The notes under the pieces: model-generated | What the model was told of the DNA's origin: nothing | Seen by the model: only the letters and a program-made list of their open reading frames with translations | Databases searched by the model: none | Shown here: positions 1 through 64,000 of the stretch, one piece after another | Layout: each line of letters starts with the position of its first letter | How positions within the stretch are numbered: position 1 is the first letter of the stretch | Position numbers and translations under genes: made by a program | Assembly: GCA_017479385.1 (NCBI GenBank) | Contig: JAFVCE010000006.1 | Location: 1 to 64,000 of the forward strand | DNA length: 64,000 bases | Direction of reading: 5' to 3' | Source: Bacteroidales bacterium | GTDB taxonomy: Bacteria; Bacteroidota; Bacteroidia; Bacteroidales; P3

Positions 1-1077
1 CAACTCGGCTTGGTTGGAGCGTGGGTAGAGCGTTGTGACGATTTGACCCGCTGGGCTGGTGAGCGTAAGAGTGGTCATCAAGCTGCTGCTGCGCACCGTG
101 GTCTTCCCCTTAGCGGGGTTGGGCATAAGCGTAACCTCGACCGGCCGCTCTACCGCCGCCACCTTCACGCTATCGTCTTCATTACTTGTGGTATCGACGG
201 TCTCGTACGGTACTATACGAGGGAACATATTATAATCATTAGTAAAAGACATATTATACATAGTTGAACGAAAACTTAAAGGAACTACGGAAGCCTGATT
301 TGGGAAAAGAAGAAGTGGGCGAAACTGTGCTATGATATCTGTTTCAAGTGTCTCAAATATTGCATCCCTGCCAATAAGGCCCCTACTCATGAGCCCCTGA
401 CAATCAACGTAACGTCGATAGTTATGTTGACTCACACCAGGTACCACTGTAATGGCAAATGTATCATGGACCAAAACACCTTCTGGAAAATAGAAGTCGA
501 CACATGGCTTGTATTCTTTACTTTCTTCGTAATCATCATTTTCGATCATTGGAAACGTAAATGAGTTCCACGCCGAGTCGGATGAAAATTCAGGACAAAA
601 GTCCCGTATGTACAGACTTGGACCATTGCCTCTTATTGCATTTATTTCTAATATGTTCCTGTCTCGATAATATAAGCTTGTAGAATCCACAAAATAAAAC
701 ATACTATCCTTTAACTGATAAACAAGCACTACGGGATACGGATGGGTAAAATAAAAAGAAGATGAGTCTATCAGACCATATCTAAGACTGTAGTCCAATG
801 TATTTGGAATTACTTCCAGAGTTCTATCAATATCTAATTGTCGCAATACCCCATATAGATTGATTGGTGTTTGCGTTCTGAACAATGTAAATTGTAGATA
901 TGGGATGGAGTTGATATATGTCATAAATGACGCTGTGAAAAACTTAGGGCCTTGAGGCTCGTTTGGGTACTGAAGGAGGTATTTTTCTTCAATGTTATCA
1001 TAACGCAAAGTGTCCTGCGCCTTCGAAGGGAGAGCGACAACAACAACCAAAACTATTGCAAATACTATGTGTTTCAT
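1..1077 (-). CDS. Secreted protein with T9SS sorting domain (3' end outside window)
   Basis: The frame is open from ATG 1075-1077 to base 1, so at least 359 residues are present and the stop lies outside the window. The N-terminus (MKHIVFAIVLVVVVALPSKA) is a clear signal peptide. The body is not recognised. The last visible 45 residues read VTLMPNPAKGKTTV followed by an LTLTSPAGQIV strand, the usual beginning of a type A T9SS C-terminal domain (PNP motif, then beta strands). It is therefore probably carried across the outer membrane by the Por system encoded at 16.7-23.8 kb. An in-frame ATG six bases upstream (1083) is an alternative start. It follows the next gene by 34 bases on the same strand and probably shares its promoter. 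Confidence 0.8.
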   Translation of the reverse strand, partial: MKHIVFAIVLVVVVALPSKAQDTLRYDNIEEKYLLQYPNEPQGPKFFTASFMTYINSIPYLQFTLFRTQTPINLYGVLRQLDIDRTLEVIPNTLDYSLRYGLIDSSSFYFTHPYPVVLVYQLKDSMFYFVDSTSLYYRDRNILEINAIRGNGPSLYIRDFCPEFSSDSAWNSFTFPMIENDDYEESKEYKPCVDFYFPEGVLVHDTFAITVVPGVSQHNYRRYVDCQGLMSRGLIGRDAIFETLETDIIAQFRPLLLFPNQASVVPLSFRSTMYNMSFTNDYNMFPRIVPYETVDTTSNEDDSVKVAAVERPVEVTLMPNPAKGKTTVRSSSLMTTLTLTSPAGQIVTTLYPRSNQAEL

Positions 1078-1111
1078 ATCCATCTATTTTTAGACTATTC
1101 TATGTTTTTGA

Positions 1112-2437
1112 TTAATAGCAGGTAAGGGATAACAGAATCGGGGTTGGTGTAGCCAGACTTGTATCTATGGTAACAGACACCGTACGAGAACTTAATGTGG
1201 TAGCCGGTAGTATGGACGTAGGGTACCCAGTTCTCAGTGGACAAATGTTCGTAGTATAGCAACCTGTCAAAAAAGGTGTTGATACCGTGAGCGGTGGGAT
1301 AACGGCATTCATGTCGAATATAGACCACTTATTGTGTCCAGCCATGACGCAGCACGTTCCGAGGAACAAGTCATGTGCTGAATAAGCAGGGATGTCTCCG
1401 GAATGATAGCATAACGAAACCATTGCAGGGGCGGCAATATCCATGACTGCGCATACCGACACTTGTTCAGGTAGGTTGGGCCCGCCTTCGGGGAAGAGTA
1501 GCGATAACAATTGTCTTCCTTGCGCAAACTTCAGTTTGGGAGGCATTATCTTATCGTTTACATCTATGGCTCCTATTGTATTTGTAGACCCGCCCTGCAT
1601 ATCATACTTGAAAATATTTATCTTGTGCGACACCGAACCCGACATATTATAGGCATAATACGCAAAAGCCACTTCGTCTCCATTTAGGGCAACGCTGGAT
1701 ACATCGTGATTTGCAAGGTAATAAGGCAACGCCATATTCATCACATTTACTGAAGACGTTACTGCATCGTCTTTGCCATAATATAACAAATGTGGCGCAC
1801 CCGTTATAACAGTAAGCACATATTTGTCTGTTACTGTAAGGTTAGAGAGTCGGTTGGAGTATGGTATATCGCACACACTGGCTGTTGGCGAGGGGGTCGT
1901 GGCGTCAGCAACACGAGTTAAACCATATGATTGAAAATTTTGTTTCCATACTACCAGAGCCACGTCGATATTATTAGTCGTAGTATTTTTATATGCAACT
2001 ATATCTGAAGCAATTTCATAATCGCCCACATCATTGATTGTTATTAATCCAACAAAATTGCCCGAGGCGACATCGACATATCCATAATAAGACCTTCTCG
2101 AGCCCGCTGTTGTTGCTTTGGACCCACAAAAAAACAGTTTATTCTCACACACAAACATTTTGGTAACATTAATGTTATCTGGCAATTGTATTGCATTGGG
2201 GGAAATGATTGTGGAAGAATTCCATGTGGTGTACGCCGAGACATCGAGTATGCCTAACGACTTAATGTGTGCTCCATAATCAACAAGATACATTGCAATG
2301 TGGTCATCATCGACTGCAACTACCATACCTGGCTCTATTTGCGTTTGCCCGAATTGTAAAACAGGACCATTGGCTTGGGCAAACACAAAGGTAGAAAAGC
2401 ACACCAACAGGCTGAAAATAAACAATCTACGTCTCAT
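1112..2437 (-). CDS. Secreted protein of unknown function
   Basis: This encodes 441 residues starting MRRRLFIFSLLVCFSTFVFA, a good signal peptide ending at A-Q. No catalytic family is recognised. The rest is rich in beta-strand-like, Thr/Ser/Asn-rich segments with repeated phrases of the type DKYVLTV and GDEVAFAYY, which would suit a beta-propeller; this is inference only. No T9SS C-terminal domain is visible, so it may stay in the periplasm. It is the first gene of a likely two-gene unit with the T9SS cargo downstream. A TATATTTG box lies 32 bases before the start. Confidence 0.7.
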   Translation of the reverse strand: MRRRLFIFSLLVCFSTFVFAQANGPVLQFGQTQIEPGMVVAVDDDHIAMYLVDYGAHIKSLGILDVSAYTTWNSSTIISPNAIQLPDNINVTKMFVCENKLFFCGSKATTAGSRRSYYGYVDVASGNFVGLITINDVGDYEIASDIVAYKNTTTNNIDVALVVWKQNFQSYGLTRVADATTPSPTASVCDIPYSNRLSNLTVTDKYVLTVITGAPHLLYYGKDDAVTSSVNVMNMALPYYLANHDVSSVALNGDEVAFAYYAYNMSGSVSHKINIFKYDMQGGSTNTIGAIDVNDKIMPPKLKFAQGRQLLSLLFPEGGPNLPEQVSVCAVMDIAAPAMVSLCYHSGDIPAYSAHDLFLGTCCVMAGHNKWSIFDMNAVIPPLTVSTPFLTGCYTTNICPLRTGYPTSILPATTLSSRTVSVTIDTSLATPTPILLSLTCY

Positions 2438-2469
2438 ATTTTATTCGTTTTTAGGATTAATATCACCTG

Positions 2470-2477
2470 CAAATATA
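2470..2477 (-). promoter_or_regulatory. Bacteroidota -7 box (TATATTTG)
   Basis: The minus strand reads TATATTTG, matching the TAnnTTTG -7 element of the Bacteroidota primary sigma factor. A TTTG lies upstream at 2494-2497, but with a 16-base gap, shorter than the 18-20 seen elsewhere in this window. It would serve the secreted-protein pair at 1-2437. Confidence 0.55.
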
Positions 2478-2508
2478 CAAAAAAAATTAAATCCAAATGT
2501 TAAAATCG

Positions 2509-2526
2509 AAAAAAAAAAAAAAAAAA
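2509..2526. repeat. 18-base poly-A/poly-T run
   Basis: A run of 18 A on the plus strand (T on the minus strand) starts 6 bases after the GH3 stop codon on the minus strand. It is the longest homopolymer I noticed. It could act as a U-tract at the GH3 transcript end, but no strong hairpin precedes it. Length may be uncertain from sequencing or assembly. Confidence 0.6.
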
Positions 2527-2532
2527 TGCAGT

Positions 2533-4602
2533 TTAATGGTGGTGGTATTCGAATGGAATGTCGACAAGGTCGCGGTCGTCGCTACTAAAACCCACCTGCA
2601 AAGTGAACTGTGTACCGTCGGCAGGTTCTGTCATTAAGCCAGTGGCCTCGTCGAATTGGCGCAGCCAATAGGGGTCAATCTCGATTCGGAACGGTATTTT
2701 TTCTTCGAAACAAGTGGTTTCTACCGAAGCAAAGCCTACAAGTGTTTTGATGGGCGAAAGGTCGGTTGGTTGCGGCTTGAGGTAGACTTGAACCACAGTG
2801 CGGTGGGATAGCGAGAGAGGAGCATCGGTAGCACATTGGCTAACTAATCCGCTCACAATCAAACTGTCGGCATTGAATTTAGGCTTTCCCCAGAACTGAT
2901 AAAAGCTATAACTATAGCCAAAGCCAATTGGGAACTGAACCTGCTCGCTATCGGCATAGCGGTAGGTGCGGCCAGACATGGCGTAGTCATCGAAGTCGGG
3001 TAGTACATCGGTGCTACGGTAAACAGTTATGGGCAGTCGGCCAAAGTCGTCTCGACGCCCATAAAGCAGGTCCTTCACTGCGGTTCCCATCTCTTGGCCA
3101 CCATACCAAGCCATGAGCACAGCGTCGCAATATTCAATCACATCATCGAGAGCCACTGCCGAACCAGAACAGAGCACAAGCACCACATTCAAGCCTCTTG
3201 ATTTAAGGTTTTTAATTTCTGCCACTTGGCTCTTTGGCAGTTCTATACGGGTACGGTCGCCATGGTTAAAGCCCTCCTCGTAGACAGGCAGTTCTTCACC
3301 CTCGAGCATGGGATTGAGCCCACCAACATAGACCACCGTTTTGGCGTTTGGGCCGACGAATGGCGTCAAAGCCTCGCCAACCGTCACGGTGTGGAGCGGC
3401 GTTCCGTTGTAGTTGCCGAGCGGCATGAGGCTGTCCCGAACGTTGGGGCCAGCAAGGAGCAAAGTGTCGTCGTCGCGCAGTGGCAGGACACCGGTGTTTT
3501 TGAGCAATACCATACTCATTGCAGCCGCGTCGGCTGGCGAAACTGGGTCTAAAAGAACGGCTTTAGGCTGCCAACGCTGAAGTTCGAGTCGCAATGCGAG
3601 CAAGCGCCGAACGTGCTCATCTATCTTTTCTTCAGACACATAGCCGTAGTTCACCGCCTTGTGCAAAGCTTCGAGACCACTGCCACACTCGAGGTCGACT
3701 TCGGAGCCGAAAGCATCGCCGTAGGCCAGTGCGGCCGAGGCGTGGGTTTTGTGGCGTGGAACGACTGTATCGCGCTCGTAGGTATCGTTCAAAGCCCAGC
3801 AGTCGGTCACCACCACGCCATTAAAATTCCACTCTTTGCGCAATATTTCCGACAAAAGTGCGTTATTTGTACAGCACGGTTCGCCGTTAAGGCGGTTGTA
3901 GCCACACATAACTTGACGCACGTCGCTGTTCATTATTATATATTCGAAAGCAGGGAGGTAGGTGGCACGTAGGTCGTGGCTGGAGACACGGCTGTCGAAC
4001 TCGTGGCGAATCCCCTCTGGACCGCTATGAACAGCAAGATGTTTCAAGCAAGCCGCAACGCAAAGGGGCGAATCGTTACCGAATGGGTGCTGAAGGCCGT
4101 CGACGCAAGCTTTGCCCATCACGGCCGTGAGGTATGGGTCCTCGCCGTAGGTCTCCATGCCGCGCCCCCAACGAGGGTCGCGAAAAAGGTTAACATTGGG
4201 TGTGAAGAAGGTTAGTCCAGCATAGTCGCCAAAGTTACCAGCAGCTTGAGCCTCAGCGTGTTTGAGACGAGCCTCGAGTGCTACCGAGGCAAAGAGAGAA
4301 CGGACCAAAGTAGTGTCGAACGTTGCTGCGAGAGCAATTGGCATAGGGTATACGGTGGCTTGTCCGGCGCGCGCAACGCCATGTAAAGCCTCGTTCCACC
4401 AACTATAGGCCAGCAGCCCCACACGCTCGATGGCAGGATTGTGGTGAACCATGAGCGAGAGCTTCTCGTCGAGGGTAAGCTGCGCCAGCAAGCGGTCGAC
4501 TTCGGCTGATACCGACAAAGAATTTTGCGCCCGCCCTACGACTGGTAACATCAGCATTAGGCTGACCACCAACATCTTGCTAAAAGAACTACCAGATTTC
4601 AT
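2533..4602 (-). CDS. Glycoside hydrolase family 3 (beta-glucosidase/beta-xylosidase type)
   Basis: An exported GH3 enzyme of 689 residues. A signal peptide (SLMLMLPVVGRAQ) is followed by the family's N-terminal barrel: motifs WWNEALHGVAR, NLFRDPRWGRGMETYGEDPY, CLKHLAVHSGPE, and VVVTDCWALND, where Asp267 is the expected catalytic nucleophile. The alpha/beta sandwich domain follows (ALDDVIEYCDAVLMAWYGGQEMG) and then a fibronectin III-like domain near the C-terminus. The WWNEALHG and TDCW sequences resemble the plant/Bacteroidota beta-xylosidase branch, but substrate is inference. The frame extends upstream to 4683, but ATG 4602 directly precedes a good signal peptide and sits 5 bases after a TATATTTG promoter box, so it is chosen; the mRNA may be nearly leaderless. 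Confidence 0.93.
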   Translation of the reverse strand: MKSGSSFSKMLVVSLMLMLPVVGRAQNSLSVSAEVDRLLAQLTLDEKLSLMVHHNPAIERVGLLAYSWWNEALHGVARAGQATVYPMPIALAATFDTTLVRSLFASVALEARLKHAEAQAAGNFGDYAGLTFFTPNVNLFRDPRWGRGMETYGEDPYLTAVMGKACVDGLQHPFGNDSPLCVAACLKHLAVHSGPEGIRHEFDSRVSSHDLRATYLPAFEYIIMNSDVRQVMCGYNRLNGEPCCTNNALLSEILRKEWNFNGVVVTDCWALNDTYERDTVVPRHKTHASAALAYGDAFGSEVDLECGSGLEALHKAVNYGYVSEEKIDEHVRRLLALRLELQRWQPKAVLLDPVSPADAAAMSMVLLKNTGVLPLRDDDTLLLAGPNVRDSLMPLGNYNGTPLHTVTVGEALTPFVGPNAKTVVYVGGLNPMLEGEELPVYEEGFNHGDRTRIELPKSQVAEIKNLKSRGLNVVLVLCSGSAVALDDVIEYCDAVLMAWYGGQEMGTAVKDLLYGRRDDFGRLPITVYRSTDVLPDFDDYAMSGRTYRYADSEQVQFPIGFGYSYSFYQFWGKPKFNADSLIVSGLVSQCATDAPLSLSHRTVVQVYLKPQPTDLSPIKTLVGFASVETTCFEEKIPFRIEIDPYWLRQFDEATGLMTEPADGTQFTLQVGFSSDDRDLVDIPFEYHHH

Positions 4603-4607
4603 ATCTG

Positions 4608-4615
4608 CAAATATA
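4608..4615 (-). promoter_or_regulatory. -7 box TATATTTG of the GH3 gene
   Basis: TAnnTTTG on the minus strand, only 5 bases before ATG 4602. Known -7 elements lie a few bases before the transcription start, so transcription would start at or next to the ATG. Confidence 0.65.
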
Positions 4616-4733
4616 CGAAAAAAAATATTTCTGACACCAACGACAAGAAAAAATATTAACACAGAGGGCTTGCCCTGCGGCAAACCCTCTCGGAATTAAG
4701 AATAAAAAAGATGAATACAAAATGTTTCGGAAA

Positions 4734-5135
4734 TTAACGTTTTTTCTGCGCCAACTTGGCCTCGACCGTCATCGTGGCGTGTGGCACCACCATGAGGCGT
4801 TCTTTTGGGATAAGCTTACCCGTGACGCGACAAATGCCATAGGTGCGGTTCTCGATTCGGATGAGGGCATCTTTGAGGTCACGAATAAATTTCTGCTGCC
4901 TGGCCGCGAGACGAGAGTTTTCCTCTTTCGAGAGGACATTGCTGCCCTCCTCGAGAGTTTTAAACGTTGGTGCAGTGTCGGTTACATCGTTCTTGCTGCC
5001 AGCTACTGCCTCGTTGAGCAGTTCGAGATTGTGCTCGGCCTCGGCAATTTTTTTCAATATCAATTCCTTGAACATTTGCAACTCTTCGGCCGAGTAACAA
5101 TTTTTTTCTACCTGGGTGTTGGTCGTGTTTGCCAT
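4734..5135 (-). CDS. DksA/TraR-family regulator without a full zinc finger
   Basis: This 133-residue protein has the DksA layout: a long helical pair (residues about 15-90, FKELILKKIAEAEHNLELLNEA ... RLAARQQKFIRDLKDALIRI), then the C-terminal motif YGICRVTGKLIPKERL. Family members bind RNA polymerase through the secondary channel. Only one Cys is present in the C-terminal motif, so the usual four-Cys zinc site is missing, as in many Bacteroidota homologues. ATG 5135 is preferred over an in-frame start at 5156, which would fall inside the -7 box at 5154-5161. It appears to be monocistronic. Confidence 0.85.
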   Translation of the reverse strand: MANTTNTQVEKNCYSAEELQMFKELILKKIAEAEHNLELLNEAVAGSKNDVTDTAPTFKTLEEGSNVLSKEENSRLAARQQKFIRDLKDALIRIENRTYGICRVTGKLIPKERLMVVPHATMTVEAKLAQKKR

Positions 5136-5153
5136 GTCTCGAAAATTTTTCTG

Positions 5154-5161
5154 CAAAGATA
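5154..5161 (-). promoter_or_regulatory. Promoter of the DksA/TraR-like gene
   Basis: The minus strand reads TATCTTTG at 5154-5161, with TTTG at 5182-5185 (spacer 20). The box ends 18 bases before ATG 5135. Confidence 0.7.
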
Positions 5162-5192
5162 CAAAAAAAACAACACATTGGCAAAAAACATA

Positions 5193-5729
5193 TCAACACC
5201 CTTTGTTACTTTCGTCTAAATACAATTCAATCAAGCCATTAGGCGCACTTATATAAATCGTTTTATGTTCGCGGTCGACTTTTTTCACTATCTCGTCGAC
5301 TATCGGAACAAGGATTTCGGTGCCATTTTTGTCGATTTGGAACAGCGGTTGCACGTATTCGAGTACCCCTTTAATCGTGCCAACCTCTCCATAATTGTCG
5401 TCGACCACCGCAAAGCCCACCACTTCGTGGAAGTAGAACTGGTTACCTGTGAGCGGAGGCAACATCGAGAGCGGCAGATAAAGGTCGTGGCCTACAAGGG
5501 CTGCAGCCTGCTCGGGGTCTATATCTTCGAACGTAGCTACCGCCTTGTTACCGTTGAAGTTATCGAGTTTGAAAAAGTATGGGACCAGTCCATTTTTTGT
5601 TTCGACGTAGGCCGAATCGAGGTCGGCATAATCGGTCGGCGAGTCGACGTCGAGAAATACCACAGCTTGACCCCTATAGCCCCATGGCTTGGTTATCCGC
5701 CCCAGGCGGAAACATTCGTCTGTTGTCAT
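5193..5729 (-). CDS. rimM: Ribosome maturation factor RimM
   Basis: RimM helps process the 16S rRNA 3' domain during 30S assembly and binds protein S19. The 178-residue product begins CFRLGRITKPWGYRGQAVV, the typical N-terminal RimM signature, and contains the PRC-barrel half (FYFHEVVGFAVVDDNYGEVGTIKGVL ... ILVPIVDEIVKKVD). Length fits the family. It follows rpsP by 91 bases on the same strand, and the rpsP-rimM pairing is common, so the two probably form one operon driven from 6419-6426. Confidence 0.93.
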   Translation of the reverse strand: MTTDECFRLGRITKPWGYRGQAVVFLDVDSPTDYADLDSAYVETKNGLVPYFFKLDNFNGNKAVATFEDIDPEQAAALVGHDLYLPLSMLPPLTGNQFYFHEVVGFAVVDDNYGEVGTIKGVLEYVQPLFQIDKNGTEILVPIVDEIVKKVDREHKTIYISAPNGLIELYLDESNKGC

Positions 5730-5820
5730 TGTTGCGTTGCGATAAAAAAGAGTGCCCCAGCGCAGATGGCCAGGGCAGAGCTTTAGACTTAATTCTTCAC
5801 AGAGTCGAAGCGACCGTATT

Positions 5821-6366
5821 TCATTCGGCAGCAGGAGCTTCGGCGGCCTCGGTGGCTTCGGCAGCGCCTTCGGCCTCGGCTTTGGCAGCTTCGGCGGCCT
5901 CTATGGCGGCTTGACGCTTAGCGGCTACAGCAGCGGCCTTGGTCTCGTTGGCTTTCTTCTCGGCCTCGAGGCGAGCTTTGCGCACGTTGCGGTCGTTGTT
6001 TTCGGCCTCGCTCTTGGCGTTGGCTATCTTGGCCTCTTTGGCTTTGAGCCACTCGTTGAAGCGCACGTCGGCAACTTCCTGGCTGATAGCGCCTTTCTCG
6101 ACACCAATCTGGAGGTGACGACGGAGGAGAACACCTTTATAAGAAAGGATGTGGCGAACTGTATCGCTCGGCTGAGCACCATTTTTGACCCATTCGACAG
6201 CGCGGTCGAAGTTGAGGTCGATGGTGGCAGGGTTGGTCAGCGGATTGTAGGTGCCTAACTTCTCGATAAATTTTCCATCACGAGGTGCACGACCATCCGC
6301 AACAACGATATGGTAGAAGGGTTGGTTCTTTTTACCATGGCGTTGAAGTCTAATTCTTGTAGGCAT
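5821..6366 (-). CDS. rpsP: 30S ribosomal protein S16 with acidic/alanine-rich tail
   Basis: Residues 1-80 are a standard S16 (MPTRIRLQRHGKKNQPFYHIVVADGRAPRDGKF...), which binds 16S rRNA in the 30S body. The total of 181 residues is about twice the E. coli length. The extra 100 residues are Ala/Glu/Lys-rich and probably form one long helix ending in EAAEAPAAE. Tails of this kind are known in Bacteroidota S16. The gene heads the rpsP-rimM unit and is divergent from the acyltransferase at 6509. Confidence 0.95.
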   Translation of the reverse strand: MPTRIRLQRHGKKNQPFYHIVVADGRAPRDGKFIEKLGTYNPLTNPATIDLNFDRAVEWVKNGAQPSDTVRHILSYKGVLLRRHLQIGVEKGAISQEVADVRFNEWLKAKEAKIANAKSEAENNDRNVRKARLEAEKKANETKAAAVAAKRQAAIEAAEAAKAEAEGAAEATEAAEAPAAE

Positions 6367-6418
6367 AATGTGTTGGTTTTAAATTGGTTAAACGTTTTTG
6401 TGTCGTTTTTGACTTTTG

Positions 6419-6426
6419 CAAAGATA
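6419..6426 (-). promoter_or_regulatory. -7 box of rpsP-rimM
   Basis: TATCTTTG on the minus strand, 52 bases before the rpsP start. A clear -33 TTTG is not seen at the expected spacing. Confidence 0.6.
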
Positions 6427-6490
6427 CAACTTTTTTTTGGATGTGCAATATTTTTTTTAAACCAGTTGGCCCGAATTCGATTTTTTTTCG

Positions 6491-6498
6491 TAATTTTG
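6491..6498 (+). promoter_or_regulatory. -7 box of the acyltransferase gene
   Basis: TAATTTTG on the plus strand, with ATG 6509 only 10 bases on. The 5' leader can be only a few bases long. Confidence 0.6.
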
Positions 6499-6508
6499 CA
6501 ACTTGGTT

Positions 6509-7516
6509 ATGAAAGAGATTTGGGAACATCGGTTTTGGTACAGCTTCTTCCGCCCGTGGGTAGAATATGCGGCCAAGTGTCACTACTCCAACCACTTGGA
6601 GGTGGTGGGACGCGACCTCATTCCCGACGGCAGTGTGGTTTTTGCCATCAACCACCAGAACGGACTGATGGATGCGCTGACGGTGCTCTGCACGGCGCAA
6701 CAGCCAGTGGTGTTTCTCTGTCGTGGCGACATTTTTTCGACCCGAGCCGCGCGGTGGGCCTTCGCCTTTCTGCGGGCGTTGCCCGTCTACCGCCCGCGCG
6801 ACGGCCGTCAGGCTCTCGCAGCCAACGAGGCTACTTTCGACGCTTGCCACCAAGCCCTGCTGCACAACGTGCCGGTCTATATCGCGCCCGAGGGAACCCA
6901 CCACGCCGGCCCCGACCTGCTGCCATTCAAGAAAGGCTTTGCCCAGATGGCCTGCCGCGCCCAAGCAGCCGACGAGAGCCGAAGCGTGAGCGTGGTACCT
7001 GTAGGCATAGCCTACAGTAGCTTCAGCGCTCCATGGACGCGCGCCGAGGTGCAAATCGGCCAACCGATAGACGTAAGTCAATTCATGCCACTCTACCATA
7101 CCGACCCGATAGCCGCCTATAACGCTATGAGTCAGCAACTTCGCGCCAACCTCACCAAAGCCATACCAACGCGGCCAGCTACCGCGCCGAGGCTGTGGCT
7201 GATAATCGTCGTCGCGCTGGCGCTCATTGCCCTCGGCATTGCATGTCCTAAAACACTAATCATACTACTGACAGCCAACCCGTTAGCATTTATACCCACC
7301 ACGTGGCTCAGTCGACGACTGACCGACGACCCCCAGTCGGTTCAAACCGTCGACTTCGGCCTGCGGCTCGCGCTAATACTTATATATATTATAGTACACA
7401 CCGTTTGGCTCGCCATAGCCGGACGCTGGGCCACGGCCGTGGTCAGTCTCGCAATAGCCATAATCCTACCCTGGGCGATGGGATATTTCGTCAAAAAACG
7501 CCACGTAAAGCACTGA
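6509..7516 (+). CDS. Lysophospholipid/glycerophosphate acyltransferase family protein
   Basis: A 335-residue membrane-associated acyltransferase of the PlsC-like superfamily, expected to move a fatty acyl group onto a glycerolipid. Seen: motif NHQNGLMDAL (catalytic His with Asp five residues on; the classic spacing is four, but the NHQN..MDAL form is common in Bacteroidota relatives), the acceptor-binding motif APEGTHH, and 2-3 hydrophobic helices in the C-terminal 120 residues (LWLIIVVALALIALGIA; ALILIYIIVHTVWLAIAG). ATG 6509 is preferred over the TTG two codons upstream. It stands alone; a repeat element follows it. Exact substrate unknown. Confidence 0.85.
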   Translation: MKEIWEHRFWYSFFRPWVEYAAKCHYSNHLEVVGRDLIPDGSVVFAINHQNGLMDALTVLCTAQQPVVFLCRGDIFSTRAARWAFAFLRALPVYRPRDGRQALAANEATFDACHQALLHNVPVYIAPEGTHHAGPDLLPFKKGFAQMACRAQAADESRSVSVVPVGIAYSSFSAPWTRAEVQIGQPIDVSQFMPLYHTDPIAAYNAMSQQLRANLTKAIPTRPATAPRLWLIIVVALALIALGIACPKTLIILLTANPLAFIPTTWLSRRLTDDPQSVQTVDFGLRLALILIYIIVHTVWLAIAGRWATAVVSLAIAIILPWAMGYFVKKRHVKH

Positions 7517-7576
7517 TTATCAACACCAATTCGAACAAACAGCATATATCCTGCTGATTTCCAACAACATAAACAA

Positions 7577-7619
7577 GTTGTGGTCGTATTAAGGTCGTAT
7601 TAAGGTCGCCCTGACATCG
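7577..7619 (+). repeat. 11-bp-phased intergenic element, copy A
   Basis: Units: partial TTGTGGTCG, TATTAAGGTCG (7587-7597), TATTAAGGTCG (7598-7608), CCCTGACATCG (7609-7619), followed by CCCACCCTCC. It lies 60 bases after the acyltransferase stop and runs in the same direction as that gene. It shares the ending GACATCGnnCACCCTC with copy B. No CTGAAAATCAG cap is found in register. Confidence 0.85.
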
Positions 7620-7722
7620 CCCACCCTCCACCCCACCCCTTACCGCAACCCATACACAACCCGAATCACCTCCCTCGGCACTGCACGTAATACAAAAAAA
7701 TCAGCAACTTTTTCAGAAAAAA

Positions 7723-7753
7723 TTTGACAGTTCAAAAAACTTTCGTATCTTTG
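7723..7753 (+). promoter_or_regulatory. Promoter of the SPFH-NatAB operon
   Basis: TTTG at 7723-7726, a 19-base spacer, then TATCTTTG at 7746-7753: a full match to the Bacteroidota -33/-7 promoter. The leader to ATG 7817 is about 55-60 bases. Confidence 0.8.
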
Positions 7754-7816
7754 CAGTTGAAATGATATTAAAATAATATCAAAACAATATTACGCAACAA
7801 CCTAAAAAACAACACA

Positions 7817-8707
7817 ATGAATAGCAAAGAAAAGCAAAAAACAATGACGGCTACCAACAACGGATTTCTGCACCTTATCTTCAACCTCATACTACTCGTA
7901 GCCGCCCTGGGCGTGATGATAGTAGGCATAGAGCGCGAACTTGGGTGGACCGTCATCCCCGACGTGCTGCTATGGGCCTGCTGGGGCCTACACATCGGCG
8001 GCTTCTGCGTCATTCAGCCCAACCACGCCCGCGTGCTCACCTTCTTCGGCCGCTACGTCGGCACCGCACGTCAAAACGGATTTTTCTGGATTAATCCATT
8101 CTACAGCAAACGCAAAATCAGCCTCCGTGCCGACAATATGGATGTAGAACCCATAAAGGTTAACGACCGCAACGGCAACCCCATCATGATAGGTCTTGTG
8201 CTGGTTTGGCGCGTCGAAGACACGTATCGAGCCTGCTTCGACGTCGAGTCGACCAACTACAACTCGTTCGTGGCCGTGCAGAGCGACGCCGCACTGCGCA
8301 AGGTGGCCAGCCTCTACGCTTACGACAACATGGATAACCAAGGCGAAGTTACGCTGCGCAATGGCGCCGACGAGATAAACAGCCGCCTCGAAGACGAAAT
8401 ACGTAGCCGCCTCGAAATTGCCGGCATCGAAATCGTCGAAGCACGAATCAACTACCTTGCCTACGCACCCGAAATTGCCAGCGTCATGCTTCGTCGCCAG
8501 CAAGCCGACGCCATTATCGCCGCACGCGAAAAGATTGTCGAAGGAGCTGTATCGATGGTAGACCTCGCCCTCAAAAAGCTGGCCGAAGGCAACATTGTCG
8601 AGCTCGACTCGGAGCGCAAAGCCTCGATGGTGAGCAACCTGCTCGTGGTACTCTGTGCCGACGAGAGTGCCAGCCCCGTAATCAACACAGGTAGCCTTTA
8701 CCAATAA
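7817..8707 (+). CDS. SPFH/band 7 domain membrane protein
   Basis: This 296-residue protein has two N-terminal membrane segments ([20 protein letters not shown], about residues 15-37; [18 protein letters not shown], about 45-65) and a long band-7 domain ([31 protein letters not shown] ...), ending in a helical region ([26 protein letters not shown]). SPFH proteins form membrane microdomain scaffolds, often acting with proteases or transporters. It opens a five-gene coupled string with an RHH protein, a membrane protein, an ABC exporter and a hydrolase. An internal ATG at codon 10 is a possible later start. Confidence 0.9.
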
Positions 8708-8710
8708 ACC

Positions 8711-8872
8711 ATGAAGAAAACTTTTGCCTTGAGGGTCGACGAAGAGGTTCTTTCTGCCATCGAACGCTGGGCGGCCGACGAGTTTCGCAGCACCAACGGG
8801 CAAATTGAATGGATACTGAACGAAGCCCTCAAGCGAGCCAAACGCAATCCGCAAAAAAAGAAGCAGCCATGA
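8711..8872 (+). CDS. Arc-like ribbon-helix-helix DNA-binding protein (53 aa)
   Basis: This small gene is intact: MKKTFALRVDEEVLSAIERW ... EFRSTNGQIEWILNEALKRAKR, then a basic tail. The pattern (beta strand TFALRVDEE, helix, then SxNGQIEWIL helix) is that of Arc/MetJ-type ribbon-helix-helix proteins, which bind DNA as dimers. It starts 3 bases after the SPFH stop and its own stop overlaps the next start (ATGA at 8869-8872). It may autoregulate the operon, but no operator is evident. Such a small Arc-like gene next to an SPFH gene is, to my knowledge, a recurrent pairing in Bacteroidota. Confidence 0.85.
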   Translation: MKKTFALRVDEEVLSAIERWAADEFRSTNGQIEWILNEALKRAKRNPQKKKQP

Positions 8873-9342
8873 CCGAACAAAACAAAATCGTGATGAGAGC
8901 CTTACTCGTTGCAGCGGGCATACTGACGGTGGCTCAGGTCGTCATGCTGGTCACCCACGCTGCAGACACATTATGGCTCGCCGCTGTGCTACCAATAAGT
9001 TGTATCGCCATCTGCGCACTGTTGGTAAGCTGCGTGCTGCACCCAGAGACTAACATTCAATACACCCTTCGCAAAAACAAGGACAAAGATGGTCTGAAGT
9101 TCGAAAGAGTGACCTATCCGCCCGACCCTAACGGACTTCGACATATCTCGGCCGGAGTCATTGCACTGCTCATGGCTCTGCTCTTTACCGTCATTGCAGT
9201 CCACCTGGCCTGGCCCGAAACGTTAACCGAAGGCCTACTAACGAAAATCACTATAGCGATTTTGGTAGCTGTTATCATCGTGCTCAACATCATCGAGGGT
9301 CGGCTACAGAGACAACACAAAAACAATACTCAATCCAAATGA
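8869..9342 (+). CDS. Four-helix membrane protein of unknown function
   Basis: The 157-residue product has about four membrane segments: residues 9-28 (MRALLVAAGILTVAQVVML), 35-56 (LWLAAVLPISCIAICALLVSCV), about 94-113 (ISAGVIALLMALLFTVIAVHL) and about 125-143 (ITIAILVAVIIVLNIIEG). Between helices 2 and 3 lies a charged loop. No family is recognised. The ATG at 8869 overlaps the RHH stop and the stop overlaps the natA-like start, so translation is probably coupled. Longer frames from 8809 run through the RHH gene and are rejected. Confidence 0.8.
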   Translation: MTEQNKIVMRALLVAAGILTVAQVVMLVTHAADTLWLAAVLPISCIAICALLVSCVLHPETNIQYTLRKNKDKDGLKFERVTYPPDPNGLRHISAGVIALLMALLFTVIAVHLAWPETLTEGLLTKITIAILVAVIIVLNIIEGRLQRQHKNNTQSK

Positions 9343-10124
9343 CTGACACACAAGAAATTCTGCAAATAGAGGGGCTGAGCAAAACCTTCAACCTCTCTCT
9401 CAAACAGCAAAAAATAGAACGAGCCACCAGCAGGCATAAGGTGGCCGTAGACAACCTAACATTCAGTGCCTACCGTGGCGAGATATTCGGCCTTCTCGGT
9501 CCCAACGGCGCCGGTAAAACAACCACACTGCGTATGCTCTCGACCTTAATACGACCACAACACGGCGATGCCCTGATTGATGGCTACAGCGTGGTAAGCC
9601 AACCCGAACGAGTGCGCGAACGTATTGGATTCCTCACATCTGAGCTCAAACTCGAAGACTTCTTCACCCCTAACTATCTGTTCAACTTCTTCAGCCAACT
9701 ACACCACGTCGACACCACTACGACCGAAGCACGGCGTCGCCAAATGTTCGAACGTTTTGGCATCGACAAATTTGCCGAGGTCAAGGTAGCCAACCTCTCA
9801 ACCGGCATGAAGCAAAAACTGAGCCTAGTAATCTCGCTCGTTCATAACCCAGACATAATCATCTTCGACGAGCCTACCAACGGCCTCGACGTGCTCACAG
9901 CTCGCACCGTAACCGACTACCTGCAAGAACTACGCGCCGAAGGCAAAACCATTATCCTCTCTACACACATCTTCTCGCTCGTGGAGCGCCTTTGCGACCG
10001 TGTAGGCATTATTATCGATGGCCGTATGGTGGCTTGTGGCTCATTAGACGAGGTTTGCAACGGTTTGTCTATCGAAGACCGCTTTTTTGAACTCTACAAA
10101 CAAGTGAAAGGAGACGAGGAATGA
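9339..10124 (+). CDS. ABC exporter ATPase, NatA type
   Basis: The 261-residue ATPase has Walker A GLLGPNGAGKTT, signature LSTGMKQKLSLV, Walker B IIIFDEPTNGLD and switch histidine in ILSTHIFS. It fits the NatA/CcmA class that pairs with ABC-2 permeases. The partner permease starts inside its stop (ATGA, 10121-10124). Sodium efflux is the textbook role of NatAB, but the substrate here is not known. An insert after residue 20 (LKQQKIERATSRHK) precedes the first strand. Confidence 0.92.
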   Translation: MTDTQEILQIEGLSKTFNLSLKQQKIERATSRHKVAVDNLTFSAYRGEIFGLLGPNGAGKTTTLRMLSTLIRPQHGDALIDGYSVVSQPERVRERIGFLTSELKLEDFFTPNYLFNFFSQLHHVDTTTTEARRRQMFERFGIDKFAEVKVANLSTGMKQKLSLVISLVHNPDIIIFDEPTNGLDVLTARTVTDYLQELRAEGKTIILSTHIFSLVERLCDRVGIIIDGRMVACGSLDEVCNGLSIEDRFFELYKQVKGDEE

Positions 10125-11326
10125 AAACGAAATCGAACACATGGACCATTGTTAAAAAGGAGTTTGCCCGCTTCTTTGGCGACAGGCAACTGTTCTTCAC
10201 CGCCGTCATAATGCCAGGTCTACTTATCTATCTTATTTACAGCGTAATGGGCATAGGTATTAGCAAAATGATAACCGACGGCAGCAACAACACCGTCGAC
10301 CTTTATGTAGAGAATATGCCAGCAAGCTTGGAGCCTGCTATAGCCATGCTCGACAGCGCTATGGTCGTCAAAGAACAGACCGACGGTGTGCTCGAAATGC
10401 TACCACTACTCGACGACGAAGAGACAAACATTGTCCTGCTGCGTTTCCCCCAGGGATTCGACTCGCTGACTGCAGCCTACCAGCCACAAAGTGGAGAATT
10501 GGCGCCAAACGTCGAAATATATTACAACTCTGTCAACAACGCTTCGAGCCGCGTCTACTACGCCTTGACCGCAATGCTCACAGCCTACGAAGACAGCATG
10601 AGCAACCGCTTCGACGTGAACCGTGCCGACACCGAAGAGCAGAAATTCGACCAGGCTTCGGCCGACCAAATTTTGGGCGACATTTGGAGCAAACTGCTGC
10701 CAATGCTCATTGTGATGATGCTTTTCAGCGGCGTGATGAGCATTGCCCCGAGCTCGATTGCGGGCGAAAAGGAGCGCGGCACCATTGCCACACTGCTCGT
10801 AACGCCCATGAACCGTAGCGAACTGGCTATTGGCAAAATTATTTCGCTCTCGGTACTGTCGCTACTCAGCGGTCTTTCAAGCTTCATCGGAATTGTGCTC
10901 TCGATACCCAAGATGGTGCATGGCGAGGCGCACGACTTGGACCTGGCTTTCAACTACACGTTTGGCGACTACGCAGCACTGTTGCTCATCATCTTTGGAA
11001 CGGTAATCATTATGGCATCGGTCGTGAGTCTGCTCTCGGCTTTTGCCAAAGATGTTAAGAATGCCGGTACGATGGTGCTGCCGTTGATGATGGTGGTGCT
11101 TTTTGCTGGATTGATGCCTATGTTCCAATCAGGTACGCCTGCCTCGATAACTACATACCTCATTCCTTTCTATAACTCTATCGAGACTATGGTTGGGGTG
11201 TTCGACCATTCGCTGCAATGGAGCGCGGTAATGACCACGGTATGCTCCAACTTGGTTTACAGCGCCATGGCTGTATGGGGACTGACATATATGTTCAACA
11301 ACGAAAAAATAATGTTCGGTCGATGA
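10121..11326 (+). CDS. ABC-2 family permease, NatB type
   Basis: The 401-residue permease has an N-terminal membrane segment (LFFTAVIMPGLLIYLIYSVMG), a large extracytoplasmic region (about residues 45-180) and then five or so membrane segments (MLIVMMLFSGVMSIAPSSIAGEKERGT ... MVLPLMMVVLFAGLMP ... VYSAMAVWGLTYMF). The EKERGT sequence after the second helix is typical of ABC-2/NatB permeases. It forms an exporter with the ATPase just upstream. Confidence 0.9.
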   Translation: MKTKSNTWTIVKKEFARFFGDRQLFFTAVIMPGLLIYLIYSVMGIGISKMITDGSNNTVDLYVENMPASLEPAIAMLDSAMVVKEQTDGVLEMLPLLDDEETNIVLLRFPQGFDSLTAAYQPQSGELAPNVEIYYNSVNNASSRVYYALTAMLTAYEDSMSNRFDVNRADTEEQKFDQASADQILGDIWSKLLPMLIVMMLFSGVMSIAPSSIAGEKERGTIATLLVTPMNRSELAIGKIISLSVLSLLSGLSSFIGIVLSIPKMVHGEAHDLDLAFNYTFGDYAALLLIIFGTVIIMASVVSLLSAFAKDVKNAGTMVLPLMMVVLFAGLMPMFQSGTPASITTYLIPFYNSIETMVGVFDHSLQWSAVMTTVCSNLVYSAMAVWGLTYMFNNEKIMFGR

Positions 11327-12669
11327 AAAAAAGTATTGCCATTGCTGCAACAATTGCGCTCGTTTTTGTGTCATACACTGTGCAGGCACAGTGGTGGACT
11401 GGCACCAGCGCCAAAACCGGCCTCGTTCTGTGTCTGCACTTGGGCGACAGTTCTTTGACACTCTACAGCCCACTTCAATCTTCAGCACCAATACCTGCAA
11501 GCAGCTGGCAAGTCGACGACGAGAGCCTGAACCTTGAATGCAAGGCCATCGGTCTGAAAATGAATCTGAAAAAGGTTGGCGACAATCTTGCAGGCACTTG
11601 GCGACAAGGACTGCTGCGCGAGGAAATCACGTTCTATCCCTCCGACACATTGTTTACCCTTGAGCATCCACAAACACCACTGCCGCCCTACAGCTTTGAC
11701 GAAGAAGAGATTACAGCCGACTACACCGACAGCCAGGGCAATCCAGTGCACCTGAGCGGCACCCTCACCTACCCCAAAAGTGGCGGGCGATTTCCGACCG
11801 TGGTGCTGGTGAGCGGCAGCGGCCAACAAAACCGCGACGAAGAGATTATGCAGCACCGCCCATTCCTGGTGTTGGCCAACTACTTGGCCAGCCGTGGCAT
11901 AGCCACCCTGCGCTACGACGACCGCGGTGTTGACAGCTCGACGGGCAATCTCGACAGCGCCGACACTTACCTCTTTGCCGAAGACGCCGAAGCAATGCTC
12001 ATGGCGCTCAAAGGCAACCGACATATCGACACCAACCGCCTCGGCATTGGCGGACACAGCGAGGGCGGGGCCATTGCACCAATGGTGGCAGCACGCAACA
12101 GGGCTGCCAAATTCGTGGTCATGCTGGCTGGGCAAGGCTGCACCGGCAGCGACGTTATGGTGCAACAAAACGAGGCTATATTCATTGCCAAAGGCGTGAG
12201 TGCCGACCTTGTTTCTATACGTGTGGCAATGATGAAGGAGATTTTTGGGCTCGAAAAAAACGCACCTCTCGCACAATATAAAGCCATTGTTGACCGTTAT
12301 ACAAAAGAACTCAGCGACAAACAGCGCGACAGCATCGGCATAGCCAAAGGCACAGCCTATCAACTACATAAACAATTGAACAGCAGTTGGATGAGTTCTT
12401 TTTTAAAGCTCGACCCCGGCACATACCTACCACGCGTAGCCTGCCCAATATTAGCACTATGTGGCAGCAAAGACAGCCAGGTGCTGGCCGAGCCAAACCT
12501 CGCAGCCATTAAGAAACTGAACGCCAACGCAATGTGTCGAAAGTTGGACGGATTGAACCACCTCTTTCAACGCTGCACAACAGGCTCGCCCGACGAGTAT
12601 ATGCTCATCGAAGAGACCTTCAACGAAGAAGCAATGCAAGTCGTGGCCGACTTTATTTTAAGGCTTTAA
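11323..12669 (+). CDS. Secreted alpha/beta hydrolase
   Basis: This 448-residue protein starts with a signal peptide (IAIAATIALVFVSYTVQAQ). An N-terminal beta domain (about 25-130) precedes an alpha/beta hydrolase with oxyanion region VVLVSGSGQQNRDE, nucleophile elbow GGHSEGG (Ser246), and a late Asp (GSKDSQV) and His (GLNHLFQ) completing the triad. This is the layout of periplasmic S9-like esterases/peptidases; the substrate is unknown. ATG 11323 overlaps the permease stop (ATGA), which decides the start over an upstream frame from 11218. It is the last gene of the coupled operon. Confidence 0.88.
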   Translation: MKKSIAIAATIALVFVSYTVQAQWWTGTSAKTGLVLCLHLGDSSLTLYSPLQSSAPIPASSWQVDDESLNLECKAIGLKMNLKKVGDNLAGTWRQGLLREEITFYPSDTLFTLEHPQTPLPPYSFDEEEITADYTDSQGNPVHLSGTLTYPKSGGRFPTVVLVSGSGQQNRDEEIMQHRPFLVLANYLASRGIATLRYDDRGVDSSTGNLDSADTYLFAEDAEAMLMALKGNRHIDTNRLGIGGHSEGGAIAPMVAARNRAAKFVVMLAGQGCTGSDVMVQQNEAIFIAKGVSADLVSIRVAMMKEIFGLEKNAPLAQYKAIVDRYTKELSDKQRDSIGIAKGTAYQLHKQLNSSWMSSFLKLDPGTYLPRVACPILALCGSKDSQVLAEPNLAAIKKLNANAMCRKLDGLNHLFQRCTTGSPDEYMLIEETFNEEAMQVVADFILRL

Positions 12670-12704
12670 CACAATAAATCAAGCGGCACTGCGTTATTAA
12701 TAAC

Positions 12705-13619
12705 ATGATAGTGCCGCAACAACTACGCCCTGGCGACCGCATAGCCATTGCCGCCCCGGCTCGAAAAGTGAGTCGAGACGAGGTTGCACCATTCGTGCAA
12801 CTTATTGAACAACAGGGCTTCGAGGCAATTCTACCCGAAGGCCTTTTTGCCGAAGAAAACCAGATGGCTGGCAACGACACCCACCGCGCCAACCTCTTGC
12901 AACGATTGCTCGACGACCCCACGCTCGGTGCCATTGTTTGCGCCCGTGGAGGCTACGGCTCGGTGAGGATTGTAGACCAGTTGGATTTTACGCTGTTCGC
13001 CAAACGCCCCAAATGGATTGTTGGCTACAGCGATGTCACTGTCTTCCACTCACACCTTAACCGTCTCGGGTTCAGCACGCTGCACGCCACAATGCCTATC
13101 GATATCCGAACCACTGCCGACGACAACTCTGCCGCATTCGCCACCCTGCTCAGCGCCCTGATGGGCAACCCCGACGCCATTGCCTGCCCACCACACCCCA
13201 TGAACCGCATTGGCGACGCCGAGGCCCAAGTGGTTGGCGGCAACCTATCGATTCTCTACAGCCTCGCAGGGTCGCCTTCGGCCATCGATACCCGTGGGAA
13301 AATACTGCTAATCGAAGACCTCGACGAATACCTCTACCACATTGACCGCATGATGACCGCGCTACGCCGAAGCGGAATGCTTGCCGGCCTCAAAGGCTTG
13401 ATTGTAGGCGGATTGAACAATATGCACGACAACGCTATACCCTTCGGACTCACTGCCGAGCAGATAGTACTGCGCGCAGTTCACGACTACGACTACCCAA
13501 TTGTTTTCGGCGCGCCGATAGGCCACCTCGGACTGAACAACCACGCTCTACCACTGGGTGTGCCAACGCATATCGAGGTATCCAAATGCGGAGCCACAAT
13601 AGTCCCAAAACTGCTATAA
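12705..13619 (+). CDS. ldcA: LD-carboxypeptidase (peptidase family S66)
   Basis: LD-carboxypeptidases trim the terminal D-Ala from tetrapeptides during peptidoglycan recycling. The 304-residue protein shows the S66 hallmarks: N-terminal LRPGDRIAIAAPAR, GGYGSVRIVDQLD, nucleophile in GYSDVT (Ser109), glutamate in LLIEDLDEYLYHIDRMM and histidine in GAPIGHLG. There is no signal peptide, so it should be cytoplasmic. It starts 35 bases after the hydrolase stop; a 164-base gap with a new promoter follows. Confidence 0.92.
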   Translation: MIVPQQLRPGDRIAIAAPARKVSRDEVAPFVQLIEQQGFEAILPEGLFAEENQMAGNDTHRANLLQRLLDDPTLGAIVCARGGYGSVRIVDQLDFTLFAKRPKWIVGYSDVTVFHSHLNRLGFSTLHATMPIDIRTTADDNSAAFATLLSALMGNPDAIACPPHPMNRIGDAEAQVVGGNLSILYSLAGSPSAIDTRGKILLIEDLDEYLYHIDRMMTALRRSGMLAGLKGLIVGGLNNMHDNAIPFGLTAEQIVLRAVHDYDYPIVFGAPIGHLGLNNHALPLGVPTHIEVSKCGATIVPKLL

Positions 13620-13736
13620 AAACCTGGAGCACTGAGTATCAAACAAATAAGCGCCACACAGAAACCGCGATAGGAAAATATTGCACAAGAAAAACATTTT
13701 TTTTAGGCAGCCGACAGATAAATCAAAAAAAATTCG

Positions 13737-13744
13737 TACTTTTG
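13737..13744 (+). promoter_or_regulatory. -7 box TACTTTTG
   Basis: A TAnnTTTG box 39 bases before ATG 13784, inside a frame that would otherwise extend the downstream gene back to 13586. It supports the shorter start. No TTTG at the usual -33 position. Confidence 0.6.
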
Positions 13745-13783
13745 CAGTTCGAAACCAACAACAAAGTCACAACCGCAAACGTC

Positions 13784-15115
13784 ATGCTGCTCGTATACAC
13801 ACCCAAGATAACCAACCGCCTGTTCTACACCCTCAACGTGGTGCTGCACACCATTTTGCGCGTTGATTTCAGCATGACAACCGACCGCCAACTCTTTGCC
13901 CAACACAGCGGCACAAAACTGAGCTACGCCAGCGAGCCCGTGGCCGACGAGCCCTTCTTCAAAGCTTGCCGGTTGCTTTTCGAGACCGCCATATCGGACC
14001 AAGAGCCACGCCCGTTCGATGTGGGCGGAACAACGGCCCTTTTTCCAGTCTACGGACGCGATATTGCCTTGCCATACGACCCCTTTGCAGCCTCGTTCTA
14101 CCTGCTGAGCCGCTACGAAGAATACCTACCCCACCGCGAGGATGAGCACGGCCGATACCTCTCTGCCGAAAACTTGGCCGTGCGACACGGCTTCGTCAAC
14201 CAAGCCTCGGTCGACCGCTGGGCGATAGCCGTGCGCGATGTCATTGCTGCGCGCTACCCAGACTTCGAATTCCCAGAACGCAAATTCAACGCTGTGGTAA
14301 CGGTCGACATCGACGCGGCATACAACTTCCTCCACAAGGGCGTCTTCCGCACCGTTACCGGACTTGCGCGCGACATGATTCACCGAGATTTCGACCAAGT
14401 GAGCCATCGCCTGCGCGTGCTCCGCCACCGCGAACCCGACCCGTTCGACACCTTCGACTACATCATCGACACCCTCGCGCCACATCGCGACGTGCCGCTC
14501 GTTTTCTTTGCACTGATGGCCGACTACGGTATGTTCGACAAGCCCATTGCACACACTAACACCTACTTCCGCCAGTTGCTACAACACCTGGGCGACTTTG
14601 CCAAAGTGGGCATACACCCCTCCTACTACTCGCCCAACAACACCGCCCTCATTGCCACCGAAACCCGCCGCCTATCAGACACGCTGCACCGCAGCATTGT
14701 GCGCTCGCGCTTCCACTTCCTCCGCCAGCGGCTTCCGGCCTCGTACCAAGCGCTACTTTCGGCCGGCATAAAACACGACTATTCTATGGGGTTTGCCGAC
14801 ATCACTGGCTTCCGCGCCGGCACCGGAACACCATTCCCATTCTTCGACCTGGAGAGCGACTGCCAAACCGAGCTCACACTCCACCCTTTCTGCGTTATGG
14901 ATACCACGCTCCAAAAATACCTCGCCCTCGGCCCAGAGCAGGCCATGACACAAAACGCAGCCCTAATCGACGAGCTGCGCGCCGTTGGCGGTACATTTAG
15001 CTGCATAGTACACAACCAAAACCTCGCCGAACTATACGGCTGGCAGGGCTGGCGACGAGTGTTCGAACAAATGTGCAACGACCTCGACAGCCACCCAACA
15101 GCCCAGGCAAAATAA
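13784..15115 (+). CDS. Polysaccharide-deacetylase-like protein
   Basis: This 443-residue protein starts MLLVYTPKITNRLFYTLNVV. It resembles the Bacteroidota proteins with a short N-terminal domain followed by a carbohydrate esterase 4-like barrel: AVVTVDIDAAYNF (candidate metal Asp pair) and HTNTYFRQLLQHLGDFAKVGIHPSYYS (candidate His region). CE4 enzymes remove acetyl groups from sugars, but activity here is inference. The neighbours kdsC and rlpA suggest an envelope role. It lacks an obvious signal peptide. Confidence 0.78.
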   Translation: MLLVYTPKITNRLFYTLNVVLHTILRVDFSMTTDRQLFAQHSGTKLSYASEPVADEPFFKACRLLFETAISDQEPRPFDVGGTTALFPVYGRDIALPYDPFAASFYLLSRYEEYLPHREDEHGRYLSAENLAVRHGFVNQASVDRWAIAVRDVIAARYPDFEFPERKFNAVVTVDIDAAYNFLHKGVFRTVTGLARDMIHRDFDQVSHRLRVLRHREPDPFDTFDYIIDTLAPHRDVPLVFFALMADYGMFDKPIAHTNTYFRQLLQHLGDFAKVGIHPSYYSPNNTALIATETRRLSDTLHRSIVRSRFHFLRQRLPASYQALLSAGIKHDYSMGFADITGFRAGTGTPFPFFDLESDCQTELTLHPFCVMDTTLQKYLALGPEQAMTQNAALIDELRAVGGTFSCIVHNQNLAELYGWQGWRRVFEQMCNDLDSHPTAQAK

Positions 15116-15173
15116 AAAATTGTGCACTCAACACAATAAAACAAGCCCACAATCGTTATACTACCAACACGCC

Positions 15174-15695
15174 ATGATAAACTACAAAGAAAAACTGAAA
15201 CCCATACGCGCCTTCGTGTTCGACTTCGACGGCGTTATGACCGACGGCAGCGTTTGGATTTTCGCCGACGGCGAGTCGGTACGCGCCGGCAACATCAAAG
15301 ACGGCTTCGCCATTCAATACGCCGTCAAGAAAGGCTACATTGTGGCCGTAATCTCGGGCGCCACCTCGGCCAGCATCGACAACCGTATGCACTCGCTCGG
15401 CGTGACACAGGTCTATACCGGCTGCGCCAACAAGATGGGCACCTACCTCAAATTCCTCGAAACCAACAACCTGAAGGCCGACGAGGTGGTATGTATGGGC
15501 GACGACCTGCCCGACTACGACATTATGCGCCACTCTGGCGTAGCAGCCTGCCCTGCCGACGCCGCCACCGAAATCAAAGACATTGCCGACTACATATCCC
15601 TCTACCCCGGCGGACGCGGCTGCGTGCGCGACATCATCGAACAAACCCTGCGCCTCCACGGCCAATGGTTCCACCCCGACGCACTGACTTGGTAA
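15174..15695 (+). CDS. kdsC: KDO 8-phosphate phosphatase (HAD family)
   Basis: The enzyme removes phosphate from 3-deoxy-D-manno-octulosonate 8-phosphate in Kdo synthesis for LPS. The 173 residues have HAD motif I FDFDGVMTDG, motif II region VISGATS, Lys in CANKMGTYLKF and motif IV MGDDLPDYDIM. There is no cap domain, as in KdsC. ATG 15174 is preferred over an upstream frame from 15120 because the core fold starts right after it. It is followed after 4 bases by rlpA. Confidence 0.9.
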   Translation: MINYKEKLKPIRAFVFDFDGVMTDGSVWIFADGESVRAGNIKDGFAIQYAVKKGYIVAVISGATSASIDNRMHSLGVTQVYTGCANKMGTYLKFLETNNLKADEVVCMGDDLPDYDIMRHSGVAACPADAATEIKDIADYISLYPGGRGCVRDIIEQTLRLHGQWFHPDALTW

Positions 15696-15699
15696 CGCC

Positions 15700-16428
15700 G
15701 TGAAAAACAACATATTATACCGCATACTACTCGCAATAATCACCCTCGCCGCAACCACGGCGGCCGCTCAAAACTTCGACCCCTCAGACACCACCACACT
15801 CTACCCCCACAAAGGCACCTTCTACGCCGACCGCTTCGAAGGCCGAAAAACCGCCAGCGGCGAAATATTCAGCCAACAACGATTCACCGCCGCACACTGG
15901 AAAATAAAACTCGGAACCCTCGTCCTCGTCACCAACCAAAACAACGGCCAACAAGTCATCGTCAAAGTCAACGACCGCTGCCCCAAACGAGGAGTCTTCG
16001 ACCTCAGTCGTCGCGCCGCCCGCGCCATAGGCATACGCGGCAGCCAACCCGTCAACGTGCGCCTACTCGGCCCAGAATGGGAGGCCGCCTGGCAAGCTCA
16101 AGACACCGCCGCCACACCGCCACCAACCACGCCACAAAACCACACATCAACCACCGCCCAAAACAAAAGCCCAAAACAAGAACCTCAAGGCCTCTTCGAC
16201 CTCTACATAGGCACCGCACCCACACGCGCCGACGCCGAACAAATGATTCGCCAACTGCCCGAAATCTACCAATCCAAAGTCGAACCCACAGCCGAATATG
16301 GCACCGACGGCGTGTCGCTCATCATCCGCCTCGGGCAACCCTACCGGCGCGTTGCCCCACTCCAAACCTCGCTACTCAAAACATTCCCCGAAGCCGCCTT
16401 GCGCAAAACAGAGCCCAACAAACCCTAA
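15700..16428 (+). CDS. rlpA: RlpA-like septal ring/lytic transglycosylase family protein
   Basis: This 242-residue exported protein starts at GTG 15700. A signal peptide (ILLAIITLAATTAAAQ) is followed by the double-psi beta-barrel (about residues 36-125: GTFYADRFEGRKTASGEIF ... VIVKVNDRCPKRGVFDLSRRAARAIGI), a Pro/Thr/Gln-rich linker, and a SPOR-like C-terminal domain (about 165-238) that would target denuded septal peptidoglycan. There is no lipobox, unlike E. coli RlpA. The conserved Asp in VNDRCP is present. It is the last gene of its unit; repeat copy B follows. Confidence 0.88.
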   Translation: MKNNILYRILLAIITLAATTAAAQNFDPSDTTTLYPHKGTFYADRFEGRKTASGEIFSQQRFTAAHWKIKLGTLVLVTNQNNGQQVIVKVNDRCPKRGVFDLSRRAARAIGIRGSQPVNVRLLGPEWEAAWQAQDTAATPPPTTPQNHTSTTAQNKSPKQEPQGLFDLYIGTAPTRADAEQMIRQLPEIYQSKVEPTAEYGTDGVSLIIRLGQPYRRVAPLQTSLLKTFPEAALRKTEPNKP

Positions 16429-16481
16429 AACACTAAAAATCAGTATTTTACATAAATCACTGAAAATCAAACACATAGATA

Positions 16482-16525
16482 GGTTAAGGTCGTATTAACA
16501 TCGTCTTAACATCGGGTTGACATCG
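16482..16525 (+). repeat. 11-bp-phased intergenic element, copy B
   Basis: Four exact 11-bp units: GGTTAAGGTCG, TATTAACATCG, TCTTAACATCG, GGTTGACATCG. Upstream, CTGAAAATCAA (16460-16470) and one degenerate unit (16471-16481) keep the same 11-bp register. It is followed by AGCACCCTCTC, like copy A. It lies 53 bases after rlpA and in the same direction. Confidence 0.9.
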
Positions 16526-16641
16526 AGCACCCTCTCAATAGCCCCTCGCAAACCACATTCTCTACCCTACCCTGACACAGCAAAAAAGCAGGAATAATGC
16601 AAAAAAAGCAAAAAAAATTTCCGCAATTAAATAAATATTAT

Positions 16642-16649
16642 TATCTTTG
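16642..16649 (+). promoter_or_regulatory. -7 box of the T9SS operon
   Basis: TATCTTTG on the plus strand, 75 bases before porP ATG 16725, giving a leader of about 70 bases. It would drive porP-K-L-M-N. Confidence 0.65.
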
Positions 16650-16724
16650 CAAGTCAAAAGTCTACACCGTTTTTGCTCAGCAAAACCGTGCGAGACTGCA
16701 CATACAACACTGACAGTCAGCCAC

Positions 16725-17786
16725 ATGAGGCGAAAAAACGACATAGCAAACACCGCCCAAAACACCCTGCAAAGAGTGCTCCTTTTTGCTGTTATGCTAC
16801 TCATTTCGTCGGCTGCCACGGCACAACTCGAAGGACAATACACACAATTTATGTTCAACCGTATGTCCTACAACCCCGCCTACGTGGGCAGCAGCGGCTC
16901 CATCAACGTATTCGGGTTCTACCGCAACCAGTGGATGGGCCTCCAGATAGACTCGCCGACACCTGGCGTTGAGGCCGGTTCTACGCCAACCAACTATATG
17001 TTTGCCGTCGATATGCCCGTCAATTGGCTCCACGGCGGTGTGGGGCTACTCCTTTCTGGCGAAGAAATCGGCTACCATAAAAACACCCTCATCAACGCCG
17101 ACTACGCTTTCCGCATTGTGTGGGGTCCTGGCACGCTGGCCGCCGGCGTCGAGGTAGACCTTCTCAGTGGCACCTTCGACAAGGGCAAACTCTACGGCCA
17201 CAACGACTTCACTGGTGACCTCTCCAACCCCATCGAACGCGCCAACGACCCTCTGCTCAACGGCGACGAATTGTCGGCCACCATATTCGACGTCTCGACA
17301 GGCCTCTACTACCAAGTGCCCGGTCTCTTCTACACTGGCATCGCTGTCAAGAATATGCTCGGTTCGTCGAACGACGACCTCGGCTACAAAAACCCACGCA
17401 CACTCTACATCATGGGCGGTTACGAATACACATTCCCCTACAACCCTGTATTCAAAATCAAACCCTCCGCCCTCATCAAAACCGCCGACCTCTCCACCTG
17501 GCAAGCCGACGTGGCCTGTCTCGTCGACTACCGTAACCTACTCTGGGCTGGTGCCAGCTACCGAATTACCGACGCTGTGGCCGCCATCGCCGGCGTCAAC
17601 ATCGACGTTCCCGACATAGGTCAGTTCCAAATCGGAGCCTCCTACGACCTCGTCACCTCCAAGTTCGGCACCTTCAAACCTGGCCGCAGCTTCGGCAGCC
17701 TCGAACTATTCCTCAAGTTCAGCTTCAAAATCATAGTGCCTCAAAAGCCACCATCATCATACGGCAACACTCGCTACTTAAGATAG
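16725..17786 (+). CDS. porP: T9SS outer membrane protein PorP/SprF
   Basis: The 353-residue protein has a signal peptide (VLLFAVMLLISSAATAQ) and the family opening LEGQYTQFMFNRMSYNPAYVGSSG. The rest is a run of amphipathic strands expected for an outer membrane beta-barrel, ending ELFLKFSFKIIVPQK. PorP/SprF proteins work with the T9SS ring and substrate delivery. The frame opens upstream at 16647, but that start would lie inside the promoter box; ATG 16725 precedes the signal peptide. First gene of the por operon. Confidence 0.93.
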   Translation: MRRKNDIANTAQNTLQRVLLFAVMLLISSAATAQLEGQYTQFMFNRMSYNPAYVGSSGSINVFGFYRNQWMGLQIDSPTPGVEAGSTPTNYMFAVDMPVNWLHGGVGLLLSGEEIGYHKNTLINADYAFRIVWGPGTLAAGVEVDLLSGTFDKGKLYGHNDFTGDLSNPIERANDPLLNGDELSATIFDVSTGLYYQVPGLFYTGIAVKNMLGSSNDDLGYKNPRTLYIMGGYEYTFPYNPVFKIKPSALIKTADLSTWQADVACLVDYRNLLWAGASYRITDAVAAIAGVNIDVPDIGQFQIGASYDLVTSKFGTFKPGRSFGSLELFLKFSFKIIVPQKPPSSYGNTRYLR

Positions 17787-17852
17787 TATTTTATATAAAA
17801 ACGAAACTTTTCGAAAAAAATTGCGTAAAAGACAAATTAAAACAACAATAAT

Positions 17853-19214
17853 ATGAAGAAGTCGATTTTCATGCTCGCCGCATCAGTACTACTGCTCTGC
17901 AGCTGCAATTCATCCAACAAAGGCGAACTCGTAGGAGTAACCAACCGCCCCGTCTTCGAAGACATCGACCTCAAAGGCATGGTCTTCATCAACCAGGGCA
18001 ACTTCACCATGGGTGCAGGAACACAAAACGTCACCTACGGCACCGTCCCAGCACCGCGCAAAATGCAGGTAGGCTCCTACTTTATGGACGAAACCGAAAT
18101 CACCAACAACGAATACCGCCAATTCGTTTATTGGGTGTCCGACTCCATCGCACGCAAAATCCTTGGTGAAAATGGTATCGAAGGTTTCCTTATCGAGGAA
18201 GACCAATACGGCGAAGCCCTCGACCCACCCATCCTCAACAAAAAGACCAAAATCGACTGGAAAGACCAGGAAGTGCGCCAAGCCCTCATCGATGGTGGCT
18301 ACTATATGACCGACATCAACCATCGTATGATTATCGACGCCTCCAAACTCAACTACGAATACTACTGGGTCGACTATCGTGAGGCCGCACGCAAAGAGGT
18401 TGCCACCACCGTCAAGGAGGAGCACAAAGGCACCTCGTTCGCTGTGCGCCCCAAAGGCCTCAACAACCGTAACTCGCTCATCAAGAAAGTAGTAATCAAC
18501 GTCTACCCCGACACACTCTGCTGGGTACACGACTACGTCTACAGCATGAACGACGACTACACCCATAGCTACTTCTCGTCGCCCGCCTACGACAACTACC
18601 CCGTGGTTGGTATCAGCTGGCTGCAAGCCAAAGCTTTCTGCAACTGGCGTTCCAACCTCCTCAACCAATATCTCGAAAGCATCAACTACACCCAGCTCAA
18701 CGACTTCCGCCTCCCGACCGAAGCCGAATGGGAGTTTGCTGCTCGCGGTGGCATAGCTGGCCAATCCTACCCCTGGGGCGGCCCCTATGTGCGTAACCCT
18801 AACGGTTGCTTCCTCGCTAACTACGAGCCCCTCAAAGGTGCCTACGACGACGATGGTGGTGTTAAAACCCTCATGGTCGGCCACTACGCTCCCAACGACT
18901 ACGGCCTCTACGATATGGCTGGCAACGTGAGCGAATGGTGCCTCGACGCCTTCAACCCATCCACCTACAACATCGCCAACGCCGTAACTCCTACATATAT
19001 ATATGATGCACAGGAGTCAGACCCCAACGCGATGAAGACCAAAGTTGTTCGTGGCGGCAGTTGGAAAGACCAAAAATACTTCATCCAAGTCCAGACACGC
19101 ACCTTTGAATTCCAAGACACCGCCAAGTCATATATCGGATTCCGCTGCGTGCAGCCCTACTTGGGCCGCGTCAAAGGCGACAACCTCCGCACCGCCTCCA
19201 ACGTAACGCGCTAA
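17853..19214 (+). CDS. porK: T9SS ring lipoprotein PorK/GldK
   Basis: The 453-residue lipoprotein has a lipobox LCSC with Cys18, then a long FGE-sulfatase-like (SUMF1) domain: MVFINQGNFTMGAG, FMDETEITNNEYRQFVYWV, PVVGISWLQAKAFCNWR, DFRLPTEAEWEFAARGG, GLYDMAGNVSEWCLDAF, VVRGGSWKD and SYIGFRCV. PorK forms, with PorN, the periplasmic ring under the outer membrane. The enzyme-fold family is conserved, but PorK is structural. 66 bases separate it from porP; a 202-base gap separates it from porL. Confidence 0.95.
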   Translation: MKKSIFMLAASVLLLCSCNSSNKGELVGVTNRPVFEDIDLKGMVFINQGNFTMGAGTQNVTYGTVPAPRKMQVGSYFMDETEITNNEYRQFVYWVSDSIARKILGENGIEGFLIEEDQYGEALDPPILNKKTKIDWKDQEVRQALIDGGYYMTDINHRMIIDASKLNYEYYWVDYREAARKEVATTVKEEHKGTSFAVRPKGLNNRNSLIKKVVINVYPDTLCWVHDYVYSMNDDYTHSYFSSPAYDNYPVVGISWLQAKAFCNWRSNLLNQYLESINYTQLNDFRLPTEAEWEFAARGGIAGQSYPWGGPYVRNPNGCFLANYEPLKGAYDDDGGVKTLMVGHYAPNDYGLYDMAGNVSEWCLDAFNPSTYNIANAVTPTYIYDAQESDPNAMKTKVVRGGSWKDQKYFIQVQTRTFEFQDTAKSYIGFRCVQPYLGRVKGDNLRTASNVTR

Positions 19215-19416
19215 ACCTCAACGTCATTCAACATCTCGGCCAACACTAACCAGCAGTATAAGCCAGTAGCATAGAGACCACCCGTCAACACCATAAACCA
19301 AGCAGAATCGCCCAAACGAGCACTTAAATCGACGGCCGCGACCAGAATGACAAAGAGAACAAAAACCGAAACTAAAAACATCAACAAATAAGTAACACAA
19401 AAAAACACTAAACAAA

Positions 19417-20265
19417 ATGAGCTTCTTAGACAATCTTGTTCGCAGTAAAGCCTACAAAAACTTCATGGCCAAACTCTATGGATGGGGAGCCGCCGTCGTT
19501 ATCGTCGGAGCCCTGTTCAAAATTAACCACTGGCCTGGTGGTGAAATCATGCTTATCCTCGGTATGGGTACTGAGGTTATCATCTTCTTCCTCTCTGCGT
19601 TCGAACCGCCTCACAAAGAGTGGGACTGGAGCCTCGTTTACCCAGAACTCGCCGGCATGGTGACAGAGAACGAACTGACCGAAGGAGGCGAAGGCCAACC
19701 CCAGATAGCTAAAAGCAGCGACCCGCTCAGCCAGAAACTGGACCAGATGCTCTCCGACGCTAAAATAAGCCCCGAACTCATCGACCGCCTGGGTCAAGGT
19801 ATGCAAAACTTGGCCGACAGTGCCACTTCGATGAACAGTATGGCTTCGGCAGCTGCCGCCACCGACAAGTTTGTTAGCAATATGGACAACGCCGCCGAGG
19901 CCGCTGGCCAGCTGCTCGAAAGTATGCAGGGCGCCCCCGAAGCTGTTTCTACCCTCTCCGAAATCTACAAAGAGACCGCCCAGTCGCTCACCGGCGACGT
20001 GTCGTATGCCGACGAGATGAAGAAAATGTCGGCCAGCCTCTCCTCTATCAATGCCATGTACGAGCTCCAAATTCAGAACGCCAGCAACCAAATCAACGTC
20101 AACAAAGACGTCGAAGAGAAGATGCAGGTGATGATGAAGAACTTTGCCGACTCGGCCGACGGTATACTCAAATACAAGGAACAGGTCGACGCCCTCACTC
20201 GCAAAGTAGCCGAACTCAACAACGTATACGGCAATATGCTTGCCGCTATGCAGACTCGCATATAA
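19417..20265 (+). CDS. porL: T9SS inner membrane motor protein PorL/GldL
   Basis: PorL and PorM form the proton-driven motor that powers T9SS. The 282 residues have two N-terminal membrane helices (YGWGAAVVIVGALFKI; EIMLILGMGTEVIIFFLSAF) with the conserved KINHWPGG turn between them, where the charge-carrying glutamate of helix 2 (MGTEVI) is visible. The long C-terminal part (about 90-282) is helical and cytoplasmic. Confidence 0.95.
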   Translation: MSFLDNLVRSKAYKNFMAKLYGWGAAVVIVGALFKINHWPGGEIMLILGMGTEVIIFFLSAFEPPHKEWDWSLVYPELAGMVTENELTEGGEGQPQIAKSSDPLSQKLDQMLSDAKISPELIDRLGQGMQNLADSATSMNSMASAAAATDKFVSNMDNAAEAAGQLLESMQGAPEAVSTLSEIYKETAQSLTGDVSYADEMKKMSASLSSINAMYELQIQNASNQINVNKDVEEKMQVMMKNFADSADGILKYKEQVDALTRKVAELNNVYGNMLAAMQTRI

Positions 20266-20324
20266 GCACACCACACACAAACAACGACACTACAAATTTT
20301 GAAATAAGAAACAAGGAGTAATAT

Positions 20325-22004
20325 ATGGGTGCAACAAACTGTCCGGAAACACCGCGACAAAAAATGATTACAATGATGTACCTCGTGTACACCGCCATGT
20401 TGGCGCTCAATGTTTCCGCCGAGGTGGTCAACGGTTTCAAGACCGTGGGCAACGCTATGAACAAATCGAACGAGAACATTGCCGTCAAGTTGGACGACAC
20501 CTACGCTAACTTCGCCAAAGCACTCGAGAACAGTAGAGACAAAGTACAAGACAAATACGACAAAGCACAGGAAGTCAAGCGCTTATCGACCGAACTCGGT
20601 GCCTATATCGACAGCGTTGAATATACTTTTGTAGGTATGCTGGCCAGCAAAGCCAAAATTACCCCTAACCCCGAAGACCCCAAAGAAGTACGCATAATCG
20701 AATTTAAGAACGACGACGGCACAACCAACCTCGACAGCGTGAAAGAAGCCATGAGAATAGGCGGCTTTAGCTGGATTGAAACCCTCGACAATAACCACAA
20801 GGGAACACGCTTCTTTCTCGGCGATGCCGAAGGCGACAACCCCACTTCGGGCGCTGCCATCGAACTGAAAGCCAAGATTATGGAATACAAGCAACGCGTC
20901 AAAGAGATTTTGGGCGACGACTCCGTTCACGTAGCTCTGGGTCTCGACGTGGAGCGTGTTGAGCTCAACAGCGAGAAGAAACCTACCAGTTGGGAGATGC
21001 TCAACTTCAACAACACCGTAGCAGGCGCTGCCCTTGTGACCCTTACCCGTATGAAAGCCGAAACGATGAACGCCGAATTCGACGTTGTTAATATGCTCTA
21101 TAAGCAAATCAGCGCTGGCGACTTCAAGTTCGACCAGGTTTCGATGATTTCACGCCCCAAATCGACCTACATCATCCAGGGCGGAACCTACGAAACCGAC
21201 ATCAACGTGGCCGCATACGACTCGCATCAGCAGTTCTCGGCTACCATCAACGGCCAAACTCGCACCAGCAACGATAGCGGCTCGGTTCACTACTCGGTGG
21301 TGTGCAACACGCTTGGTCCACAGACCATTACCGGTACCGCCTACGTCACCAACCCCGACGGCGGAGTGAAAGAATACCCCATCAAGGATAGTTACTTTGT
21401 GGCCAAACCTCTCGCTGTGGTCTCGCTCGACAATATGCAGGTGCTCTATGCCGGCATTGCCAACCCTGTCACCATCTCGGTGCCTGGCGTCGACTCGCGT
21501 TCGCTCAAGCCCACTATCGTCGAAGGCAAAGCCACCATCGCCCCCAACCCCGACGGCGGTGGTCCCGAAAAATACATCATTACACCGACCGCCGGCAGCC
21601 GCAAAATCGTCATCAACATCGATGGAACCATCAACGGCAAGACCTCCTCGCTCGGTAAATACGAAGCCAAGGTGAAAGAGATACCCGAACCCACCATCAA
21701 CGTTGGTGGCTATGAGAACGGCGCTCGCGTGTCGCGCAGCGACTTCAGCGATGGCACCCGCGTCATTGCCATGAAGCAGAAGGGTTTCGAATTCACGCTT
21801 CCCAAGAACTCTATGCGCGTCACCCACCTCTCGATTTCGGTCAACGGCCGCACCGAGGAGAAGAACGGCGACGTGATGGATGCCCAAATCGTTTCCGTCA
21901 TCAAGAAAGCTAACCGTGGCGACAAGATATTTATCACCGCCACCGTCATGATGCCCGACGGAAAACCCAAAGAGGCCTACGCAGTGTATACAATCAAAAA
22001 GTAA
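20325..22004 (+). CDS. porM: T9SS motor/shaft protein PorM/GldM
   Basis: The 559-residue protein has one N-terminal membrane helix (KMITMMYLVYTAMLALNVSAEVV) and then a large periplasmic shaft of a helical domain (about 35-220) followed by beta domains (about 230-555). The N-terminal PETPRQKMI...LNVSAEVVNGF pattern is diagnostic. PorM spans the periplasm and touches the PorK/PorN ring. It follows porL by 59 bases and is 8 bases from porN. Confidence 0.95.
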   Translation: MGATNCPETPRQKMITMMYLVYTAMLALNVSAEVVNGFKTVGNAMNKSNENIAVKLDDTYANFAKALENSRDKVQDKYDKAQEVKRLSTELGAYIDSVEYTFVGMLASKAKITPNPEDPKEVRIIEFKNDDGTTNLDSVKEAMRIGGFSWIETLDNNHKGTRFFLGDAEGDNPTSGAAIELKAKIMEYKQRVKEILGDDSVHVALGLDVERVELNSEKKPTSWEMLNFNNTVAGAALVTLTRMKAETMNAEFDVVNMLYKQISAGDFKFDQVSMISRPKSTYIIQGGTYETDINVAAYDSHQQFSATINGQTRTSNDSGSVHYSVVCNTLGPQTITGTAYVTNPDGGVKEYPIKDSYFVAKPLAVVSLDNMQVLYAGIANPVTISVPGVDSRSLKPTIVEGKATIAPNPDGGGPEKYIITPTAGSRKIVINIDGTINGKTSSLGKYEAKVKEIPEPTINVGGYENGARVSRSDFSDGTRVIAMKQKGFEFTLPKNSMRVTHLSISVNGRTEEKNGDVMDAQIVSVIKKANRGDKIFITATVMMPDGKPKEAYAVYTIKK

Positions 22005-22012
22005 ATACAGTT

Positions 22013-22891
22013 ATGAAAAAGATTCTGTTAAACATCTTCGTCGTTGCCGCACTTGGCCTGAGCGCAAGCGCACAAAGCATTATCGATGCCGACGACAGTC
22101 GCAACTTCAACGACTACTACGAGAAAGGTCTGGTGGCCGGCAAACGCGCCATCCCCTACCCCTACCTGCGCGAAAGCGATGTGGTGTGGGAATCGTATGT
22201 GTGGCGCAACATCGACTTCAACGAGAAGTATAACCAGTTTTTCTACTTCCCGGTCGATACCACCTCGAACACCCAGGGCCGCATAAGCATTGTCAACCTC
22301 ATTCTTCGCGCTGCCAGCAACGGCGACATCGAAGTGTTTGAGGACGACGACATGAAGGTGCCCCAAGACTGGGAGAAAGCTTACAGCCAGATGAAAGGCA
22401 AAAGCAAAAAGGTGGAACAGGTCTACATCGAGGAGTGGGACGACTACGACACCCGCGACACCGTGGTGCCAACCGATTTCGACCCCGCCTCGGTAAAGAT
22501 GCTGCAGCTGAAAGAGAGCTGGTATATCGACAAACAGGATACCCGCCAAAAGGTTCGCATTTTGGCCATGGCCTTCCGCTTTGAGAAGGACGATGTGCAA
22601 GCTGGCGAGGAAGTAACCATGCCCGCCACCTCGTTCTGGGTGCCGATGGACGATATGCGCGTGCGCCAAGTGCTCGTGAACGCCAACGCTTATGACGAGA
22701 ACAACAATGTGGCCGAAAACACCTACGACGATGTCTTCATCCAACGCAGGTTCGACAGTTACATCACTCGCGAGAACAACCGCCACAACCGCGCCATCTC
22801 GGCCTACCTCACCGGCGAGGACGCCATTATCCAGTCGCAGATTATCGAAGACAAGATTTTTGACATAGAATCGGATATGTGGGAATACTAA
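22013..22891 (+). CDS. porN: T9SS ring protein PorN/GldN, first copy
   Basis: The 292-residue periplasmic protein starts with a signal peptide (LNIFVVAALGLSASAQ). Family signature: RAIPYPYLRESDVVWESYVWRNIDFNEKYNQ and VKMLQLKESWYIDKQDT, ending ESDMWEY. PorN partners PorK in the periplasmic ring. It sits 8 bases after porM and is probably the main copy. A strong hairpin follows, separating it from the second copy. Confidence 0.94.
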   Translation: MKKILLNIFVVAALGLSASAQSIIDADDSRNFNDYYEKGLVAGKRAIPYPYLRESDVVWESYVWRNIDFNEKYNQFFYFPVDTTSNTQGRISIVNLILRAASNGDIEVFEDDDMKVPQDWEKAYSQMKGKSKKVEQVYIEEWDDYDTRDTVVPTDFDPASVKMLQLKESWYIDKQDTRQKVRILAMAFRFEKDDVQAGEEVTMPATSFWVPMDDMRVRQVLVNANAYDENNNVAENTYDDVFIQRRFDSYITRENNRHNRAISAYLTGEDAIIQSQIIEDKIFDIESDMWEY

Positions 22892-22913
22892 AAACAGAAA
22901 TTCCACGTTATAA

Positions 22914-22957
22914 TAAGAGTTAAGAGTTTCACGACGAACTCTTAACTCTTAATTTTT
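22914..22957 (+). terminator. Hairpin between the two porN copies
   Basis: A perfect 15-bp stem: left arm TAAGAGTTAAGAGTT (22914-22928), 8-base loop, right arm 22937-22951, then a T-rich tail ATTTTT. It looks like an intrinsic terminator or attenuator that would lower expression of the second porN relative to porP-N. The arms themselves are made of a repeated AAGAGTT unit. Confidence 0.8.
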
Positions 22958-22965
22958 ATTGGTCG

Positions 22966-23832
22966 ATGAAAAACATAGTGCTCATAACCTCCGCCTTCAT
23001 GCTGCTGGCCCATACTGCAATGGCCCAGACAGTAGAGCACAATTGGAACGATTTTCACGACCGTAGCCACACAACAATGAGCCGCGCCATACCCCTACCC
23101 TACGTTCGCGAGTCGGATGTTATTTGGGAATCAATCATTTGGCGCACCATCGACCTGCACGAAGAGCGCAACCAATATATGTATTTCCCACTCGATATGG
23201 ACGACCCAACAGGCAAAATAAACCTTGCCAACCTCTTTTGGCGCGCCGTCACAAGGAGCGAAATAACCGTCTACGAAGACGACGAGCTGAAGATACCTAT
23301 CGACAACGACCTGTTCGTCCTAAACTACACGCGGCCCGACACCATCCGCCTCGAAATTGGCTACGACGACGACAACAACGAGGTTTACCAAACCATAATC
23401 CGCCCACGCGAGTTCGACGCCGGCGAGATACTGCAGTTCTCGCTCAAAGAGGCCTGGTTTATCGACAAACAGGACAACCGGCAGGTGGTACGCGCCATTG
23501 CCCTCGCGCCCTACAAGGACGAGTTCAGAATGTTCGGACAAGAAGAGATGTACCTCGGGCGACTGCCGCTGTTTTGGATACCAATGCAGGCCATGACCGT
23601 GCGCAACCTAATGGCCACCAACACAGCCTATTACCAAGAAAACAACATGGCCGGACAGCCCTCATGGGACCACATTTTTACCAGCCACGACTACAACAGC
23701 TTCATCTCTCGCGAGAGCAACCGCTTTAACCGCACCATCAGCACCTACCTCACGGGCGAAGATGCCATTATGGAGGCCGACCGCATTGAGGACAAACTGC
23801 TCAACATCAGTATCGATATGTGGGAATACTAA
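22966..23832 (+). CDS. T9SS ring protein PorN/GldN, second copy (GldO-like)
   Basis: The 288-residue protein has a signal peptide (LITSAFMLLAHTAMAQ) and the same family motifs as the first copy: RAIPLPYVRESDVIWESIIWRTIDLHEERNQ, LQFSLKEAWFIDKQDN, and the ending ISIDMWEY. It is clearly diverged, not a recent duplicate. In Flavobacterium johnsoniae GldN and GldO form such a tandem pair with overlapping roles. It is only 9 bases beyond the hairpin tail, with no promoter box of its own, so it depends on read-through. A repeat element follows in the convergent gap. Confidence 0.9.
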   Translation: MKNIVLITSAFMLLAHTAMAQTVEHNWNDFHDRSHTTMSRAIPLPYVRESDVIWESIIWRTIDLHEERNQYMYFPLDMDDPTGKINLANLFWRAVTRSEITVYEDDELKIPIDNDLFVLNYTRPDTIRLEIGYDDDNNEVYQTIIRPREFDAGEILQFSLKEAWFIDKQDNRQVVRAIALAPYKDEFRMFGQEEMYLGRLPLFWIPMQAMTVRNLMATNTAYYQENNMAGQPSWDHIFTSHDYNSFISRESNRFNRTISTYLTGEDAIMEADRIEDKLLNISIDMWEY

Positions 23833-23950
23833 TCGATAAACCCCTCAGTATCAACCATTAAAGACAGCAAAAAGGCCCTAATATCGAGTAGAGGAGGGTA
23901 TGAGGAGCTATTTTTGTCGAATCGTAAACATCTGAATATCAAGGCTTGTT

Positions 23951-24005
23951 CGACCTCAATACGACCTTAACCCCTCCTTAATACGACCTCAACCCTGATT
24001 TTCAG
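23951..24005 (-). repeat. 11-bp-phased intergenic element, copy C
   Basis: Read on the minus strand: cap CTGAAAATCAG (24005-23995), GGTTGAGGTCG, TATTAAGGAGG, GGTTAAGGTCG, TATTGAGGTCG (to 23951), then AACAAGCCTTG in the same register. The layout nearly repeats that of copy G. It lies 91 bases past the tilS stop in the tilS direction, in the convergent porN/tilS gap. Confidence 0.92.
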
Positions 24006-24006
24006 C

Positions 24007-24076
24007 GTTTTAGAGAGACGAAAAATCGGCTCTAAAAGATGGCGAAATTTATCGATTCGGAGCCTTTATCGATAAA
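24007..24076. terminator. Two small inverted repeats in the convergent gap
   Basis: TTTTAGAG (24008-24015) pairs with CTCTAAAA (24030-24037), and TTTATCGAT (24048-24056) pairs with ATCGATAAA (24068-24076). A third ATCGATAAA lies right after the second porN stop (23832-23840). They could form hairpins at the end of tilS or porN transcripts; without clear U-tracts this is weak. Confidence 0.4.
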
Positions 24077-24095
24077 AAGGTGGGCTGTGATGGGT

Positions 24096-25394
24096 CTATT
24101 CTTCGAACACGGCTTCTACGCGCAACACCGAGGCAGTGGCACAGGTCACTCGGTGGTGCTCCGAAGTGCGCAGGCCGATGACCCATAATATTTTTCCGTC
24201 GGCGTCGCAGAGTATATATGTTCGTTCTTTATCGAAGAGATTGATTTTCAGGTCGCTGAGCAGGTCACTGACGAGTTTTGAACCTTTCATGCCAAATGGC
24301 GTAAAGCGGTCGGAGGGTTGCCAGCGCCGCACCTGGAGTGGGAGCGCGAGGGTGCTGGCGTCGAAGTAGGCCGCGAGCTTCGAGCGACGGGCTTCGGCTG
24401 GGTCGAAGTCGGCCGCCTGCAGTTGGGTTAGCACGAGCTTGGGCGGCCTTGCCGGCCGTCCAAGCGGCTCGATGATGAGGCTCTGGCGGTCGCGCAGCAG
24501 GCGGTGGGTGGGCGACTGGAAGAGCCGGCCCGACTCGGCGCCGAGGGCCACCTCTATGTCTGCCACATCGGAGGCGTTGAAGCCATAGGGGCGAAGCAAC
24601 TCGAAGAGCAGCGTGCGGCGTGGCTCGAGCTCGACGAGGGCGGCAATGGGGTAGCTGTGGCGTTGGCCATCGACCACCAGCAGCCTGTCGTGAAGCCTAT
24701 CTACAGCCTGCCGGTAGACCACCTCGGTATCGGACAGGTGAGCGATGGTTCGAGCCAGCGTGGCGTCGAAACCAGGGGACAAGTCGCGCAAAAGGGGCAG
24801 CAGCTGGTGACGGACCTGGTTACGGCGGTAGTCGAGCGAACTGTTGGTTACGTCGGTCACAAATTCTATGCCATGCTGCTCGGCGTATGCCATAATGTCA
24901 GCCCTGCCAAAACCGAGGAGCGGACGCACCACATATCCCGAGCGTGGGCGAATGCCATGCAGGCCAGCAATGCCGGTGCCACGCATGAGGTTGATGAAAA
25001 AGGTCTCGGCCGAGTCGTCGCTGTGGTGGGCGGTTGCAATGGCGGCATAGCCATACCGGACGCGCAGCTGCTCGAAGAAGTCGTAGCGCAGGTTGCGAGC
25101 CGCCTCCTCGATAGAGAGGTGATTTTCAGAGGCATAGTGGCGAGTATCGAAGTGGGCTACATGGAAGCGTGCCCCCATGCGGACAGACAGAGTGCGGACG
25201 AAGAGCTCGTCGCGGTCGCAGTCTCCCGGGCGCAGATTGAAGTTGCAATGGGCCACGCCAAAACGGTAGCCAGCCGCCTGCATGAGGTGGCAGAACACCG
25301 TCGAGTCGACACCGCCGCTAACGGCGAGCAGCACCTCGTCGGTCGGGCCGAAGAGGTGCTGCTGCTCGATGTATTGTTTGAAGCGGGCGAGCAT
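24096..25394 (-). CDS. tilS: tRNA(Ile)-lysidine synthase
   Basis: TilS modifies C34 of the AUA-reading tRNA-Ile to lysidine, which is essential. The 432 residues include the PP-loop LLAVSGGVDSTVFCHLM near residue 20, the downstream RNLRYDFFEQL and IATAHHSDDSAETFFINLMRGTG motifs and the C-terminal TilS domain (RRWQPSDRFTPFGMKGSKLVSDLLSDLKI). Length is typical. Its ATG overlaps the stop of the giant upstream gene by one base (TAATG), so translation may be coupled to the surface-protein gene. Confidence 0.95.
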   Translation of the reverse strand: MLARFKQYIEQQHLFGPTDEVLLAVSGGVDSTVFCHLMQAAGYRFGVAHCNFNLRPGDCDRDELFVRTLSVRMGARFHVAHFDTRHYASENHLSIEEAARNLRYDFFEQLRVRYGYAAIATAHHSDDSAETFFINLMRGTGIAGLHGIRPRSGYVVRPLLGFGRADIMAYAEQHGIEFVTDVTNSSLDYRRNQVRHQLLPLLRDLSPGFDATLARTIAHLSDTEVVYRQAVDRLHDRLLVVDGQRHSYPIAALVELEPRRTLLFELLRPYGFNASDVADIEVALGAESGRLFQSPTHRLLRDRQSLIIEPLGRPARPPKLVLTQLQAADFDPAEARRSKLAAYFDASTLALPLQVRRWQPSDRFTPFGMKGSKLVSDLLSDLKINLFDKERTYILCDADGKILWVIGLRTSEHHRVTCATASVLRVEAVFEE

Positions 25395-28300
25395 TAGTAG
25401 AGAATCATTTTGCGCATTTGGCGCTCGCCGCCATAGCTGATGGCGTAGTAGTACACACCCGAGGCATACTGCGACATATCGAGGTCGATAACGTGGCGGC
25501 CCTCGGGGTAATTGTCTGTCGACTGCTGAACTATGTGGCCCAGAGCGTCGAGCACCATGAAGGTGACTTCGCCCGCGTTGGGTATGGCAAACTCTATGCG
25601 GGTCTCCTTGCGGAAGGGGTTGGGGTAGTTCTGCTCGAGCACGAAGCCGTTGGTTTCTACCTCGGGAATACCGTCTTTGTAGTTCACGACCTCGACCACC
25701 GTGGTCTGGTTGTTGGCAGAATTGCCGTCGCCGGCCATGACAACCGAACCTGTACCCTCGTAGGAGCGAGTCCAGTCTTTGGGCACGGTTTGGTCGAAAA
25801 GTATTGAGTACTTGCGGCGCGGAATCATGTATTCCACTTCGAGGTCCCTGTGGAGCGTTACGCCGTTGACGGTGGCCGAAAGCGAGAGGCGGCGGCCGCT
25901 GATGACCATTGTTCCGCGGTTCTCAAATTCGATGTAAACGCTGTCGTTTTCGCTGCGGTTCTCGACCACAATAACCTTGTTCACAGCTACATCCATATAT
26001 TGCGGAACAATGGCGGTGGTGGTGTCGTTCTTGGGGTTGTTGTCGCCATCGACGTGGACAAAGGCCGTAATGTTGCGCATATCTTCGCGGTTGGTGAAGA
26101 CACGGTTGAACATATGGTAGCCTGTGCCGAGGGCTGGTATGGGCACATCGTTCACGTAGCGTTCAATGACGGCGTTGGCGGTGTCATCGCCAAAGAAGAG
26201 GCCTACTTCGAAGTCGTTGGCACCACGGGCTCCGTCGTTCTCGACGATGAGCGAAACGGTGAAGCCGTCGCTACGCATGGTGTCGAGAACTATAGACTGC
26301 GCCTTGAGATCGTTGATGGAGGTCACGCCCGAGAAGGAGGTCTCGATAGTGTCGTTGAACGGGTAGTCGTCCATCGAGTATGCCGAGTAGGCTTTGATAG
26401 ACATAATGCCGAGCGAGGTGCGCACCTTGTGGCGGAAAGTGTAGTTGAAATATTCCTGGTAGCGCAGCGGGCGACCGAGGAGCGTCATGAGGTTAACGGT
26501 CTCGCGCACAGGCGGTTGACCATTAAACTCGTAGACAACATCGGTGAGGTAAATAGAGTCGAGACCGAAGTTATACATTCGTATGGTAACATCAACCGAG
26601 TCGCCAGCAATGGTGCGGCTATTGGGTTCCACAAACTCCTCCATCTGCAGGTCGTGCTCGAGTGGGGCGAGTATGAAGTAACTACACACCGAGTCGTTCT
26701 CCCAATAAATATCGGTGTTGACGTTGGTGTAGGCGCAGATGGCGAACGTGTCGGGGAACTGGCTGGTAACAATAAACGAGGCGTCGAACTTGAAGAGGTC
26801 TTCGCCATCGGGCGGCAAAATTCCGGTATAGGTACCCATCTTTGACAGGTTGGTACCGAAAGGCTTGTAGGCCAAACTGAATGAGCGGATGGTGTCGTTG
26901 CCATAGTTGTGAACGATGACTTCTGGGCGGATGATTTGGCCATATTTGGGTTCGGTTGGATAGGTGATGGCTACCACGCCCACGTCGACCGGTCGTCGAG
27001 CATGACCAATGGCGAAGTCGTCGAACGCCACACCGTCCAAATAGTTGGTCACCTGCGAGTTACCCTCGTCGGTCTCATATACCATACGGAACTGCGAGAA
27101 CTCGGGGAAGTCGCCCGAAAGGCCAGTTGACGAAGTAGAGAAATAGCACTGCTCGTAGTCGGCGTTGGTGCCATCGAAGTAGTACTGCGGAGCAGCATCG
27201 AGCGGGTCGGGTATGTTGTTATACCAGTGTTCGAGCGAGTCGGCATCGACTTTAGACCAGTAGCCGTCGAAGTTCCAAAATTCCATATACATACGGCTAC
27301 CCTCGCTCATGTTGCGGCGCAACTTGAAGAAGATAGAGTCGGCACGTACCTGCGAGATGTCGAACACCGGCGAGTAGAGGTAGCTGCGGCTGCCCCAATA
27401 ACCAGTGGTGATGGTGGTGGTGAGCATTGTAGACCACGCGTTGGGGGCAGAGTAAGCACTGTCGATACGTGCCTTATGCGGGGTACCAAGTTGCCAGAAG
27501 TTGGTATCGAAGCGCGAGTGCCCACGTGGTGCATACCAAAGGTTCTCGTCGTCGAAGTTGTCGTCGTAGGCAAGAACCAGTATAGGCGAGCGATAGAACT
27601 CGTGCCACATGACGTTATTGGTTGTATCGGCATCGCCATTGGCCAAAGCATTAATTGTCAGCGTGGTTAGGCCCGTCGGGAACTCGTGTTGAGGGAGGGT
27701 GCAGGTGGTAGAGCCTCCTGGGCGCAGGCTGCCCGTCCAGGTGTAGTATATTGTGGTGTCGGCAACATTGGTGTCGGCATAAACATAGTTGCACTCAAAG
27801 CGGACAGAGTCGAGCGGCAACGCGCCGTTGTTAGAAATGCTTATCTTTGGCGAGATAATCGAGTCGGTAATCATGCTCGAATAGGGCGAGACCATACGGT
27901 TGACAGCCACATCGACCCCAGGCTGAGTTTTGTCGTCGTCGACAAAGACCATGAGGTCAATAATGTGGGCGTTGTTGGTGTAGCTGGTAATAGTGGTGTC
28001 GATACCTATAGCTGTATTGCGTATAGTACGCTTGTAGTAGCATGGGCTAATGGTAACGCTTGTGTCGGTAACCATAACGACACGCATACGAGTGAGGCCA
28101 TACGAGGCGTGGTCTGGCACGGTGATGGTGCTGGCAAAGTTGCGGCGTATGGAAGTTGCTTTGCCCCAAGCTGCCACATCGCTGTAGCGACCGGGCACAT
28201 AATTGTTGTTGGTATCTATCTCGAAATTGAACTCGCCATCGCGGTCCCAGTCGACAAAGACTGCAATTTTAACTTGCGTACGAACGTTGCTGGGGGTAAT

Positions 28301-31300
28301 GTTGCTGGCCACGCCGACAATGATAGAGTCGGTCATGCCTCGAGTAACGTGGATTGGTGGGATGACGTAGTTGCCCGTAGCACTATACTTGGCCGTGCGG
28401 TCGGTATAGGTGCGGTAGAGCGGTGGCAGGTTCAGGTCGAGCGAGCCGAACGAGATGCGTGTTATGTTCATTTCGCTCGGTTCGGTCATAGATGGGGTGC
28501 AATACTTGTCTTCGGGGTAGGTGTTGAATTGTTTGTAGGTACGCACCGTGTCGTTGCGGCGCACCATGTCGCCTGGCAATTCGGTGTAGGCGTTGATGCT
28601 GAACCACGTCTCGCGCGAAGGCGTAGAGCTGACGGCAGCCGCGAGGTTGGCCAGTTCTTTGAAGACATAGATGGCTGTATCGCCAGGGGCAATGGTGCCG
28701 GTGTAGGTCTCTTTAACTTTCTGGTATGGGTTGTTGGCGTTGGTACCGTTGCGGTTCATGAGAACATAAGTAATGGGGATATTGCTCTGTGCTGTGGTGC
28801 CGTAGTTGGCAATGCGAACACGAACGGTGTCGTTTTCGGTATAGACGTGAGGCGAATTGGGGGTAATGATTTCTTCGATAGCAATGTCTTTTTCAACACG
28901 TGGTTTGACTTGGACATTCACCGAACCGAAGTCGCTGACACAACGTGTGGTGGTGTTGGTGCATTGTAGGTAGTAGGTCGAGTCGCTGAAATACTGCGGG
29001 GTGTTGCTCCACAACCACGAACTGGTCACAACAGGATTCTGGTAGAAAGGTTTGGTTGTAGTGTCGGGGGCGTAGTACCAGCGAACACCGAGATTCTCGA
29101 TTTGGACGGCGCGCACCTTGCCCCAAGTTCCATAATAGAAACTTGTGTCTTTGCCCTCGGGCTTGGTGGGTTTGTAATCGGAGGTGACGGTGGTGTAGGC
29201 AGAGGTGTCGTTCTCGGGGTGCTTGTCGCCAACATAGGTCATCCAAGTGCGGACGCCGACCTGGATAGCTCTGGCGTTGGGGCCGACAAGGCCAGTGGGA
29301 TAGAGGTTGGCGGTGTGGACTAAGGTAATGGTGTCGGTATCGCCGATGGAGAACATAGAGCTGAAGCGATAGCTCTCGGTGGCAACGGCAGGGATGTTGG
29401 GTACTTCTACGCCAACGGTATGCATTTTGGTTTGGTAGCCGATGGTGGTGGTAGTGCCGGCAGGGATGTCGCGATAGCCCACGTTGGTGACAACCATCTT
29501 GACGGGGTTGCTATCGCGGTAGCAGTTGCGATAGACTTCGGGCACAATGGTGCCAATGGTGGTGATGTTGAAAGCCGGAGCGAGGTAGAAGCGCACATCG
29601 CGCGTGTTGTTCTCGGGCACTTCGTCGCCACTGGTCATGATACTGACGCGGACATATTGCGTGTCGAGCACGCCTACGGGACAGATGAGCTGGACACTGC
29701 CTTCGACAAACGTCTGAGGCAAGAAGTTGGCAATGACCTGAGGCGAAGAGAAGATGTCGGTTCCAACCACTTCGGCCGACCAAACAACGTTGCGTTCGGT
29801 GGCGCTACCGTTGTTATAGAAACTGACGTTGACAGTGATGGTGTCGCCTTCGATGTCGATGGGGTTGGTCACTGTCTTTGGCCACTGAGGATTGGTTATT
29901 TCGACAATCGAAATGTCGTGTGTTGCTGGCAGCATTTCGTGCGCACCGACCGAGGGTTTGCGAAGGGTTGGGCGGATGGAGCCGTCGATGTCGCGCGGCA
30001 CTTCGGAGTTGTAGAGCGCGCGACCGGTCATGTTGGTAACAGTCAGGTGCAGGTCGTCGTCGCCCGCATAGTAGGGGCGTTCTACGACCGACAGAGCTTC
30101 GGTTCCGTGGCGCTCTTGTAGTGTGGCGAGTAGGGTCTCGGTCGGGACGGCTTTGCCGTAGTATACAAGTTTGTTGCTCTCCTCTTCGGCCGTGGAATAG
30201 AAGGCATTATAGTTCGAGGTCGAAATGCTCGTATCCTTCTCAACGTCGTACGCGTAGCCTTGCGCGTAGTTGGATAGGATGTTGTTCATCACCTTGACTT
30301 GGCTGCTGTTTTTGCCCACAAAGAGGGCGTGGGTTGTGGGGAGACTTTGCCCCATACCATTGATGTTGAATGTGTTGTAGTAAATATTTACGTATGATGT
30401 GCTATCAACATACATGGCTGCAGCCGTTGGCTTGGAACCTGTGCCCCTGGTGGTGATGCCTACCATATTATTAATGATGCTGACTGGTTCCTGCATGGTG
30501 CCAGAAATTTGCGACAAACGGAGGCCGATTTTTGTGCTCTGCCATGAGTCGTCGAGATAGACATGGGTCGTATTAACATCTACCTTACCTGCAATAGAGG
30601 TTAAGGTTATGCCTGTTAGGGGGCGACCACTCGCCCTCGACGAAGAGGAGACACTGTTGCCCGCAATGGTTAGGTTATAAACGTCGTTTAATACCAAACC
30701 AGCTTTGAGGAAGTTTGTAATTTGGTTGTTCGTAATGACGATATTCCTGATACCAATAGCCGAGTCTGCAGTTGTGATGGCAAAGTAGCCACTGTCTACG
30801 GTTGAGTTCTCGAGCGTGAAGTCGACAACATTGCTGCGAAGCACAACGGCCGATGCTGTTGAGCGCGGTGCAAAGTCGCCTGCCGAATTGAGGTCTCCTT
30901 TGCCAACTTTTATGTTACACTCGTTGAGGGTGACGCTGTCCGAATTTTCTATCACCACCGAGTTGACGTAACTCAGGTTTTCCTTGGTGTTGCCCTGCGC
31001 TATAGAGCGGAAGGTAATACCGGTGAAGGTTATCTTGTTGCTATTATTAATATATAGTATATAGTTCTCATCCGGGGTGGTGGTTTGGCTGACCAAGACT
31101 TCGCCCAAAGCAGTGAACGATATAGCGTTGGTGGCGTTGCCACTGATGTTGTCGATGACGATATGCTCGTGATAAGTTCCAGGCATAACATTGAAGTTGA
31201 CCGGACCAGAGATACCAACGAGGTTCAGCGTATCGATGGCTTGGTTGAAGGTTGCGAATTGCTCGTTGACGCCAATGGTGTAGCTTCCACTGCAGAAGCT

Positions 31301-34300
31301 TACATTGAGCGTAGCCTCGATAGTGTCGTTGGTGTTGATGGTGTCGCCTTCGACGACGAGGTAAGCTCTGACGCTGTGACGACCGGGGAGCAGTGGGGTC
31401 GAGATGAGCGGCACGGTTGCAATCTCTGACGAGGCCAAGTTGATACCTGTCACGGTGTTGGTTTCGTATTCGCCACCGTCTACCGAGTAGTGCAGTTCGT
31501 AGCCAGTGATTGACTGTCGTCCGAGGTTGCGAACATTGACGTCGAGCGTGGAGTTGCTGCACGATGAAATCTCGATTGGACGAGTCTCGGTTGTCCACGA
31601 CACCATTGCGTCAATATCTGGCACACCTGTAAGGGTGACATCGATACGCGAAGGCTCGCTCTCGCACGAGTAGGCTTTCATCACAAATCTCATGCTTGGG
31701 CGATAGGTAGAGAGGGTTCCTGCCGCAGCTGAGGCGTAGATAGAGTTGGTGCCCGATGTGGATGTTGCATAGAGCGAACGTGACACTGGAGAACTGATGT
31801 AGGCCATCGAAACACCGCTCGTGTTGCGGCTTTCGCAAATATGCCAATCTTGAATAACAATGCTCGACTCGCCATCCCACTCGAAAGGTTCGGAAAACTC
31901 GTAGGTAATCCAGCCGTGGCTGTTGGGCAGGCCGTCGGTATTGCCGTCGTATGTGGTAACACTGTAGTTGGAATCTATATAATAGTCTTCAACCTGCTTC
32001 CAGTCGGTCGTTGAGCTGAAGACAGTGTCGGTCGTTGTGCCAAGACTGATGGCAAACTGCTTGAAGGTGTTGATTTTGTTCGACCTAATTTCGTCCAAAT
32101 AGTAAGATATTGACGATATTAATCCTGGCTGCAGGCCCATGTCGTACAACTCTTTGGCGGTGATGATGTATTGACCTTTCGATTGGAGGTTGTAAGACTG
32201 CCAGGGGTTGGGGTAACGAGGCTCACGGTTGGCCGTTACTTGGATAGAATCGCCGATTTGCCCCTTGTAAAGTTGCAAGTTTTGCTGCGAGACGAAGAAA
32301 GTATCGTCGATGTAAAGATAGTCTGAAGTAAAACTAAAACCTGTGGACAGTCTGTCCATTCTTTTGTTGTACCATATAGGCATCGAGGTCTCGTTTTCGG
32401 GCAGCGACAGCGTGAGGTGTTGCGCATAGTCGGCAATCACGTTCTGCTCCACTTCGGGTGCGGGGAGGGTGAATCGAGACTCTACCGATATGTTGAGTAT
32501 GTCGTTGTGGCGAACTAAATCGCCCCTGACAGAGTCGACCCACACAGTGATGTTAAAGGTAGTGTCGTCGTCGCGCTTCATATTGAGCAGATGGCTGAAG
32601 GTGTGGATGTGCTCGTCATGGACAGCAATACCATCGGCAATGGTATCGACATAGGATTCGTTGCCGGTACTGTAATGCACGAAAACCGAGTCGGAATGCT
32701 CCAGACCGTAGTTATTGATTTTCACCGTGATAGGCTCTTCACCCAGACCACAGCCGCTGTTTATGTCGAGGTCATACAGCTCGATGTCGGCAAGTGGTAC
32801 ATTGATTACATCGACCTGTATTTCGCCCAAATCGCCACGGCAACCGTTCTCGGAATAGAGGAAGAGGTTCGTGTCTGAAACGCCAGGGGTGAGACGGTGG
32901 TCGTTCGAGGCCATAATCCAATGGCGAGCCGAATTGGCAGGGGTTGCGTTGGGGTCGGGCCACGACGTTCTGATAACACCTGCAGGTGCAGTTGCCGGCA
33001 TTGCAATTCCGGCGCCAGCCCAGATATGGTTCGGTACGTTGAGGTTGGCCCAACGCGAATTGCTCGTAATGTTGTTTAGCGGGACAACGTCGTCAATCAA
33101 ACCGTCGTGATAGTAAAGGAAAGCGACATCGGTCTTGATTGGCATTTGTGGAACCTCGTTGGCATCGCCAGCAATGAGGGCCGAGGGGTGGTCGTTGCGC
33201 GAAGTTTTTGCCCACTGGACAACGATGCTCTGCCCTGGTTCTACGGTTATGTTCGGGAAATTGAACTCCTTATTATTATATGTCTCCGTGGCGGAGAAGG
33301 TCTTAAGCTGGTCGCCGTACATATTGGCTGGGGCCGAGCCGACGTTGGTGAGCATGACAGCCGTCTGAGTATTGGAACTATAGTAGGCTGGCACGGTTGC
33401 TGGCAGACCTACCACGTTGGCTTTACGGATTTGGACTTGGGTGATACGCATTAGCGGTATAGCGCGACGTTGCTCGACATAGTAGGTCGTTGCGTCACGC
33501 AGGGGGGGAGTTTGGTAGGTGGAGCCGACGGCGATTGGTTCTTCGTCGTCGGGACTGGCGAACCAGTAGACCTCGGAATTGGCTTTGTCGCCAATATTAT
33601 AAACGTGGCGAGGCCATTGCAGGATGCCACGATTGGCGGTGAGTTGGATGGAGTCGCCATAGTTGACGGAGGTAACGTAGCCAGTCGGGGCCGAAGCGTG
33701 GTAGCGGCTGACTATGGTGAACTCGCTGGTGTCGTTGGTGTGGTTGGGGTCGAGCGACGACTCAACCCAGACTTTGATGTGGTGGACCGAGTCAAGCTGC
33801 CCAGCCGGTGGCAGGTAGAGCATGATACCTGTCGAGAAAGCTATTGAGTCTTCGGCACCGACAGTGGCATCGACGAGTGCGGTCTTGGTTGGACCATTGT
33901 TGAGCTTGAAGTAGACTTTAATATCGGCGCCAGATGTGTCGGGGTCGTAGACGTAGACTCCGATATTACGTAGCGAGGGGATGAACTCGACTTGGTCGGG
34001 AACGGCGCAGTAGTTGGTGAGGGGTTCGTAGAGCGATGAGATGACAAAGTCGTACTGGAGCGTGGTGAACTCGAAGGCTCCGATGCACGATGTGTCAGGG
34101 TTGCGGGGGGTGCCAAACATATCGGTCGTAACCGAGGCCACTGGGAGGCCAACGCCTTTGATGGCGCGGTTGTAGGTGCGGAGGTCGGCGTTGTAGGCGT
34201 TGAGGAAGTCGGGTTTGAAGACGAACGAGGCTGTGTCGGATGGCACACGAGACTGCCATTGTGACAGTGTGGCACAGTTATTGATATCATTATAGCGGCA

Positions 34301-37300
34301 GAGGGTGTTGCCCGAGGCGAAGTAGATGTTGTGGCCGAAAGTGACGGTAGTTGCATTGAGTGGGGCGAAGCTGAGCGCGAAGTTGTTGGGGTCGAAAACG
34401 ACGAACATATTGTTGAGCACTCGGGTGTTGGCCAGTTCGGAGCCTGTTGCACCGATGACCGCAGCCGGCACATTGACGCGAGTTGGCGCCGAGAGTTTTA
34501 CCGAGTTGTAGACCACATCTATCCAGTTGGTGTTGAGGATATTGAGCGGGGTCATCTGGCTGATAGCCGAACCGTCGTCCTTGATTTCAATCATGTTGTT
34601 GGCTATGACGCCTGGGTGGTCCTCGGTGCCCTCGATGTCGGAGGCTGCCAACGCGCCAGCGCCACGGGTGATGAAGATGCTGTTGCTTTCGACTACCGGG
34701 CCACCGTCGCAGTATTGCAGACTGAGCAGGTAGCGGTCGTTGGTTTGAGCGTCGGCAATGACGTTGTGAGAAATGATGGGCGAGGTCTGGGCTGTGACGG
34801 TGAGTGCCGCGAAAGCCGGATTGTCGAACAGGCAGTTAGTGACCTGGTTGTGCAGGGCGCGCATATCGGTTGCTTCGCCAGCCAGCCACAGCTGGACTTG
34901 GCCACGGGTGAAGGTGCAACTGTCGAAGACTATAGAGTCGGCGCCGCCCGTGTTGACCAGCGTCGCCATTTGTGCCGCCTGATTGTCGGTGAACTGACAG
35001 GTGACAAAATGGCAGTCGGTGGCAGTCGGTTCGAAATAGAGCAGCCCCTTGAGCGGTTCCGAGGCGTAGACGTGGCCATCGACGGTGATTGTAGGCACCT
35101 CCTCGCGTGTGGCGAAGTCGATACCGGTGAAATAGACGTGGCGAGCCTTGCTTAGGTCGACCAGATATTCGTCGCCATACGAGTTATAGAATGTCACTCC
35201 GCCCTCTTTGGCACGGAAGTTGACATAGTTTTCTGGGGAGAGTCCATTGACATAAGGCATCGCGAAACTGGTGTACTCGCCTGGTGCCAAATAGACATTG
35301 AGTATTGAATCGACGCCGCAACGGGCGAGCACGAACAGGAAGTGCTCGATGTTGTCGTAGTCGGCGTTCGGGTAGCCGATGGTGATTTCGCCACTCATCG
35401 GGCCGGCACACGAGATGAAGTCTGTAGTGGCAGTGTCGTTGTAGGGCTCATAGTCGCGAATGCGGCTGGAGCCACACTCGATGGTGTCTTCGGTCCAAGC
35501 AATGAGCGAGTGGAAACCCTCCTCGGTGTGGAGGGTGTTGGTGATGGTCACCAGCTCGGTCTCGTTGGCGTCGAGGCTGCCCGTCCAGTCATAGTATTGC
35601 GTGCCCGTACCGTCCACATCGAACGCTATGCGTGCCTTGGTGAGGGTTCTGACACCGAAGTTGCGCAGTCTGACCACTATTTGCTCGTCGGGCGCGGTGG
35701 TGGTAGCCACATCGAAATTGGGGTACACAATCGAGTCGATACCGGCATCGCAGTATAGTGGCAGGTTCGCTTGCGATTCGAAACCGAAGAAAGGTTTCCA
35801 TTCATCGAGACTTGTAGCTTGTAAGAAACCTGTCGAGGTGTAGGGGTCATCGAACTGTCCAGCCTGCTTGCCGAGATAGTAGATAGTGACCTTATCAGGC
35901 GTTATGGGGATGGTTACAACCCCAATCGGCGCAGAGTAGTTGCTTCCGACTTCATCGTTGTAGAGCATCTGAACCACGAGGTCTTCGCCAGCATAGGCAA
36001 ACGTATCGGTAAACTGTATGGTTTTCTCGCTATACTGGGCTCCTGCGGGGCAGAACCAGTCGCCAGAATAGACGTCGCTTGCGTCGGCCGTATACATTCT
36101 ATCGCTGTTTATGTTCGTATAGGTGGCGGGCTTATTCTTCATCCTGACGGTAAAGTTGTAGCGCGTCTGGTCTTGGGCCAACACATCCGACAGCTTGAAA
36201 GTGAGCGATGTGAGCGACCCTGGACCGAAGCCATGCTCCTGCATAAAAGCCTTGCTGTATACAAATTCGCTTCGGTTGTCGCCGTAGAATGGGAATGGGT
36301 AGGTTATCGACGACCCGATAGCACTAAGGTCGAGGCGGTTGTTCTCGTCGCCCACATAGCTCTTGTTGGCTTTGCCACGGGCGTAGCGGAATTCTACGCG
36401 ACCCGTCTCGCTTGCGGGATAGGTAGCCATGTTCTCGTTGCGGCTGGCGTCGCGCGCCACAAGGTGGAAACGCATAAGGGTGTCGTAGCCATGGAAGGGT
36501 ATGACAGCCGAGTAGAGCCCTTGGCTGCCAGCCACCGAGTCGAGCCTCACGGTGTCTTCATGTGTGGGGTTGGTACCAACCGAATAGGAGACATAGAGCG
36601 AGTCGGGGTTGAGGGGTGACGCCACAGACGACTCCAGTTTGGCCAATACCTTGGCGCCGCGGCTGTTGGGGTAGATTCCCGCATCGGGGAACGACAACAT
36701 ATTGATAACCGGGGCCTTGATGGGGTCTTGGCTGGCTTTGACGCTGATGGCGTCTATCCACCAACCGGTGCCGTCGGCCGTGCCTTCTAAACGTTTGTTG
36801 ACCACAAACTTGAACTGCAACTTGCGGTTGGCTTGCGACACACTGTTGAGCACCGTGTTGATTTCGAAACGTTCATGGCGCCAATAGTCGTTAACCATCT
36901 CGCTCGATTTCCAGTCGCCATACGAATCGCACGAAAACGAGTAGGTACCGCCACTGAGCACCGAGCCCTGATAGTACTGGTAGTTGAGGATTGTCCAGTT
37001 GGTCTGGTCCGGGCGCTTCATATAGACCGTTGCCACACGGTTACGGTCTTCGAGGTTGGCACGCAGACTGAGGTTACAGATGTGGTCGAACTCGAGCACT
37101 ATGTAGGTCAGCGCCATATTTTGCGAGAAGTCGATGGTGTCGGTAATCAACTCTACCGTGGCGCCAGTGCGCTGAACGAGCTTGATAGACTGCGCACCAT
37201 CGGTGTGGAGCTCGCCGTCCATCGAATAGGTAGAACCGGTCGAGAGCGTGTAGTGCCGATTGGTTGCGTCTTCGAAGTCTTCGGAGTACATCTGGTAAAT

Positions 37301-37366
37301 TTGGGCACGCAGCGGGAGGGCCGCCATAGCAAAAATCAAGCCAAAAACTACAAATACCTTTTTCAT
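25394..37366 (-). CDS. Giant T9SS-secreted multidomain surface protein (3990 aa)
   Basis: This single frame gives 3990 residues from ATG 37366 (an ATG four codons upstream is possible). A signal peptide (VFVVFGLIFAMAALPLRAQ) is followed by a jelly-roll-like domain (about 25-200), beta-sandwich regions, a right-handed beta-helix (about 730-1105), a lamin-tail-like domain (about 1300-1490), a second beta-helix (about 2050-2470), several CARDB-like modules starting with phrases such as DIAIEEIITPNSP and DVGVVAITYPTEP, a GEVED-like domain (VFVDWDRDGEFNF, about 2970-3165), another jelly-roll (about 3255-3455) and a type A T9SS sorting domain (YPNPFRKETRIEF ... GVYYYAISYGGE, last 80 residues). Probably an adhesin or glycan-binding surface protein. 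Domain limits are estimates by eye. Confidence 0.92.
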   Translation of the reverse strand: MKKVFVVFGLIFAMAALPLRAQIYQMYSEDFEDATNRHYTLSTGSTYSMDGELHTDGAQSIKLVQRTGATVELITDTIDFSQNMALTYIVLEFDHICNLSLRANLEDRNRVATVYMKRPDQTNWTILNYQYYQGSVLSGGTYSFSCDSYGDWKSSEMVNDYWRHERFEINTVLNSVSQANRKLQFKFVVNKRLEGTADGTGWWIDAISVKASQDPIKAPVINMLSFPDAGIYPNSRGAKVLAKLESSVASPLNPDSLYVSYSVGTNPTHEDTVRLDSVAGSQGLYSAVIPFHGYDTLMRFHLVARDASRNENMATYPASETGRVEFRYARGKANKSYVGDENNRLDLSAIGSSITYPFPFYGDNRSEFVYSKAFMQEHGFGPGSLTSLTFKLSDVLAQDQTRYNFTVRMKNKPATYTNINSDRMYTADASDVYSGDWFCPAGAQYSEKTIQFTDTFAYAGEDLVVQMLYNDEVGSNYSAPIGVVTIPITPDKVTIYYLGKQAGQFDDPYTSTGFLQATSLDEWKPFFGFESQANLPLYCDAGIDSIVYPNFDVATTTAPDEQIVVRLRNFGVRTLTKARIAFDVDGTGTQYYDWTGSLDANETELVTITNTLHTEEGFHSLIAWTEDTIECGSSRIRDYEPYNDTATTDFISCAGPMSGEITIGYPNADYDNIEHFLFVLARCGVDSILNVYLAPGEYTSFAMPYVNGLSPENYVNFRAKEGGVTFYNSYGDEYLVDLSKARHVYFTGIDFATREEVPTITVDGHVYASEPLKGLLYFEPTATDCHFVTCQFTDNQAAQMATLVNTGGADSIVFDSCTFTRGQVQLWLAGEATDMRALHNQVTNCLFDNPAFAALTVTAQTSPIISHNVIADAQTNDRYLLSLQYCDGGPVVESNSIFITRGAGALAASDIEGTEDHPGVIANNMIEIKDDGSAISQMTPLNILNTNWIDVVYNSVKLSAPTRVNVPAAVIGATGSELANTRVLNNMFVVFDPNNFALSFAPLNATTVTFGHNIYFASGNTLCRYNDINNCATLSQWQSRVPSDTASFVFKPDFLNAYNADLRTYNRAIKGVGLPVASVTTDMFGTPRNPDTSCIGAFEFTTLQYDFVISSLYEPLTNYCAVPDQVEFIPSLRNIGVYVYDPDTSGADIKVYFKLNNGPTKTALVDATVGAEDSIAFSTGIMLYLPPAGQLDSVHHIKVWVESSLDPNHTNDTSEFTIVSRYHASAPTGYVTSVNYGDSIQLTANRGILQWPRHVYNIGDKANSEVYWFASPDDEEPIAVGSTYQTPPLRDATTYYVEQRRAIPLMRITQVQIRKANVVGLPATVPAYYSSNTQTAVMLTNVGSAPANMYGDQLKTFSATETYNNKEFNFPNITVEPGQSIVVQWAKTSRNDHPSALIAGDANEVPQMPIKTDVAFLYYHDGLIDDVVPLNNITSNSRWANLNVPNHIWAGAGIAMPATAPAGVIRTSWPDPNATPANSARHWIMASNDHRLTPGVSDTNLFLYSENGCRGDLGEIQVDVINVPLADIELYDLDINSGCGLGEEPITVKINNYGLEHSDSVFVHYSTGNESYVDTIADGIAVHDEHIHTFSHLLNMKRDDDTTFNITVWVDSVRGDLVRHNDILNISVESRFTLPAPEVEQNVIADYAQHLTLSLPENETSMPIWYNKRMDRLSTGFSFTSDYLYIDDTFFVSQQNLQLYKGQIGDSIQVTANREPRYPNPWQSYNLQSKGQYIITAKELYDMGLQPGLISSISYYLDEIRSNKINTFKQFAISLGTTTDTVFSSTTDWKQVEDYYIDSNYSVTTYDGNTDGLPNSHGWITYEFSEPFEWDGESSIVIQDWHICESRNTSGVSMAYISSPVSRSLYATSTSGTNSIYASAAAGTLSTYRPSMRFVMKAYSCESEPSRIDVTLTGVPDIDAMVSWTTETRPIEISSCSNSTLDVNVRNLGRQSITGYELHYSVDGGEYETNTVTGINLASSEIATVPLISTPLLPGRHSVRAYLVVEGDTINTNDTIEATLNVSFCSGSYTIGVNEQFATFNQAIDTLNLVGISGPVNFNVMPGTYHEHIVIDNISGNATNAISFTALGEVLVSQTTTPDENYILYINNSNKITFTGITFRSIAQGNTKENLSYVNSVVIENSDSVTLNECNIKVGKGDLNSAGDFAPRSTASAVVLRSNVVDFTLENSTVDSGYFAITTADSAIGIRNIVITNNQITNFLKAGLVLNDVYNLTIAGNSVSSSSRASGRPLTGITLTSIAGKVDVNTTHVYLDDSWQSTKIGLRLSQISGTMQEPVSIINNMVGITTRGTGSKPTAAAMYVDSTSYVNIYYNTFNINGMGQSLPTTHALFVGKNSSQVKVMNNILSNYAQGYAYDVEKDTSISTSNYNAFYSTAEEESNKLVYYGKAVPTETLLATLQERHGTEALSVVERPYYAGDDDLHLTVTNMTGRALYNSEVPRDIDGSIRPTLRKPSVGAHEMLPATHDISIVEITNPQWPKTVTNPIDIEGDTITVNVSFYNNGSATERNVVWSAEVVGTDIFSSPQVIANFLPQTFVEGSVQLICPVGVLDTQYVRVSIMTSGDEVPENNTRDVRFYLAPAFNITTIGTIVPEVYRNCYRDSNPVKMVVTNVGYRDIPAGTTTTIGYQTKMHTVGVEVPNIPAVATESYRFSSMFSIGDTDTITLVHTANLYPTGLVGPNARAIQVGVRTWMTYVGDKHPENDTSAYTTVTSDYKPTKPEGKDTSFYYGTWGKVRAVQIENLGVRWYYAPDTTTKPFYQNPVVTSSWLWSNTPQYFSDSTYYLQCTNTTTRCVSDFGSVNVQVKPRVEKDIAIEEIITPNSPHVYTENDTVRVRIANYGTTAQSNIPITYVLMNRNGTNANNPYQKVKETYTGTIAPGDTAIYVFKELANLAAAVSSTPSRETWFSINAYTELPGDMVRRNDTVRTYKQFNTYPEDKYCTPSMTEPSEMNITRISFGSLDLNLPPLYRTYTDRTAKYSATGNYVIPPIHVTRGMTDSIIVGVASNITPSNVRTQVKIAVFVDWDRDGEFNFEIDTNNNYVPGRYSDVAAWGKATSIRRNFASTITVPDHASYGLTRMRVVMVTDTSVTISPCYYKRTIRNTAIGIDTTITSYTNNAHIIDLMVFVDDDKTQPGVDVAVNRMVSPYSSMITDSIISPKISISNNGALPLDSVRFECNYVYADTNVADTTIYYTWTGSLRPGGSTTCTLPQHEFPTGLTTLTINALANGDADTTNNVMWHEFYRSPILVLAYDDNFDDENLWYAPRGHSRFDTNFWQLGTPHKARIDSAYSAPNAWSTMLTTTITTGYWGSRSYLYSPVFDISQVRADSIFFKLRRNMSEGSRMYMEFWNFDGYWSKVDADSLEHWYNNIPDPLDAAPQYYFDGTNADYEQCYFSTSSTGLSGDFPEFSQFRMVYETDEGNSQVTNYLDGVAFDDFAIGHARRPVDVGVVAITYPTEPKYGQIIRPEVIVHNYGNDTIRSFSLAYKPFGTNLSKMGTYTGILPPDGEDLFKFDASFIVTSQFPDTFAICAYTNVNTDIYWENDSVCSYFILAPLEHDLQMEEFVEPNSRTIAGDSVDVTIRMYNFGLDSIYLTDVVYEFNGQPPVRETVNLMTLLGRPLRYQEYFNYTFRHKVRTSLGIMSIKAYSAYSMDDYPFNDTIETSFSGVTSINDLKAQSIVLDTMRSDGFTVSLIVENDGARGANDFEVGLFFGDDTANAVIERYVNDVPIPALGTGYHMFNRVFTNREDMRNITAFVHVDGDNNPKNDTTTAIVPQYMDVAVNKVIVVENRSENDSVYIEFENRGTMVISGRRLSLSATVNGVTLHRDLEVEYMIPRRKYSILFDQTVPKDWTRSYEGTGSVVMAGDGNSANNQTTVVEVVNYKDGIPEVETNGFVLEQNYPNPFRKETRIEFAIPNAGEVTFMVLDALGHIVQQSTDNYPEGRHVIDLDMSQYASGVYYYAISYGGERQMRKMILY

Positions 37367-37457
37367 CGGGTGTATCATACTATGTGTCTTATTTTCAATT
37401 GTTTATCATTCGTTAAAAGGTATCCGCGACCCATCTGTCGGGACACAAAAAGCGATA

Positions 37458-37488
37458 CAAATTTACGATTATTTTTTCAATTCGCAAA
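37458..37488 (-). promoter_or_regulatory. Promoter of the giant surface-protein gene
   Basis: On the minus strand, TTTG (37488-37485), a 19-base spacer and TAAATTTG (37465-37458): a full -33/-7 match. The leader to ATG 37366 is about 85 bases. Confidence 0.8.
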
Positions 37489-37897
37489 GTTTTTTTTATT
37501 TTTATATATATTTAACATCTTCGCCTGTCGTTTTTCGAGTACCTTTCGGCTTTTTTATGGGTCGGCAAGTGGCCTTTTTTCGGGCTCCATTTTTGGCCGA
37601 GCTCACACCTTTTCGGGTACTTTTTTCTACGAAAAAAGACGCGCAAAAGGAGCGAACCGGCCACTTTTTAACATTTTTTCTGCCAATCGCATTCGCCTGC
37701 CGGTTGGGTTGGCAGAGGGTGCTGCAGGTGAGACTCTGGAGGGTAATTAGCGAGGGTGAAGGGTGAGAGTAACGAGTGGGTCGGGAGCAAAAAAACGATG
37801 GAAACAAGAGGTGATGGAGAGCAGATTTTGAGGCTCGAAAAAGGGGCCGGCATGGGGTTGTCGTCGGGGCGAAATTTTAACATTTCGGGGGCTTACT

Positions 37898-37963
37898 CGA
37901 CCTTAGGGCGATGTTAATACGACCTCAACACGACCCTAACCCCTCTACAATACTGATTTTCAG
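37898..37963 (-). repeat. 11-bp-phased intergenic element, copy D
   Basis: Read on the minus strand: cap CTGAAAATCAG (37963-37953), TATTGTAGAGG, GGTTAGGGTCG, TGTTGAGGTCG, TATTAACATCG, CCCTAAGGTCG (to 37898). Five units plus cap, all in strict 11-bp register. It lies 3' of the rlmB-like gene, in its direction, and before the giant-gene promoter. Confidence 0.92.
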
Positions 37964-38178
37964 TGACTTACATAAAATAACCTAACGTGTTGATTTTCAA
38001 ATACTTACGAGAAATCTGTCGCGAAATTTTGTGTTTTTTTGTTAAAAAATTTAACATTTTGAGTGGTTCAAATTTTAACATTTTTTTTGCCGCGTGAGGC
38101 ACATTTTGGGGACAGAGAAACCCTGCCAACCGCGGTGGCGTTGGCGCCTGCTCCTACCATGATTTGGGAGGGGCAGAA

Positions 38179-38970
38179 TTAGGGGTTGAGGGTGCGCTGA
38201 CGCAGGGCTTCGTAGAGGAAGACACCGGTGGCCACCGACACGTTGAGCGACTGAACTTGGCCCACAATCGGCAGCCGCGCATGGACGTCGGCCAAGCGCA
38301 GCAATTCGGGTGATATGCCTTTCTCTTCGGCCCCCATAACGAGGAACGTGGGCTTGCAGAAGTCGATTTCGGTGTATGGGCGCGAAGCCTTCTCGGTTGC
38401 TGCAACTATCTGGTAGCCATATTGTTTGGCAAGTAGGATGGTGCTCTTGAGGTTAGCCTCACGACACACGGGCAGGCGCAGCAGCGCGCCCGACGAGGTC
38501 TTGATGGCGTCGTCGTTGAGGGCAGCGCTACCGTGGTCGGGCACCACGATGGCAGACGCGCCGGCACACTCGGCTGTGCGGGCTATGGCTCCCAGGTTGC
38601 GCACGTCGGTCACGTGGTCGAGCACGACCATGATTGGCGTTCCTTCGAGGCCGTCGGCCATTTCGGCAAAGGTGTGGTAGCGTATTGGGGCCACGGTTGC
38701 CACCACGCCTTGGTGGTTGCCGGTAGTGAGTTTTGCCAACTTTTCGGCCGGCACATACTGAACTGGCACAACGCTTTGGCGCAGCTTCGAGCGCAACTCG
38801 CCCACCAGCTGACCGGTGAGGTCTTTTTGCAGCAAGACGCGCTCAATCTGTACCCCGCCGTCGAGGGCTTCAATCACGGGCCTGAGGCCGTAAACTATCT
38901 GAGTTTGAGCAGTTTTGGGACGGTGTTGGTCGCGCTCGGGGCGGTGTATGGGGTTATAAGTTTTTTCCAT
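38179..38970 (-). CDS. rlmB: TrmH-family 23S rRNA 2'-O-methyltransferase (RlmB type)
   Basis: SPOUT methyltransferase of 263 residues with an N-terminal substrate-binding domain ([13 protein letters not shown]) and the three knot motifs: [28 protein letters not shown] and [18 protein letters not shown]. RlmB methylates G2251 of 23S rRNA; exact target assignment within TrmH is inference. Its start lies 17 bases inside the lolD-like gene's end, so the two are co-transcribed. Confidence 0.88.
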
Positions 38971-39604
38971 CTTTGATAGTTATTTTACGGTCGGCCATGT
39001 CGGCCAACTCGTCGTTGTGGGTAACGATGACGAAGGTTTGGCGGTAACGGTCGCGGAGGGTGAAGAATAGTTCGTGCAACTCGCGAGCGTGGGCCGAGTC
39101 GAGGTTGCCGCTCGGCTCGTCGGCCAACACGACCAAAGGATTGTTAATCAGCGCTCTGGCTACAGCCACACGTTGCTGTTCGCCGCCCGAAAGTTGGGCT
39201 GGTTTGTGGTTGGCGCGGGCCTCGATGTGCAGAAATTGCAGCAACTCCATTGCTCGCTCTTTGGCCACGGCCAGGGGCAGACCTGCAATGAGGGCAGGCA
39301 GGGCTGCGTTTTCGAGAGCCGTAAACTCGGGCAACAGGTTGTGGAACTGGAAGACGAAGCCTATGTGCTGGTTGCGAAAGCGCGCCAAGTCGTTGTCGGA
39401 CAAGCGTGTAACGTCGGTCTCGTCATAGACCACCGAGCCAGAGTCGGGCCTGTCGAGCGTGCCGAGAATTTGCAGCAGCGTGGTCTTGCCGGCACCGCTG
39501 GCACCGACAATGCTCACCACCTCGCCTTGCTCGATGGCGAGGCTAACGTCGCGCAGCACGTGCAGGTTGCCGTAGCTCTTGTTGATGTTGGTGGCCTCTA
39601 TCAT
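38954..39604 (-). CDS. lolD: ABC transporter ATPase, LolD type
   Basis: The 216-residue ATPase has Walker [10 protein letters not shown], signature [15 protein letters not shown], Walker [13 protein letters not shown] and VTHNDELA. These are typical of LolD/MacB-type ATPases; LolCDE extracts lipoproteins from the inner membrane. No permease gene is nearby, as is usual for lolD in Bacteroidota. It overlaps the methyltransferase gene downstream by 17 bases. Confidence 0.88.
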
Positions 39605-39682
39605 TGTTGTTCTGTCAAAAAAAAATGGGGCTGATATTTTTTCATTGATAAAACCTAAAATCAGTCCCTTGTGGGTAAAATA

Positions 39683-40927
39683 TCATTGCTCTTGGCCAGC
39701 GAGGAAGGCACGTTCTACCTTGTTCTCGCCATAGGCGTAGGGCATATACTCGTAGCTTGGTATTGGCTTGGTTATAAAGAAGTTGGCACTTTTACCAACA
39801 GCGATAGTACCCACCTCGCGACTCACACCCATGGCGTAGGCACTGTTGAGGGTTACGGCATTGATGGCTTCTTCGGGTAGCATACGGTAGTTTACGCAGG
39901 CCATGCTGAGAATGAGCTGCATATTGGGCGAGGGCGACGAGCCGGGGTTGCAGTCGCTGGCCATGGCCACACCGAGGCCTGCATCAATCATCTTGCGCAC
40001 GGGCGCGTGTACCATATTAAGGAAGAAAGCGGCTCCCGGCAACACGGTGGGCATGGTTTCGGAACCGAGCAAGGCTTCGATTTCGGCATCGCCCGTATAT
40101 TCCAGGTGGTCGCACGACAGCGCGTTGTGGCGCACAGCGCACTGTATGCCACCGCTGTAGGCCAGCTCGTTGGCGTGGATTTTTGGGCGGAGGCCATATT
40201 TGGCGCCCGCTTCGAGCATACGGTCGGTCTCTTCGACGGTGAAGAAACCCTGGTCGCAGAACACGTCGATGAAATCGGCCAGACCTTCGGCAGCGGCTTG
40301 GGGTATCATCTTGTCTATGACCATGTCTACAAACTCGTTTTGGCGGCCGCGATACTCCATCGGAACGCCGTGGGCACCGAGGAGCGTGCTTTTGATAACG
40401 AGGGGCGATGTCTCTTTGAGGCGGCGAATAACGCGCAACATCTTCATTTCGGCCTCGACCGTCATGCCGTATCCACTCTTTATTTCGACGGCTCCACTGC
40501 CGAGGGCTATCATCTGCTCGAGGCGCTGCCGGGCGTCGTCGTAGAGTTCCTGCTCCGAAGCTTCTTGCACACGTTTGGCGCTGTTCAGTATGCCGCCGCC
40601 ACGACGGGCTATCTCCTCGTAAGAGAGGCCGCGGATTTTGTCGCAATACTCAATTTCGCGACTGCCAGCGTAGACCAGATGGGTGTGCGAGTCGCAGAAC
40701 GAGGGGAAGACCATGCGGCCAGTAGCGTCAACTTCGCGGTCGGGGTAGATGGGGGCGGCGCCGAGTTCCTGCATTGGCCCGAAAGCCTTGATTTTGCCGT
40801 CCTCGACAGCGAGATATGCGTTCTTGATGGTCTCCAATTGAGCCATCTCTTTTCCCATTGCGCGCAATTTTGGTTGGCCTGTTTCGACCTGCACCAATTC
40901 CTTTATGTTTTTTATTAGAGTGAGCAT
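39683..40927 (-). CDS. hutI: Imidazolonepropionase
   Basis: HutI opens the imidazolone ring in histidine breakdown. The 414-residue amidohydrolase has the metal motif FCDSHTHLVYAG, KSGYGMTVEAEMKML, the His of LGAHGVP, CDQGFFTVEET, KIHANELAYSGG and MASDCNPGSSP. Length and motifs are full. No other hut gene is in the window, so the pathway genes must be elsewhere or absent. It is monocistronic with its own promoter. Confidence 0.94.
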   Translation of the reverse strand: MLTLIKNIKELVQVETGQPKLRAMGKEMAQLETIKNAYLAVEDGKIKAFGPMQELGAAPIYPDREVDATGRMVFPSFCDSHTHLVYAGSREIEYCDKIRGLSYEEIARRGGGILNSAKRVQEASEQELYDDARQRLEQMIALGSGAVEIKSGYGMTVEAEMKMLRVIRRLKETSPLVIKSTLLGAHGVPMEYRGRQNEFVDMVIDKMIPQAAAEGLADFIDVFCDQGFFTVEETDRMLEAGAKYGLRPKIHANELAYSGGIQCAVRHNALSCDHLEYTGDAEIEALLGSETMPTVLPGAAFFLNMVHAPVRKMIDAGLGVAMASDCNPGSSPSPNMQLILSMACVNYRMLPEEAINAVTLNSAYAMGVSREVGTIAVGKSANFFITKPIPSYEYMPYAYGENKVERAFLAGQEQ

Positions 40928-40959
40928 AGTTATGAGCCGTTTGGCAACGAAATTTTCTG

Positions 40960-40990
40960 CAAAGATACGACTTTTATTTCACATGACAAA
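40960..40990 (-). promoter_or_regulatory. Promoter of hutI
   Basis: On the minus strand, TTTG (40990-40987), a 19-base spacer and TATCTTTG (40967-40960), 32 bases before the hutI ATG. Confidence 0.75.
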
Positions 40991-41018
40991 AAAAAGTTGC
41001 TTCTGTTGGCCAAAAAGT

Positions 41019-42044
41019 TCAAAACAGTTCTTGCTGGTTGCCAGAAGTCTTTATTTTCCCGAGGTGCTGGTAGGCTAACGGGGTAGCCTCGCGGCCGCGG
41101 GGGGTGCGCATAAGGTAGCCTTCCTGAATGAGGTAGGGCTCGTAAACCTCTTCTACGGTGCCGGCCTCTTCGCCCACGGCAGTGGCCACGGTGTTGAGCC
41201 CCACGGGGCCGCCGCGGAACTTCTCGATAATGGTCGAGAGGATACGTAGGTCCATCTCATCCAAGCCGTTACGGTCTACATTGAGGGCTTGCAAGGCCAT
41301 TCGGGCAATGTCGAGCGTGATGGTTCCGTTGCCTTTAACTTGGGCAAAATCGCGCACGCGACGCAGCAGCAGGTTGGCAATTCGGGGGGTACCACGGCTG
41401 CGACGAGCAATTTCGAGGGCGCTCTCGCTGGTTATTTTAACTCCGAGGAGGGTGGCCGAGCGGTTGACGATGCGCGTCAGGGTATCGGCATCGTAATACT
41501 GCAGGCGGCAGTTTATGCCGAACCTTGCACGGAGTGGGGCGGTGAGCATACCGCTGCGCGTGGTGGCACCGATGAGGGTGAAGGGTTTGAGGTTGAGCTG
41601 CACCGAGCGTGCTGCCGGCCCCGACTCTATCATTATATCTATACGATAATCCTCCATAGCGCTGTATAGGTACTCCTCCACAACGGGCGAAAGGCGGTGA
41701 ATTTCGTCGATAAAAAGCACGTCGTTGGCACCGAGCGAGGTGAGCAGTCCGGCCAGGTCGCCCGGCTTGTCGAGCACTGGTCCCGAGGTCATCTTCATAC
41801 TAACACCCAACTCGTTGGCAATGATGTTGCTCAGCGTGGTTTTGCCCAAGCCCGGAGGGCCAAAAAGCAACACGTGGTCGAGGGGCTCTTGACGCTCCTT
41901 GGCGGCCGATACAAAGACCTTGAGGTTATCCACCACCTGCTGCTGACCAGCAAAGCTGGCAAAACCCTGCGGACGCAAGGCGCGCTCCACTTCGCGCTCG
42001 CGGGCGTTCTGGCTTCGGCCGGTGGCATCGAGATTGTCGTTCAT
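41019..42044 (-). CDS. ruvB: Holliday junction branch-migration ATPase RuvB
   Basis: RuvB hexamers drive branch migration with RuvA. The 341 residues show [18 protein letters not shown] (Walker A), [11 protein letters not shown] (Walker B), [19 protein letters not shown] (sensor 1/arginine region) and the C-terminal winged helix ([22 protein letters not shown] ... [11 protein letters not shown]). It is divergent from the addA-like gene, so two recombination genes share one 131-base control region. Confidence 0.97.
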
Positions 42045-42081
42045 GTCCTTCGCGTTAGTTTTTTTTCCTGTTTTGGATTTG

Positions 42082-42089
42082 CAAAATTA
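42082..42089 (-). promoter_or_regulatory. -7 box of ruvB
   Basis: TAATTTTG on the minus strand, 37 bases before the ruvB ATG. No TTTG at the usual -33 position. Confidence 0.55.
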
Positions 42090-42139
42090 CACATTTTTTT
42101 CGTATTTCGAGCGCGTTTCGTGCTTTTGTGGATATTTTT

Positions 42140-42171
42140 TTTGGCAGATAGCGATTTTTTTCGTAATTTTG
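42140..42171 (+). promoter_or_regulatory. Promoter of the AddA-like gene
   Basis: TTTG (42140-42143), a 20-base spacer and TAATTTTG (42164-42171). ATG 42176 follows after only 4 bases, so the transcript is probably leaderless. Confidence 0.75.
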
Positions 42172-42175
42172 CAGC

Positions 42176-45100
42176 ATGGAAAACGGCAGCAGAAACTTCG
42201 TAATATGCAAGGCTTCGGCCGGTGCTGGCAAGACGTTCACGCTTGTCAAAGAGTATATTAGCCAAGCTTTCGACGCTGCCGACGACCGCGAACTCGCCAC
42301 CCGTTTTGCCCACATTTTGGCCATAACTTTCACCAACAAGGCCGCCGGCGAGATGAAGGAGCGCATCATGGGCGAACTGGCCGCGATGGCCGCCGGCAAA
42401 AATACCCCAATGGCCGCCGAGGTAGCCAAACAGGTGGGGCTCGGCCCTGCCGAGGTGGCAGGACGCGCCGCCATTGTGCACAGCGCCATTCTACACTCCT
42501 ACTCAGACCTCGCCGTCTGCACCATCGACAGTTTCATGCACCGCATTGTTCGCACCTTTGCCCACGACCTGGGGCTGCCCATGAACTTCGAAATAATGAT
42601 AAACCACGAGGCGCTGGTGACCGACACCGTGGCCGAACTCCTGGCCCGCACCGGCGCCGACGGCCAGCAGGCCCTCACCGAGGTGCTGCGCCGCTTTGCC
42701 GAAAGCAGGATGGAGGAGGGCAAAAGCTACGAGGTGGAGGCCGAGCTGAAAGAGCTGGCCACCGACCTGCTGAAGGAGGACAGCCAGACCCGCATAGACG
42801 CACTCGGCAACTTCTCGCTCGACGACTTCTGCCAAATCAACAACCAATACAGCCGTCTCAACCGCGAGTTCGAAGCCGCCGTAGCCCAAGCTGCCACCGA
42901 GGCACTGACCGCCATCGAGAGCCACGGCCTGACCGACGACGACTTCTACCAAAAATCGAAAGGCATAGTGGGCTTCTTCCGCAAGCTCGCCACCGGAACC
43001 TACGCCCCCGCCGGAGCCCACGCGCGCGCCGCCATCGAACAAAACAAGCTCGCCGCCGCCAAATGCTCGCCCCAAACCCAAGCCGCCATCGAGGCCATCT
43101 GGCCCACCATTGTAGAAGCATACAACAACTGCAACAAACTGCTCGACAGCCAGTTGCAGCGCTACAACACCCGCCGCGCATTGCAGCGCCACCTCTTTGC
43201 CATGGCCCTTATGGGGCAACTGCAAACCATAAGCCGCCAATATTCGCGCGACAACGAGATTGTTCACATTTCAGAATTCAACAAACAGATATTCGACATA
43301 GTACAAACCGAGCCCGCCCCATTCATCTACGAACGCCTCGGCGACCGCTACCGCAACTACCTCATCGACGAGTTTCAAGACACATCGCGCCTGCAATGGC
43401 AGGACCTCGTGCCGCTCATCGAAAACGGCATAGCCAGCGGCAACCGCTCGCTCGTGGTGGGCGACGGCAAGCAGGCCATCTACCGCTTTCGCCAGGGCGA
43501 CGTGAAGCAGTTTGTCGACCTGCCTCGCGTAGACAGCCCACTCCACGGCCGCCTTCTGGCCGCCCCCGGCACCGCAGCCTTCGCCCACCTGCTACAAAAT
43601 CGCCGCACAGGCCGCAACATAGTCGAATTCAACAACAACTTCTTTGCCTGGGCAGCGCGCACACGCTTTGCCACCAACGACGAGTTGCAAGCCATCTATG
43701 TAGGCAACACCACCGACGGCGCCGCGCGCGAAAACGGCAACGAAGAGTTGCGCCAACAACCCGTGCGCGATGGCGGCTGCGTAGAGCTCGAGTTGGTACC
43801 CCACACCAAAGGTCACCCCGCAGCCCTCGGCGCTGTGGCCAACGCAGTGAAGCGCGCACTCGAAGCCGGCTTTAGCCCGCACGACATCACCATCATCGCT
43901 CGCGACAAAGCCACCCTGGCTGCCGTCAGCGCTGCCCTCGCCGAACACCTGCCCGACCTCAAAATCACCTCGGCCGAGTCGTTCCTCCTCACTGGCAGCA
44001 ACACCGCGATGCTCATCGTCGCCCTACTGCGCTGGATAGCCGCCCCCGACGACCGATTGGCCGCCTGCCAAGTGGCCGAACGCCTCGCCCTGGCCGGACT
44101 CGCACCCAGCGCCAACAGCCAGCAACTGGGCGTGGGGCGCACCGACCTCGGCCCCCTGCTCGAGGCCGCCGGCCTGCGCCTCGACCCCGACAGCCTGCGC
44201 GCCATGAGCCTCTACGACTGCTGCGAGGAGCTGCTGCGCTCGCTCGGACCCCAGGCCTCGGCCGACCCCTACGCCGCCTCGCTGCTCAACGCCGTGGCCA
44301 CATTCGCCACACTCAACCGGCAAGACATCGGCACCTTCCTCGAATGGTTCGACCAGCAAAGCGGCTCGCTCTCCACCCAAACCAGCAGCGACCTCGACGC
44401 CGTGAACCTAATGACCATCCACAAAGCCAAGGGACTGGAAGCCAGAGTAATAATACTGCCGTTACTGAACCGCAAAGAGCCCAACAGCGAGCTTTGGGTG
44501 AGCGTAGACGACCCAGAACTGCGCCTGCCAGTGGGCCTCGTGAGCCTCAACACCAACACCTCGACCAACTTCGACACCCAGCGCGACGCCGAGCTCGCCA
44601 AGCGCGAAATCGACAACCTCAACCTCCTCTACGTAGCCCTCACACGCCCACGCGACCTCCTCGCCATCGTCTCCGAAGAGGCTTCCGACAAAGACACCAC
44701 CTCGTTTCGCGCCCTGCTGCGCGACTACGCCGCCACAACCCCCTCTGCCAAAATCGAACCAGGCCACTACCGCTGGGGCGAAACACCAGTCCCACAACAA
44801 CTTGCACCAGCCAACAACAGCGCCACCAAACTGCGCCGAGTGGCCTTCCCCAACTGGAACGGGCGCATAGCCATAGCCGCCCAAAGCGACACGGCACTCA
44901 CCCCCCTCGTCGAAGAGCGCATACGCCTCGGCCTTCGCCTCCACGCCGCCCTCGCCCTCGTTACCGACGCCCAAAGCCTCCCCCAAGCACTGGCACAATA
45001 CAGCGCCAGCCAAAAACTCCCACCGGCCGAAAGCCAAGCCCTCGGCCAAAAACTCCACACCCTCGTCAACCACCCGCTCTGCGCCCCATTCTTCGACCCA

Positions 45101-45355
45101 CAGTGGCAGGTGCGCAACGAGTGCGACCTCGTCTTCGGCGGCCGCCTGCTGCGCCCCGACCGCATAGTGACGCGCAACGACCAAGCCTGGGTCATCGACT
45201 ACAAAACCGGCACCCCACTGCCCGAACACAGCATCCAAGTGGCCCAATACTGCCAAGCCATGCTCGCCATGGGCTACAGCCAAGTGCGCGGCTTCGTCCT
45301 CTACACCACAGGACCCGAAGTAACCGAAATCACACTCCCCCCAAATCACCGCTAA
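42176..45355 (+). CDS. AddA/RecB-like UvrD-family helicase-nuclease
   Basis: This 1059-residue protein has Walker A ASAGAGKT (residues 13-20), AITFTNKAAGEMKERI, VCTIDSFMHRIVR, motif II LIDEFQDTSRLQW, VGDGKQAIYRFRQGD, the late motifs NLMTIHKAKGLEARVIILPLL and NLLYVALTRPRDLL, and a C-terminal PD-(D/E)XK nuclease (PDRIV with Asp995; VIDYKTG with Asp1008 and Lys1010). Such enzymes resect DNA double-strand breaks for recombination. An AddB-type partner is not in the window. Start fixed by the promoter 4 bases upstream; repeat copy E begins about 20 bases after the stop. Confidence 0.92.
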   Translation: MENGSRNFVICKASAGAGKTFTLVKEYISQAFDAADDRELATRFAHILAITFTNKAAGEMKERIMGELAAMAAGKNTPMAAEVAKQVGLGPAEVAGRAAIVHSAILHSYSDLAVCTIDSFMHRIVRTFAHDLGLPMNFEIMINHEALVTDTVAELLARTGADGQQALTEVLRRFAESRMEEGKSYEVEAELKELATDLLKEDSQTRIDALGNFSLDDFCQINNQYSRLNREFEAAVAQAATEALTAIESHGLTDDDFYQKSKGIVGFFRKLATGTYAPAGAHARAAIEQNKLAAAKCSPQTQAAIEAIWPTIVEAYNNCNKLLDSQLQRYNTRRALQRHLFAMALMGQLQTISRQYSRDNEIVHISEFNKQIFDIVQTEPAPFIYERLGDRYRNYLIDEFQDTSRLQWQDLVPLIENGIASGNRSLVVGDGKQAIYRFRQGDVKQFVDLPRVDSPLHGRLLAAPGTAAFAHLLQNRRTGRNIVEFNNNFFAWAARTRFATNDELQAIYVGNTTDGAARENGNEELRQQPVRDGGCVELELVPHTKGHPAALGAVANAVKRALEAGFSPHDITIIARDKATLAAVSAALAEHLPDLKITSAESFLLTGSNTAMLIVALLRWIAAPDDRLAACQVAERLALAGLAPSANSQQLGVGRTDLGPLLEAAGLRLDPDSLRAMSLYDCCEELLRSLGPQASADPYAASLLNAVATFATLNRQDIGTFLEWFDQQSGSLSTQTSSDLDAVNLMTIHKAKGLEARVIILPLLNRKEPNSELWVSVDDPELRLPVGLVSLNTNTSTNFDTQRDAELAKREIDNLNLLYVALTRPRDLLAIVSEEASDKDTTSFRALLRDYAATTPSAKIEPGHYRWGETPVPQQLAPANNSATKLRRVAFPNWNGRIAIAAQSDTALTPLVEERIRLGLRLHAALALVTDAQSLPQALAQYSASQKLPPAESQALGQKLHTLVNHPLCAPFFDPQWQVRNECDLVFGGRLLRPDRIVTRNDQAWVIDYKTGTPLPEHSIQVAQYCQAMLAMGYSQVRGFVLYTTGPEVTEITLPPNHR

Positions 45356-45374
45356 ACCACCCCCTCCTAACCAC

Positions 45375-45440
45375 TTAAAAATCAAGGTCAAGGAGGTATT
45401 AAAGAGGGGTTAAGGTCGTATTGAGGTCGAACAACGCTTG
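45375..45440 (+). repeat. 11-bp-phased intergenic element, copy E
   Basis: Degenerate cap TTAAAAATCAA (45375-45385), then GGTCAAGGAGG, TATTAAAGAGG, GGTTAAGGTCG, TATTGAGGTCG (to 45429) and AACAACGCTTG, followed by ATACTGAGGCC, all in 11-bp register. It lies 3' of the addA-like gene and in its direction. Confidence 0.9.
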
Positions 45441-45569
45441 ATACTGAGGCCTTTAGCCCTCGATTTTTCACCCTCACTAACCCCATTCACACCCCACCCA
45501 TCACCCACACCATCATACACAAAAAACGCCCAAACTGCAAAAAAAAAACGACGAGTGAAAAAAAAATTG

Positions 45570-45577
45570 TATCTTTG
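45570..45577 (+). promoter_or_regulatory. -7 box of mutA
   Basis: TATCTTTG, 35 bases before ATG 45613, after an A-rich stretch. No TTTG at -33. Confidence 0.6.
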
Positions 45578-45612
45578 CCTTTCAAACGAAAAGGTAAAAA
45601 TAAGTTAACACA

Positions 45613-47478
45613 ATGGAAGACAATAAGTTGTTCAGCGAATTTCCGCCCGTCCCGACCGAGAAATGGGAAGAGGTAATCCAAAAAGACCTCAAAGGCGCCG
45701 ACTACGAGAAAAAACTTGTGTGGAAAACCCTCGAAGGCTTCAAAGTGAAACCCTACTATCGCGCCGAAGACCTCGAAGGCCTCGAATACCTCGACAGCAA
45801 CCCCGGCCAACGCCCCTACACCCGTGGCAAACAGGCCGGAAGCAACGTGTGGGACATCCGTCAAGACATTGTCGAACAAGACCCCACGGCGGCCAACGCC
45901 ATAGCCGTCGACGCCGTCAAGCGCGGCGCCACCTCGCTCGGCTTCTGCACACGCAAAATAGCCACCACGGCCGACATGGCCACACTGCTCCGCGGCATCG
46001 ACCTCAACCAAGTCAAAATCAACTTCCGCTGCTCGGACAACTACGTTGTCCTGCTCCAAACCTACGTCGACTACGCTCGCCAAGCCGGCTGCGACCCGCA
46101 AAACCTGGCCGGCAGCTGCGACTGCGACCCGTACTGCCACGCGCTCACCCACGGTGCCTACCGCAACGGCCTCGACGCCGACCTCGAGCAAGTGCAGAAC
46201 CTCATCCAATACGTCAAAGCCGAGCTCCCCTGCTTCCGCGCCATCACCATCCATGGCAACCTCATCCACAACGCCGGCAGCAACATCGTTCAAGAACTCG
46301 GCTTCACCCTGGCTGCAGCCAACGACCTCGTGGCACGTTTGGCCGACCTCGGCACCGCCCCGACCGACACCGCCGAGCAAATCGTCCTCCAATTCGCCAC
46401 AGGCAGCAACTACTTCATGGAAATTGCCAAGATACGCGCTGCCCGCCTGCTCTGGAGCAAAATTGCCGAACAATACAATCCCACCAGCGAACGGGCCTAC
46501 CGAATGTTCGTGGCCACCGAATCGTCGGCCTGGAACAAATCCATATACGACCCCTACGTCAATATGCTCCGCACCACCACCGAGGCCATGAGCGCCGCCG
46601 TTGCCGGAGCCGACTCGATAGCCGTCAAACCGTTCGACTCGGCCTACAAACACGCCGACGACTTCGGCTACCGCATTGCTCGCAACCAGCAACTACTACT
46701 CAAAGAGGAGTCCTACCTCGACAAAATTGCCGACCCCGCCGCTGGCAGCTACTACATCGAGAACCTCACCGACAGCATTGCCCACTACGCATGGGAGAAC
46801 TTCATAGCCGTCGAAAACCTCGGAGGCTTTGCCAAAGCCATAGCCGAAGGCTATGTGCAAGACCAAGTGGCCGCCACAGCAGCCCAGCGCGACAACGACA
46901 TCGCCACCCGCCGCACCACCATCCTCGGCACCAACCAGTACCCCAACCTCATCGAGAAAATGGACGGCAAAATTGAACACCCAGCCAGTTGCGACTGCTG
47001 CGCAGAACCGACAGGAACCGAAATCCGCACCCTGCGCCTCTACCGCGGAGCCGAAGCCTTCGAAGAACTGCGCCTTGCCACCGAGCACAGCTCGAAACGC
47101 CCCAAAGTATTCCTACTCACCTATGGCAACCTCGCCATGCGCAAGGCTCGCAGCGGCTTTGCCACCAACTTCTTTGGCGTGGCCGGATACGAGATAATAG
47201 ACAACGCCGGCTTCAAATCGGCCGCCGAAGGAGCCGACGCCGCCCTCAAAGCCGAGGCCGACATCGTGGTGCTCTGCTCGAGCGACGACGAGTATGCCGA
47301 AATAACCGAAGAGGCCTGCCGCCTGCTCAAAGGCAAGGTGAAAAGCATGGTCCTCGCCGGCTTCCCGAAAGAGATGGTCGAAACCTACAAAGGCTACGGA
47401 ATCGACGAATTTATACACGTCAAAACCAACGTCCTCGAAAGTTTGCGAAAATTTCAGCAACTTTTTGGCATAATGTAA
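45613..47478 (+). CDS. mutA: Methylmalonyl-CoA mutase, small (beta) subunit
   Basis: The mutase interconverts succinyl-CoA and methylmalonyl-CoA on the propionate route. The 621-residue product matches the non-catalytic small subunit: PTEKWEEVIQKDLKGADYEKKLVWKTLEGFKVKPYYRAEDL at the start, a barrel domain, and a C-terminal flavodoxin-like domain in which the cobalamin-binding DxHxxG is replaced (MRKARSGFATNFFGVAGYEII). The large subunit usually follows directly; here a strong terminator comes 29 bases after the stop and mutB is not in the window. Confidence 0.93.
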   Translation: MEDNKLFSEFPPVPTEKWEEVIQKDLKGADYEKKLVWKTLEGFKVKPYYRAEDLEGLEYLDSNPGQRPYTRGKQAGSNVWDIRQDIVEQDPTAANAIAVDAVKRGATSLGFCTRKIATTADMATLLRGIDLNQVKINFRCSDNYVVLLQTYVDYARQAGCDPQNLAGSCDCDPYCHALTHGAYRNGLDADLEQVQNLIQYVKAELPCFRAITIHGNLIHNAGSNIVQELGFTLAAANDLVARLADLGTAPTDTAEQIVLQFATGSNYFMEIAKIRAARLLWSKIAEQYNPTSERAYRMFVATESSAWNKSIYDPYVNMLRTTTEAMSAAVAGADSIAVKPFDSAYKHADDFGYRIARNQQLLLKEESYLDKIADPAAGSYYIENLTDSIAHYAWENFIAVENLGGFAKAIAEGYVQDQVAATAAQRDNDIATRRTTILGTNQYPNLIEKMDGKIEHPASCDCCAEPTGTEIRTLRLYRGAEAFEELRLATEHSSKRPKVFLLTYGNLAMRKARSGFATNFFGVAGYEIIDNAGFKSAAEGADAALKAEADIVVLCSSDDEYAEITEEACRLLKGKVKSMVLAGFPKEMVETYKGYGIDEFIHVKTNVLESLRKFQQLFGIM

Positions 47479-47507
47479 ACAATAAAACTCGAAAAAAATA
47501 GTTATTA

Positions 47508-47554
47508 TTAGAGTTCCCCACAATCCCCAACGGGTAGGGAACTCTAATTTTTTT
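47508..47554 (+). terminator. Intrinsic terminator after mutA
   Basis: An 11-bp perfect stem TTAGAGTTCCC (47508-47518)/GGGAACTCTAA (47537-47547) with an 18-base loop, then seven T. It ends the mutA transcript and argues against a mutAB operon here. Confidence 0.85.
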
Positions 47555-47565
47555 AGACCACGAAT

Positions 47566-48669
47566 ATGAACAGCGAAGCCCAACACTATAAACGGATTGA
47601 CAGGTACATCTTGCTCAAGTATCTGAAAACCTTCTTATTGGCTCTGCTGCTCATTATCACCATCGTCATCACCTTCGACGTTTCGGAACACTTAGACAAC
47701 TTTTTGAGCAACCACGTGCCCTTCTCCGAAGTGGCCCTGCGCTACTACCTGAACTTCATTCCGGGCTTCACCAACCTCTATAGCCCGCTTTTTATCTTCA
47801 TCTCGGTACTCTTCTTCACCTCGAAGATGGCTGGCAACTCCGAAATCATAGCCATACTCAGCAGCGGCATAAGCTACCGCCGAATGCTGCGCCCCTACCT
47901 GCACGGCTCGTTTATCGTAGCCCTGGTAGTGCTACTCTTTGGTTGCTTCCTGATACCGTATAACAACCGCTTGCTCAACGAGTTCGAGGAACAATACATC
48001 AAGTCGAAAACAGCGTCGTTCTACACCAACCTGCACTTCCAGTCGGCTCCAGGGACGCAAATCTACGCCGACAACTACGACGTTCGGCGCAATACGGCCA
48101 CCCACTTCTGCCGCGACATTCACGACGCCACCGGCGCCCTCGTAGACCGCATTGAGGCCGACGCCATTGTTTACGACACCGCCAGCCACCAGTGGTACTG
48201 CAATGGCTACTACCACCGCACTATTGTCGACGGCCACGAAAGCCTCACCACCCTACCCTACCGCACGCTCGTCGACCTCGAACTGACGCCCGAAGACTTC
48301 AACGAGTCGTCACAAAACATCGAGACAATGAACATCGTGCAACTCGTCCACCACATCAAGCGCGAGCGAATGCGCGGCACTGGCAACGTCAAGCCGGCAC
48401 AAATCGAGTTCTACCAGCGCCTACTCACCCCCCTCGCCATAATCATCATGACCATAATCGGGGTAGCCATCTCGTCGCGCAAGACTCGTGGCGGCATAGG
48501 CCTACACCTCGCCATCGGCATAACCATAGCCTTCGCCTTCATCATCTTTATGAAGGTAAGCACCGTCTTTGCCACCAACGGCCACCTCTCGGCTTTCTTG
48601 GCCGTGTTGTTGCCACAGGTGGTGTTTGGCGTGGCAGCGGTGTTCCTCGTGCGCTCGGCGCCAAAATAG
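47566..48669 (+). CDS. lptG: LptF/LptG family LPS export permease
   Basis: The 367-residue protein has the YjgP/YjgQ layout: IDRYILLKYLKTFLLALLLIITIVITFD (helix 1), two more helices by residue 130 with ILSSGISYRRMLRPYL between, a periplasmic beta domain (about 135-270), then three C-terminal helices (LLTPLAIIIMTIIGVAISSR; GLHLAIGITIAFAFIIFMK; AFLAVLLPQVVFGVAAVFLV). It forms half of the LptB2FG complex that extracts LPS. LptF versus LptG cannot be decided from sequence alone. It starts 11 bases after the mutA terminator; no promoter box is seen. Confidence 0.88.
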   Translation: MNSEAQHYKRIDRYILLKYLKTFLLALLLIITIVITFDVSEHLDNFLSNHVPFSEVALRYYLNFIPGFTNLYSPLFIFISVLFFTSKMAGNSEIIAILSSGISYRRMLRPYLHGSFIVALVVLLFGCFLIPYNNRLLNEFEEQYIKSKTASFYTNLHFQSAPGTQIYADNYDVRRNTATHFCRDIHDATGALVDRIEADAIVYDTASHQWYCNGYYHRTIVDGHESLTTLPYRTLVDLELTPEDFNESSQNIETMNIVQLVHHIKRERMRGTGNVKPAQIEFYQRLLTPLAIIIMTIIGVAISSRKTRGGIGLHLAIGITIAFAFIIFMKVSTVFATNGHLSAFLAVLLPQVVFGVAAVFLVRSAPK

Positions 48670-48701
48670 ACTTTTTTTGTAAATAATCATACATTATTAT
48701 A

Positions 48702-49121
48702 ATGACCATCAAGGAAATAGAACAACAAATCATCGACGAATTCGCCATCTACGACGAATGGCTCGACAAATACAGTTACCTCATCGAACTGGGCAACAGC
48801 TGCCCCACCATCGACGAGAGCCATAAAACCGAAGAGAACCTCATCAAAGGGTGCCAAAGCCGCGTGTGGCTCGACTGCACGATGCGCGACGGTCTGCTCT
48901 ACTTTTCAGCCGATAGCGACGCCGTCATCACCAAAGGCATCATCGCCCTCCTCATACGCGCCCTCAACGGTCAGCGTCCACAGGACATTATCGATGCCGA
49001 CCTGGCATTTATCGACGCCATCGGCCTCAAAGAGCACCTCTCGCCCTCGCGCTCGAACGGCCTCACCTCTATGATTAAACAAATGCGAATGTATGCCATT
49101 GCCTACTCGCTGAAACAATAA
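48702..49121 (+). CDS. sufE: SufE-family sulfur acceptor
   Basis: The 139-residue SufE protein takes persulfide sulfur from the cysteine desulfurase SufS. Visible: EFAIYDEWLDKYSYLIELG, the acceptor Cys in LIKGCQSRVWL, and the C-terminal helices of the fold. It starts 32 bases after lptG and is 14 bases from the DUF59 gene, with which it forms an Fe-S unit located away from the sufCD genes at 54 kb. Confidence 0.94.
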   Translation: MTIKEIEQQIIDEFAIYDEWLDKYSYLIELGNSCPTIDESHKTEENLIKGCQSRVWLDCTMRDGLLYFSADSDAVITKGIIALLIRALNGQRPQDIIDADLAFIDAIGLKEHLSPSRSNGLTSMIKQMRMYAIAYSLKQ

Positions 49122-49135
49122 AAAAACACACCATT

Positions 49136-49453
49136 ATGGAACCCAACAAAGAAACCATCACCAGCGCCGTTGTGGGTTGCCTACGCAACATCTACGACCC
49201 CGAAATACCGGTCAACATCTACGACTTGGGGCTGATATACAAAATCGATGTCGACGACGACCTCAACGTCCACATCCTCATGACCATGACCGCCCCAGAC
49301 TGCCCCGAAGCCGAGTTCATGTTCAACGAAGTGCGCGAAATGGTGAGCTACATCACCGGTGTGCGCAGCGTAGACGTAGAACTCACCTTCGACCCACCAT
49401 GGGACTTCAACAATCTTACCGACGAGGTGAAGGTCGAACTGGGCCTGCTTTGA
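49136..49453 (+). CDS. DUF59/MIP18-family Fe-S assembly protein
   Basis: This 105-residue protein matches SufT/PaaD-like DUF59 proteins: IYDPEIPVNIYDLGLIYKI, the conserved Cys in MTAPDCPEAEF, and VELTFDPPWDFNNL. DUF59 proteins help mature Fe-S proteins. Its position after sufE supports this. Confidence 0.92.
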   Translation: MEPNKETITSAVVGCLRNIYDPEIPVNIYDLGLIYKIDVDDDLNVHILMTMTAPDCPEAEFMFNEVREMVSYITGVRSVDVELTFDPPWDFNNLTDEVKVELGLL

Positions 49454-49500
49454 ACAACCGCCACTCGGCTCATTAACCCTCAATAATTTTTTTTTGCCCG

Positions 49501-50607
49501 ATGAGACTCAACGACCTATCGCAAGCCTACCGTCGCTTTGTGCGTCGCAACAGCGCCGATGCCCCCTCGCGCGAGGCTTGGCGACGTCTGCGCCGCAACC
49601 CTCTGGCTGTGGCCAGCCTGGCAGTCATCGGGCTCTTCGTGCTCGTGGCCCTGCTGGGCTACCTCATCACGCCCGACCACACACCCAACTGCAACCAACA
49701 ATACCTCGAACTCGCCACCCTCAAACCCGGCAGCCACGCCCTCTTTGCCTACTACGACCAGCGGCCAGCGCCGAAACAGAGCCTCCTCGGCCGAATGCTA
49801 CACGGCACCCCGCTGCCCTACACCGCCCTGCCCGTGGCCAATCTATCTATGACAACCGACAGCGTCGTGCTCACCCCCATCGCTGGCGAACCTTTCGCCA
49901 TAGAGCGCTCGCGCTTTGTGGGCAGCAAGAACCGCACATTCCTGCTCGGAACCGACAACTACGGTCGCGATATGCTCAGCCTGCTCATGATAGGCTCGCG
50001 CGTGAGCCTATCGGTAGGCCTGATAGCCATACTAATAGCCCTATTGGTAGGCATAAGCCTCGGCTCGATAGCCGGCTACCGTGGCGGCCAGACAGACAGC
50101 CTCATCATGTGGCTCATCAACGTGGTGTGGTCCATCCCCACCGTGCTGCTGGTCATTGCCATCACCTTTGCCCTCGGCAAAGGATTTTGGCAAGTATTTG
50201 TAGCTGTGGGACTTACAATGTGGGTCGACATAGCCCGCGTGGTACGTGGCCAAGTGCTCTCGGTCAAAGAGAAAGACTACATACAGGCCGCACTCGCCTT
50301 GGGCTACCGCACTCCGCGCATAGTGCTGCGACACATACTGCCCAACATCGCCGGCCCGGTGGTGGTGGTGGCTGCCTCTAACTTTGCCAGCGCCATACTG
50401 CTCGAAGCCGGCCTGAGTTTCCTCGGCATCGGTGTGCAGCCTCCAACGCCGTCGTGGGGCTCGATGGTGAAAGAATACTACGGCTACATCCTGCTCGACA
50501 GCGCCTATATGCCCCTCCTGCCCGGTGTTGCCATCATGCTCATAGTTCTCGCCTTCATGCTCCTGGCCGATGCCCTTCGCGATGCCCTCGACACCCGCCA
50601 GCAATAA
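49501..50607 (+). CDS. DppC/OppC-type ABC permease
   Basis: The 368-residue permease has one N-terminal helix (LAVASLAVIGLFVLVALLGYLI), a long extracytoplasmic insert (about residues 60-145) and five membrane helices. The EAA-type loop reads KEKDYIQAALALGYRTPRIVLRHILPN, and the family phrases FLLGTDNYGRDMLSLLMIGSRVSL and AILLEAGLSFLGIGVQPPTPSWG are present. DppC proteins import peptides with DppB, D, F and A, none of which lie nearby. Repeat copy F follows. Confidence 0.92.
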   Translation: MRLNDLSQAYRRFVRRNSADAPSREAWRRLRRNPLAVASLAVIGLFVLVALLGYLITPDHTPNCNQQYLELATLKPGSHALFAYYDQRPAPKQSLLGRMLHGTPLPYTALPVANLSMTTDSVVLTPIAGEPFAIERSRFVGSKNRTFLLGTDNYGRDMLSLLMIGSRVSLSVGLIAILIALLVGISLGSIAGYRGGQTDSLIMWLINVVWSIPTVLLVIAITFALGKGFWQVFVAVGLTMWVDIARVVRGQVLSVKEKDYIQAALALGYRTPRIVLRHILPNIAGPVVVVAASNFASAILLEAGLSFLGIGVQPPTPSWGSMVKEYYGYILLDSAYMPLLPGVAIMLIVLAFMLLADALRDALDTRQQ

Positions 50608-50660
50608 CAGCCGCACAAGGTCAGCCCTCACAAAAAAACTTTTTTAGTTCTTGCCTCATA

Positions 50661-50704
50661 CCCTAAGGAGGGGTTAAGGAGGGGTTAAGGTCGTATTAAC
50701 ATCG
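50661..50704 (+). repeat. 11-bp-phased intergenic element, copy F
   Basis: Four units: CCCTAAGGAGG, GGTTAAGGAGG, GGTTAAGGTCG, TATTAACATCG, then AAGTATGAACAAG. It lies 54 bases past the dppC-like stop, in its direction. No in-register cap is seen. Confidence 0.88.
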
Positions 50705-50905
50705 AAGTATGAACAAGTTTTCAACAACGTTTAGCAAACCTCACCCCCTCGCCAGGTCGACCCTTGCTGGTACCTCATAGGTGTGGAGCGCTCGGTTGCT
50801 GGGGTGGTGCATACGACTTGGGGGCAGTAGGCCCCAATCGGACATTAGGTTTTAAGTCATATAGCACCTTTTGTTTTGGACAGGTTGGTGCTGGCAAGAA
50901 AGTCT

Positions 50906-52156
50906 TTACAGGTTCTGCCCTGCTGCGTGGGCGGTGGTGAAGGCCAACTGCAGGTTGTAGCCACCGGTGTCGGCGTCGAGGTCGAGCACCTCGCCAGCAA
51001 AGTAGAGGCCCGCCACGAGGCGCGACTCCATGGTCTTGGGGTTGACCTCGGCCAGCGACACTCCGCCTTGGGTAACGATGGCCTCGTTGTAGCCATGGGT
51101 ACCAACAAGCGTAAACTCCACCCCTTTGAGGAAGGCGAGCAGGCGACGGCGCTCGGCGGCGTTGACCTGATGGAGGCGCTTGTAATACTCGATGTGCAAA
51201 CGTTTGAGGGCCAGAGGCACGAGCTCGGCCGGCAGCCAAAGGCGCAGTGCGTCGTTGAAGAGGCGTTTGCCCTGGGCGTCGAAATCGGCCTGCAGGCGGC
51301 GGTCAAGTTCGTCGGCTGGCACGGCTGGCTTAAGGTCTACGCGGGCAGTGAGCTTCTGCCCCTCGTTGAGCAGGCGGCTCACCTCGCGGCTGGTCGAGAG
51401 CACTATGGGGCCAGCCAAGCCGTCGGTGGCGAAAGCCATCTCGCCGAAATGGCGAGCCACGATTTTGCCGTCGGGGTTAGCGACCGAGAGTTCGACGTTG
51501 CGCAGCGTGAAGCCCACCACCTCGGGCGGGAGTGGTTCGCTGCAAGTGAGGGCCACGAGCGACGGCACCTGCGACACCACGGAGTGGCCTGCCTCGGCAG
51601 CCATCATGTAGCCAGCCCCTGTCGAGCCGGTGGTGGGGTACGACAGTCCGCCCGTTGCCACGAGCACACGAGTGGCAGCCAAGCGTGTGCCGTCGGCCAA
51701 GCGCACTCCGCCAACGTGGCGCGTACCGTCTGGCCACTGGTCTATGGCCAGAGTGCGGACGACGCAGTTGCGTCTGATTTCGACGTTTGGGCGACGCTCA
51801 AGGTCGCCAATCATGGCCAAAAAAATATCGAGTGATTTGCCACTTTTGGGGAACACGCGTCCGCCACGCTCCTCGACGAGGGGCACTCCGCGGCTTTCGA
51901 AAAACTCCATCAACTCGCGGTTGAAGAAACGCGAGGCCGAGTTGCGCACAAAACGGCTGTCGGAGCCCACATGACCCAAAAATTCGCGCAACGGGGCGGT
52001 ATTGGTCAGGTTGCAGCGCCCTTTGCCAGTTATGCGAAGCTTGAGTCCAGGCTGGCCCATCTTTTCGAGCAAGAGGACTTCGCGACCGCGCTCGGCAGCG
52101 ACGATGGCAGCCATCATTCCGGCAGCGCCGGCTCCGATAATGATTGCGTCGGCCAT
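50906..52156 (-). CDS. HI0933/BaiN-family FAD-dependent oxidoreductase
   Basis: The 416-residue flavoprotein has the N-terminal dinucleotide motif IIIGAGAAGMMAAIVAAERG, the family signature GLKLRITGKGRCNLTNT, GRVFPKSGKSLDIFLAMI, VLVATGGLSYPTTGSTGAGY, and the C-terminal GGVSLAEVNPKTMESRLVAGLYFAGEVLDLDADTGGYNLQ. The physiological substrate of this widespread family is uncertain. It follows the stress-protein gene by 9 bases on the minus strand. Confidence 0.92.
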   Translation of the reverse strand: MADAIIIGAGAAGMMAAIVAAERGREVLLLEKMGQPGLKLRITGKGRCNLTNTAPLREFLGHVGSDSRFVRNSASRFFNRELMEFFESRGVPLVEERGGRVFPKSGKSLDIFLAMIGDLERRPNVEIRRNCVVRTLAIDQWPDGTRHVGGVRLADGTRLAATRVLVATGGLSYPTTGSTGAGYMMAAEAGHSVVSQVPSLVALTCSEPLPPEVVGFTLRNVELSVANPDGKIVARHFGEMAFATDGLAGPIVLSTSREVSRLLNEGQKLTARVDLKPAVPADELDRRLQADFDAQGKRLFNDALRLWLPAELVPLALKRLHIEYYKRLHQVNAAERRRLLAFLKGVEFTLVGTHGYNEAIVTQGGVSLAEVNPKTMESRLVAGLYFAGEVLDLDADTGGYNLQLAFTTAHAAGQNL

Positions 52157-52165
52157 CGTTGGGGG

Positions 52166-53005
52166 TCAGATTTTAGCAGAAACGTTAATGTAGTCCTCGG
52201 GGTGGATGCAGAGCACCGGAATTTGCGAACGGTGCACAATCTGCTGAGCATTGGTGCCGAGGAAGAGTTGGGCAATGATTTTGTCCTGCTCGGTGTTGAT
52301 AATAATGAGGTCGGCATTGAGGCCGTCGGCAAAACTCAGAACCGCGTCGGAGTAGTCGCTATATTTCTGAATAGTAGTGCTGTAGCGTATGTGTTCCTGC
52401 TCCAGGTAGTCGGTAGCCTGCTTCATATAGGTGCGGAGCGACGACTCGTCTTCGGCCATTTCGAGCAGACCGAGTATGCAGACTTCCGAATCGAACACCT
52501 TGGCCATAGAGGCTGCGGGTGGCACTTTCTGGCGCGAGTTGGCGTTGATGCGCAGTGGTACGACAATGCGCTCTAACTTTTTGTGGAAGTTGAAGCCCTC
52601 GCGCACGGTCAAGACCGGGCATGAGGCTTCCTGCACAATGCGGGCGGCAGTAGAGCCGATGAGGTATTTTTCGAAGCCCGAAGCGCCGTTGGTGCCGATA
52701 ACAATCATGATGGCCGACTCGCGACGGCCCACGGCGGCGAGGCCAGCACCCACTTTGCCGTTATAGACTTCGTGGCGCATGGTGCCGTACTTCAGGTGTG
52801 GCTGCCACTCGTCGCAGAGCGTGGCGAGCTTGGCATCGGCCAAGTGGGCCATGGTGTTGGTCTGCTCGTCAGAGAAGAGTATTTTGGCGCGTTGGGCCCA
52901 CACCAGCAAAATGTCGGTCTGCATACGGTTAGCAATGTCGACAGCCAACTCGAGGGCCACATACGACCCACTTGAAAAATCGGTTCCAACTAATATAGGT
53001 CTCAT
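52166..53005 (-). CDS. Tandem universal stress protein
   Basis: The 279 residues form two UspA-like domains. The first (1-145) starts RPILVGTDFSSGSYVALELAVDIA and carries the ATP-binding pattern GTNGASGFEKYLIGSTA (G-x2-G-x9-G-S). The second (about 150-279) lacks that pattern and is probably non-nucleotide-binding. No clear promoter box; it is the first gene of a pair with the flavoprotein. Confidence 0.9.
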   Translation of the reverse strand: MRPILVGTDFSSGSYVALELAVDIANRMQTDILLVWAQRAKILFSDEQTNTMAHLADAKLATLCDEWQPHLKYGTMRHEVYNGKVGAGLAAVGRRESAIMIVIGTNGASGFEKYLIGSTAARIVQEASCPVLTVREGFNFHKKLERIVVPLRINANSRQKVPPAASMAKVFDSEVCILGLLEMAEDESSLRTYMKQATDYLEQEHIRYSTTIQKYSDYSDAVLSFADGLNADLIIINTEQDKIIAQLFLGTNAQQIVHRSQIPVLCIHPEDYINVSAKI

Positions 53006-53146
53006 TTATGGTGTTATTTCGTCTTTTTATTGGTTACTTTTCATAGTCTATTAAATAATAATAACGCAACGAAAAGTTTTTTATTGTGTATTTGCAGCAC
53101 TTTTTTATAAAAAAAATGTTGTGCCACTACTATGCGAGCCGTGGCG

Positions 53147-53944
53147 CTAATCGTCGAAGTAGATGAGCACCGTGTCGCCTGGGCGGACGCCGATGAGTTT
53201 CGTGGCCGAAGCCTCCTTGAGGGCCAACTCGAGGTAGCCCGTGGCCGAAACGGTGAGCAGTAATCGCACCGAGTTGCGGCTTGTTTGACGCACCTCATCG
53301 TAGCCCGGCGAGAGTTCGGTAACGGTGTATTCGCGCACCACGAGGTGAAAACGGCGGCCACGGCGCAGAGCCTCGAACTCGCTATGGGTGAGCGAGAGGT
53401 AGATGTTGCCATACGAGTCGGCGTAGGTAACATAAACGCTCAGGCGCGAGCCATCGTCGACATAGGTGGGCACTTGGCGACGGTTGAGCGTATCGACTGC
53501 CACGCCGAGCGAGTCGAACGGCTCGCCTTGTGCAATCATCACCGCCACCTTGCAAAAAAGATTGTAGGCTGCGAAGGTAAAATAGTCGCTATCTTGAAAC
53601 ACGTGCAGCTGCACAGCACGCGTAAAATCGTTGCCAAACACGGCATAGGGCAGGCCGTTGTCGGTACAAATAAAATACTGGCCGCGGTATTCTATGGCCA
53701 CAAAACTCTGGTCGATGGTCTCCTCTGAATTGACGTCGATGATGTGAATCGTCCCCTCCGGGAAGGTGGTGCAGGCACTCCGCACCACGAATACCGCCTG
53801 CACAATGTTGTAGGGCTCTAATCCGAGCGCAATATCGACCACGTTGGCATCGGGCAATTGAGAAAAAATTCGCCCTTTCACCATGCCGGCGAAAAAATCT
53901 CGCGAACCCCAGTCCGCTGTCAATGTGATAATTGGCCTACTCAT
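53147..53944 (-). CDS. DUF62 family S-adenosylmethionine hydrolase (chlorinase/fluorinase fold)
   Basis: This 265-residue protein has the family opening ITLTADWGSRDFFAGMVKGRI, IHIIDVNSEE and YFICTDNGLPYAVFG, the second domain ending GVRPGDTVLIYF. Family members of this kind hydrolyse SAM to adenosine and methionine rather than halogenate. The usual HxVDPGVG phrase is changed to IHIIDVNSEE, so the activity needs care. It is divergent from sufC; both promoters lie within 130 bases. Confidence 0.85.
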   Translation of the reverse strand: MSRPIITLTADWGSRDFFAGMVKGRIFSQLPDANVVDIALGLEPYNIVQAVFVVRSACTTFPEGTIHIIDVNSEETIDQSFVAIEYRGQYFICTDNGLPYAVFGNDFTRAVQLHVFQDSDYFTFAAYNLFCKVAVMIAQGEPFDSLGVAVDTLNRRQVPTYVDDGSRLSVYVTYADSYGNIYLSLTHSEFEALRRGRRFHLVVREYTVTELSPGYDEVRQTSRNSVRLLLTVSATGYLELALKEASATKLIGVRPGDTVLIYFDD

Positions 53945-53963
53945 ATCAAAACAAAAGTCTGTG

Positions 53964-53993
53964 CAAAGTTACAAAAAAAACTCCAAAGCCAAA
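53964..53993 (-). promoter_or_regulatory. Promoter of the DUF62 gene
   Basis: On the minus strand, TTTG (53993-53990), an 18-base spacer and TAACTTTG (53971-53964), 19 bases before the ATG. Confidence 0.7.
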
Positions 53994-54002
53994 AGTTTTT
54001 TG

Positions 54003-54010
54003 TAAATTTG
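54003..54010 (+). promoter_or_regulatory. -7 box of sufC operon
   Basis: TAAATTTG on the plus strand, 63 bases before sufC ATG 54074. It would drive sufC-sufD-porE-like-msbA-like, whose genes are spaced by at most 9 bases. Confidence 0.65.
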
Positions 54011-54073
54011 TAATTGCCGGCCATCCACGTCCGACAACATAAAATATTGTAAATCATAAAAATAGAATAAAAT

Positions 54074-54828
<755 letters not shown>

Positions 54829-54832
<4 letters not shown>

Positions 54833-55758
54833 TACGCAAAGACCAACTGCCCGACATCTGGGGCGACAACTGGCAATGTAGTGCGCCACTAAAAGTGCTC
54901 GACACCATTCGTGGCGAAAGCACACCGATGGTGATTGTGGACGAAGAGAACTACAAACTCTTCCGCATCAACCCCACCGAAGGCTATACCCCACTCGCCG
55001 GCAACAACGATAACCTCGAAATTGTTATCGACGAACGTTCCTCGCTCGACCTCTACCACCTGCAGTTCATGAACAACGAGCGCAACACCAAGCTCAATAT
55101 CACCATGAGAGCAGGGGCTCGACTGCGGCTCTGCACCGTCACCCTCGGTGGGCAACGCGTGCGCAACAATATTGCGATACGCATGGTGGGCGAAGGCTGC
55201 GAACTCGAAGCCAACGGTCTTTACCTCATGGACCGCGACCAAGAGTGCGACAACTACATATTTGTTGAGCACGCTACACCCCACTGCACCAGCCGCACAC
55301 TCTACAAAGGCATTATCGACGACGCCGCTCGAGCCCGCTTCAACGGCCACGTGCTGGTGCAAGATGGAGCCGTGAAGACCGAAGCATACCAAACCAACCG
55401 CAACATCCTACTGACCGATAAAGCCCATGTAGACACACGCCCGTTCCTCGAAATCTACAACGACGACGTAAAATGCTCGCACGGCAGCACCATAGGCCAA
55501 CTCGACGAGCAGGCCCTCTTCTACCTCCGTTCGCGCGGCATTAGCCAACGCACAGCCGTAACAATGCTCAGCTATGCGTTCTGCGACGAGGTTGTGCGCT
55601 CTATTGCCGTTCCGCAACTGCGCGACACCGTGGCCGACATGGTCAAGAAACGCCTACATGGCGAACTCTCGGCCTCGTGCGACGACTGCGCCATTAAATG
55701 CACCACACCCTGCAACGGCGAGGATTCGAATTTCGTTATAGATACCTCTCAACTATAG
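54829..55758 (+). CDS. sufD: SufD, short form with C-terminal Cys cluster
   Basis: SufD partners SufB and SufC in the Fe-S scaffold. The 309 residues cover the beta-helix core (NLEIVIDERSSLDLYHLQF ... ARLRLCTVTLGGQ ... HVDTRPFLEIYNDDVKCSHGSTIG, with the conserved His) and the C-terminal helices (DEQALFYLRSRGISQRTAVTML). The usual product is about 430-450 residues, so the N-terminal helical region is missing. The end carries Cys284, 287, 291 and 295 (C-x2-C-x3-C-x3-C), which I do not know as a SufD feature. The start is fixed by ATGA overlap with sufC. Confidence 0.88.
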
Positions 55759-55767
55759 CCCAACGCC

Positions 55768-57642
55768 ATGAAACACGTTGTTGCCACCGCCATAGCCCTG
55801 CTGCTCTGCCTGCCCATAGTTGCCCAAACTGCGGGGTGTGGCCCAGTTGTGCGCAGCAACGACCGCCAACAATACGACCAAGCCGTGGCAGCCTACCAGC
55901 GCAAAGATTATACTGGATGCGCCACAGCAATGCGCAAAATTTCGGCCAAAAATCCCAAAGCCCCCGACCCTTATTTCTACCTCGGAATGTGCGCCGTGCG
56001 CAAAGACTTCAACACGGTGGGCATACGTCGCTACTTTACAAAACTCATAAGCCTATGCCCCGACTATCCAAACCCGTTGGCGCACTACTATATGGGCGTT
56101 ATCTACTACAGCGACGACCGCTTTGACGAAGCCGTAGAGTGCCTGCAACGCTATTTCGACATGGTGTCGATTTCGGCCGACAAAGAGGCCCAAGCTGCCT
56201 ACGCCGAGGCCTCTAACTACCTGCACTGGGCCACCTTCTTGGCCGAAGCCACACGCAACCAAGTGCCATTCTTCCCCACTGTCGTACGAGGCGCCTCGTC
56301 TAAACACAACGAGAGCTTGCCATACCTCAGTCCCGACGGCAAAACGATGTACTACCTGCGCCAGGTGCCAGTCGAGAAGAACCGCACCTTCTACGCCCGC
56401 GACATCGAAGAGAAAGCCTACCAGCTGCACTACAGTCGCTGGCGCGACACCTCGTTCTCGGCAGGAGAGCCGCTCGACGAGCCCTTCAACCAGGGCGAGA
56501 GCGAGGGCTCCCCCACCCTCACCGCCGATGGTCGCACGCTCTACTACTCGGTGCTCACGGCTGGCGCTCACGGCTATGCCAACTGCGACATATTCTACAC
56601 CGTGAACCGAGGCGGCAAGTGGGACGAACGGCGCAACGCAGGCCGCAACGTGAACGGCGAAAACACCTGGGAGTCGCAACCATCTATCACCCCCGACGGG
56701 CAATACCTCTACTTTGCCTCGAACCGCCAGGGCGGACAGGGTGGCACCGACATCTGGCGCTGCCATCGCCTACCCAATGGCGACTGGAGCCGCGCCGAAA
56801 ACCTCGGACCAACCGTGAACACTGCTGGCGACGAGAAGTGCCCTTTCATTCACGCCGATGGGCACACACTCTATTTCGCCTCGAACGGCTGGCAAGGCTT
56901 TGGCGGATACGACCTTTATTTTATAGACCTCGCCGACAACTACAACCAGCGCCCTACCAACCTCGGACTGCCCATCAACAGCGAGCGCGACGAAATTTGT
57001 TTTGGCGTGGCCACCGACGGCAAGATGGCATACTATTCCGGCCGCGCCACCGACTATGGTGGAGTGGGAGGAACCGACATTTTTAGCTTCGACCTCTACC
57101 CTGCCGCCGCCCCCGAACCCATGGCGCTACACACCTCGGCCGTGACCAACACCGACGGGCAACCGCTGCCAGCCACGGTAACCCTGCTGCGCGACGGCGC
57201 ACCCGACGCTGTATACCTGGCCGACTCGGCCGACGGATACGTGGCGCTCGTCCTCTCGTGCCAGACCACCAACTTGGTGTGCGCCTCGGCCACAGGCTAC
57301 CTACCCCTGGTAATGGCCATATCGGCCGCTAAAGCACGCTCTGCCAATGTGTTGCCAAAACGCTTAGAACTAAAACAACTCACCAACGGCGCTTCGCAAA
57401 CGGTAGACCTCGTGGTGCAAGAGGGCTTGGGCCTGACCGCCACGAGCCAAATGCTGCTACAGGCCTACGCCCAGTTCCTGCTGCAAAACCCGTCGGTCCA
57501 CGCCTCAATCGAGATGCCTCGCCGAGCCCATGCCAAAGAGGCCTACGACTACCTGCTACAACTCAAGCTGCGCCCCGAACGCCTAACCTACGACGGCGGC
57601 AGCGGCATTGCCTCGCCACGAATTGTTTTCTCAATACGATAG
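55768..57642 (+). CDS. PorE-like envelope protein (TPR, PD40 propeller, eroded OmpA domain)
   Basis: This 624-residue protein has a signal peptide (TAIALLLCLPIVAQ), TPR-like helices (about 25-160: YDQAVAAYQRKDYTGC ... NPLAHYYMGVIYYSDDRFDEAVECL), PD40-type propeller strands (about 170-430: YLSPDGKTMYYLRQV, SPTLTADGRTLYYSV, SITPDGQYLYFASNRQGGQGGTDIW), a small beta domain (about 445-520) and a C-terminal region aligning by eye with OmpA/PorE domains. This order matches PorE of Porphyromonas, a T9SS part that holds the machine to peptidoglycan. The last domain lacks the GHTD and RA signature residues. The lipobox is absent. Confidence 0.82.
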   Translation: MKHVVATAIALLLCLPIVAQTAGCGPVVRSNDRQQYDQAVAAYQRKDYTGCATAMRKISAKNPKAPDPYFYLGMCAVRKDFNTVGIRRYFTKLISLCPDYPNPLAHYYMGVIYYSDDRFDEAVECLQRYFDMVSISADKEAQAAYAEASNYLHWATFLAEATRNQVPFFPTVVRGASSKHNESLPYLSPDGKTMYYLRQVPVEKNRTFYARDIEEKAYQLHYSRWRDTSFSAGEPLDEPFNQGESEGSPTLTADGRTLYYSVLTAGAHGYANCDIFYTVNRGGKWDERRNAGRNVNGENTWESQPSITPDGQYLYFASNRQGGQGGTDIWRCHRLPNGDWSRAENLGPTVNTAGDEKCPFIHADGHTLYFASNGWQGFGGYDLYFIDLADNYNQRPTNLGLPINSERDEICFGVATDGKMAYYSGRATDYGGVGGTDIFSFDLYPAAAPEPMALHTSAVTNTDGQPLPATVTLLRDGAPDAVYLADSADGYVALVLSCQTTNLVCASATGYLPLVMAISAAKARSANVLPKRLELKQLTNGASQTVDLVVQEGLGLTATSQMLLQAYAQFLLQNPSVHASIEMPRRAHAKEAYDYLLQLKLRPERLTYDGGSGIASPRIVFSIR

Positions 57643-57647
57643 CCACC

Positions 57648-59486
57648 ATGAAGTCGTTGCAGCCCATAATGCGAGTGTTCCGCTATCTGCGCTTTTTCAA
57701 GAAAGAGATTGCGCTCAACCTCGTGTTCAATCTGCTGCACGTGTTCTTCAACCTCTTCTCGTTTGTGCTCATCATCCCCTTTGCCGAACTGCTGTTTGGC
57801 CTCACGCCAGTGGCCGACACCTGCCCCGAGCTGGGTTGGGACCAGCACAGCCTAACCCAGTGGGCTTTGTGGCACCTTTACCAATATCGCGAAAGCCTCG
57901 GCCTGTGGCGTTGCCTGCTCATTGTGGCTGGCGGATACCTGACCTGTTCGCTGCTGAGCAACCTTTTCAGATACCTCGGTATGCACTACCTCAGCCCCAT
58001 TCGCAACGGCATTATCGAGCGACTGAGGAACGATATATACCACAAAATCACCATCTTACCGGTGTCGTTTTTCACCACCGGGCGCCGTGGCGACATCATG
58101 AGCCGTATGTCTAACGACCTGGTCGACGTAGAGTGGAGCGTAGTATGCACCCTACAGTCGCTCATCAAAGACCCCATCAACATCATCGTGTTCTGCGCCA
58201 CGCTCATCTACATCAGTCCGCTACTTTTCCTTCTTTTTTTAGCCATATTGCCGCTCACCGTTTTCCTCATTGCCCGTGTTGGGCAGAGCCTGAAAAAGAG
58301 CTCGGCGCGCGGCCAGCAGCGACTGGGCGACCTCTTTGCCACGCTCGAGGAGTCTATAGACGGCTTTCGAGCCATCAAGGCCTTTAACCGCGAAGCGGAG
58401 CAGACACGCCACTTTGGCGAAATCAACCGCCAATACAGCCGCACGATGGTGCGCGTGGCCTCGCGCCGCGAACTGAGCGGCCCGCTGTCTGAGGTGCTGG
58501 GCACCCTGGGGCTGGTGGCCATCCTCATCGTGGGCGGATGGTTTGTCATCAGCGGGCGGCTGCAGTCGTCGGTCTTCATCTTCTTTGTCATCATCTTTGC
58601 GCGGCTCATACCGCCCGTACAGTCCATAGTTAAGTCGTATAGCAGTTTGCAGAAAGGCAGCGCCTCGGCAGCACGTTTTTTCAACATTCTCGACGCCGAC
58701 GAGACCATTATCGAAGCCCCCGACGCGGTGGTGATAGACCGCTTCGAGCGCGCCATCGAGTACCGAAACGTGTCGTTCGGCTACGAGGGAGCCGACGGGG
58801 TGGCAGTGCCGGTTCTGCGCAACATCAACCTCAACATCGAGCGCGGGCGGACGGTTGCCGTGGTCGGCCCTTCGGGCGCAGGAAAGACCACACTTGTAGA
58901 CCTCCTGCCCCGCTTCTACGACTGCACCGAGGGCGAGATTTTGGTCGACGGCCTACCGCTGCGCCGCGCCAACATCAACTCGCTGCGCGCGCTGATGGGC
59001 ATTGTTACCCAAAGCTGCATACTTTTTAACGACACGGTGGCCAACAACATTGCCTTCGGCCAAAGCTGCTACTCGATGGATGAGGTGCGCCGCGCGGCTC
59101 GCATTGCGGGTGCCGACGAGTTTATCAGCGCCCTGCCCGAGGGCTACCAAACCGTTATCGGCGACCGCGGCATAACCCTCTCGGGCGGGCAACGCCAGCG
59201 GCTGAGCATAGCCAGGGCCGTGTTGCGCAATCCGCCAATACTCATACTCGACGAGGCCACGTCGGCCCTCGACTCGGAGTCTGAACACGCCGTACATGAG
59301 GCTCTCGAGAGCCTCATGCGCGGCCGGACCTCGATTGTCATCGCCCACAGGCTCTCGACCATAGCCAAAGCCGACGAGATTGTGGTGCTCAAAAATGGCG
59401 AAATAGTGGAGCGCGGAACCCATTCGGAGCTTGCAATTAGCGGCGGAACGTATAGCAAACTGCTTGAAATGCAGAGTTTTAACTAA
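57648..59486 (+). CDS. ABC exporter with fused membrane and ATPase domains (MsbA-like)
   Basis: The 612 residues hold six membrane helices (about 20-330) followed by an ATPase domain: Walker [18 protein letters not shown]-type Q-loop GIVTQSCILFNDTV, signature LSGGQRQRLSIARAVL, Walker B ILILDEATSALDSESE, and IAHRLSTIAKADEI. It would flip a lipid such as lipid A-core, or export another hydrophobic compound. An extra segment (about 45-80, TPVADTCPELGWDQHSL) sits between helices 1 and 2. It is 5 bases downstream of the PorE-like gene, last of the operon. Confidence 0.9.
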   Translation: MKSLQPIMRVFRYLRFFKKEIALNLVFNLLHVFFNLFSFVLIIPFAELLFGLTPVADTCPELGWDQHSLTQWALWHLYQYRESLGLWRCLLIVAGGYLTCSLLSNLFRYLGMHYLSPIRNGIIERLRNDIYHKITILPVSFFTTGRRGDIMSRMSNDLVDVEWSVVCTLQSLIKDPINIIVFCATLIYISPLLFLLFLAILPLTVFLIARVGQSLKKSSARGQQRLGDLFATLEESIDGFRAIKAFNREAEQTRHFGEINRQYSRTMVRVASRRELSGPLSEVLGTLGLVAILIVGGWFVISGRLQSSVFIFFVIIFARLIPPVQSIVKSYSSLQKGSASAARFFNILDADETIIEAPDAVVIDRFERAIEYRNVSFGYEGADGVAVPVLRNINLNIERGRTVAVVGPSGAGKTTLVDLLPRFYDCTEGEILVDGLPLRRANINSLRALMGIVTQSCILFNDTVANNIAFGQSCYSMDEVRRAARIAGADEFISALPEGYQTVIGDRGITLSGGQRQRLSIARAVLRNPPILILDEATSALDSESEHAVHEALESLMRGRTSIVIAHRLSTIAKADEIVVLKNGEIVERGTHSELAISGGTYSKLLEMQSFN

Positions 59487-59502
59487 ACAAATGAAGAAAA
59501 AT

Positions 59503-59533
59503 TTTGCCAATTCGCAAAAAATTAGTACTTTTG
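59503..59533 (+). promoter_or_regulatory. Promoter of tRNA-Val
   Basis: TTTG (59503-59506), a 19-base spacer and TACTTTTG (59526-59533), 16 bases before the tRNA 5' end. Confidence 0.8.
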
Positions 59534-59549
59534 CAACCGCAAAAACCAA

Positions 59550-59624
59550 GGGAGTATAGCTCAGCTGGTTCAGAGCGCCTGCCTTACAAGCAGGAGGTCA
59601 CTGGTTCGAACCCTGTTACTCCCA
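59550..59624 (+). tRNA. tRNA-Val (UAC anticodon)
   Basis: The acceptor stem GGGAGTA pairs with TACTCCC. D arm GCTC...GAGC, anticodon stem CCTGC/GCAGG with loop CTTACAA (anticodon TAC), and T arm CTGGTTCGAACCC are all present. 75 bases including the discriminator A; the 3' CCA is not encoded (ACCG follows). Confidence 0.96.
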
Positions 59625-59633
59625 CCGCCAACG

Positions 59634-59670
59634 GGCGGCCGCAGCCAAAAGCTGCGGCCGCCTTCATTTT
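59634..59670 (+). terminator. Terminator of tRNA-Val
   Basis: A 12-bp GC-rich stem GGCGGCCGCAGC (59634-59645)/GCTGCGGCCGCC (59651-59662) with loop CAAAA, then TTCATTTT. Confidence 0.85.
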
Positions 59671-59704
59671 GCCAAAACCCCGAAAAATACCCCCTCTCAA
59701 ATGG

Positions 59705-59781
59705 CTGAAAATCAGGGTTGAGGAGGGGTTAAAGAGGGGTTAAGGTCGTATTGAGGTCGAACAAGCATTGATACTGAGCCA
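59705..59781 (+). repeat. 11-bp-phased intergenic element, copy G (best copy)
   Basis: Seven 11-bp blocks in one register: CTGAAAATCAG, GGTTGAGGAGG, GGTTAAAGAGG, GGTTAAGGTCG, TATTGAGGTCG, AACAAGCATTG, ATACTGAGCCA. It lies 35 bases after the tRNA terminator and in the tRNA direction. Copies C and E share the same order of blocks. Confidence 0.93.
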
Positions 59782-59990
59782 CTTAAACCACAATTTTTGC
59801 CCAATTTTTGCTGCTCGCCTGCCCGATTTCTACCCCCACGCCGAGCCTCGGCAAGAGCACTTTTGGCCGAACCCAAACCCTTGTTGCCACCTTTTTGAAG
59901 GTTTTTTAAGAAAAGAAATGTTAAATTTTCATCGGCACACAATATTTTGCCATTTTTTGAGTTTTAATAGCAGTAAGAAACCAAAACCCA
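59782..59990 (+). other. Intergenic stretch before the 54-residue ORF
   Basis: About 210 bases without a convincing gene; with the tRNA terminator and copy G it fills the gap between tRNA-Val and the small ORF. A near -7 box (TATTTTG, 59943-59949) lies 41 bases before ATG 59991, one base short of the consensus. Confidence 0.4.
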
Positions 59991-60155
59991 ATGCGTATGA
60001 CAGAAGAATACAACTTTGCCGAAACCGCTAACAGCCTTGCTACCGACTGCCCCACCGAGCCGTCGCAACAGGTGGTGCGCAACATACTGGATTTTGCGCG
60101 CTGCTGCCAAGACATCAAGGTGGGCGACATCGAGATAAGCATCTCGCTCAATTAG
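59991..60155 (+). CDS. Small conserved-looking protein of 54 residues
   Basis: The frame starts ATG 59991 (or ATG 59997) and ends TAG 60153-60155. The C-terminal half VVRNILDFARCCQDIKVGDI then EISISLN looks like a real small protein: a helix with two adjacent Cys and a terminal strand. I recall similar short ORFs with an ARCC/SYA segment and an ISLN-like end in other Bacteroidales, but cannot check. It is followed within 13 bases by a strong bidirectional terminator, which supports transcription. Function unknown. Confidence 0.6.
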   Translation: MRMTEEYNFAETANSLATDCPTEPSQQVVRNILDFARCCQDIKVGDIEISISLN

Positions 60156-60167
60156 GCGGTGAGTTTA

Positions 60168-60211
60168 GTTCGAGGCGGCCGCGCTGCGCGCGGCCGCCTC
60201 GAACTGTTTTT
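60168..60211. terminator. Strong GC-rich hairpin between convergent genes
   Basis: A perfect 17-bp stem, left arm GTTCGAGGCGGCCGCGC (60168-60184), loop TGC, right arm to 60204, followed by TGTTTTT. It ends the small ORF on the plus strand and lies 16 bases past the guanylyltransferase stop on the minus strand, so it can serve both. It shares the GGCGGCCGC core with the tRNA terminator. Confidence 0.85.
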
Positions 60212-60227
60212 AGGGCCTCGCCTAAAG

Positions 60228-61295
60228 TCAGAGACGCTCAACCCAATTCTTTATTTCCTGCTCGCGGTCGAGTTTACACACCAAGAGCGAGCCGTCGCGA
60301 TAGGCCACCAGGCACCCCTCGAGCCCCTGCACCACGGCCGTCACCCCATCCTCAATGTTAACCACCGAGTTGTGGCACTCCACGGCCTCGACCCGTCCGC
60401 GCAAGGCGTTGTTGCCAGCGTCGCGCTGCGAATGCTCGAAGAGCGACCCCCAGGTGCCGATGTCGCTCCAGCCAAAATCGGCCGGTATAGTGTAGCGCTC
60501 GCTGGCACGCTCCATCACTCCGTAATCTATCGAAATATTTTCGCAACGGGCAAACATACCGTCGATGAAAGCCTGCTCACGCTCGGTGCCAAAAAGATTG
60601 GCACCCTCGTCGAAAAGCGCCACCATATCGGGCAAATAAGCGTTATACGCTGCCATTATGCCCTCGAGCGACCAAAGAAAGATGCCCGAATTCCAGTAAA
60701 AATTGCCAGCCTCGACAAAGCTACGCGCCGTAGGCAGGTCGGGTTTCTCCTTGAAAGCCTCGACCCTAACCACCTGGTTGCCAGCACAGACGGCCGGCTG
60801 CGAGCCGTGAGCCACCTCTATGTAGCCATAGCCCGTCTCGGGGCGCGATGGGCGAATACCGATTGTGAGCAACGCCTTGGTCTGACTTTTAAGGAAATCG
60901 AAACCGGTGGCAATTGTGCGCTCAAACGAGGCCTCGTCAGTAACCAGATGGTCGGCCGGCGTAACGGCAATGAGAGCCTCGGGGCAACGCGAGCGAATGC
61001 GGTAAGAAGCGTAGGCTATGCAGGGAGCCGTGTTGCGACGCATAGGCTCGCAAAGCACCTGGTCTGCAGTAAGCATAGGCAACTCCTCGAGCACCAAATC
61101 GCGGTAGGCAGCGTTGGTCACCACCAAAAAATTCTCGGCTGGTACCAGCCTGCTGAAACGGTCGAAAGTGCTACGAATAAAGCTGCGACCAGTGCCCAGA
61201 ATATCGAGAAACTGCTTGGGGCGGTCCTGCTTGCTCAACGGCCAAAAACGGCTGCCGATACCACCCGCCATTATGATGCAAAAACGATTTTCCAT
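60228..61295 (-). CDS. manC: Mannose-1-phosphate guanylyltransferase
   Basis: The enzyme makes GDP-mannose from mannose 1-phosphate and GTP for surface glycans. The 355 residues begin with the nucleotidyltransferase motif MAGGIGSRFWPLSKQDRPKQFL and continue LCEPMRRNTAPCIAYAS, VTPADHLV, TGYGYIEVA, VEAFKEKPDL, NSGIFLWS and FGWSDIGTWGSL. The C-terminal isomerase domain of long ManC proteins is absent. ATG 61295 is chosen because the core motif starts 10 residues later and a -7 box lies at 61313-61320, inside the longer frame. Confidence 0.93.
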   Translation of the reverse strand: MENRFCIIMAGGIGSRFWPLSKQDRPKQFLDILGTGRSFIRSTFDRFSRLVPAENFLVVTNAAYRDLVLEELPMLTADQVLCEPMRRNTAPCIAYASYRIRSRCPEALIAVTPADHLVTDEASFERTIATGFDFLKSQTKALLTIGIRPSRPETGYGYIEVAHGSQPAVCAGNQVVRVEAFKEKPDLPTARSFVEAGNFYWNSGIFLWSLEGIMAAYNAYLPDMVALFDEGANLFGTEREQAFIDGMFARCENISIDYGVMERASERYTIPADFGWSDIGTWGSLFEHSQRDAGNNALRGRVEAVECHNSVVNIEDGVTAVVQGLEGCLVAYRDGSLLVCKLDREQEIKNWVERL

Positions 61296-61312
61296 AGAGT
61301 CAAAAATTTTTG

Positions 61313-61320
61313 CAAAGATA
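61313..61320 (-). promoter_or_regulatory. -7 box of the guanylyltransferase gene
   Basis: TATCTTTG on the minus strand, 17 bases before ATG 61295. Confidence 0.6.
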
Positions 61321-61427
61321 CACAAAAAAATCCAATTCCAACCCATTATAGCAAAAAAACATTTCGCAGTCAGAAACAATAATATAACGAAAGAGGAGTT
61401 TTTTTTCGCCATATCCGAAAAAAAACG

Positions 61428-61435
61428 TAACTTTG
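61428..61435 (+). promoter_or_regulatory. -7 box of trpS operon
   Basis: TAACTTTG on the plus strand, 39 bases before ATG 61475. It overlaps the TTG that would otherwise start a longer frame, arguing for the ATG. Confidence 0.65.
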
Positions 61436-61474
61436 CAAATTGTATTCACAACAATACCCAACACCGAAAACAGT

Positions 61475-62473
61475 ATGACTAAAGACATTGTATGCAGCGG
61501 CATCCGCCCCACCGGCAACCTCCACCTTGGCAACTATTTTGGCGCCTTGCGCAACTTTGTGGCCATGCAGGACGAGTATGATTGCTACTTCTTCATAGCC
61601 GACTACCACTCGCTCACCACCCATCCCACGCCTGGCAGCATATACGACGACGCACGCCGCATATTGGTTCAATATTTAGCATGTGGCCTCGACCCCGAGC
61701 GCTCCACCATCTACCTACAGAGCGACCTGCCCGAAACCGTCGAGCTGTACCTCTTTCTGAACATGAACGCCTACTTAGGCGAGCTCGAGCGCGTCACCTC
61801 GTTCAAAGACAAGGTGCGTCAAAACCCCAACAACGTCAACGCCGGCCTCCTCACCTACCCCACCCTCATGGCGGCCGACATACTGATACACAAAGCCACC
61901 AAGGTGCCTGTGGGCAAAGACCAAGAGCAACACCTCGAGATGACCCGCACCTTTGCCCAAAGGTTCAACAATATGTACCACTCCGAATGCTTCCCCCTGC
62001 CACAAGCTGTTGGTTTTGGCCAACAACTGGTCAAAATCCCTGCCCTAAACGGTGCCGGCAAGATGGGCAAAAGCGAAGGCGAAGCCAGCACCATCTTCCT
62101 CACCGACGAGCCAGACGTTATCCGCAAAAAAATAATGAAGGCCAAGAGCGACAGCGGCCCCACCGAACCCAACCAAACCAAACCCGAAGAGATTGAAAAT
62201 CTCTTCACACTGCTGCGCGTGGTCTCGACCGCCGACACGGTGGAGCACTTCGACCACCTTTACAACACCTGCCAAATTCGATATGGCGACCTAAAAAAGC
62301 AGTTGGCCGAAGATATGGAAAAATTCATAGCCCCCTTCCGCGAACGCATCAAGGAGCTCGAAGCCGACGACGCCAGGCTGCGCCGCATTATGGACCTCGG
62401 GCGCGACAAGGCCCACGCCAGCGCCTCCCGCACCCTGTCCGAAGTGCGCCGCACTATTGGCTACCGCAACTAA
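61475..62473 (+). CDS. trpS: Tryptophanyl-tRNA synthetase
   Basis: The class I synthetase of 332 residues has the HIGH-type motif PTGNLHLGNYFGAL (from residue 12), AADILIHKATKVPVGKDQEQHLEMTR and the KMSKS-type motif GKMGKSEG. Length is typical. It heads a unit with the radical SAM gene 14 bases downstream. Confidence 0.96.
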   Translation: MTKDIVCSGIRPTGNLHLGNYFGALRNFVAMQDEYDCYFFIADYHSLTTHPTPGSIYDDARRILVQYLACGLDPERSTIYLQSDLPETVELYLFLNMNAYLGELERVTSFKDKVRQNPNNVNAGLLTYPTLMAADILIHKATKVPVGKDQEQHLEMTRTFAQRFNNMYHSECFPLPQAVGFGQQLVKIPALNGAGKMGKSEGEASTIFLTDEPDVIRKKIMKAKSDSGPTEPNQTKPEEIENLFTLLRVVSTADTVEHFDHLYNTCQIRYGDLKKQLAEDMEKFIAPFRERIKELEADDARLRRIMDLGRDKAHASASRTLSEVRRTIGYRN

Positions 62474-62487
62474 GCCCACGAAACAGC

Positions 62488-63432
62488 ATGAACCGCTACA
62501 ACTCTTACGCTGCCATGTGTGCCAAACGGTACGGAGGCCGAGTTCAAAAAATCTCGGTCAACGCCGGCTTCACCTGCCCCAACCGCGACGGCACGCTGGG
62601 TACCACGGGTTGCACGTTCTGCAACAATAGCGCCTTCAGCCCCTCATACTGCCAACCATCGAAGAGCATAACCCAACAACTCGACGAGGGGCTGGAGTTT
62701 CACCGCCACCGCTATCGCCGCGCAGGGCGATATGTGGCATATTTCCAGTCGTTTAGCAACACCTATGCCAGTCTCGACACCCTGCGTCAGCGCTACCTCG
62801 AAGCCCTTGCCCATCCCGAAATTGGTGGCATTGTGGTAGGAACAAGGCCCGACTGTGTGGACGACGCCACGCTCGACCTGCTGGCCAGCCTGAACACCGA
62901 TGGGCGCTACATAGCGGTGGAGTACGGCATAGAGTCGTGCCTCGACCGCACACTCAAACTCGTTGGTCGAGGCCACAACTTTGACTGCACGCGCCGCGCC
63001 ATCGAAGCCACAGCCAAACGTGGCCTCAACTGTGGCGGACACCTCATTCTCGGACTCCCAGGCGAATGCCGCGACGACATTCTATCTCAAGCCGCTACAA
63101 TCAACAGCCTACCGCTCACATCGCTCAAGTTGCACCAGTTGCAGCTGCTCCGCAACACGGAGTTGGCCTCACAAGTGGAACGGGGCGAAGTGACGGTGAC
63201 GAGGTTCGACCTCGACGAATACATCGCTCTGGTTTGCGACTTCGTGGAGCGCCTGCGGCCCGACCTCGGCCTCGAACGCCTGGCTGGCGAGGTGCCACCG
63301 CGCCACCAAGCCGACCCCAACCGCGCCTGGCACCACGACGACGGCCGCTGGGTGCGCAACGAGGAGATTGGCCCGATGGTCGAAGCCGAGCTCGAACGCC
63401 GCGGTACGCACCAAGGCAGCGCCATAGTTTAA
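62488..63432 (+). CDS. YhcC-type radical SAM protein
   Basis: The 314-residue protein fits the TIGR01212/YhcC family: VNAGFTCPNRDGTLGTTGCTFC carries the three cluster cysteines, followed by the barrel (VAYFQSFSNTYA, VGTRPDCVDDATLDLL, VEYGIESCLDRTL, GLNCGGHLILGLPGE) and LKLHQLQLLRNTELA. The reaction is not established for this family. It is co-directional with trpS. Confidence 0.9.
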   Translation: MNRYNSYAAMCAKRYGGRVQKISVNAGFTCPNRDGTLGTTGCTFCNNSAFSPSYCQPSKSITQQLDEGLEFHRHRYRRAGRYVAYFQSFSNTYASLDTLRQRYLEALAHPEIGGIVVGTRPDCVDDATLDLLASLNTDGRYIAVEYGIESCLDRTLKLVGRGHNFDCTRRAIEATAKRGLNCGGHLILGLPGECRDDILSQAATINSLPLTSLKLHQLQLLRNTELASQVERGEVTVTRFDLDEYIALVCDFVERLRPDLGLERLAGEVPPRHQADPNRAWHHDDGRWVRNEEIGPMVEAELERRGTHQGSAIV

Positions 63433-63471
63433 CACACCACAACAATCGTCAAACACTTAAAAATCAACCAA

Positions 63472-64000
63472 ATGTTAACCATCATCGCAACCCTACCAAT
63501 ACTGCTCCTGCTGGGTTTTATCTACACCCAAGACACTGGCCACAAAGAGCCGCTGGGCTTCTTGTGCGTGGTGTTCCTCGCCGGCTGCTTCTCGGTGGTG
63601 CCAGCCATCGTTATGGAGACCGCCCTCTCTGCCGTGGGTTTCGACAGCGGAGTGCTCGATGGGTTATATAACGGCTATGTTGTGGCCGGAATGAGCGAAG
63701 AGTTGTGCAAATTTGTACTGCTCATGCTCTTTGTGTGGCGCAGCCACAACTTCGACGAATACTTCGACGGCATAGTCTACGCCGTTTTTCTCGGCCTCGG
63801 CTTTGCTTTTGTAGAGAACATCAACTACGTCTTTACCTACGGTGCAGCCACCGGAATAATGCGCGCACTGCTGGCCGTGCCGGCTCACTTCTTGTTTGCA
63901 GTGACGATGGGATACTACTTCTCGCTGGCCAAGTTCGACCCCAACAACCGAGGTGCCAACCTATTCAAGGCGCTGCTGCTGCCCATACTGCTACACGGCA
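63472..64000 (+). CDS. PrsW-family intramembrane protease (3' end outside window)
   Basis: The frame is open from ATG 63472 to the window end, at least 176 residues. Several membrane helices are visible (IATLPILLLLGFIY; FLCVVFLAGCFSVVPAIV; LVLLMLFVW-type; AVFLGLGFAFVEN). The PrsW motifs are present: SEELCK (Glu76, Glu77), FVENINY (Glu115, Asn116) and PAHFLFAVTMG (His139). PrsW-type proteases can cleave membrane anti-sigma factors; the target here is unknown. It starts 39 bases after the radical SAM gene. Confidence 0.88.
   Translation, partial: MLTIIATLPILLLLGFIYTQDTGHKEPLGFLCVVFLAGCFSVVPAIVMETALSAVGFDSGVLDGLYNGYVVAGMSEELCKFVLLMLFVWRSHNFDEYFDGIVYAVFLGLGFAFVENINYVFTYGAATGIMRALLAVPAHFLFAVTMGYYFSLAKFDPNNRGANLFKALLLPILLHG

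What the first reader, a model, noticed from the sequence alone, without database searches (positions are those of the whole stretch)
59705..59781. A family of intergenic elements built from 11-bp units in strict register
Seven intergenic sites (7577-7619, 16482-16525, 23951-24005, 37898-37963, 45375-45440, 50661-50704, 59705-59781) consist of consecutive 11-bp units of the form (GG/TA)TTRA(GG/CA/AG)(T/A)(C/G)G. I aligned each copy base by base; no unit has an insertion or deletion, while the bases vary. Conserving the 11-bp step more than the sequence suggests selection on spacing, about one helical turn in DNA, or a fixed step along RNA. The period is not a multiple of three, so it is not coding. 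It does not match CRISPR, REP/BIME or iteron arrays that I know.
Basis: partly seen in the sequence, partly recalled or inferred. Interest (0 to 1): 0.88.

Follow-up and report, generated by a model that had tools for sequence, protein, structure and literature searches.

The report
Evenly spaced 11-base DNA arrays
An uncultured gut-bacterium genus carries short blocks of tandem 11-letter DNA units at fairly even intervals along its chromosomes; related species keep the 11-letter step but use quite different letters, which suggests that the step and the spacing, not the sequence, are what is kept.

Summary
The seven sites are real. They belong to a genome-wide set (about 265 by extrapolation) of short arrays, usually four 11-bp units without indels: 88 in 754 kb, 0 in the reversed control. 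(1) Arrays are spaced too evenly: gap CV 0.48 against 0.89±0.08 for class-matched sites, 0 of 500 draws. Thirteen of 88 lie inside genes, mid-gap between the others (P 0.003-0.010); some were written in place without length change, two long ones are insertions. (2) Other species of the genus have arrays of unrelated or partly shared units but the same period: 67 non-coding arrays of period 11 in 13 species, 0 in 62 loci of other genera. (3) In G028 two unrelated families keep one joint spacing (P=0.0035; G010 only P=0.057). So period and spacing persist while sequence turns over. Best reading: a helically phased protein-docking array, one binding domain per turn, used as a chromosome-domain site. 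No protein is identified; function is inferred. REP/BIME and co-evolving RNA hairpin fail tests, MITE fits poorly; uptake-sequence drive is the main rival. The convergent-gene bias is not genus-wide.

The parts
59697..59715 (+). 5' arm of the alpha element (inverted partner of the 3' arm in consensus), ending in the 11-mer CTGAAAATCAG
59716..59759 (+). array of four 11-bp units (GGTTGAGGAGG GGTTAAAGAGG GGTTAAGGTCG TATTGAGGTCG)
59760..59785 (+). 3' arm AACAAGCATTGATACTGAGCCACTTA
45375..45385 (+). 5' arm of alpha element
45386..45429 (+). array of four 11-bp units upstream of the methylmalonyl-CoA mutase gene; 5 of 18 named relatives have an 11-bp array of other unit sequence at this place
45430..45455 (+). 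3' arm of alpha element
23951..23994 (-). array of four 11-bp units between convergent genes
23995..24005 (-). 5' arm of alpha element (CTGAAAATCAG on the minus strand)
23925..23950 (-). 3' arm of alpha element
37898..37952 (-). array of five 11-bp units, beta type (ends without the 3' arm)
37953..37963 (-). 5' 11-mer CTGAAAATCAG of the beta element
50661..50704 (+). array of four 11-bp units, beta type, between convergent genes
16482..16525 (+). array of four 11-bp units, beta type
7576..7619 (+). array of four 11-bp units, beta type (first unit starts one base before the stated 7577)
9541..9562 (-). weak two-unit array inside an ABC-type ATPase gene (9339-10124, plus strand); no gap at the array against 19 of 20 homologues, most of them distant

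Best explanation
Each array is a DNA-level docking site. A multimeric DNA-binding protein (or paralogues) places one binding domain on each 11-bp unit, so that all domains lie on one face of the helix. Selection acts on two things: the one-turn step, and the presence of one site per interval of several kb (means 6.5 to 12 kb in the species with enough sites), for example to wrap, bridge or anchor DNA and bound chromosomal domains. The base specificity is free to drift, so units turn over between species while step and spacing stay. SHOWN: period, even spacing in five species, sequence turnover, joint spacing of two families in one species, in-place sites in genes. INFERRED: the protein, the wrapping or bridging, the domain role.
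For: Period 11 dominates non-coding arrays in the own genome (29; next 2 at the harmonic 22) and in 13 other species (67; next 40 at harmonic 22, 21 at period 7), 0 in 62 loci of other genera. Even spacing: own CV 0.48 vs 0.89, 0 of 500 draws; CV against random intergenic draws: G134 profile sites 0.28, 0 of 5000; G028 0.31, P at most 0.0006; G012 P 0.004-0.007; G010 P 0.002-0.013. The two families of G028 stay at least 5.7 kb apart, P=0.0035. In-gene arrays sit a median 5.0 kb from the nearest other array vs 2.7 kb for random gene positions, P 0.010. In-place writing: CoaE array without gap in 24 of 29 homologues, with family residues exchanged. Pattern matches fall on both strands about equally, 316 vs 294. 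The arms do not covary, which points to recognition of DNA. Precedents for the geometry: CarH tetramers bind three or four tandem 11-bp repeats (PMC9304148, passages), PhoP 11-bp units (PMC2605767, passage), ParR of R1 needs at least two 11-bp repeats (PMC9426499, passages).
Against: No protein was identified; only two partner families were looked for at all (Y1 transposase, ParM) besides ComEC. Heterogeneous units within one genome (G061 4 clusters among 5 arrays; G073 and G117 3 of 3) are awkward for one sequence-specific protein. With the generic scan spacing is not even in G070 (8 sites, CV 1.01) or G061 (5 sites, CV 0.76), and C1 of the own genome has gaps of 24 and 27 kb. By the share of gaps under 4 kb the evenness is weaker in G010 (P 0.03-0.18) and G012 (P 0.03-0.06). 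Family exclusion in G010 is only P=0.057.
Confidence: 0.42

Rival explanations
1. Uptake-sequence drive: the arrays are recognised on incoming DNA, and recombination of preferentially taken-up DNA spreads them by point replacement, as for USS/DUS. One site per transferred fragment suffices, which would give even spacing, in-gene copies and species dialects.
For: In-place substitution in genes, both strands, frequent inverted pairs in relatives, species-specific units, even spacing. ComEC domain in 34 of 41 genus genomes searched, own included. Uptake sequences show no orientation bias, lie partly in ORFs and were reported as evenly spaced by one group (PMC1939737, passages).
Against: Two unrelated families in one genome sharing one spacing rule and heterogeneous units within one genome are not expected from one receptor. 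ComEC also rings in 10 of 14 control genomes, so it says little. [quoted passage not shown] Unit length and density (1 per 8-9 kb) differ.
Confidence: 0.22
2. Sequence-blind mechanical site: any unit repeated at one helical turn gives coherent curvature, which pins plectoneme tips and so places supercoils at even intervals.
For: A wedge model gives high predicted bend for random units at period 10 or 11 (mean percentile 0.77) and lower for 7-9 and 12-14 (0.05-0.45); real arrays 0.74, column-permuted arrays 0.61. Plectoneme pinning by curvature over about 70 bp (PMC6301789, passages); an about 11-bp period is commonly tied to negatively supercoiled DNA (PMC4132750, passages). Explains heterogeneous units and joint spacing of families.
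Against: The model favours 10 as much as 11, and period 10 is almost absent. Homogeneous families within the own genome, G134 and G012 are unexplained. Arrays of G134, G003, G088 and G084 are not especially curved (medians 0.53, 0.46, 0.11, 0.13). Wedge parameters were recalled.
Confidence: 0.16
3. Non-autonomous mobile element (MITE-like, as BrickBuilt) carrying a minisatellite and inverted ends, with target immunity giving the spacing.
For: Own alpha copies have arms that are inverted in consensus; families are homogeneous in some genomes; intergenic preference; two long in-gene arrays are insertions against the one homologue each that I hold; one G134 intergenic region is 216 bp longer than the own one, which lacks an array.
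Against: Several in-gene arrays show no length change; beta copies lack the 3' arm; spacing exclusion acts across unrelated families in G028; the period is 11 across families. Target duplications and empty sites were not looked for.
Confidence: 0.1
4. Transcription terminator or 3'-end RNA element.
For: In the own genome 40 of 88 arrays lie between convergent genes and 3 of 88 between divergent ones; many arrays of relatives are inverted pairs able to fold.
Against: Pooled over 13 other species there are 19 arrays on 79 divergent regions and 18 on 55 convergent ones, 8 of the 18 from G134 alone; own arms show no covariation and no G-T over A-C excess; arrays inside genes; even spacing.
Confidence: 0.06

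Closest known systems
CarH, PhoP and ParR/parC operator or centromere arrays of 11-bp direct repeats
   Same: Two or more tandem 11-bp units bound by one multimeric protein, period set by the protein (passages).
   Different: Those sit at particular loci; here about 265 fairly evenly spaced sites per genome (extrapolated), with units changing between species. No cognate protein known.
DNA uptake sequences (USS/DUS)
   Same: Genome-wide, no strand bias, in-gene copies by substitution, some inverted pairs, reported even spacing (PMC1939737, passages); species dialects (recalled).
   Different: USS/DUS are short single motifs, 1,471 and 1,965 counted in two genomes; here tandem 11-bp arrays about 1 per 8-9 kb, more than one family per genome in some species.
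BrickBuilt MITE of Porphyromonas gingivalis (PMC4596501)
   Same: Intergenic Bacteroidales element of tandem units with leader and tail bearing inverted repeats (abstract and passages).
   Different: 23-nt units, 19 copies in ATCC 33277, reported from strains of one species; no even spacing or in-gene copies in what I read.
REP/BIME elements
   Same: Own copies favour convergent and co-directional regions and are rare in divergent ones (the BIME distribution is recalled).
   Different: No palindromic unit, no Y1 transposase in own genome or G134, fixed 11-bp step, in-gene copies.

Membership tests
REP/BIME | Associated Y1 (RAYT-type) transposase in the genome | tested here: not met
   PF01797: none in G000, G134 or G061; one each in G113 and G003 (2 of 5 genomes)
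REP/BIME | Palindromic unit able to form a stem by itself | tested here: not met
   Own units are direct repeats; the arms do not covary
MITE (BrickBuilt-like) | Copies arise by insertion | tested here: inconclusive
   Of 13 in-gene arrays 7 had a homologue spanning the array. No gap: CoaE 24 of 29, ABC ATPase 19 of 20, C17 115446 1 of 1, C5 223065 2 of 2, C1 100973 1 of 1 (26% identity). Insertion: C1 115665 and C5 78434, 1 of 1 each
MITE (BrickBuilt-like) | Terminal inverted repeats on all full copies | tested here: not met
   62 alpha copies (chosen by units 3-4 and the start of the 3' side) share an inverted arm motif in consensus; beta copies and, by eye, in-gene arrays lack the 3' arm
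MITE (BrickBuilt-like) | Target-site duplications | not tested
   no call
DNA uptake sequence | No orientation bias, copies in genes by substitution, even spacing | tested here: met
   two in-gene arrays are insertions instead
DNA uptake sequence | Competence machinery | tested here: inconclusive
   ComEC domain in 34 of 41 genomes, own included, but also in 10 of 14 control genomes; no other competence gene sought
DNA uptake sequence | Enhances DNA uptake | not testable with these tools
   needs a culture
CRISPR array | Unique spacers between repeats | tested here: not met
   Units are contiguous
ParMRC centromere | ParM-type partner gene | tested here: inconclusive
   PF06406: 0 of 5 genomes, but the 14 control genomes were silent too
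CarH/PhoP/ParR-type operator array | Two or more tandem 11-bp units | tested here: met
CarH/PhoP/ParR-type operator array | Bound by a cognate protein | not testable with these tools
   no protein identified

The most novel reading that the evidence does not exclude
A chromosome-wide lattice in which the helical step itself is the conserved signal: evenly spaced 11-bp-phased arrays whose sequence is replaced again and again while period and spacing are kept, acting as many dispersed attachment or supercoil-anchoring sites, a holocentric-like or nucleosome-array-like organisation of a bacterial chromosome.
Probability: 0.33. Interest if true: 0.93.

Novelty: categorically new. Interest (0 to 1): 0.85.

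Why it matters
If right, it is a natural experiment showing that DNA phase and spacing can be under selection apart from sequence, and it offers a sequence-readable map of intervals of several kb in bacterial chromosomes. That would make a standing question, whether bacterial chromosomes have encoded domain sites, directly testable by Hi-C, ChIP and supercoiling assays. If it is instead uptake drive, it would be a multi-unit form of uptake sequence in Bacteroidales, which I have not seen described.

Tried and rejected
RNA hairpin in the arms: by eye the arms of alpha copies looked compensatory. Tested on 62 copies compared at fixed offsets (register chosen for best pairing), pairing per position equals the shuffled expectation (lowest P 0.031 at one of 28 positions, the next 0.094) and G-T is not favoured over A-C; rejected.

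Convergent-gene marker as the general rule: strong in the own genome (40 of 88 arrays; 46 such regions of at least 120 bp) and in G134 (8 of 10 sites), but pooled over 13 other species there are 18 sites on 55 convergent regions, 19 on 79 divergent and 39 on 248 co-directional ones; without G134, 10 on 41, 19 on 62 and 38 on 210. Rejected as genus-wide.

REP/RAYT: no Y1 transposase in own or G134. Mobile cargo: three unit patterns have 0 exact matches in viral contigs; the window element has no match in plasmids or phages. An exact 34-base pattern had none in genome contigs; records of the own genome may be left out there. Rfam at gathering scores gives only tRNA-Val in the window.

Curvature alone: period 10 would do as well as 11. 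The wedge parameters are recalled; so are the names USS dialects and iterons and the BIME distribution. The StbA_N search is uninformative because the controls were silent. Synteny of own and G134 gave only 10 adjacent pairs, one of them with an array, in G134 alone. The first impression that relatives lack the element (0 of 60 relatives; G113 and G134 were not among them) came from searching by sequence rather than by period.

Dropped rows: runs of N counted as arrays (G117, G010, G070) were excluded from then on. One search leaves out two of the 15 'inside' arrays (C1 60736, C5 368333) that overlap only a gene end. Searches use two different home-made gene callers and a third, cruder mask; no outside annotation was at hand.

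Full report
OBSERVATION. The seven sites in the window are real and break into contiguous 11-bp units without indels. One stated start is off by one base (7576). In the own genome (2,277,571 bp, 24 contigs; window = C17:1-64000) a two-unit pattern with up to three mismatches has 356 matches and its reversed control 0; a looser pattern has 610 against 3, 316 on one strand and 294 on the other. I took contigs C5, C1 and C17 (753.7 kb with the window) and scanned them with an 11-column profile: 88 arrays, 0 in the reversed sequence. The same profile has 0 hits in 1,074 kb of other genera, 0 in 326 kb of 18 genus-like named loci and 0 in 620 kb of twelve other species of the genus; G134, with a related family, has 17. 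By extrapolation the genome holds about 265 arrays.

ANATOMY. Of 52 arrays listed on C5 and the window, 36 have four units by the script's extension rule, 10 have five, 2 have three, 3 have two and 1 has eight. In the alpha type the array is flanked by a 5' arm ending in CTGAAAATCAG and a 3' arm AACAAGCNTTGATANTCAGNCANTTA; I collected 62 copies by a pattern for units 3-4 and the start of the 3' side and compared them at fixed offsets. Units 3 and 4 and the start of the 3' arm are nearly invariant, in part because they were selected on; unit 1 is loose. The beta type ends in TATTAACATCG or similar units and lacks the 3' arm. The arms are inverted copies of one motif in consensus, but across the 62 copies they do not covary: pairing equals the shuffled expectation and G-T is not favoured over A-C. 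My first impression of compensatory change was wrong; the arms look like two DNA-recognition sites, not an RNA stem.

SPACING. The 85 gaps between arrays have mean 8.7 kb and CV 0.48; 3.5% are under 4 kb. Sites drawn from the same classes of region give CV 0.89 and 33% under 4 kb; 0 of 500 draws reach the observed values. Per contig the CV is 0.35 (C5), 0.65 (C1, with gaps of 24 and 27 kb) and 0.48 (C17).

CONTEXT. With a home-made gene caller, 40 of 88 arrays lie between convergent genes, 28 between co-directional ones, 3 between divergent ones, 15 inside predicted genes and 2 at contig ends; regions of at least 120 bp on offer are 46, 110 and 48. I count 13 of the 15 as truly inside genes; they sit in the middle of gaps, median 5.0 kb from the nearest other array against 2.7 kb for random gene positions (P 0.010 for the median, 0.003 and 0.004 for two other measures). 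The best case is CoaE, with a five-unit array: compared with 29 orthologues (of 55 other genomes with a match among 58 searched), there is no gap at the array in 24 of 29, and own CoaE has exchanged residues that the family keeps. C17 115446 and C5 223065, with homologues of 53-80% identity, are also in place, as is the ABC ATPase array in the window (19 of 20, only two of the listed homologues being close, 76-78%); C1 100973 has no gap against its only homologue, of 26% identity. Two long in-gene arrays (C5 78434, eight units; C1 115665, with a 33-bp repeat) are insertions against the one homologue each that I hold. Four in-gene arrays had hits that did not span the array and two had no hit. 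So arrays can be written in place and can also grow by duplication.

THE GENUS. Sequence searches suggested a species-specific family: 0 of 60 relatives by DNA similarity (G113 and G134 not among them); of 98 other genomes the own pattern is in clear excess in G113 (54 against 5) and slightly in G003 (12 against 2); with another pattern, of 119 others, G134 has 90 against 1, and G061, G003 and G113 14-18 against 1-4. Searching by period changed this. In G012, G061 and others there are arrays of other unit sequences with the same period. Counting non-coding arrays (at least 24 of 33 matches) at every period from 5 to 30: own genome 29 at period 11, then 2 at 22; 13 other species 67 at 11 and 40 at its harmonic 22, then 21 at 7; 12 of these 13 species have at least one at 11. 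Eighteen named genus-like loci (nearest name Candidatus Colimorpha; placed by identity of one gene, 65-71%) have 13 at period 11 in 7 of 18 loci, and 9 at period 9 in 2. Sixty-two named loci of other genera (1,074 kb) have 0 at period 11 but 20 at 7, 15 at 8 and 6 at 22. First-order Markov resampling of four contigs gives 0 or 1.

TURNOVER OF SEQUENCE AT ONE PLACE. Upstream of the methylmalonyl-CoA mutase gene the own element (45375-45440) has counterparts in 5 of 18 named loci: L201 and L203 (CTACCAACTCC), L210 (CCAGCCGTCTA and CTGAAGAACTA), L211 (GGACCGGAGGG type), L214 (AACGAGCGAAT type); L208 has a 9-bp array there, and 12 of 18 have neither at this threshold (L209 is cut short there). In L201, L203, L210 and L211 the neighbouring gene is inverted, so the region is divergent there. 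Downstream of the 49501-50607 gene, own, L204 and L205 have arrays of three different units.

ONE SPACING RULE FOR DIFFERENT FAMILIES. In G028 (158.7 kb) two unrelated families, 10 and 8 sites, interleave with joint mean gap 8.9 kb, CV 0.31, minimum 5.7 kb; rotating one against the other reaches that minimum distance in 0.35% of 20,000 trials. In G010 the same test gives P=0.057. Against random draws from intergenic regions the gap CV is too low in G028 (P at most 0.0006), G134 with its own profile (0 of 5000), G012 (0.004-0.007) and G010 (0.002-0.013); by the share of gaps under 4 kb the result is weaker in G010 (0.03-0.18) and G012 (0.03-0.06). Spacing is not even in G070 (CV 1.01, 8 sites) and G061 (CV 0.76, 5 sites) with the generic scan, which misses arrays: for G134 it gives 15 sites and CV 0.58, the profile 22 sites in 180 kb and CV 0.28. 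Mean gaps run from 6.5 kb (G010) to 12 kb (G012) in the evenly spaced species. In some species nearly every array has its own unit, though few arrays were seen (G061 4 clusters among 5, G073 and G117 3 of 3). Unit families are not wholly unrelated between species: GGAGTTG recurs in G012, G028, G117 and G070, GAAGAAC in G028, G095 and L210 (read).

MECHANISM. What stays is the step of 11 and the spacing; what goes is the sequence. A step of one turn, a few units and DNA-level recognition fit a multimeric protein with one domain per turn; CarH tetramers on three or four tandem 11-bp repeats (PMC9304148, passages), PhoP (PMC2605767, passage) and ParR of R1 (PMC9426499, passages) are precedents for the geometry. 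The spacing rule and the mid-gap in-gene sites suggest that each interval of several kb needs one. That the arrays bound chromosomal domains is inference. Uptake drive as for USS/DUS explains much, and even spacing has been reported for those, though the same paper says they are not as even as a compaction role would need (PMC1939737, passages); it does not explain two families under one rule. A purely mechanical site is possible: in a wedge model with recalled parameters any unit repeated at 10 or 11 bp bends strongly, and curvature over about 70 bp pins plectonemes (PMC6301789, passages), but this does not prefer 11 to 10, and arrays of some species are not predicted to be curved. Bacterial genomes at large show a periodic bias near 11 bp in nucleotide use, commonly read as a supercoiling signal (PMC4132750, passages); that is a statistical bias, not discrete arrays.

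NOVELTY. In the ten paper searches made I saw no account of such arrays in listings or passages; only open-licence PMC papers were searched. BrickBuilt (PMC4596501, abstract and passages) is the nearest Bacteroidales element that I saw and differs in unit length, copy number and range.

LIMITS. Gene calling is home-made; genomes are drafts; one genome per species, so no strain comparison; contigs were sampled, not whole genomes. Function is not shown.

Noticed in passing
25394-37378 (minus): A single open frame of 3,994 aa; the profile finds no array inside it, and the arrays on either side are 14 kb apart.
   Followed up: no
13 of the 62 loci of other genera (among L216-L280) and G012, G064, G070, G073, G084, G117: Tandem arrays of period 7 in non-coding DNA (20 in other genera, 21 in these six species), and also of 8, 14 and 21; perhaps a parallel phenomenon with another step.
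   Followed up: partly
L208, within 330 bases upstream of the mutase gene that starts at 7404: A long 9-bp array with TCTAGA in each unit at the place where other species have 11-bp arrays.
   Followed up: no
L055 12174-12761 (own C5:252174-252761): Own CoaE carries an array that replaces residues the family keeps; the enzyme may be altered there.
   Followed up: partly
own C5:78413-78500 and C1 near 115665: Long arrays inside genes that add residues against a homologue; the C1 one shows a 33-bp repeat, that is three units in frame.
   Followed up: partly
L099-L128 (G134): A conserved inverted repeat CTGAAAACCAGCCTGTTG...CAACAGGCTGGTTTTCA upstream of many G134 arrays; TGAAAATCA-type motifs recur near some arrays in other species. 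Not counted.
   Followed up: no
own C5 alpha copies near 25128, 102061, 130049: A few alpha copies have TTATCGATAA-like sequence at their outer ends.
   Followed up: no
20325-22001 (plus): GldM-type protein of the type IX secretion / gliding system.
   Followed up: no
L159 (G003) and L160 (G113): Single Y1 transposase genes in two species of the genus.
   Followed up: no
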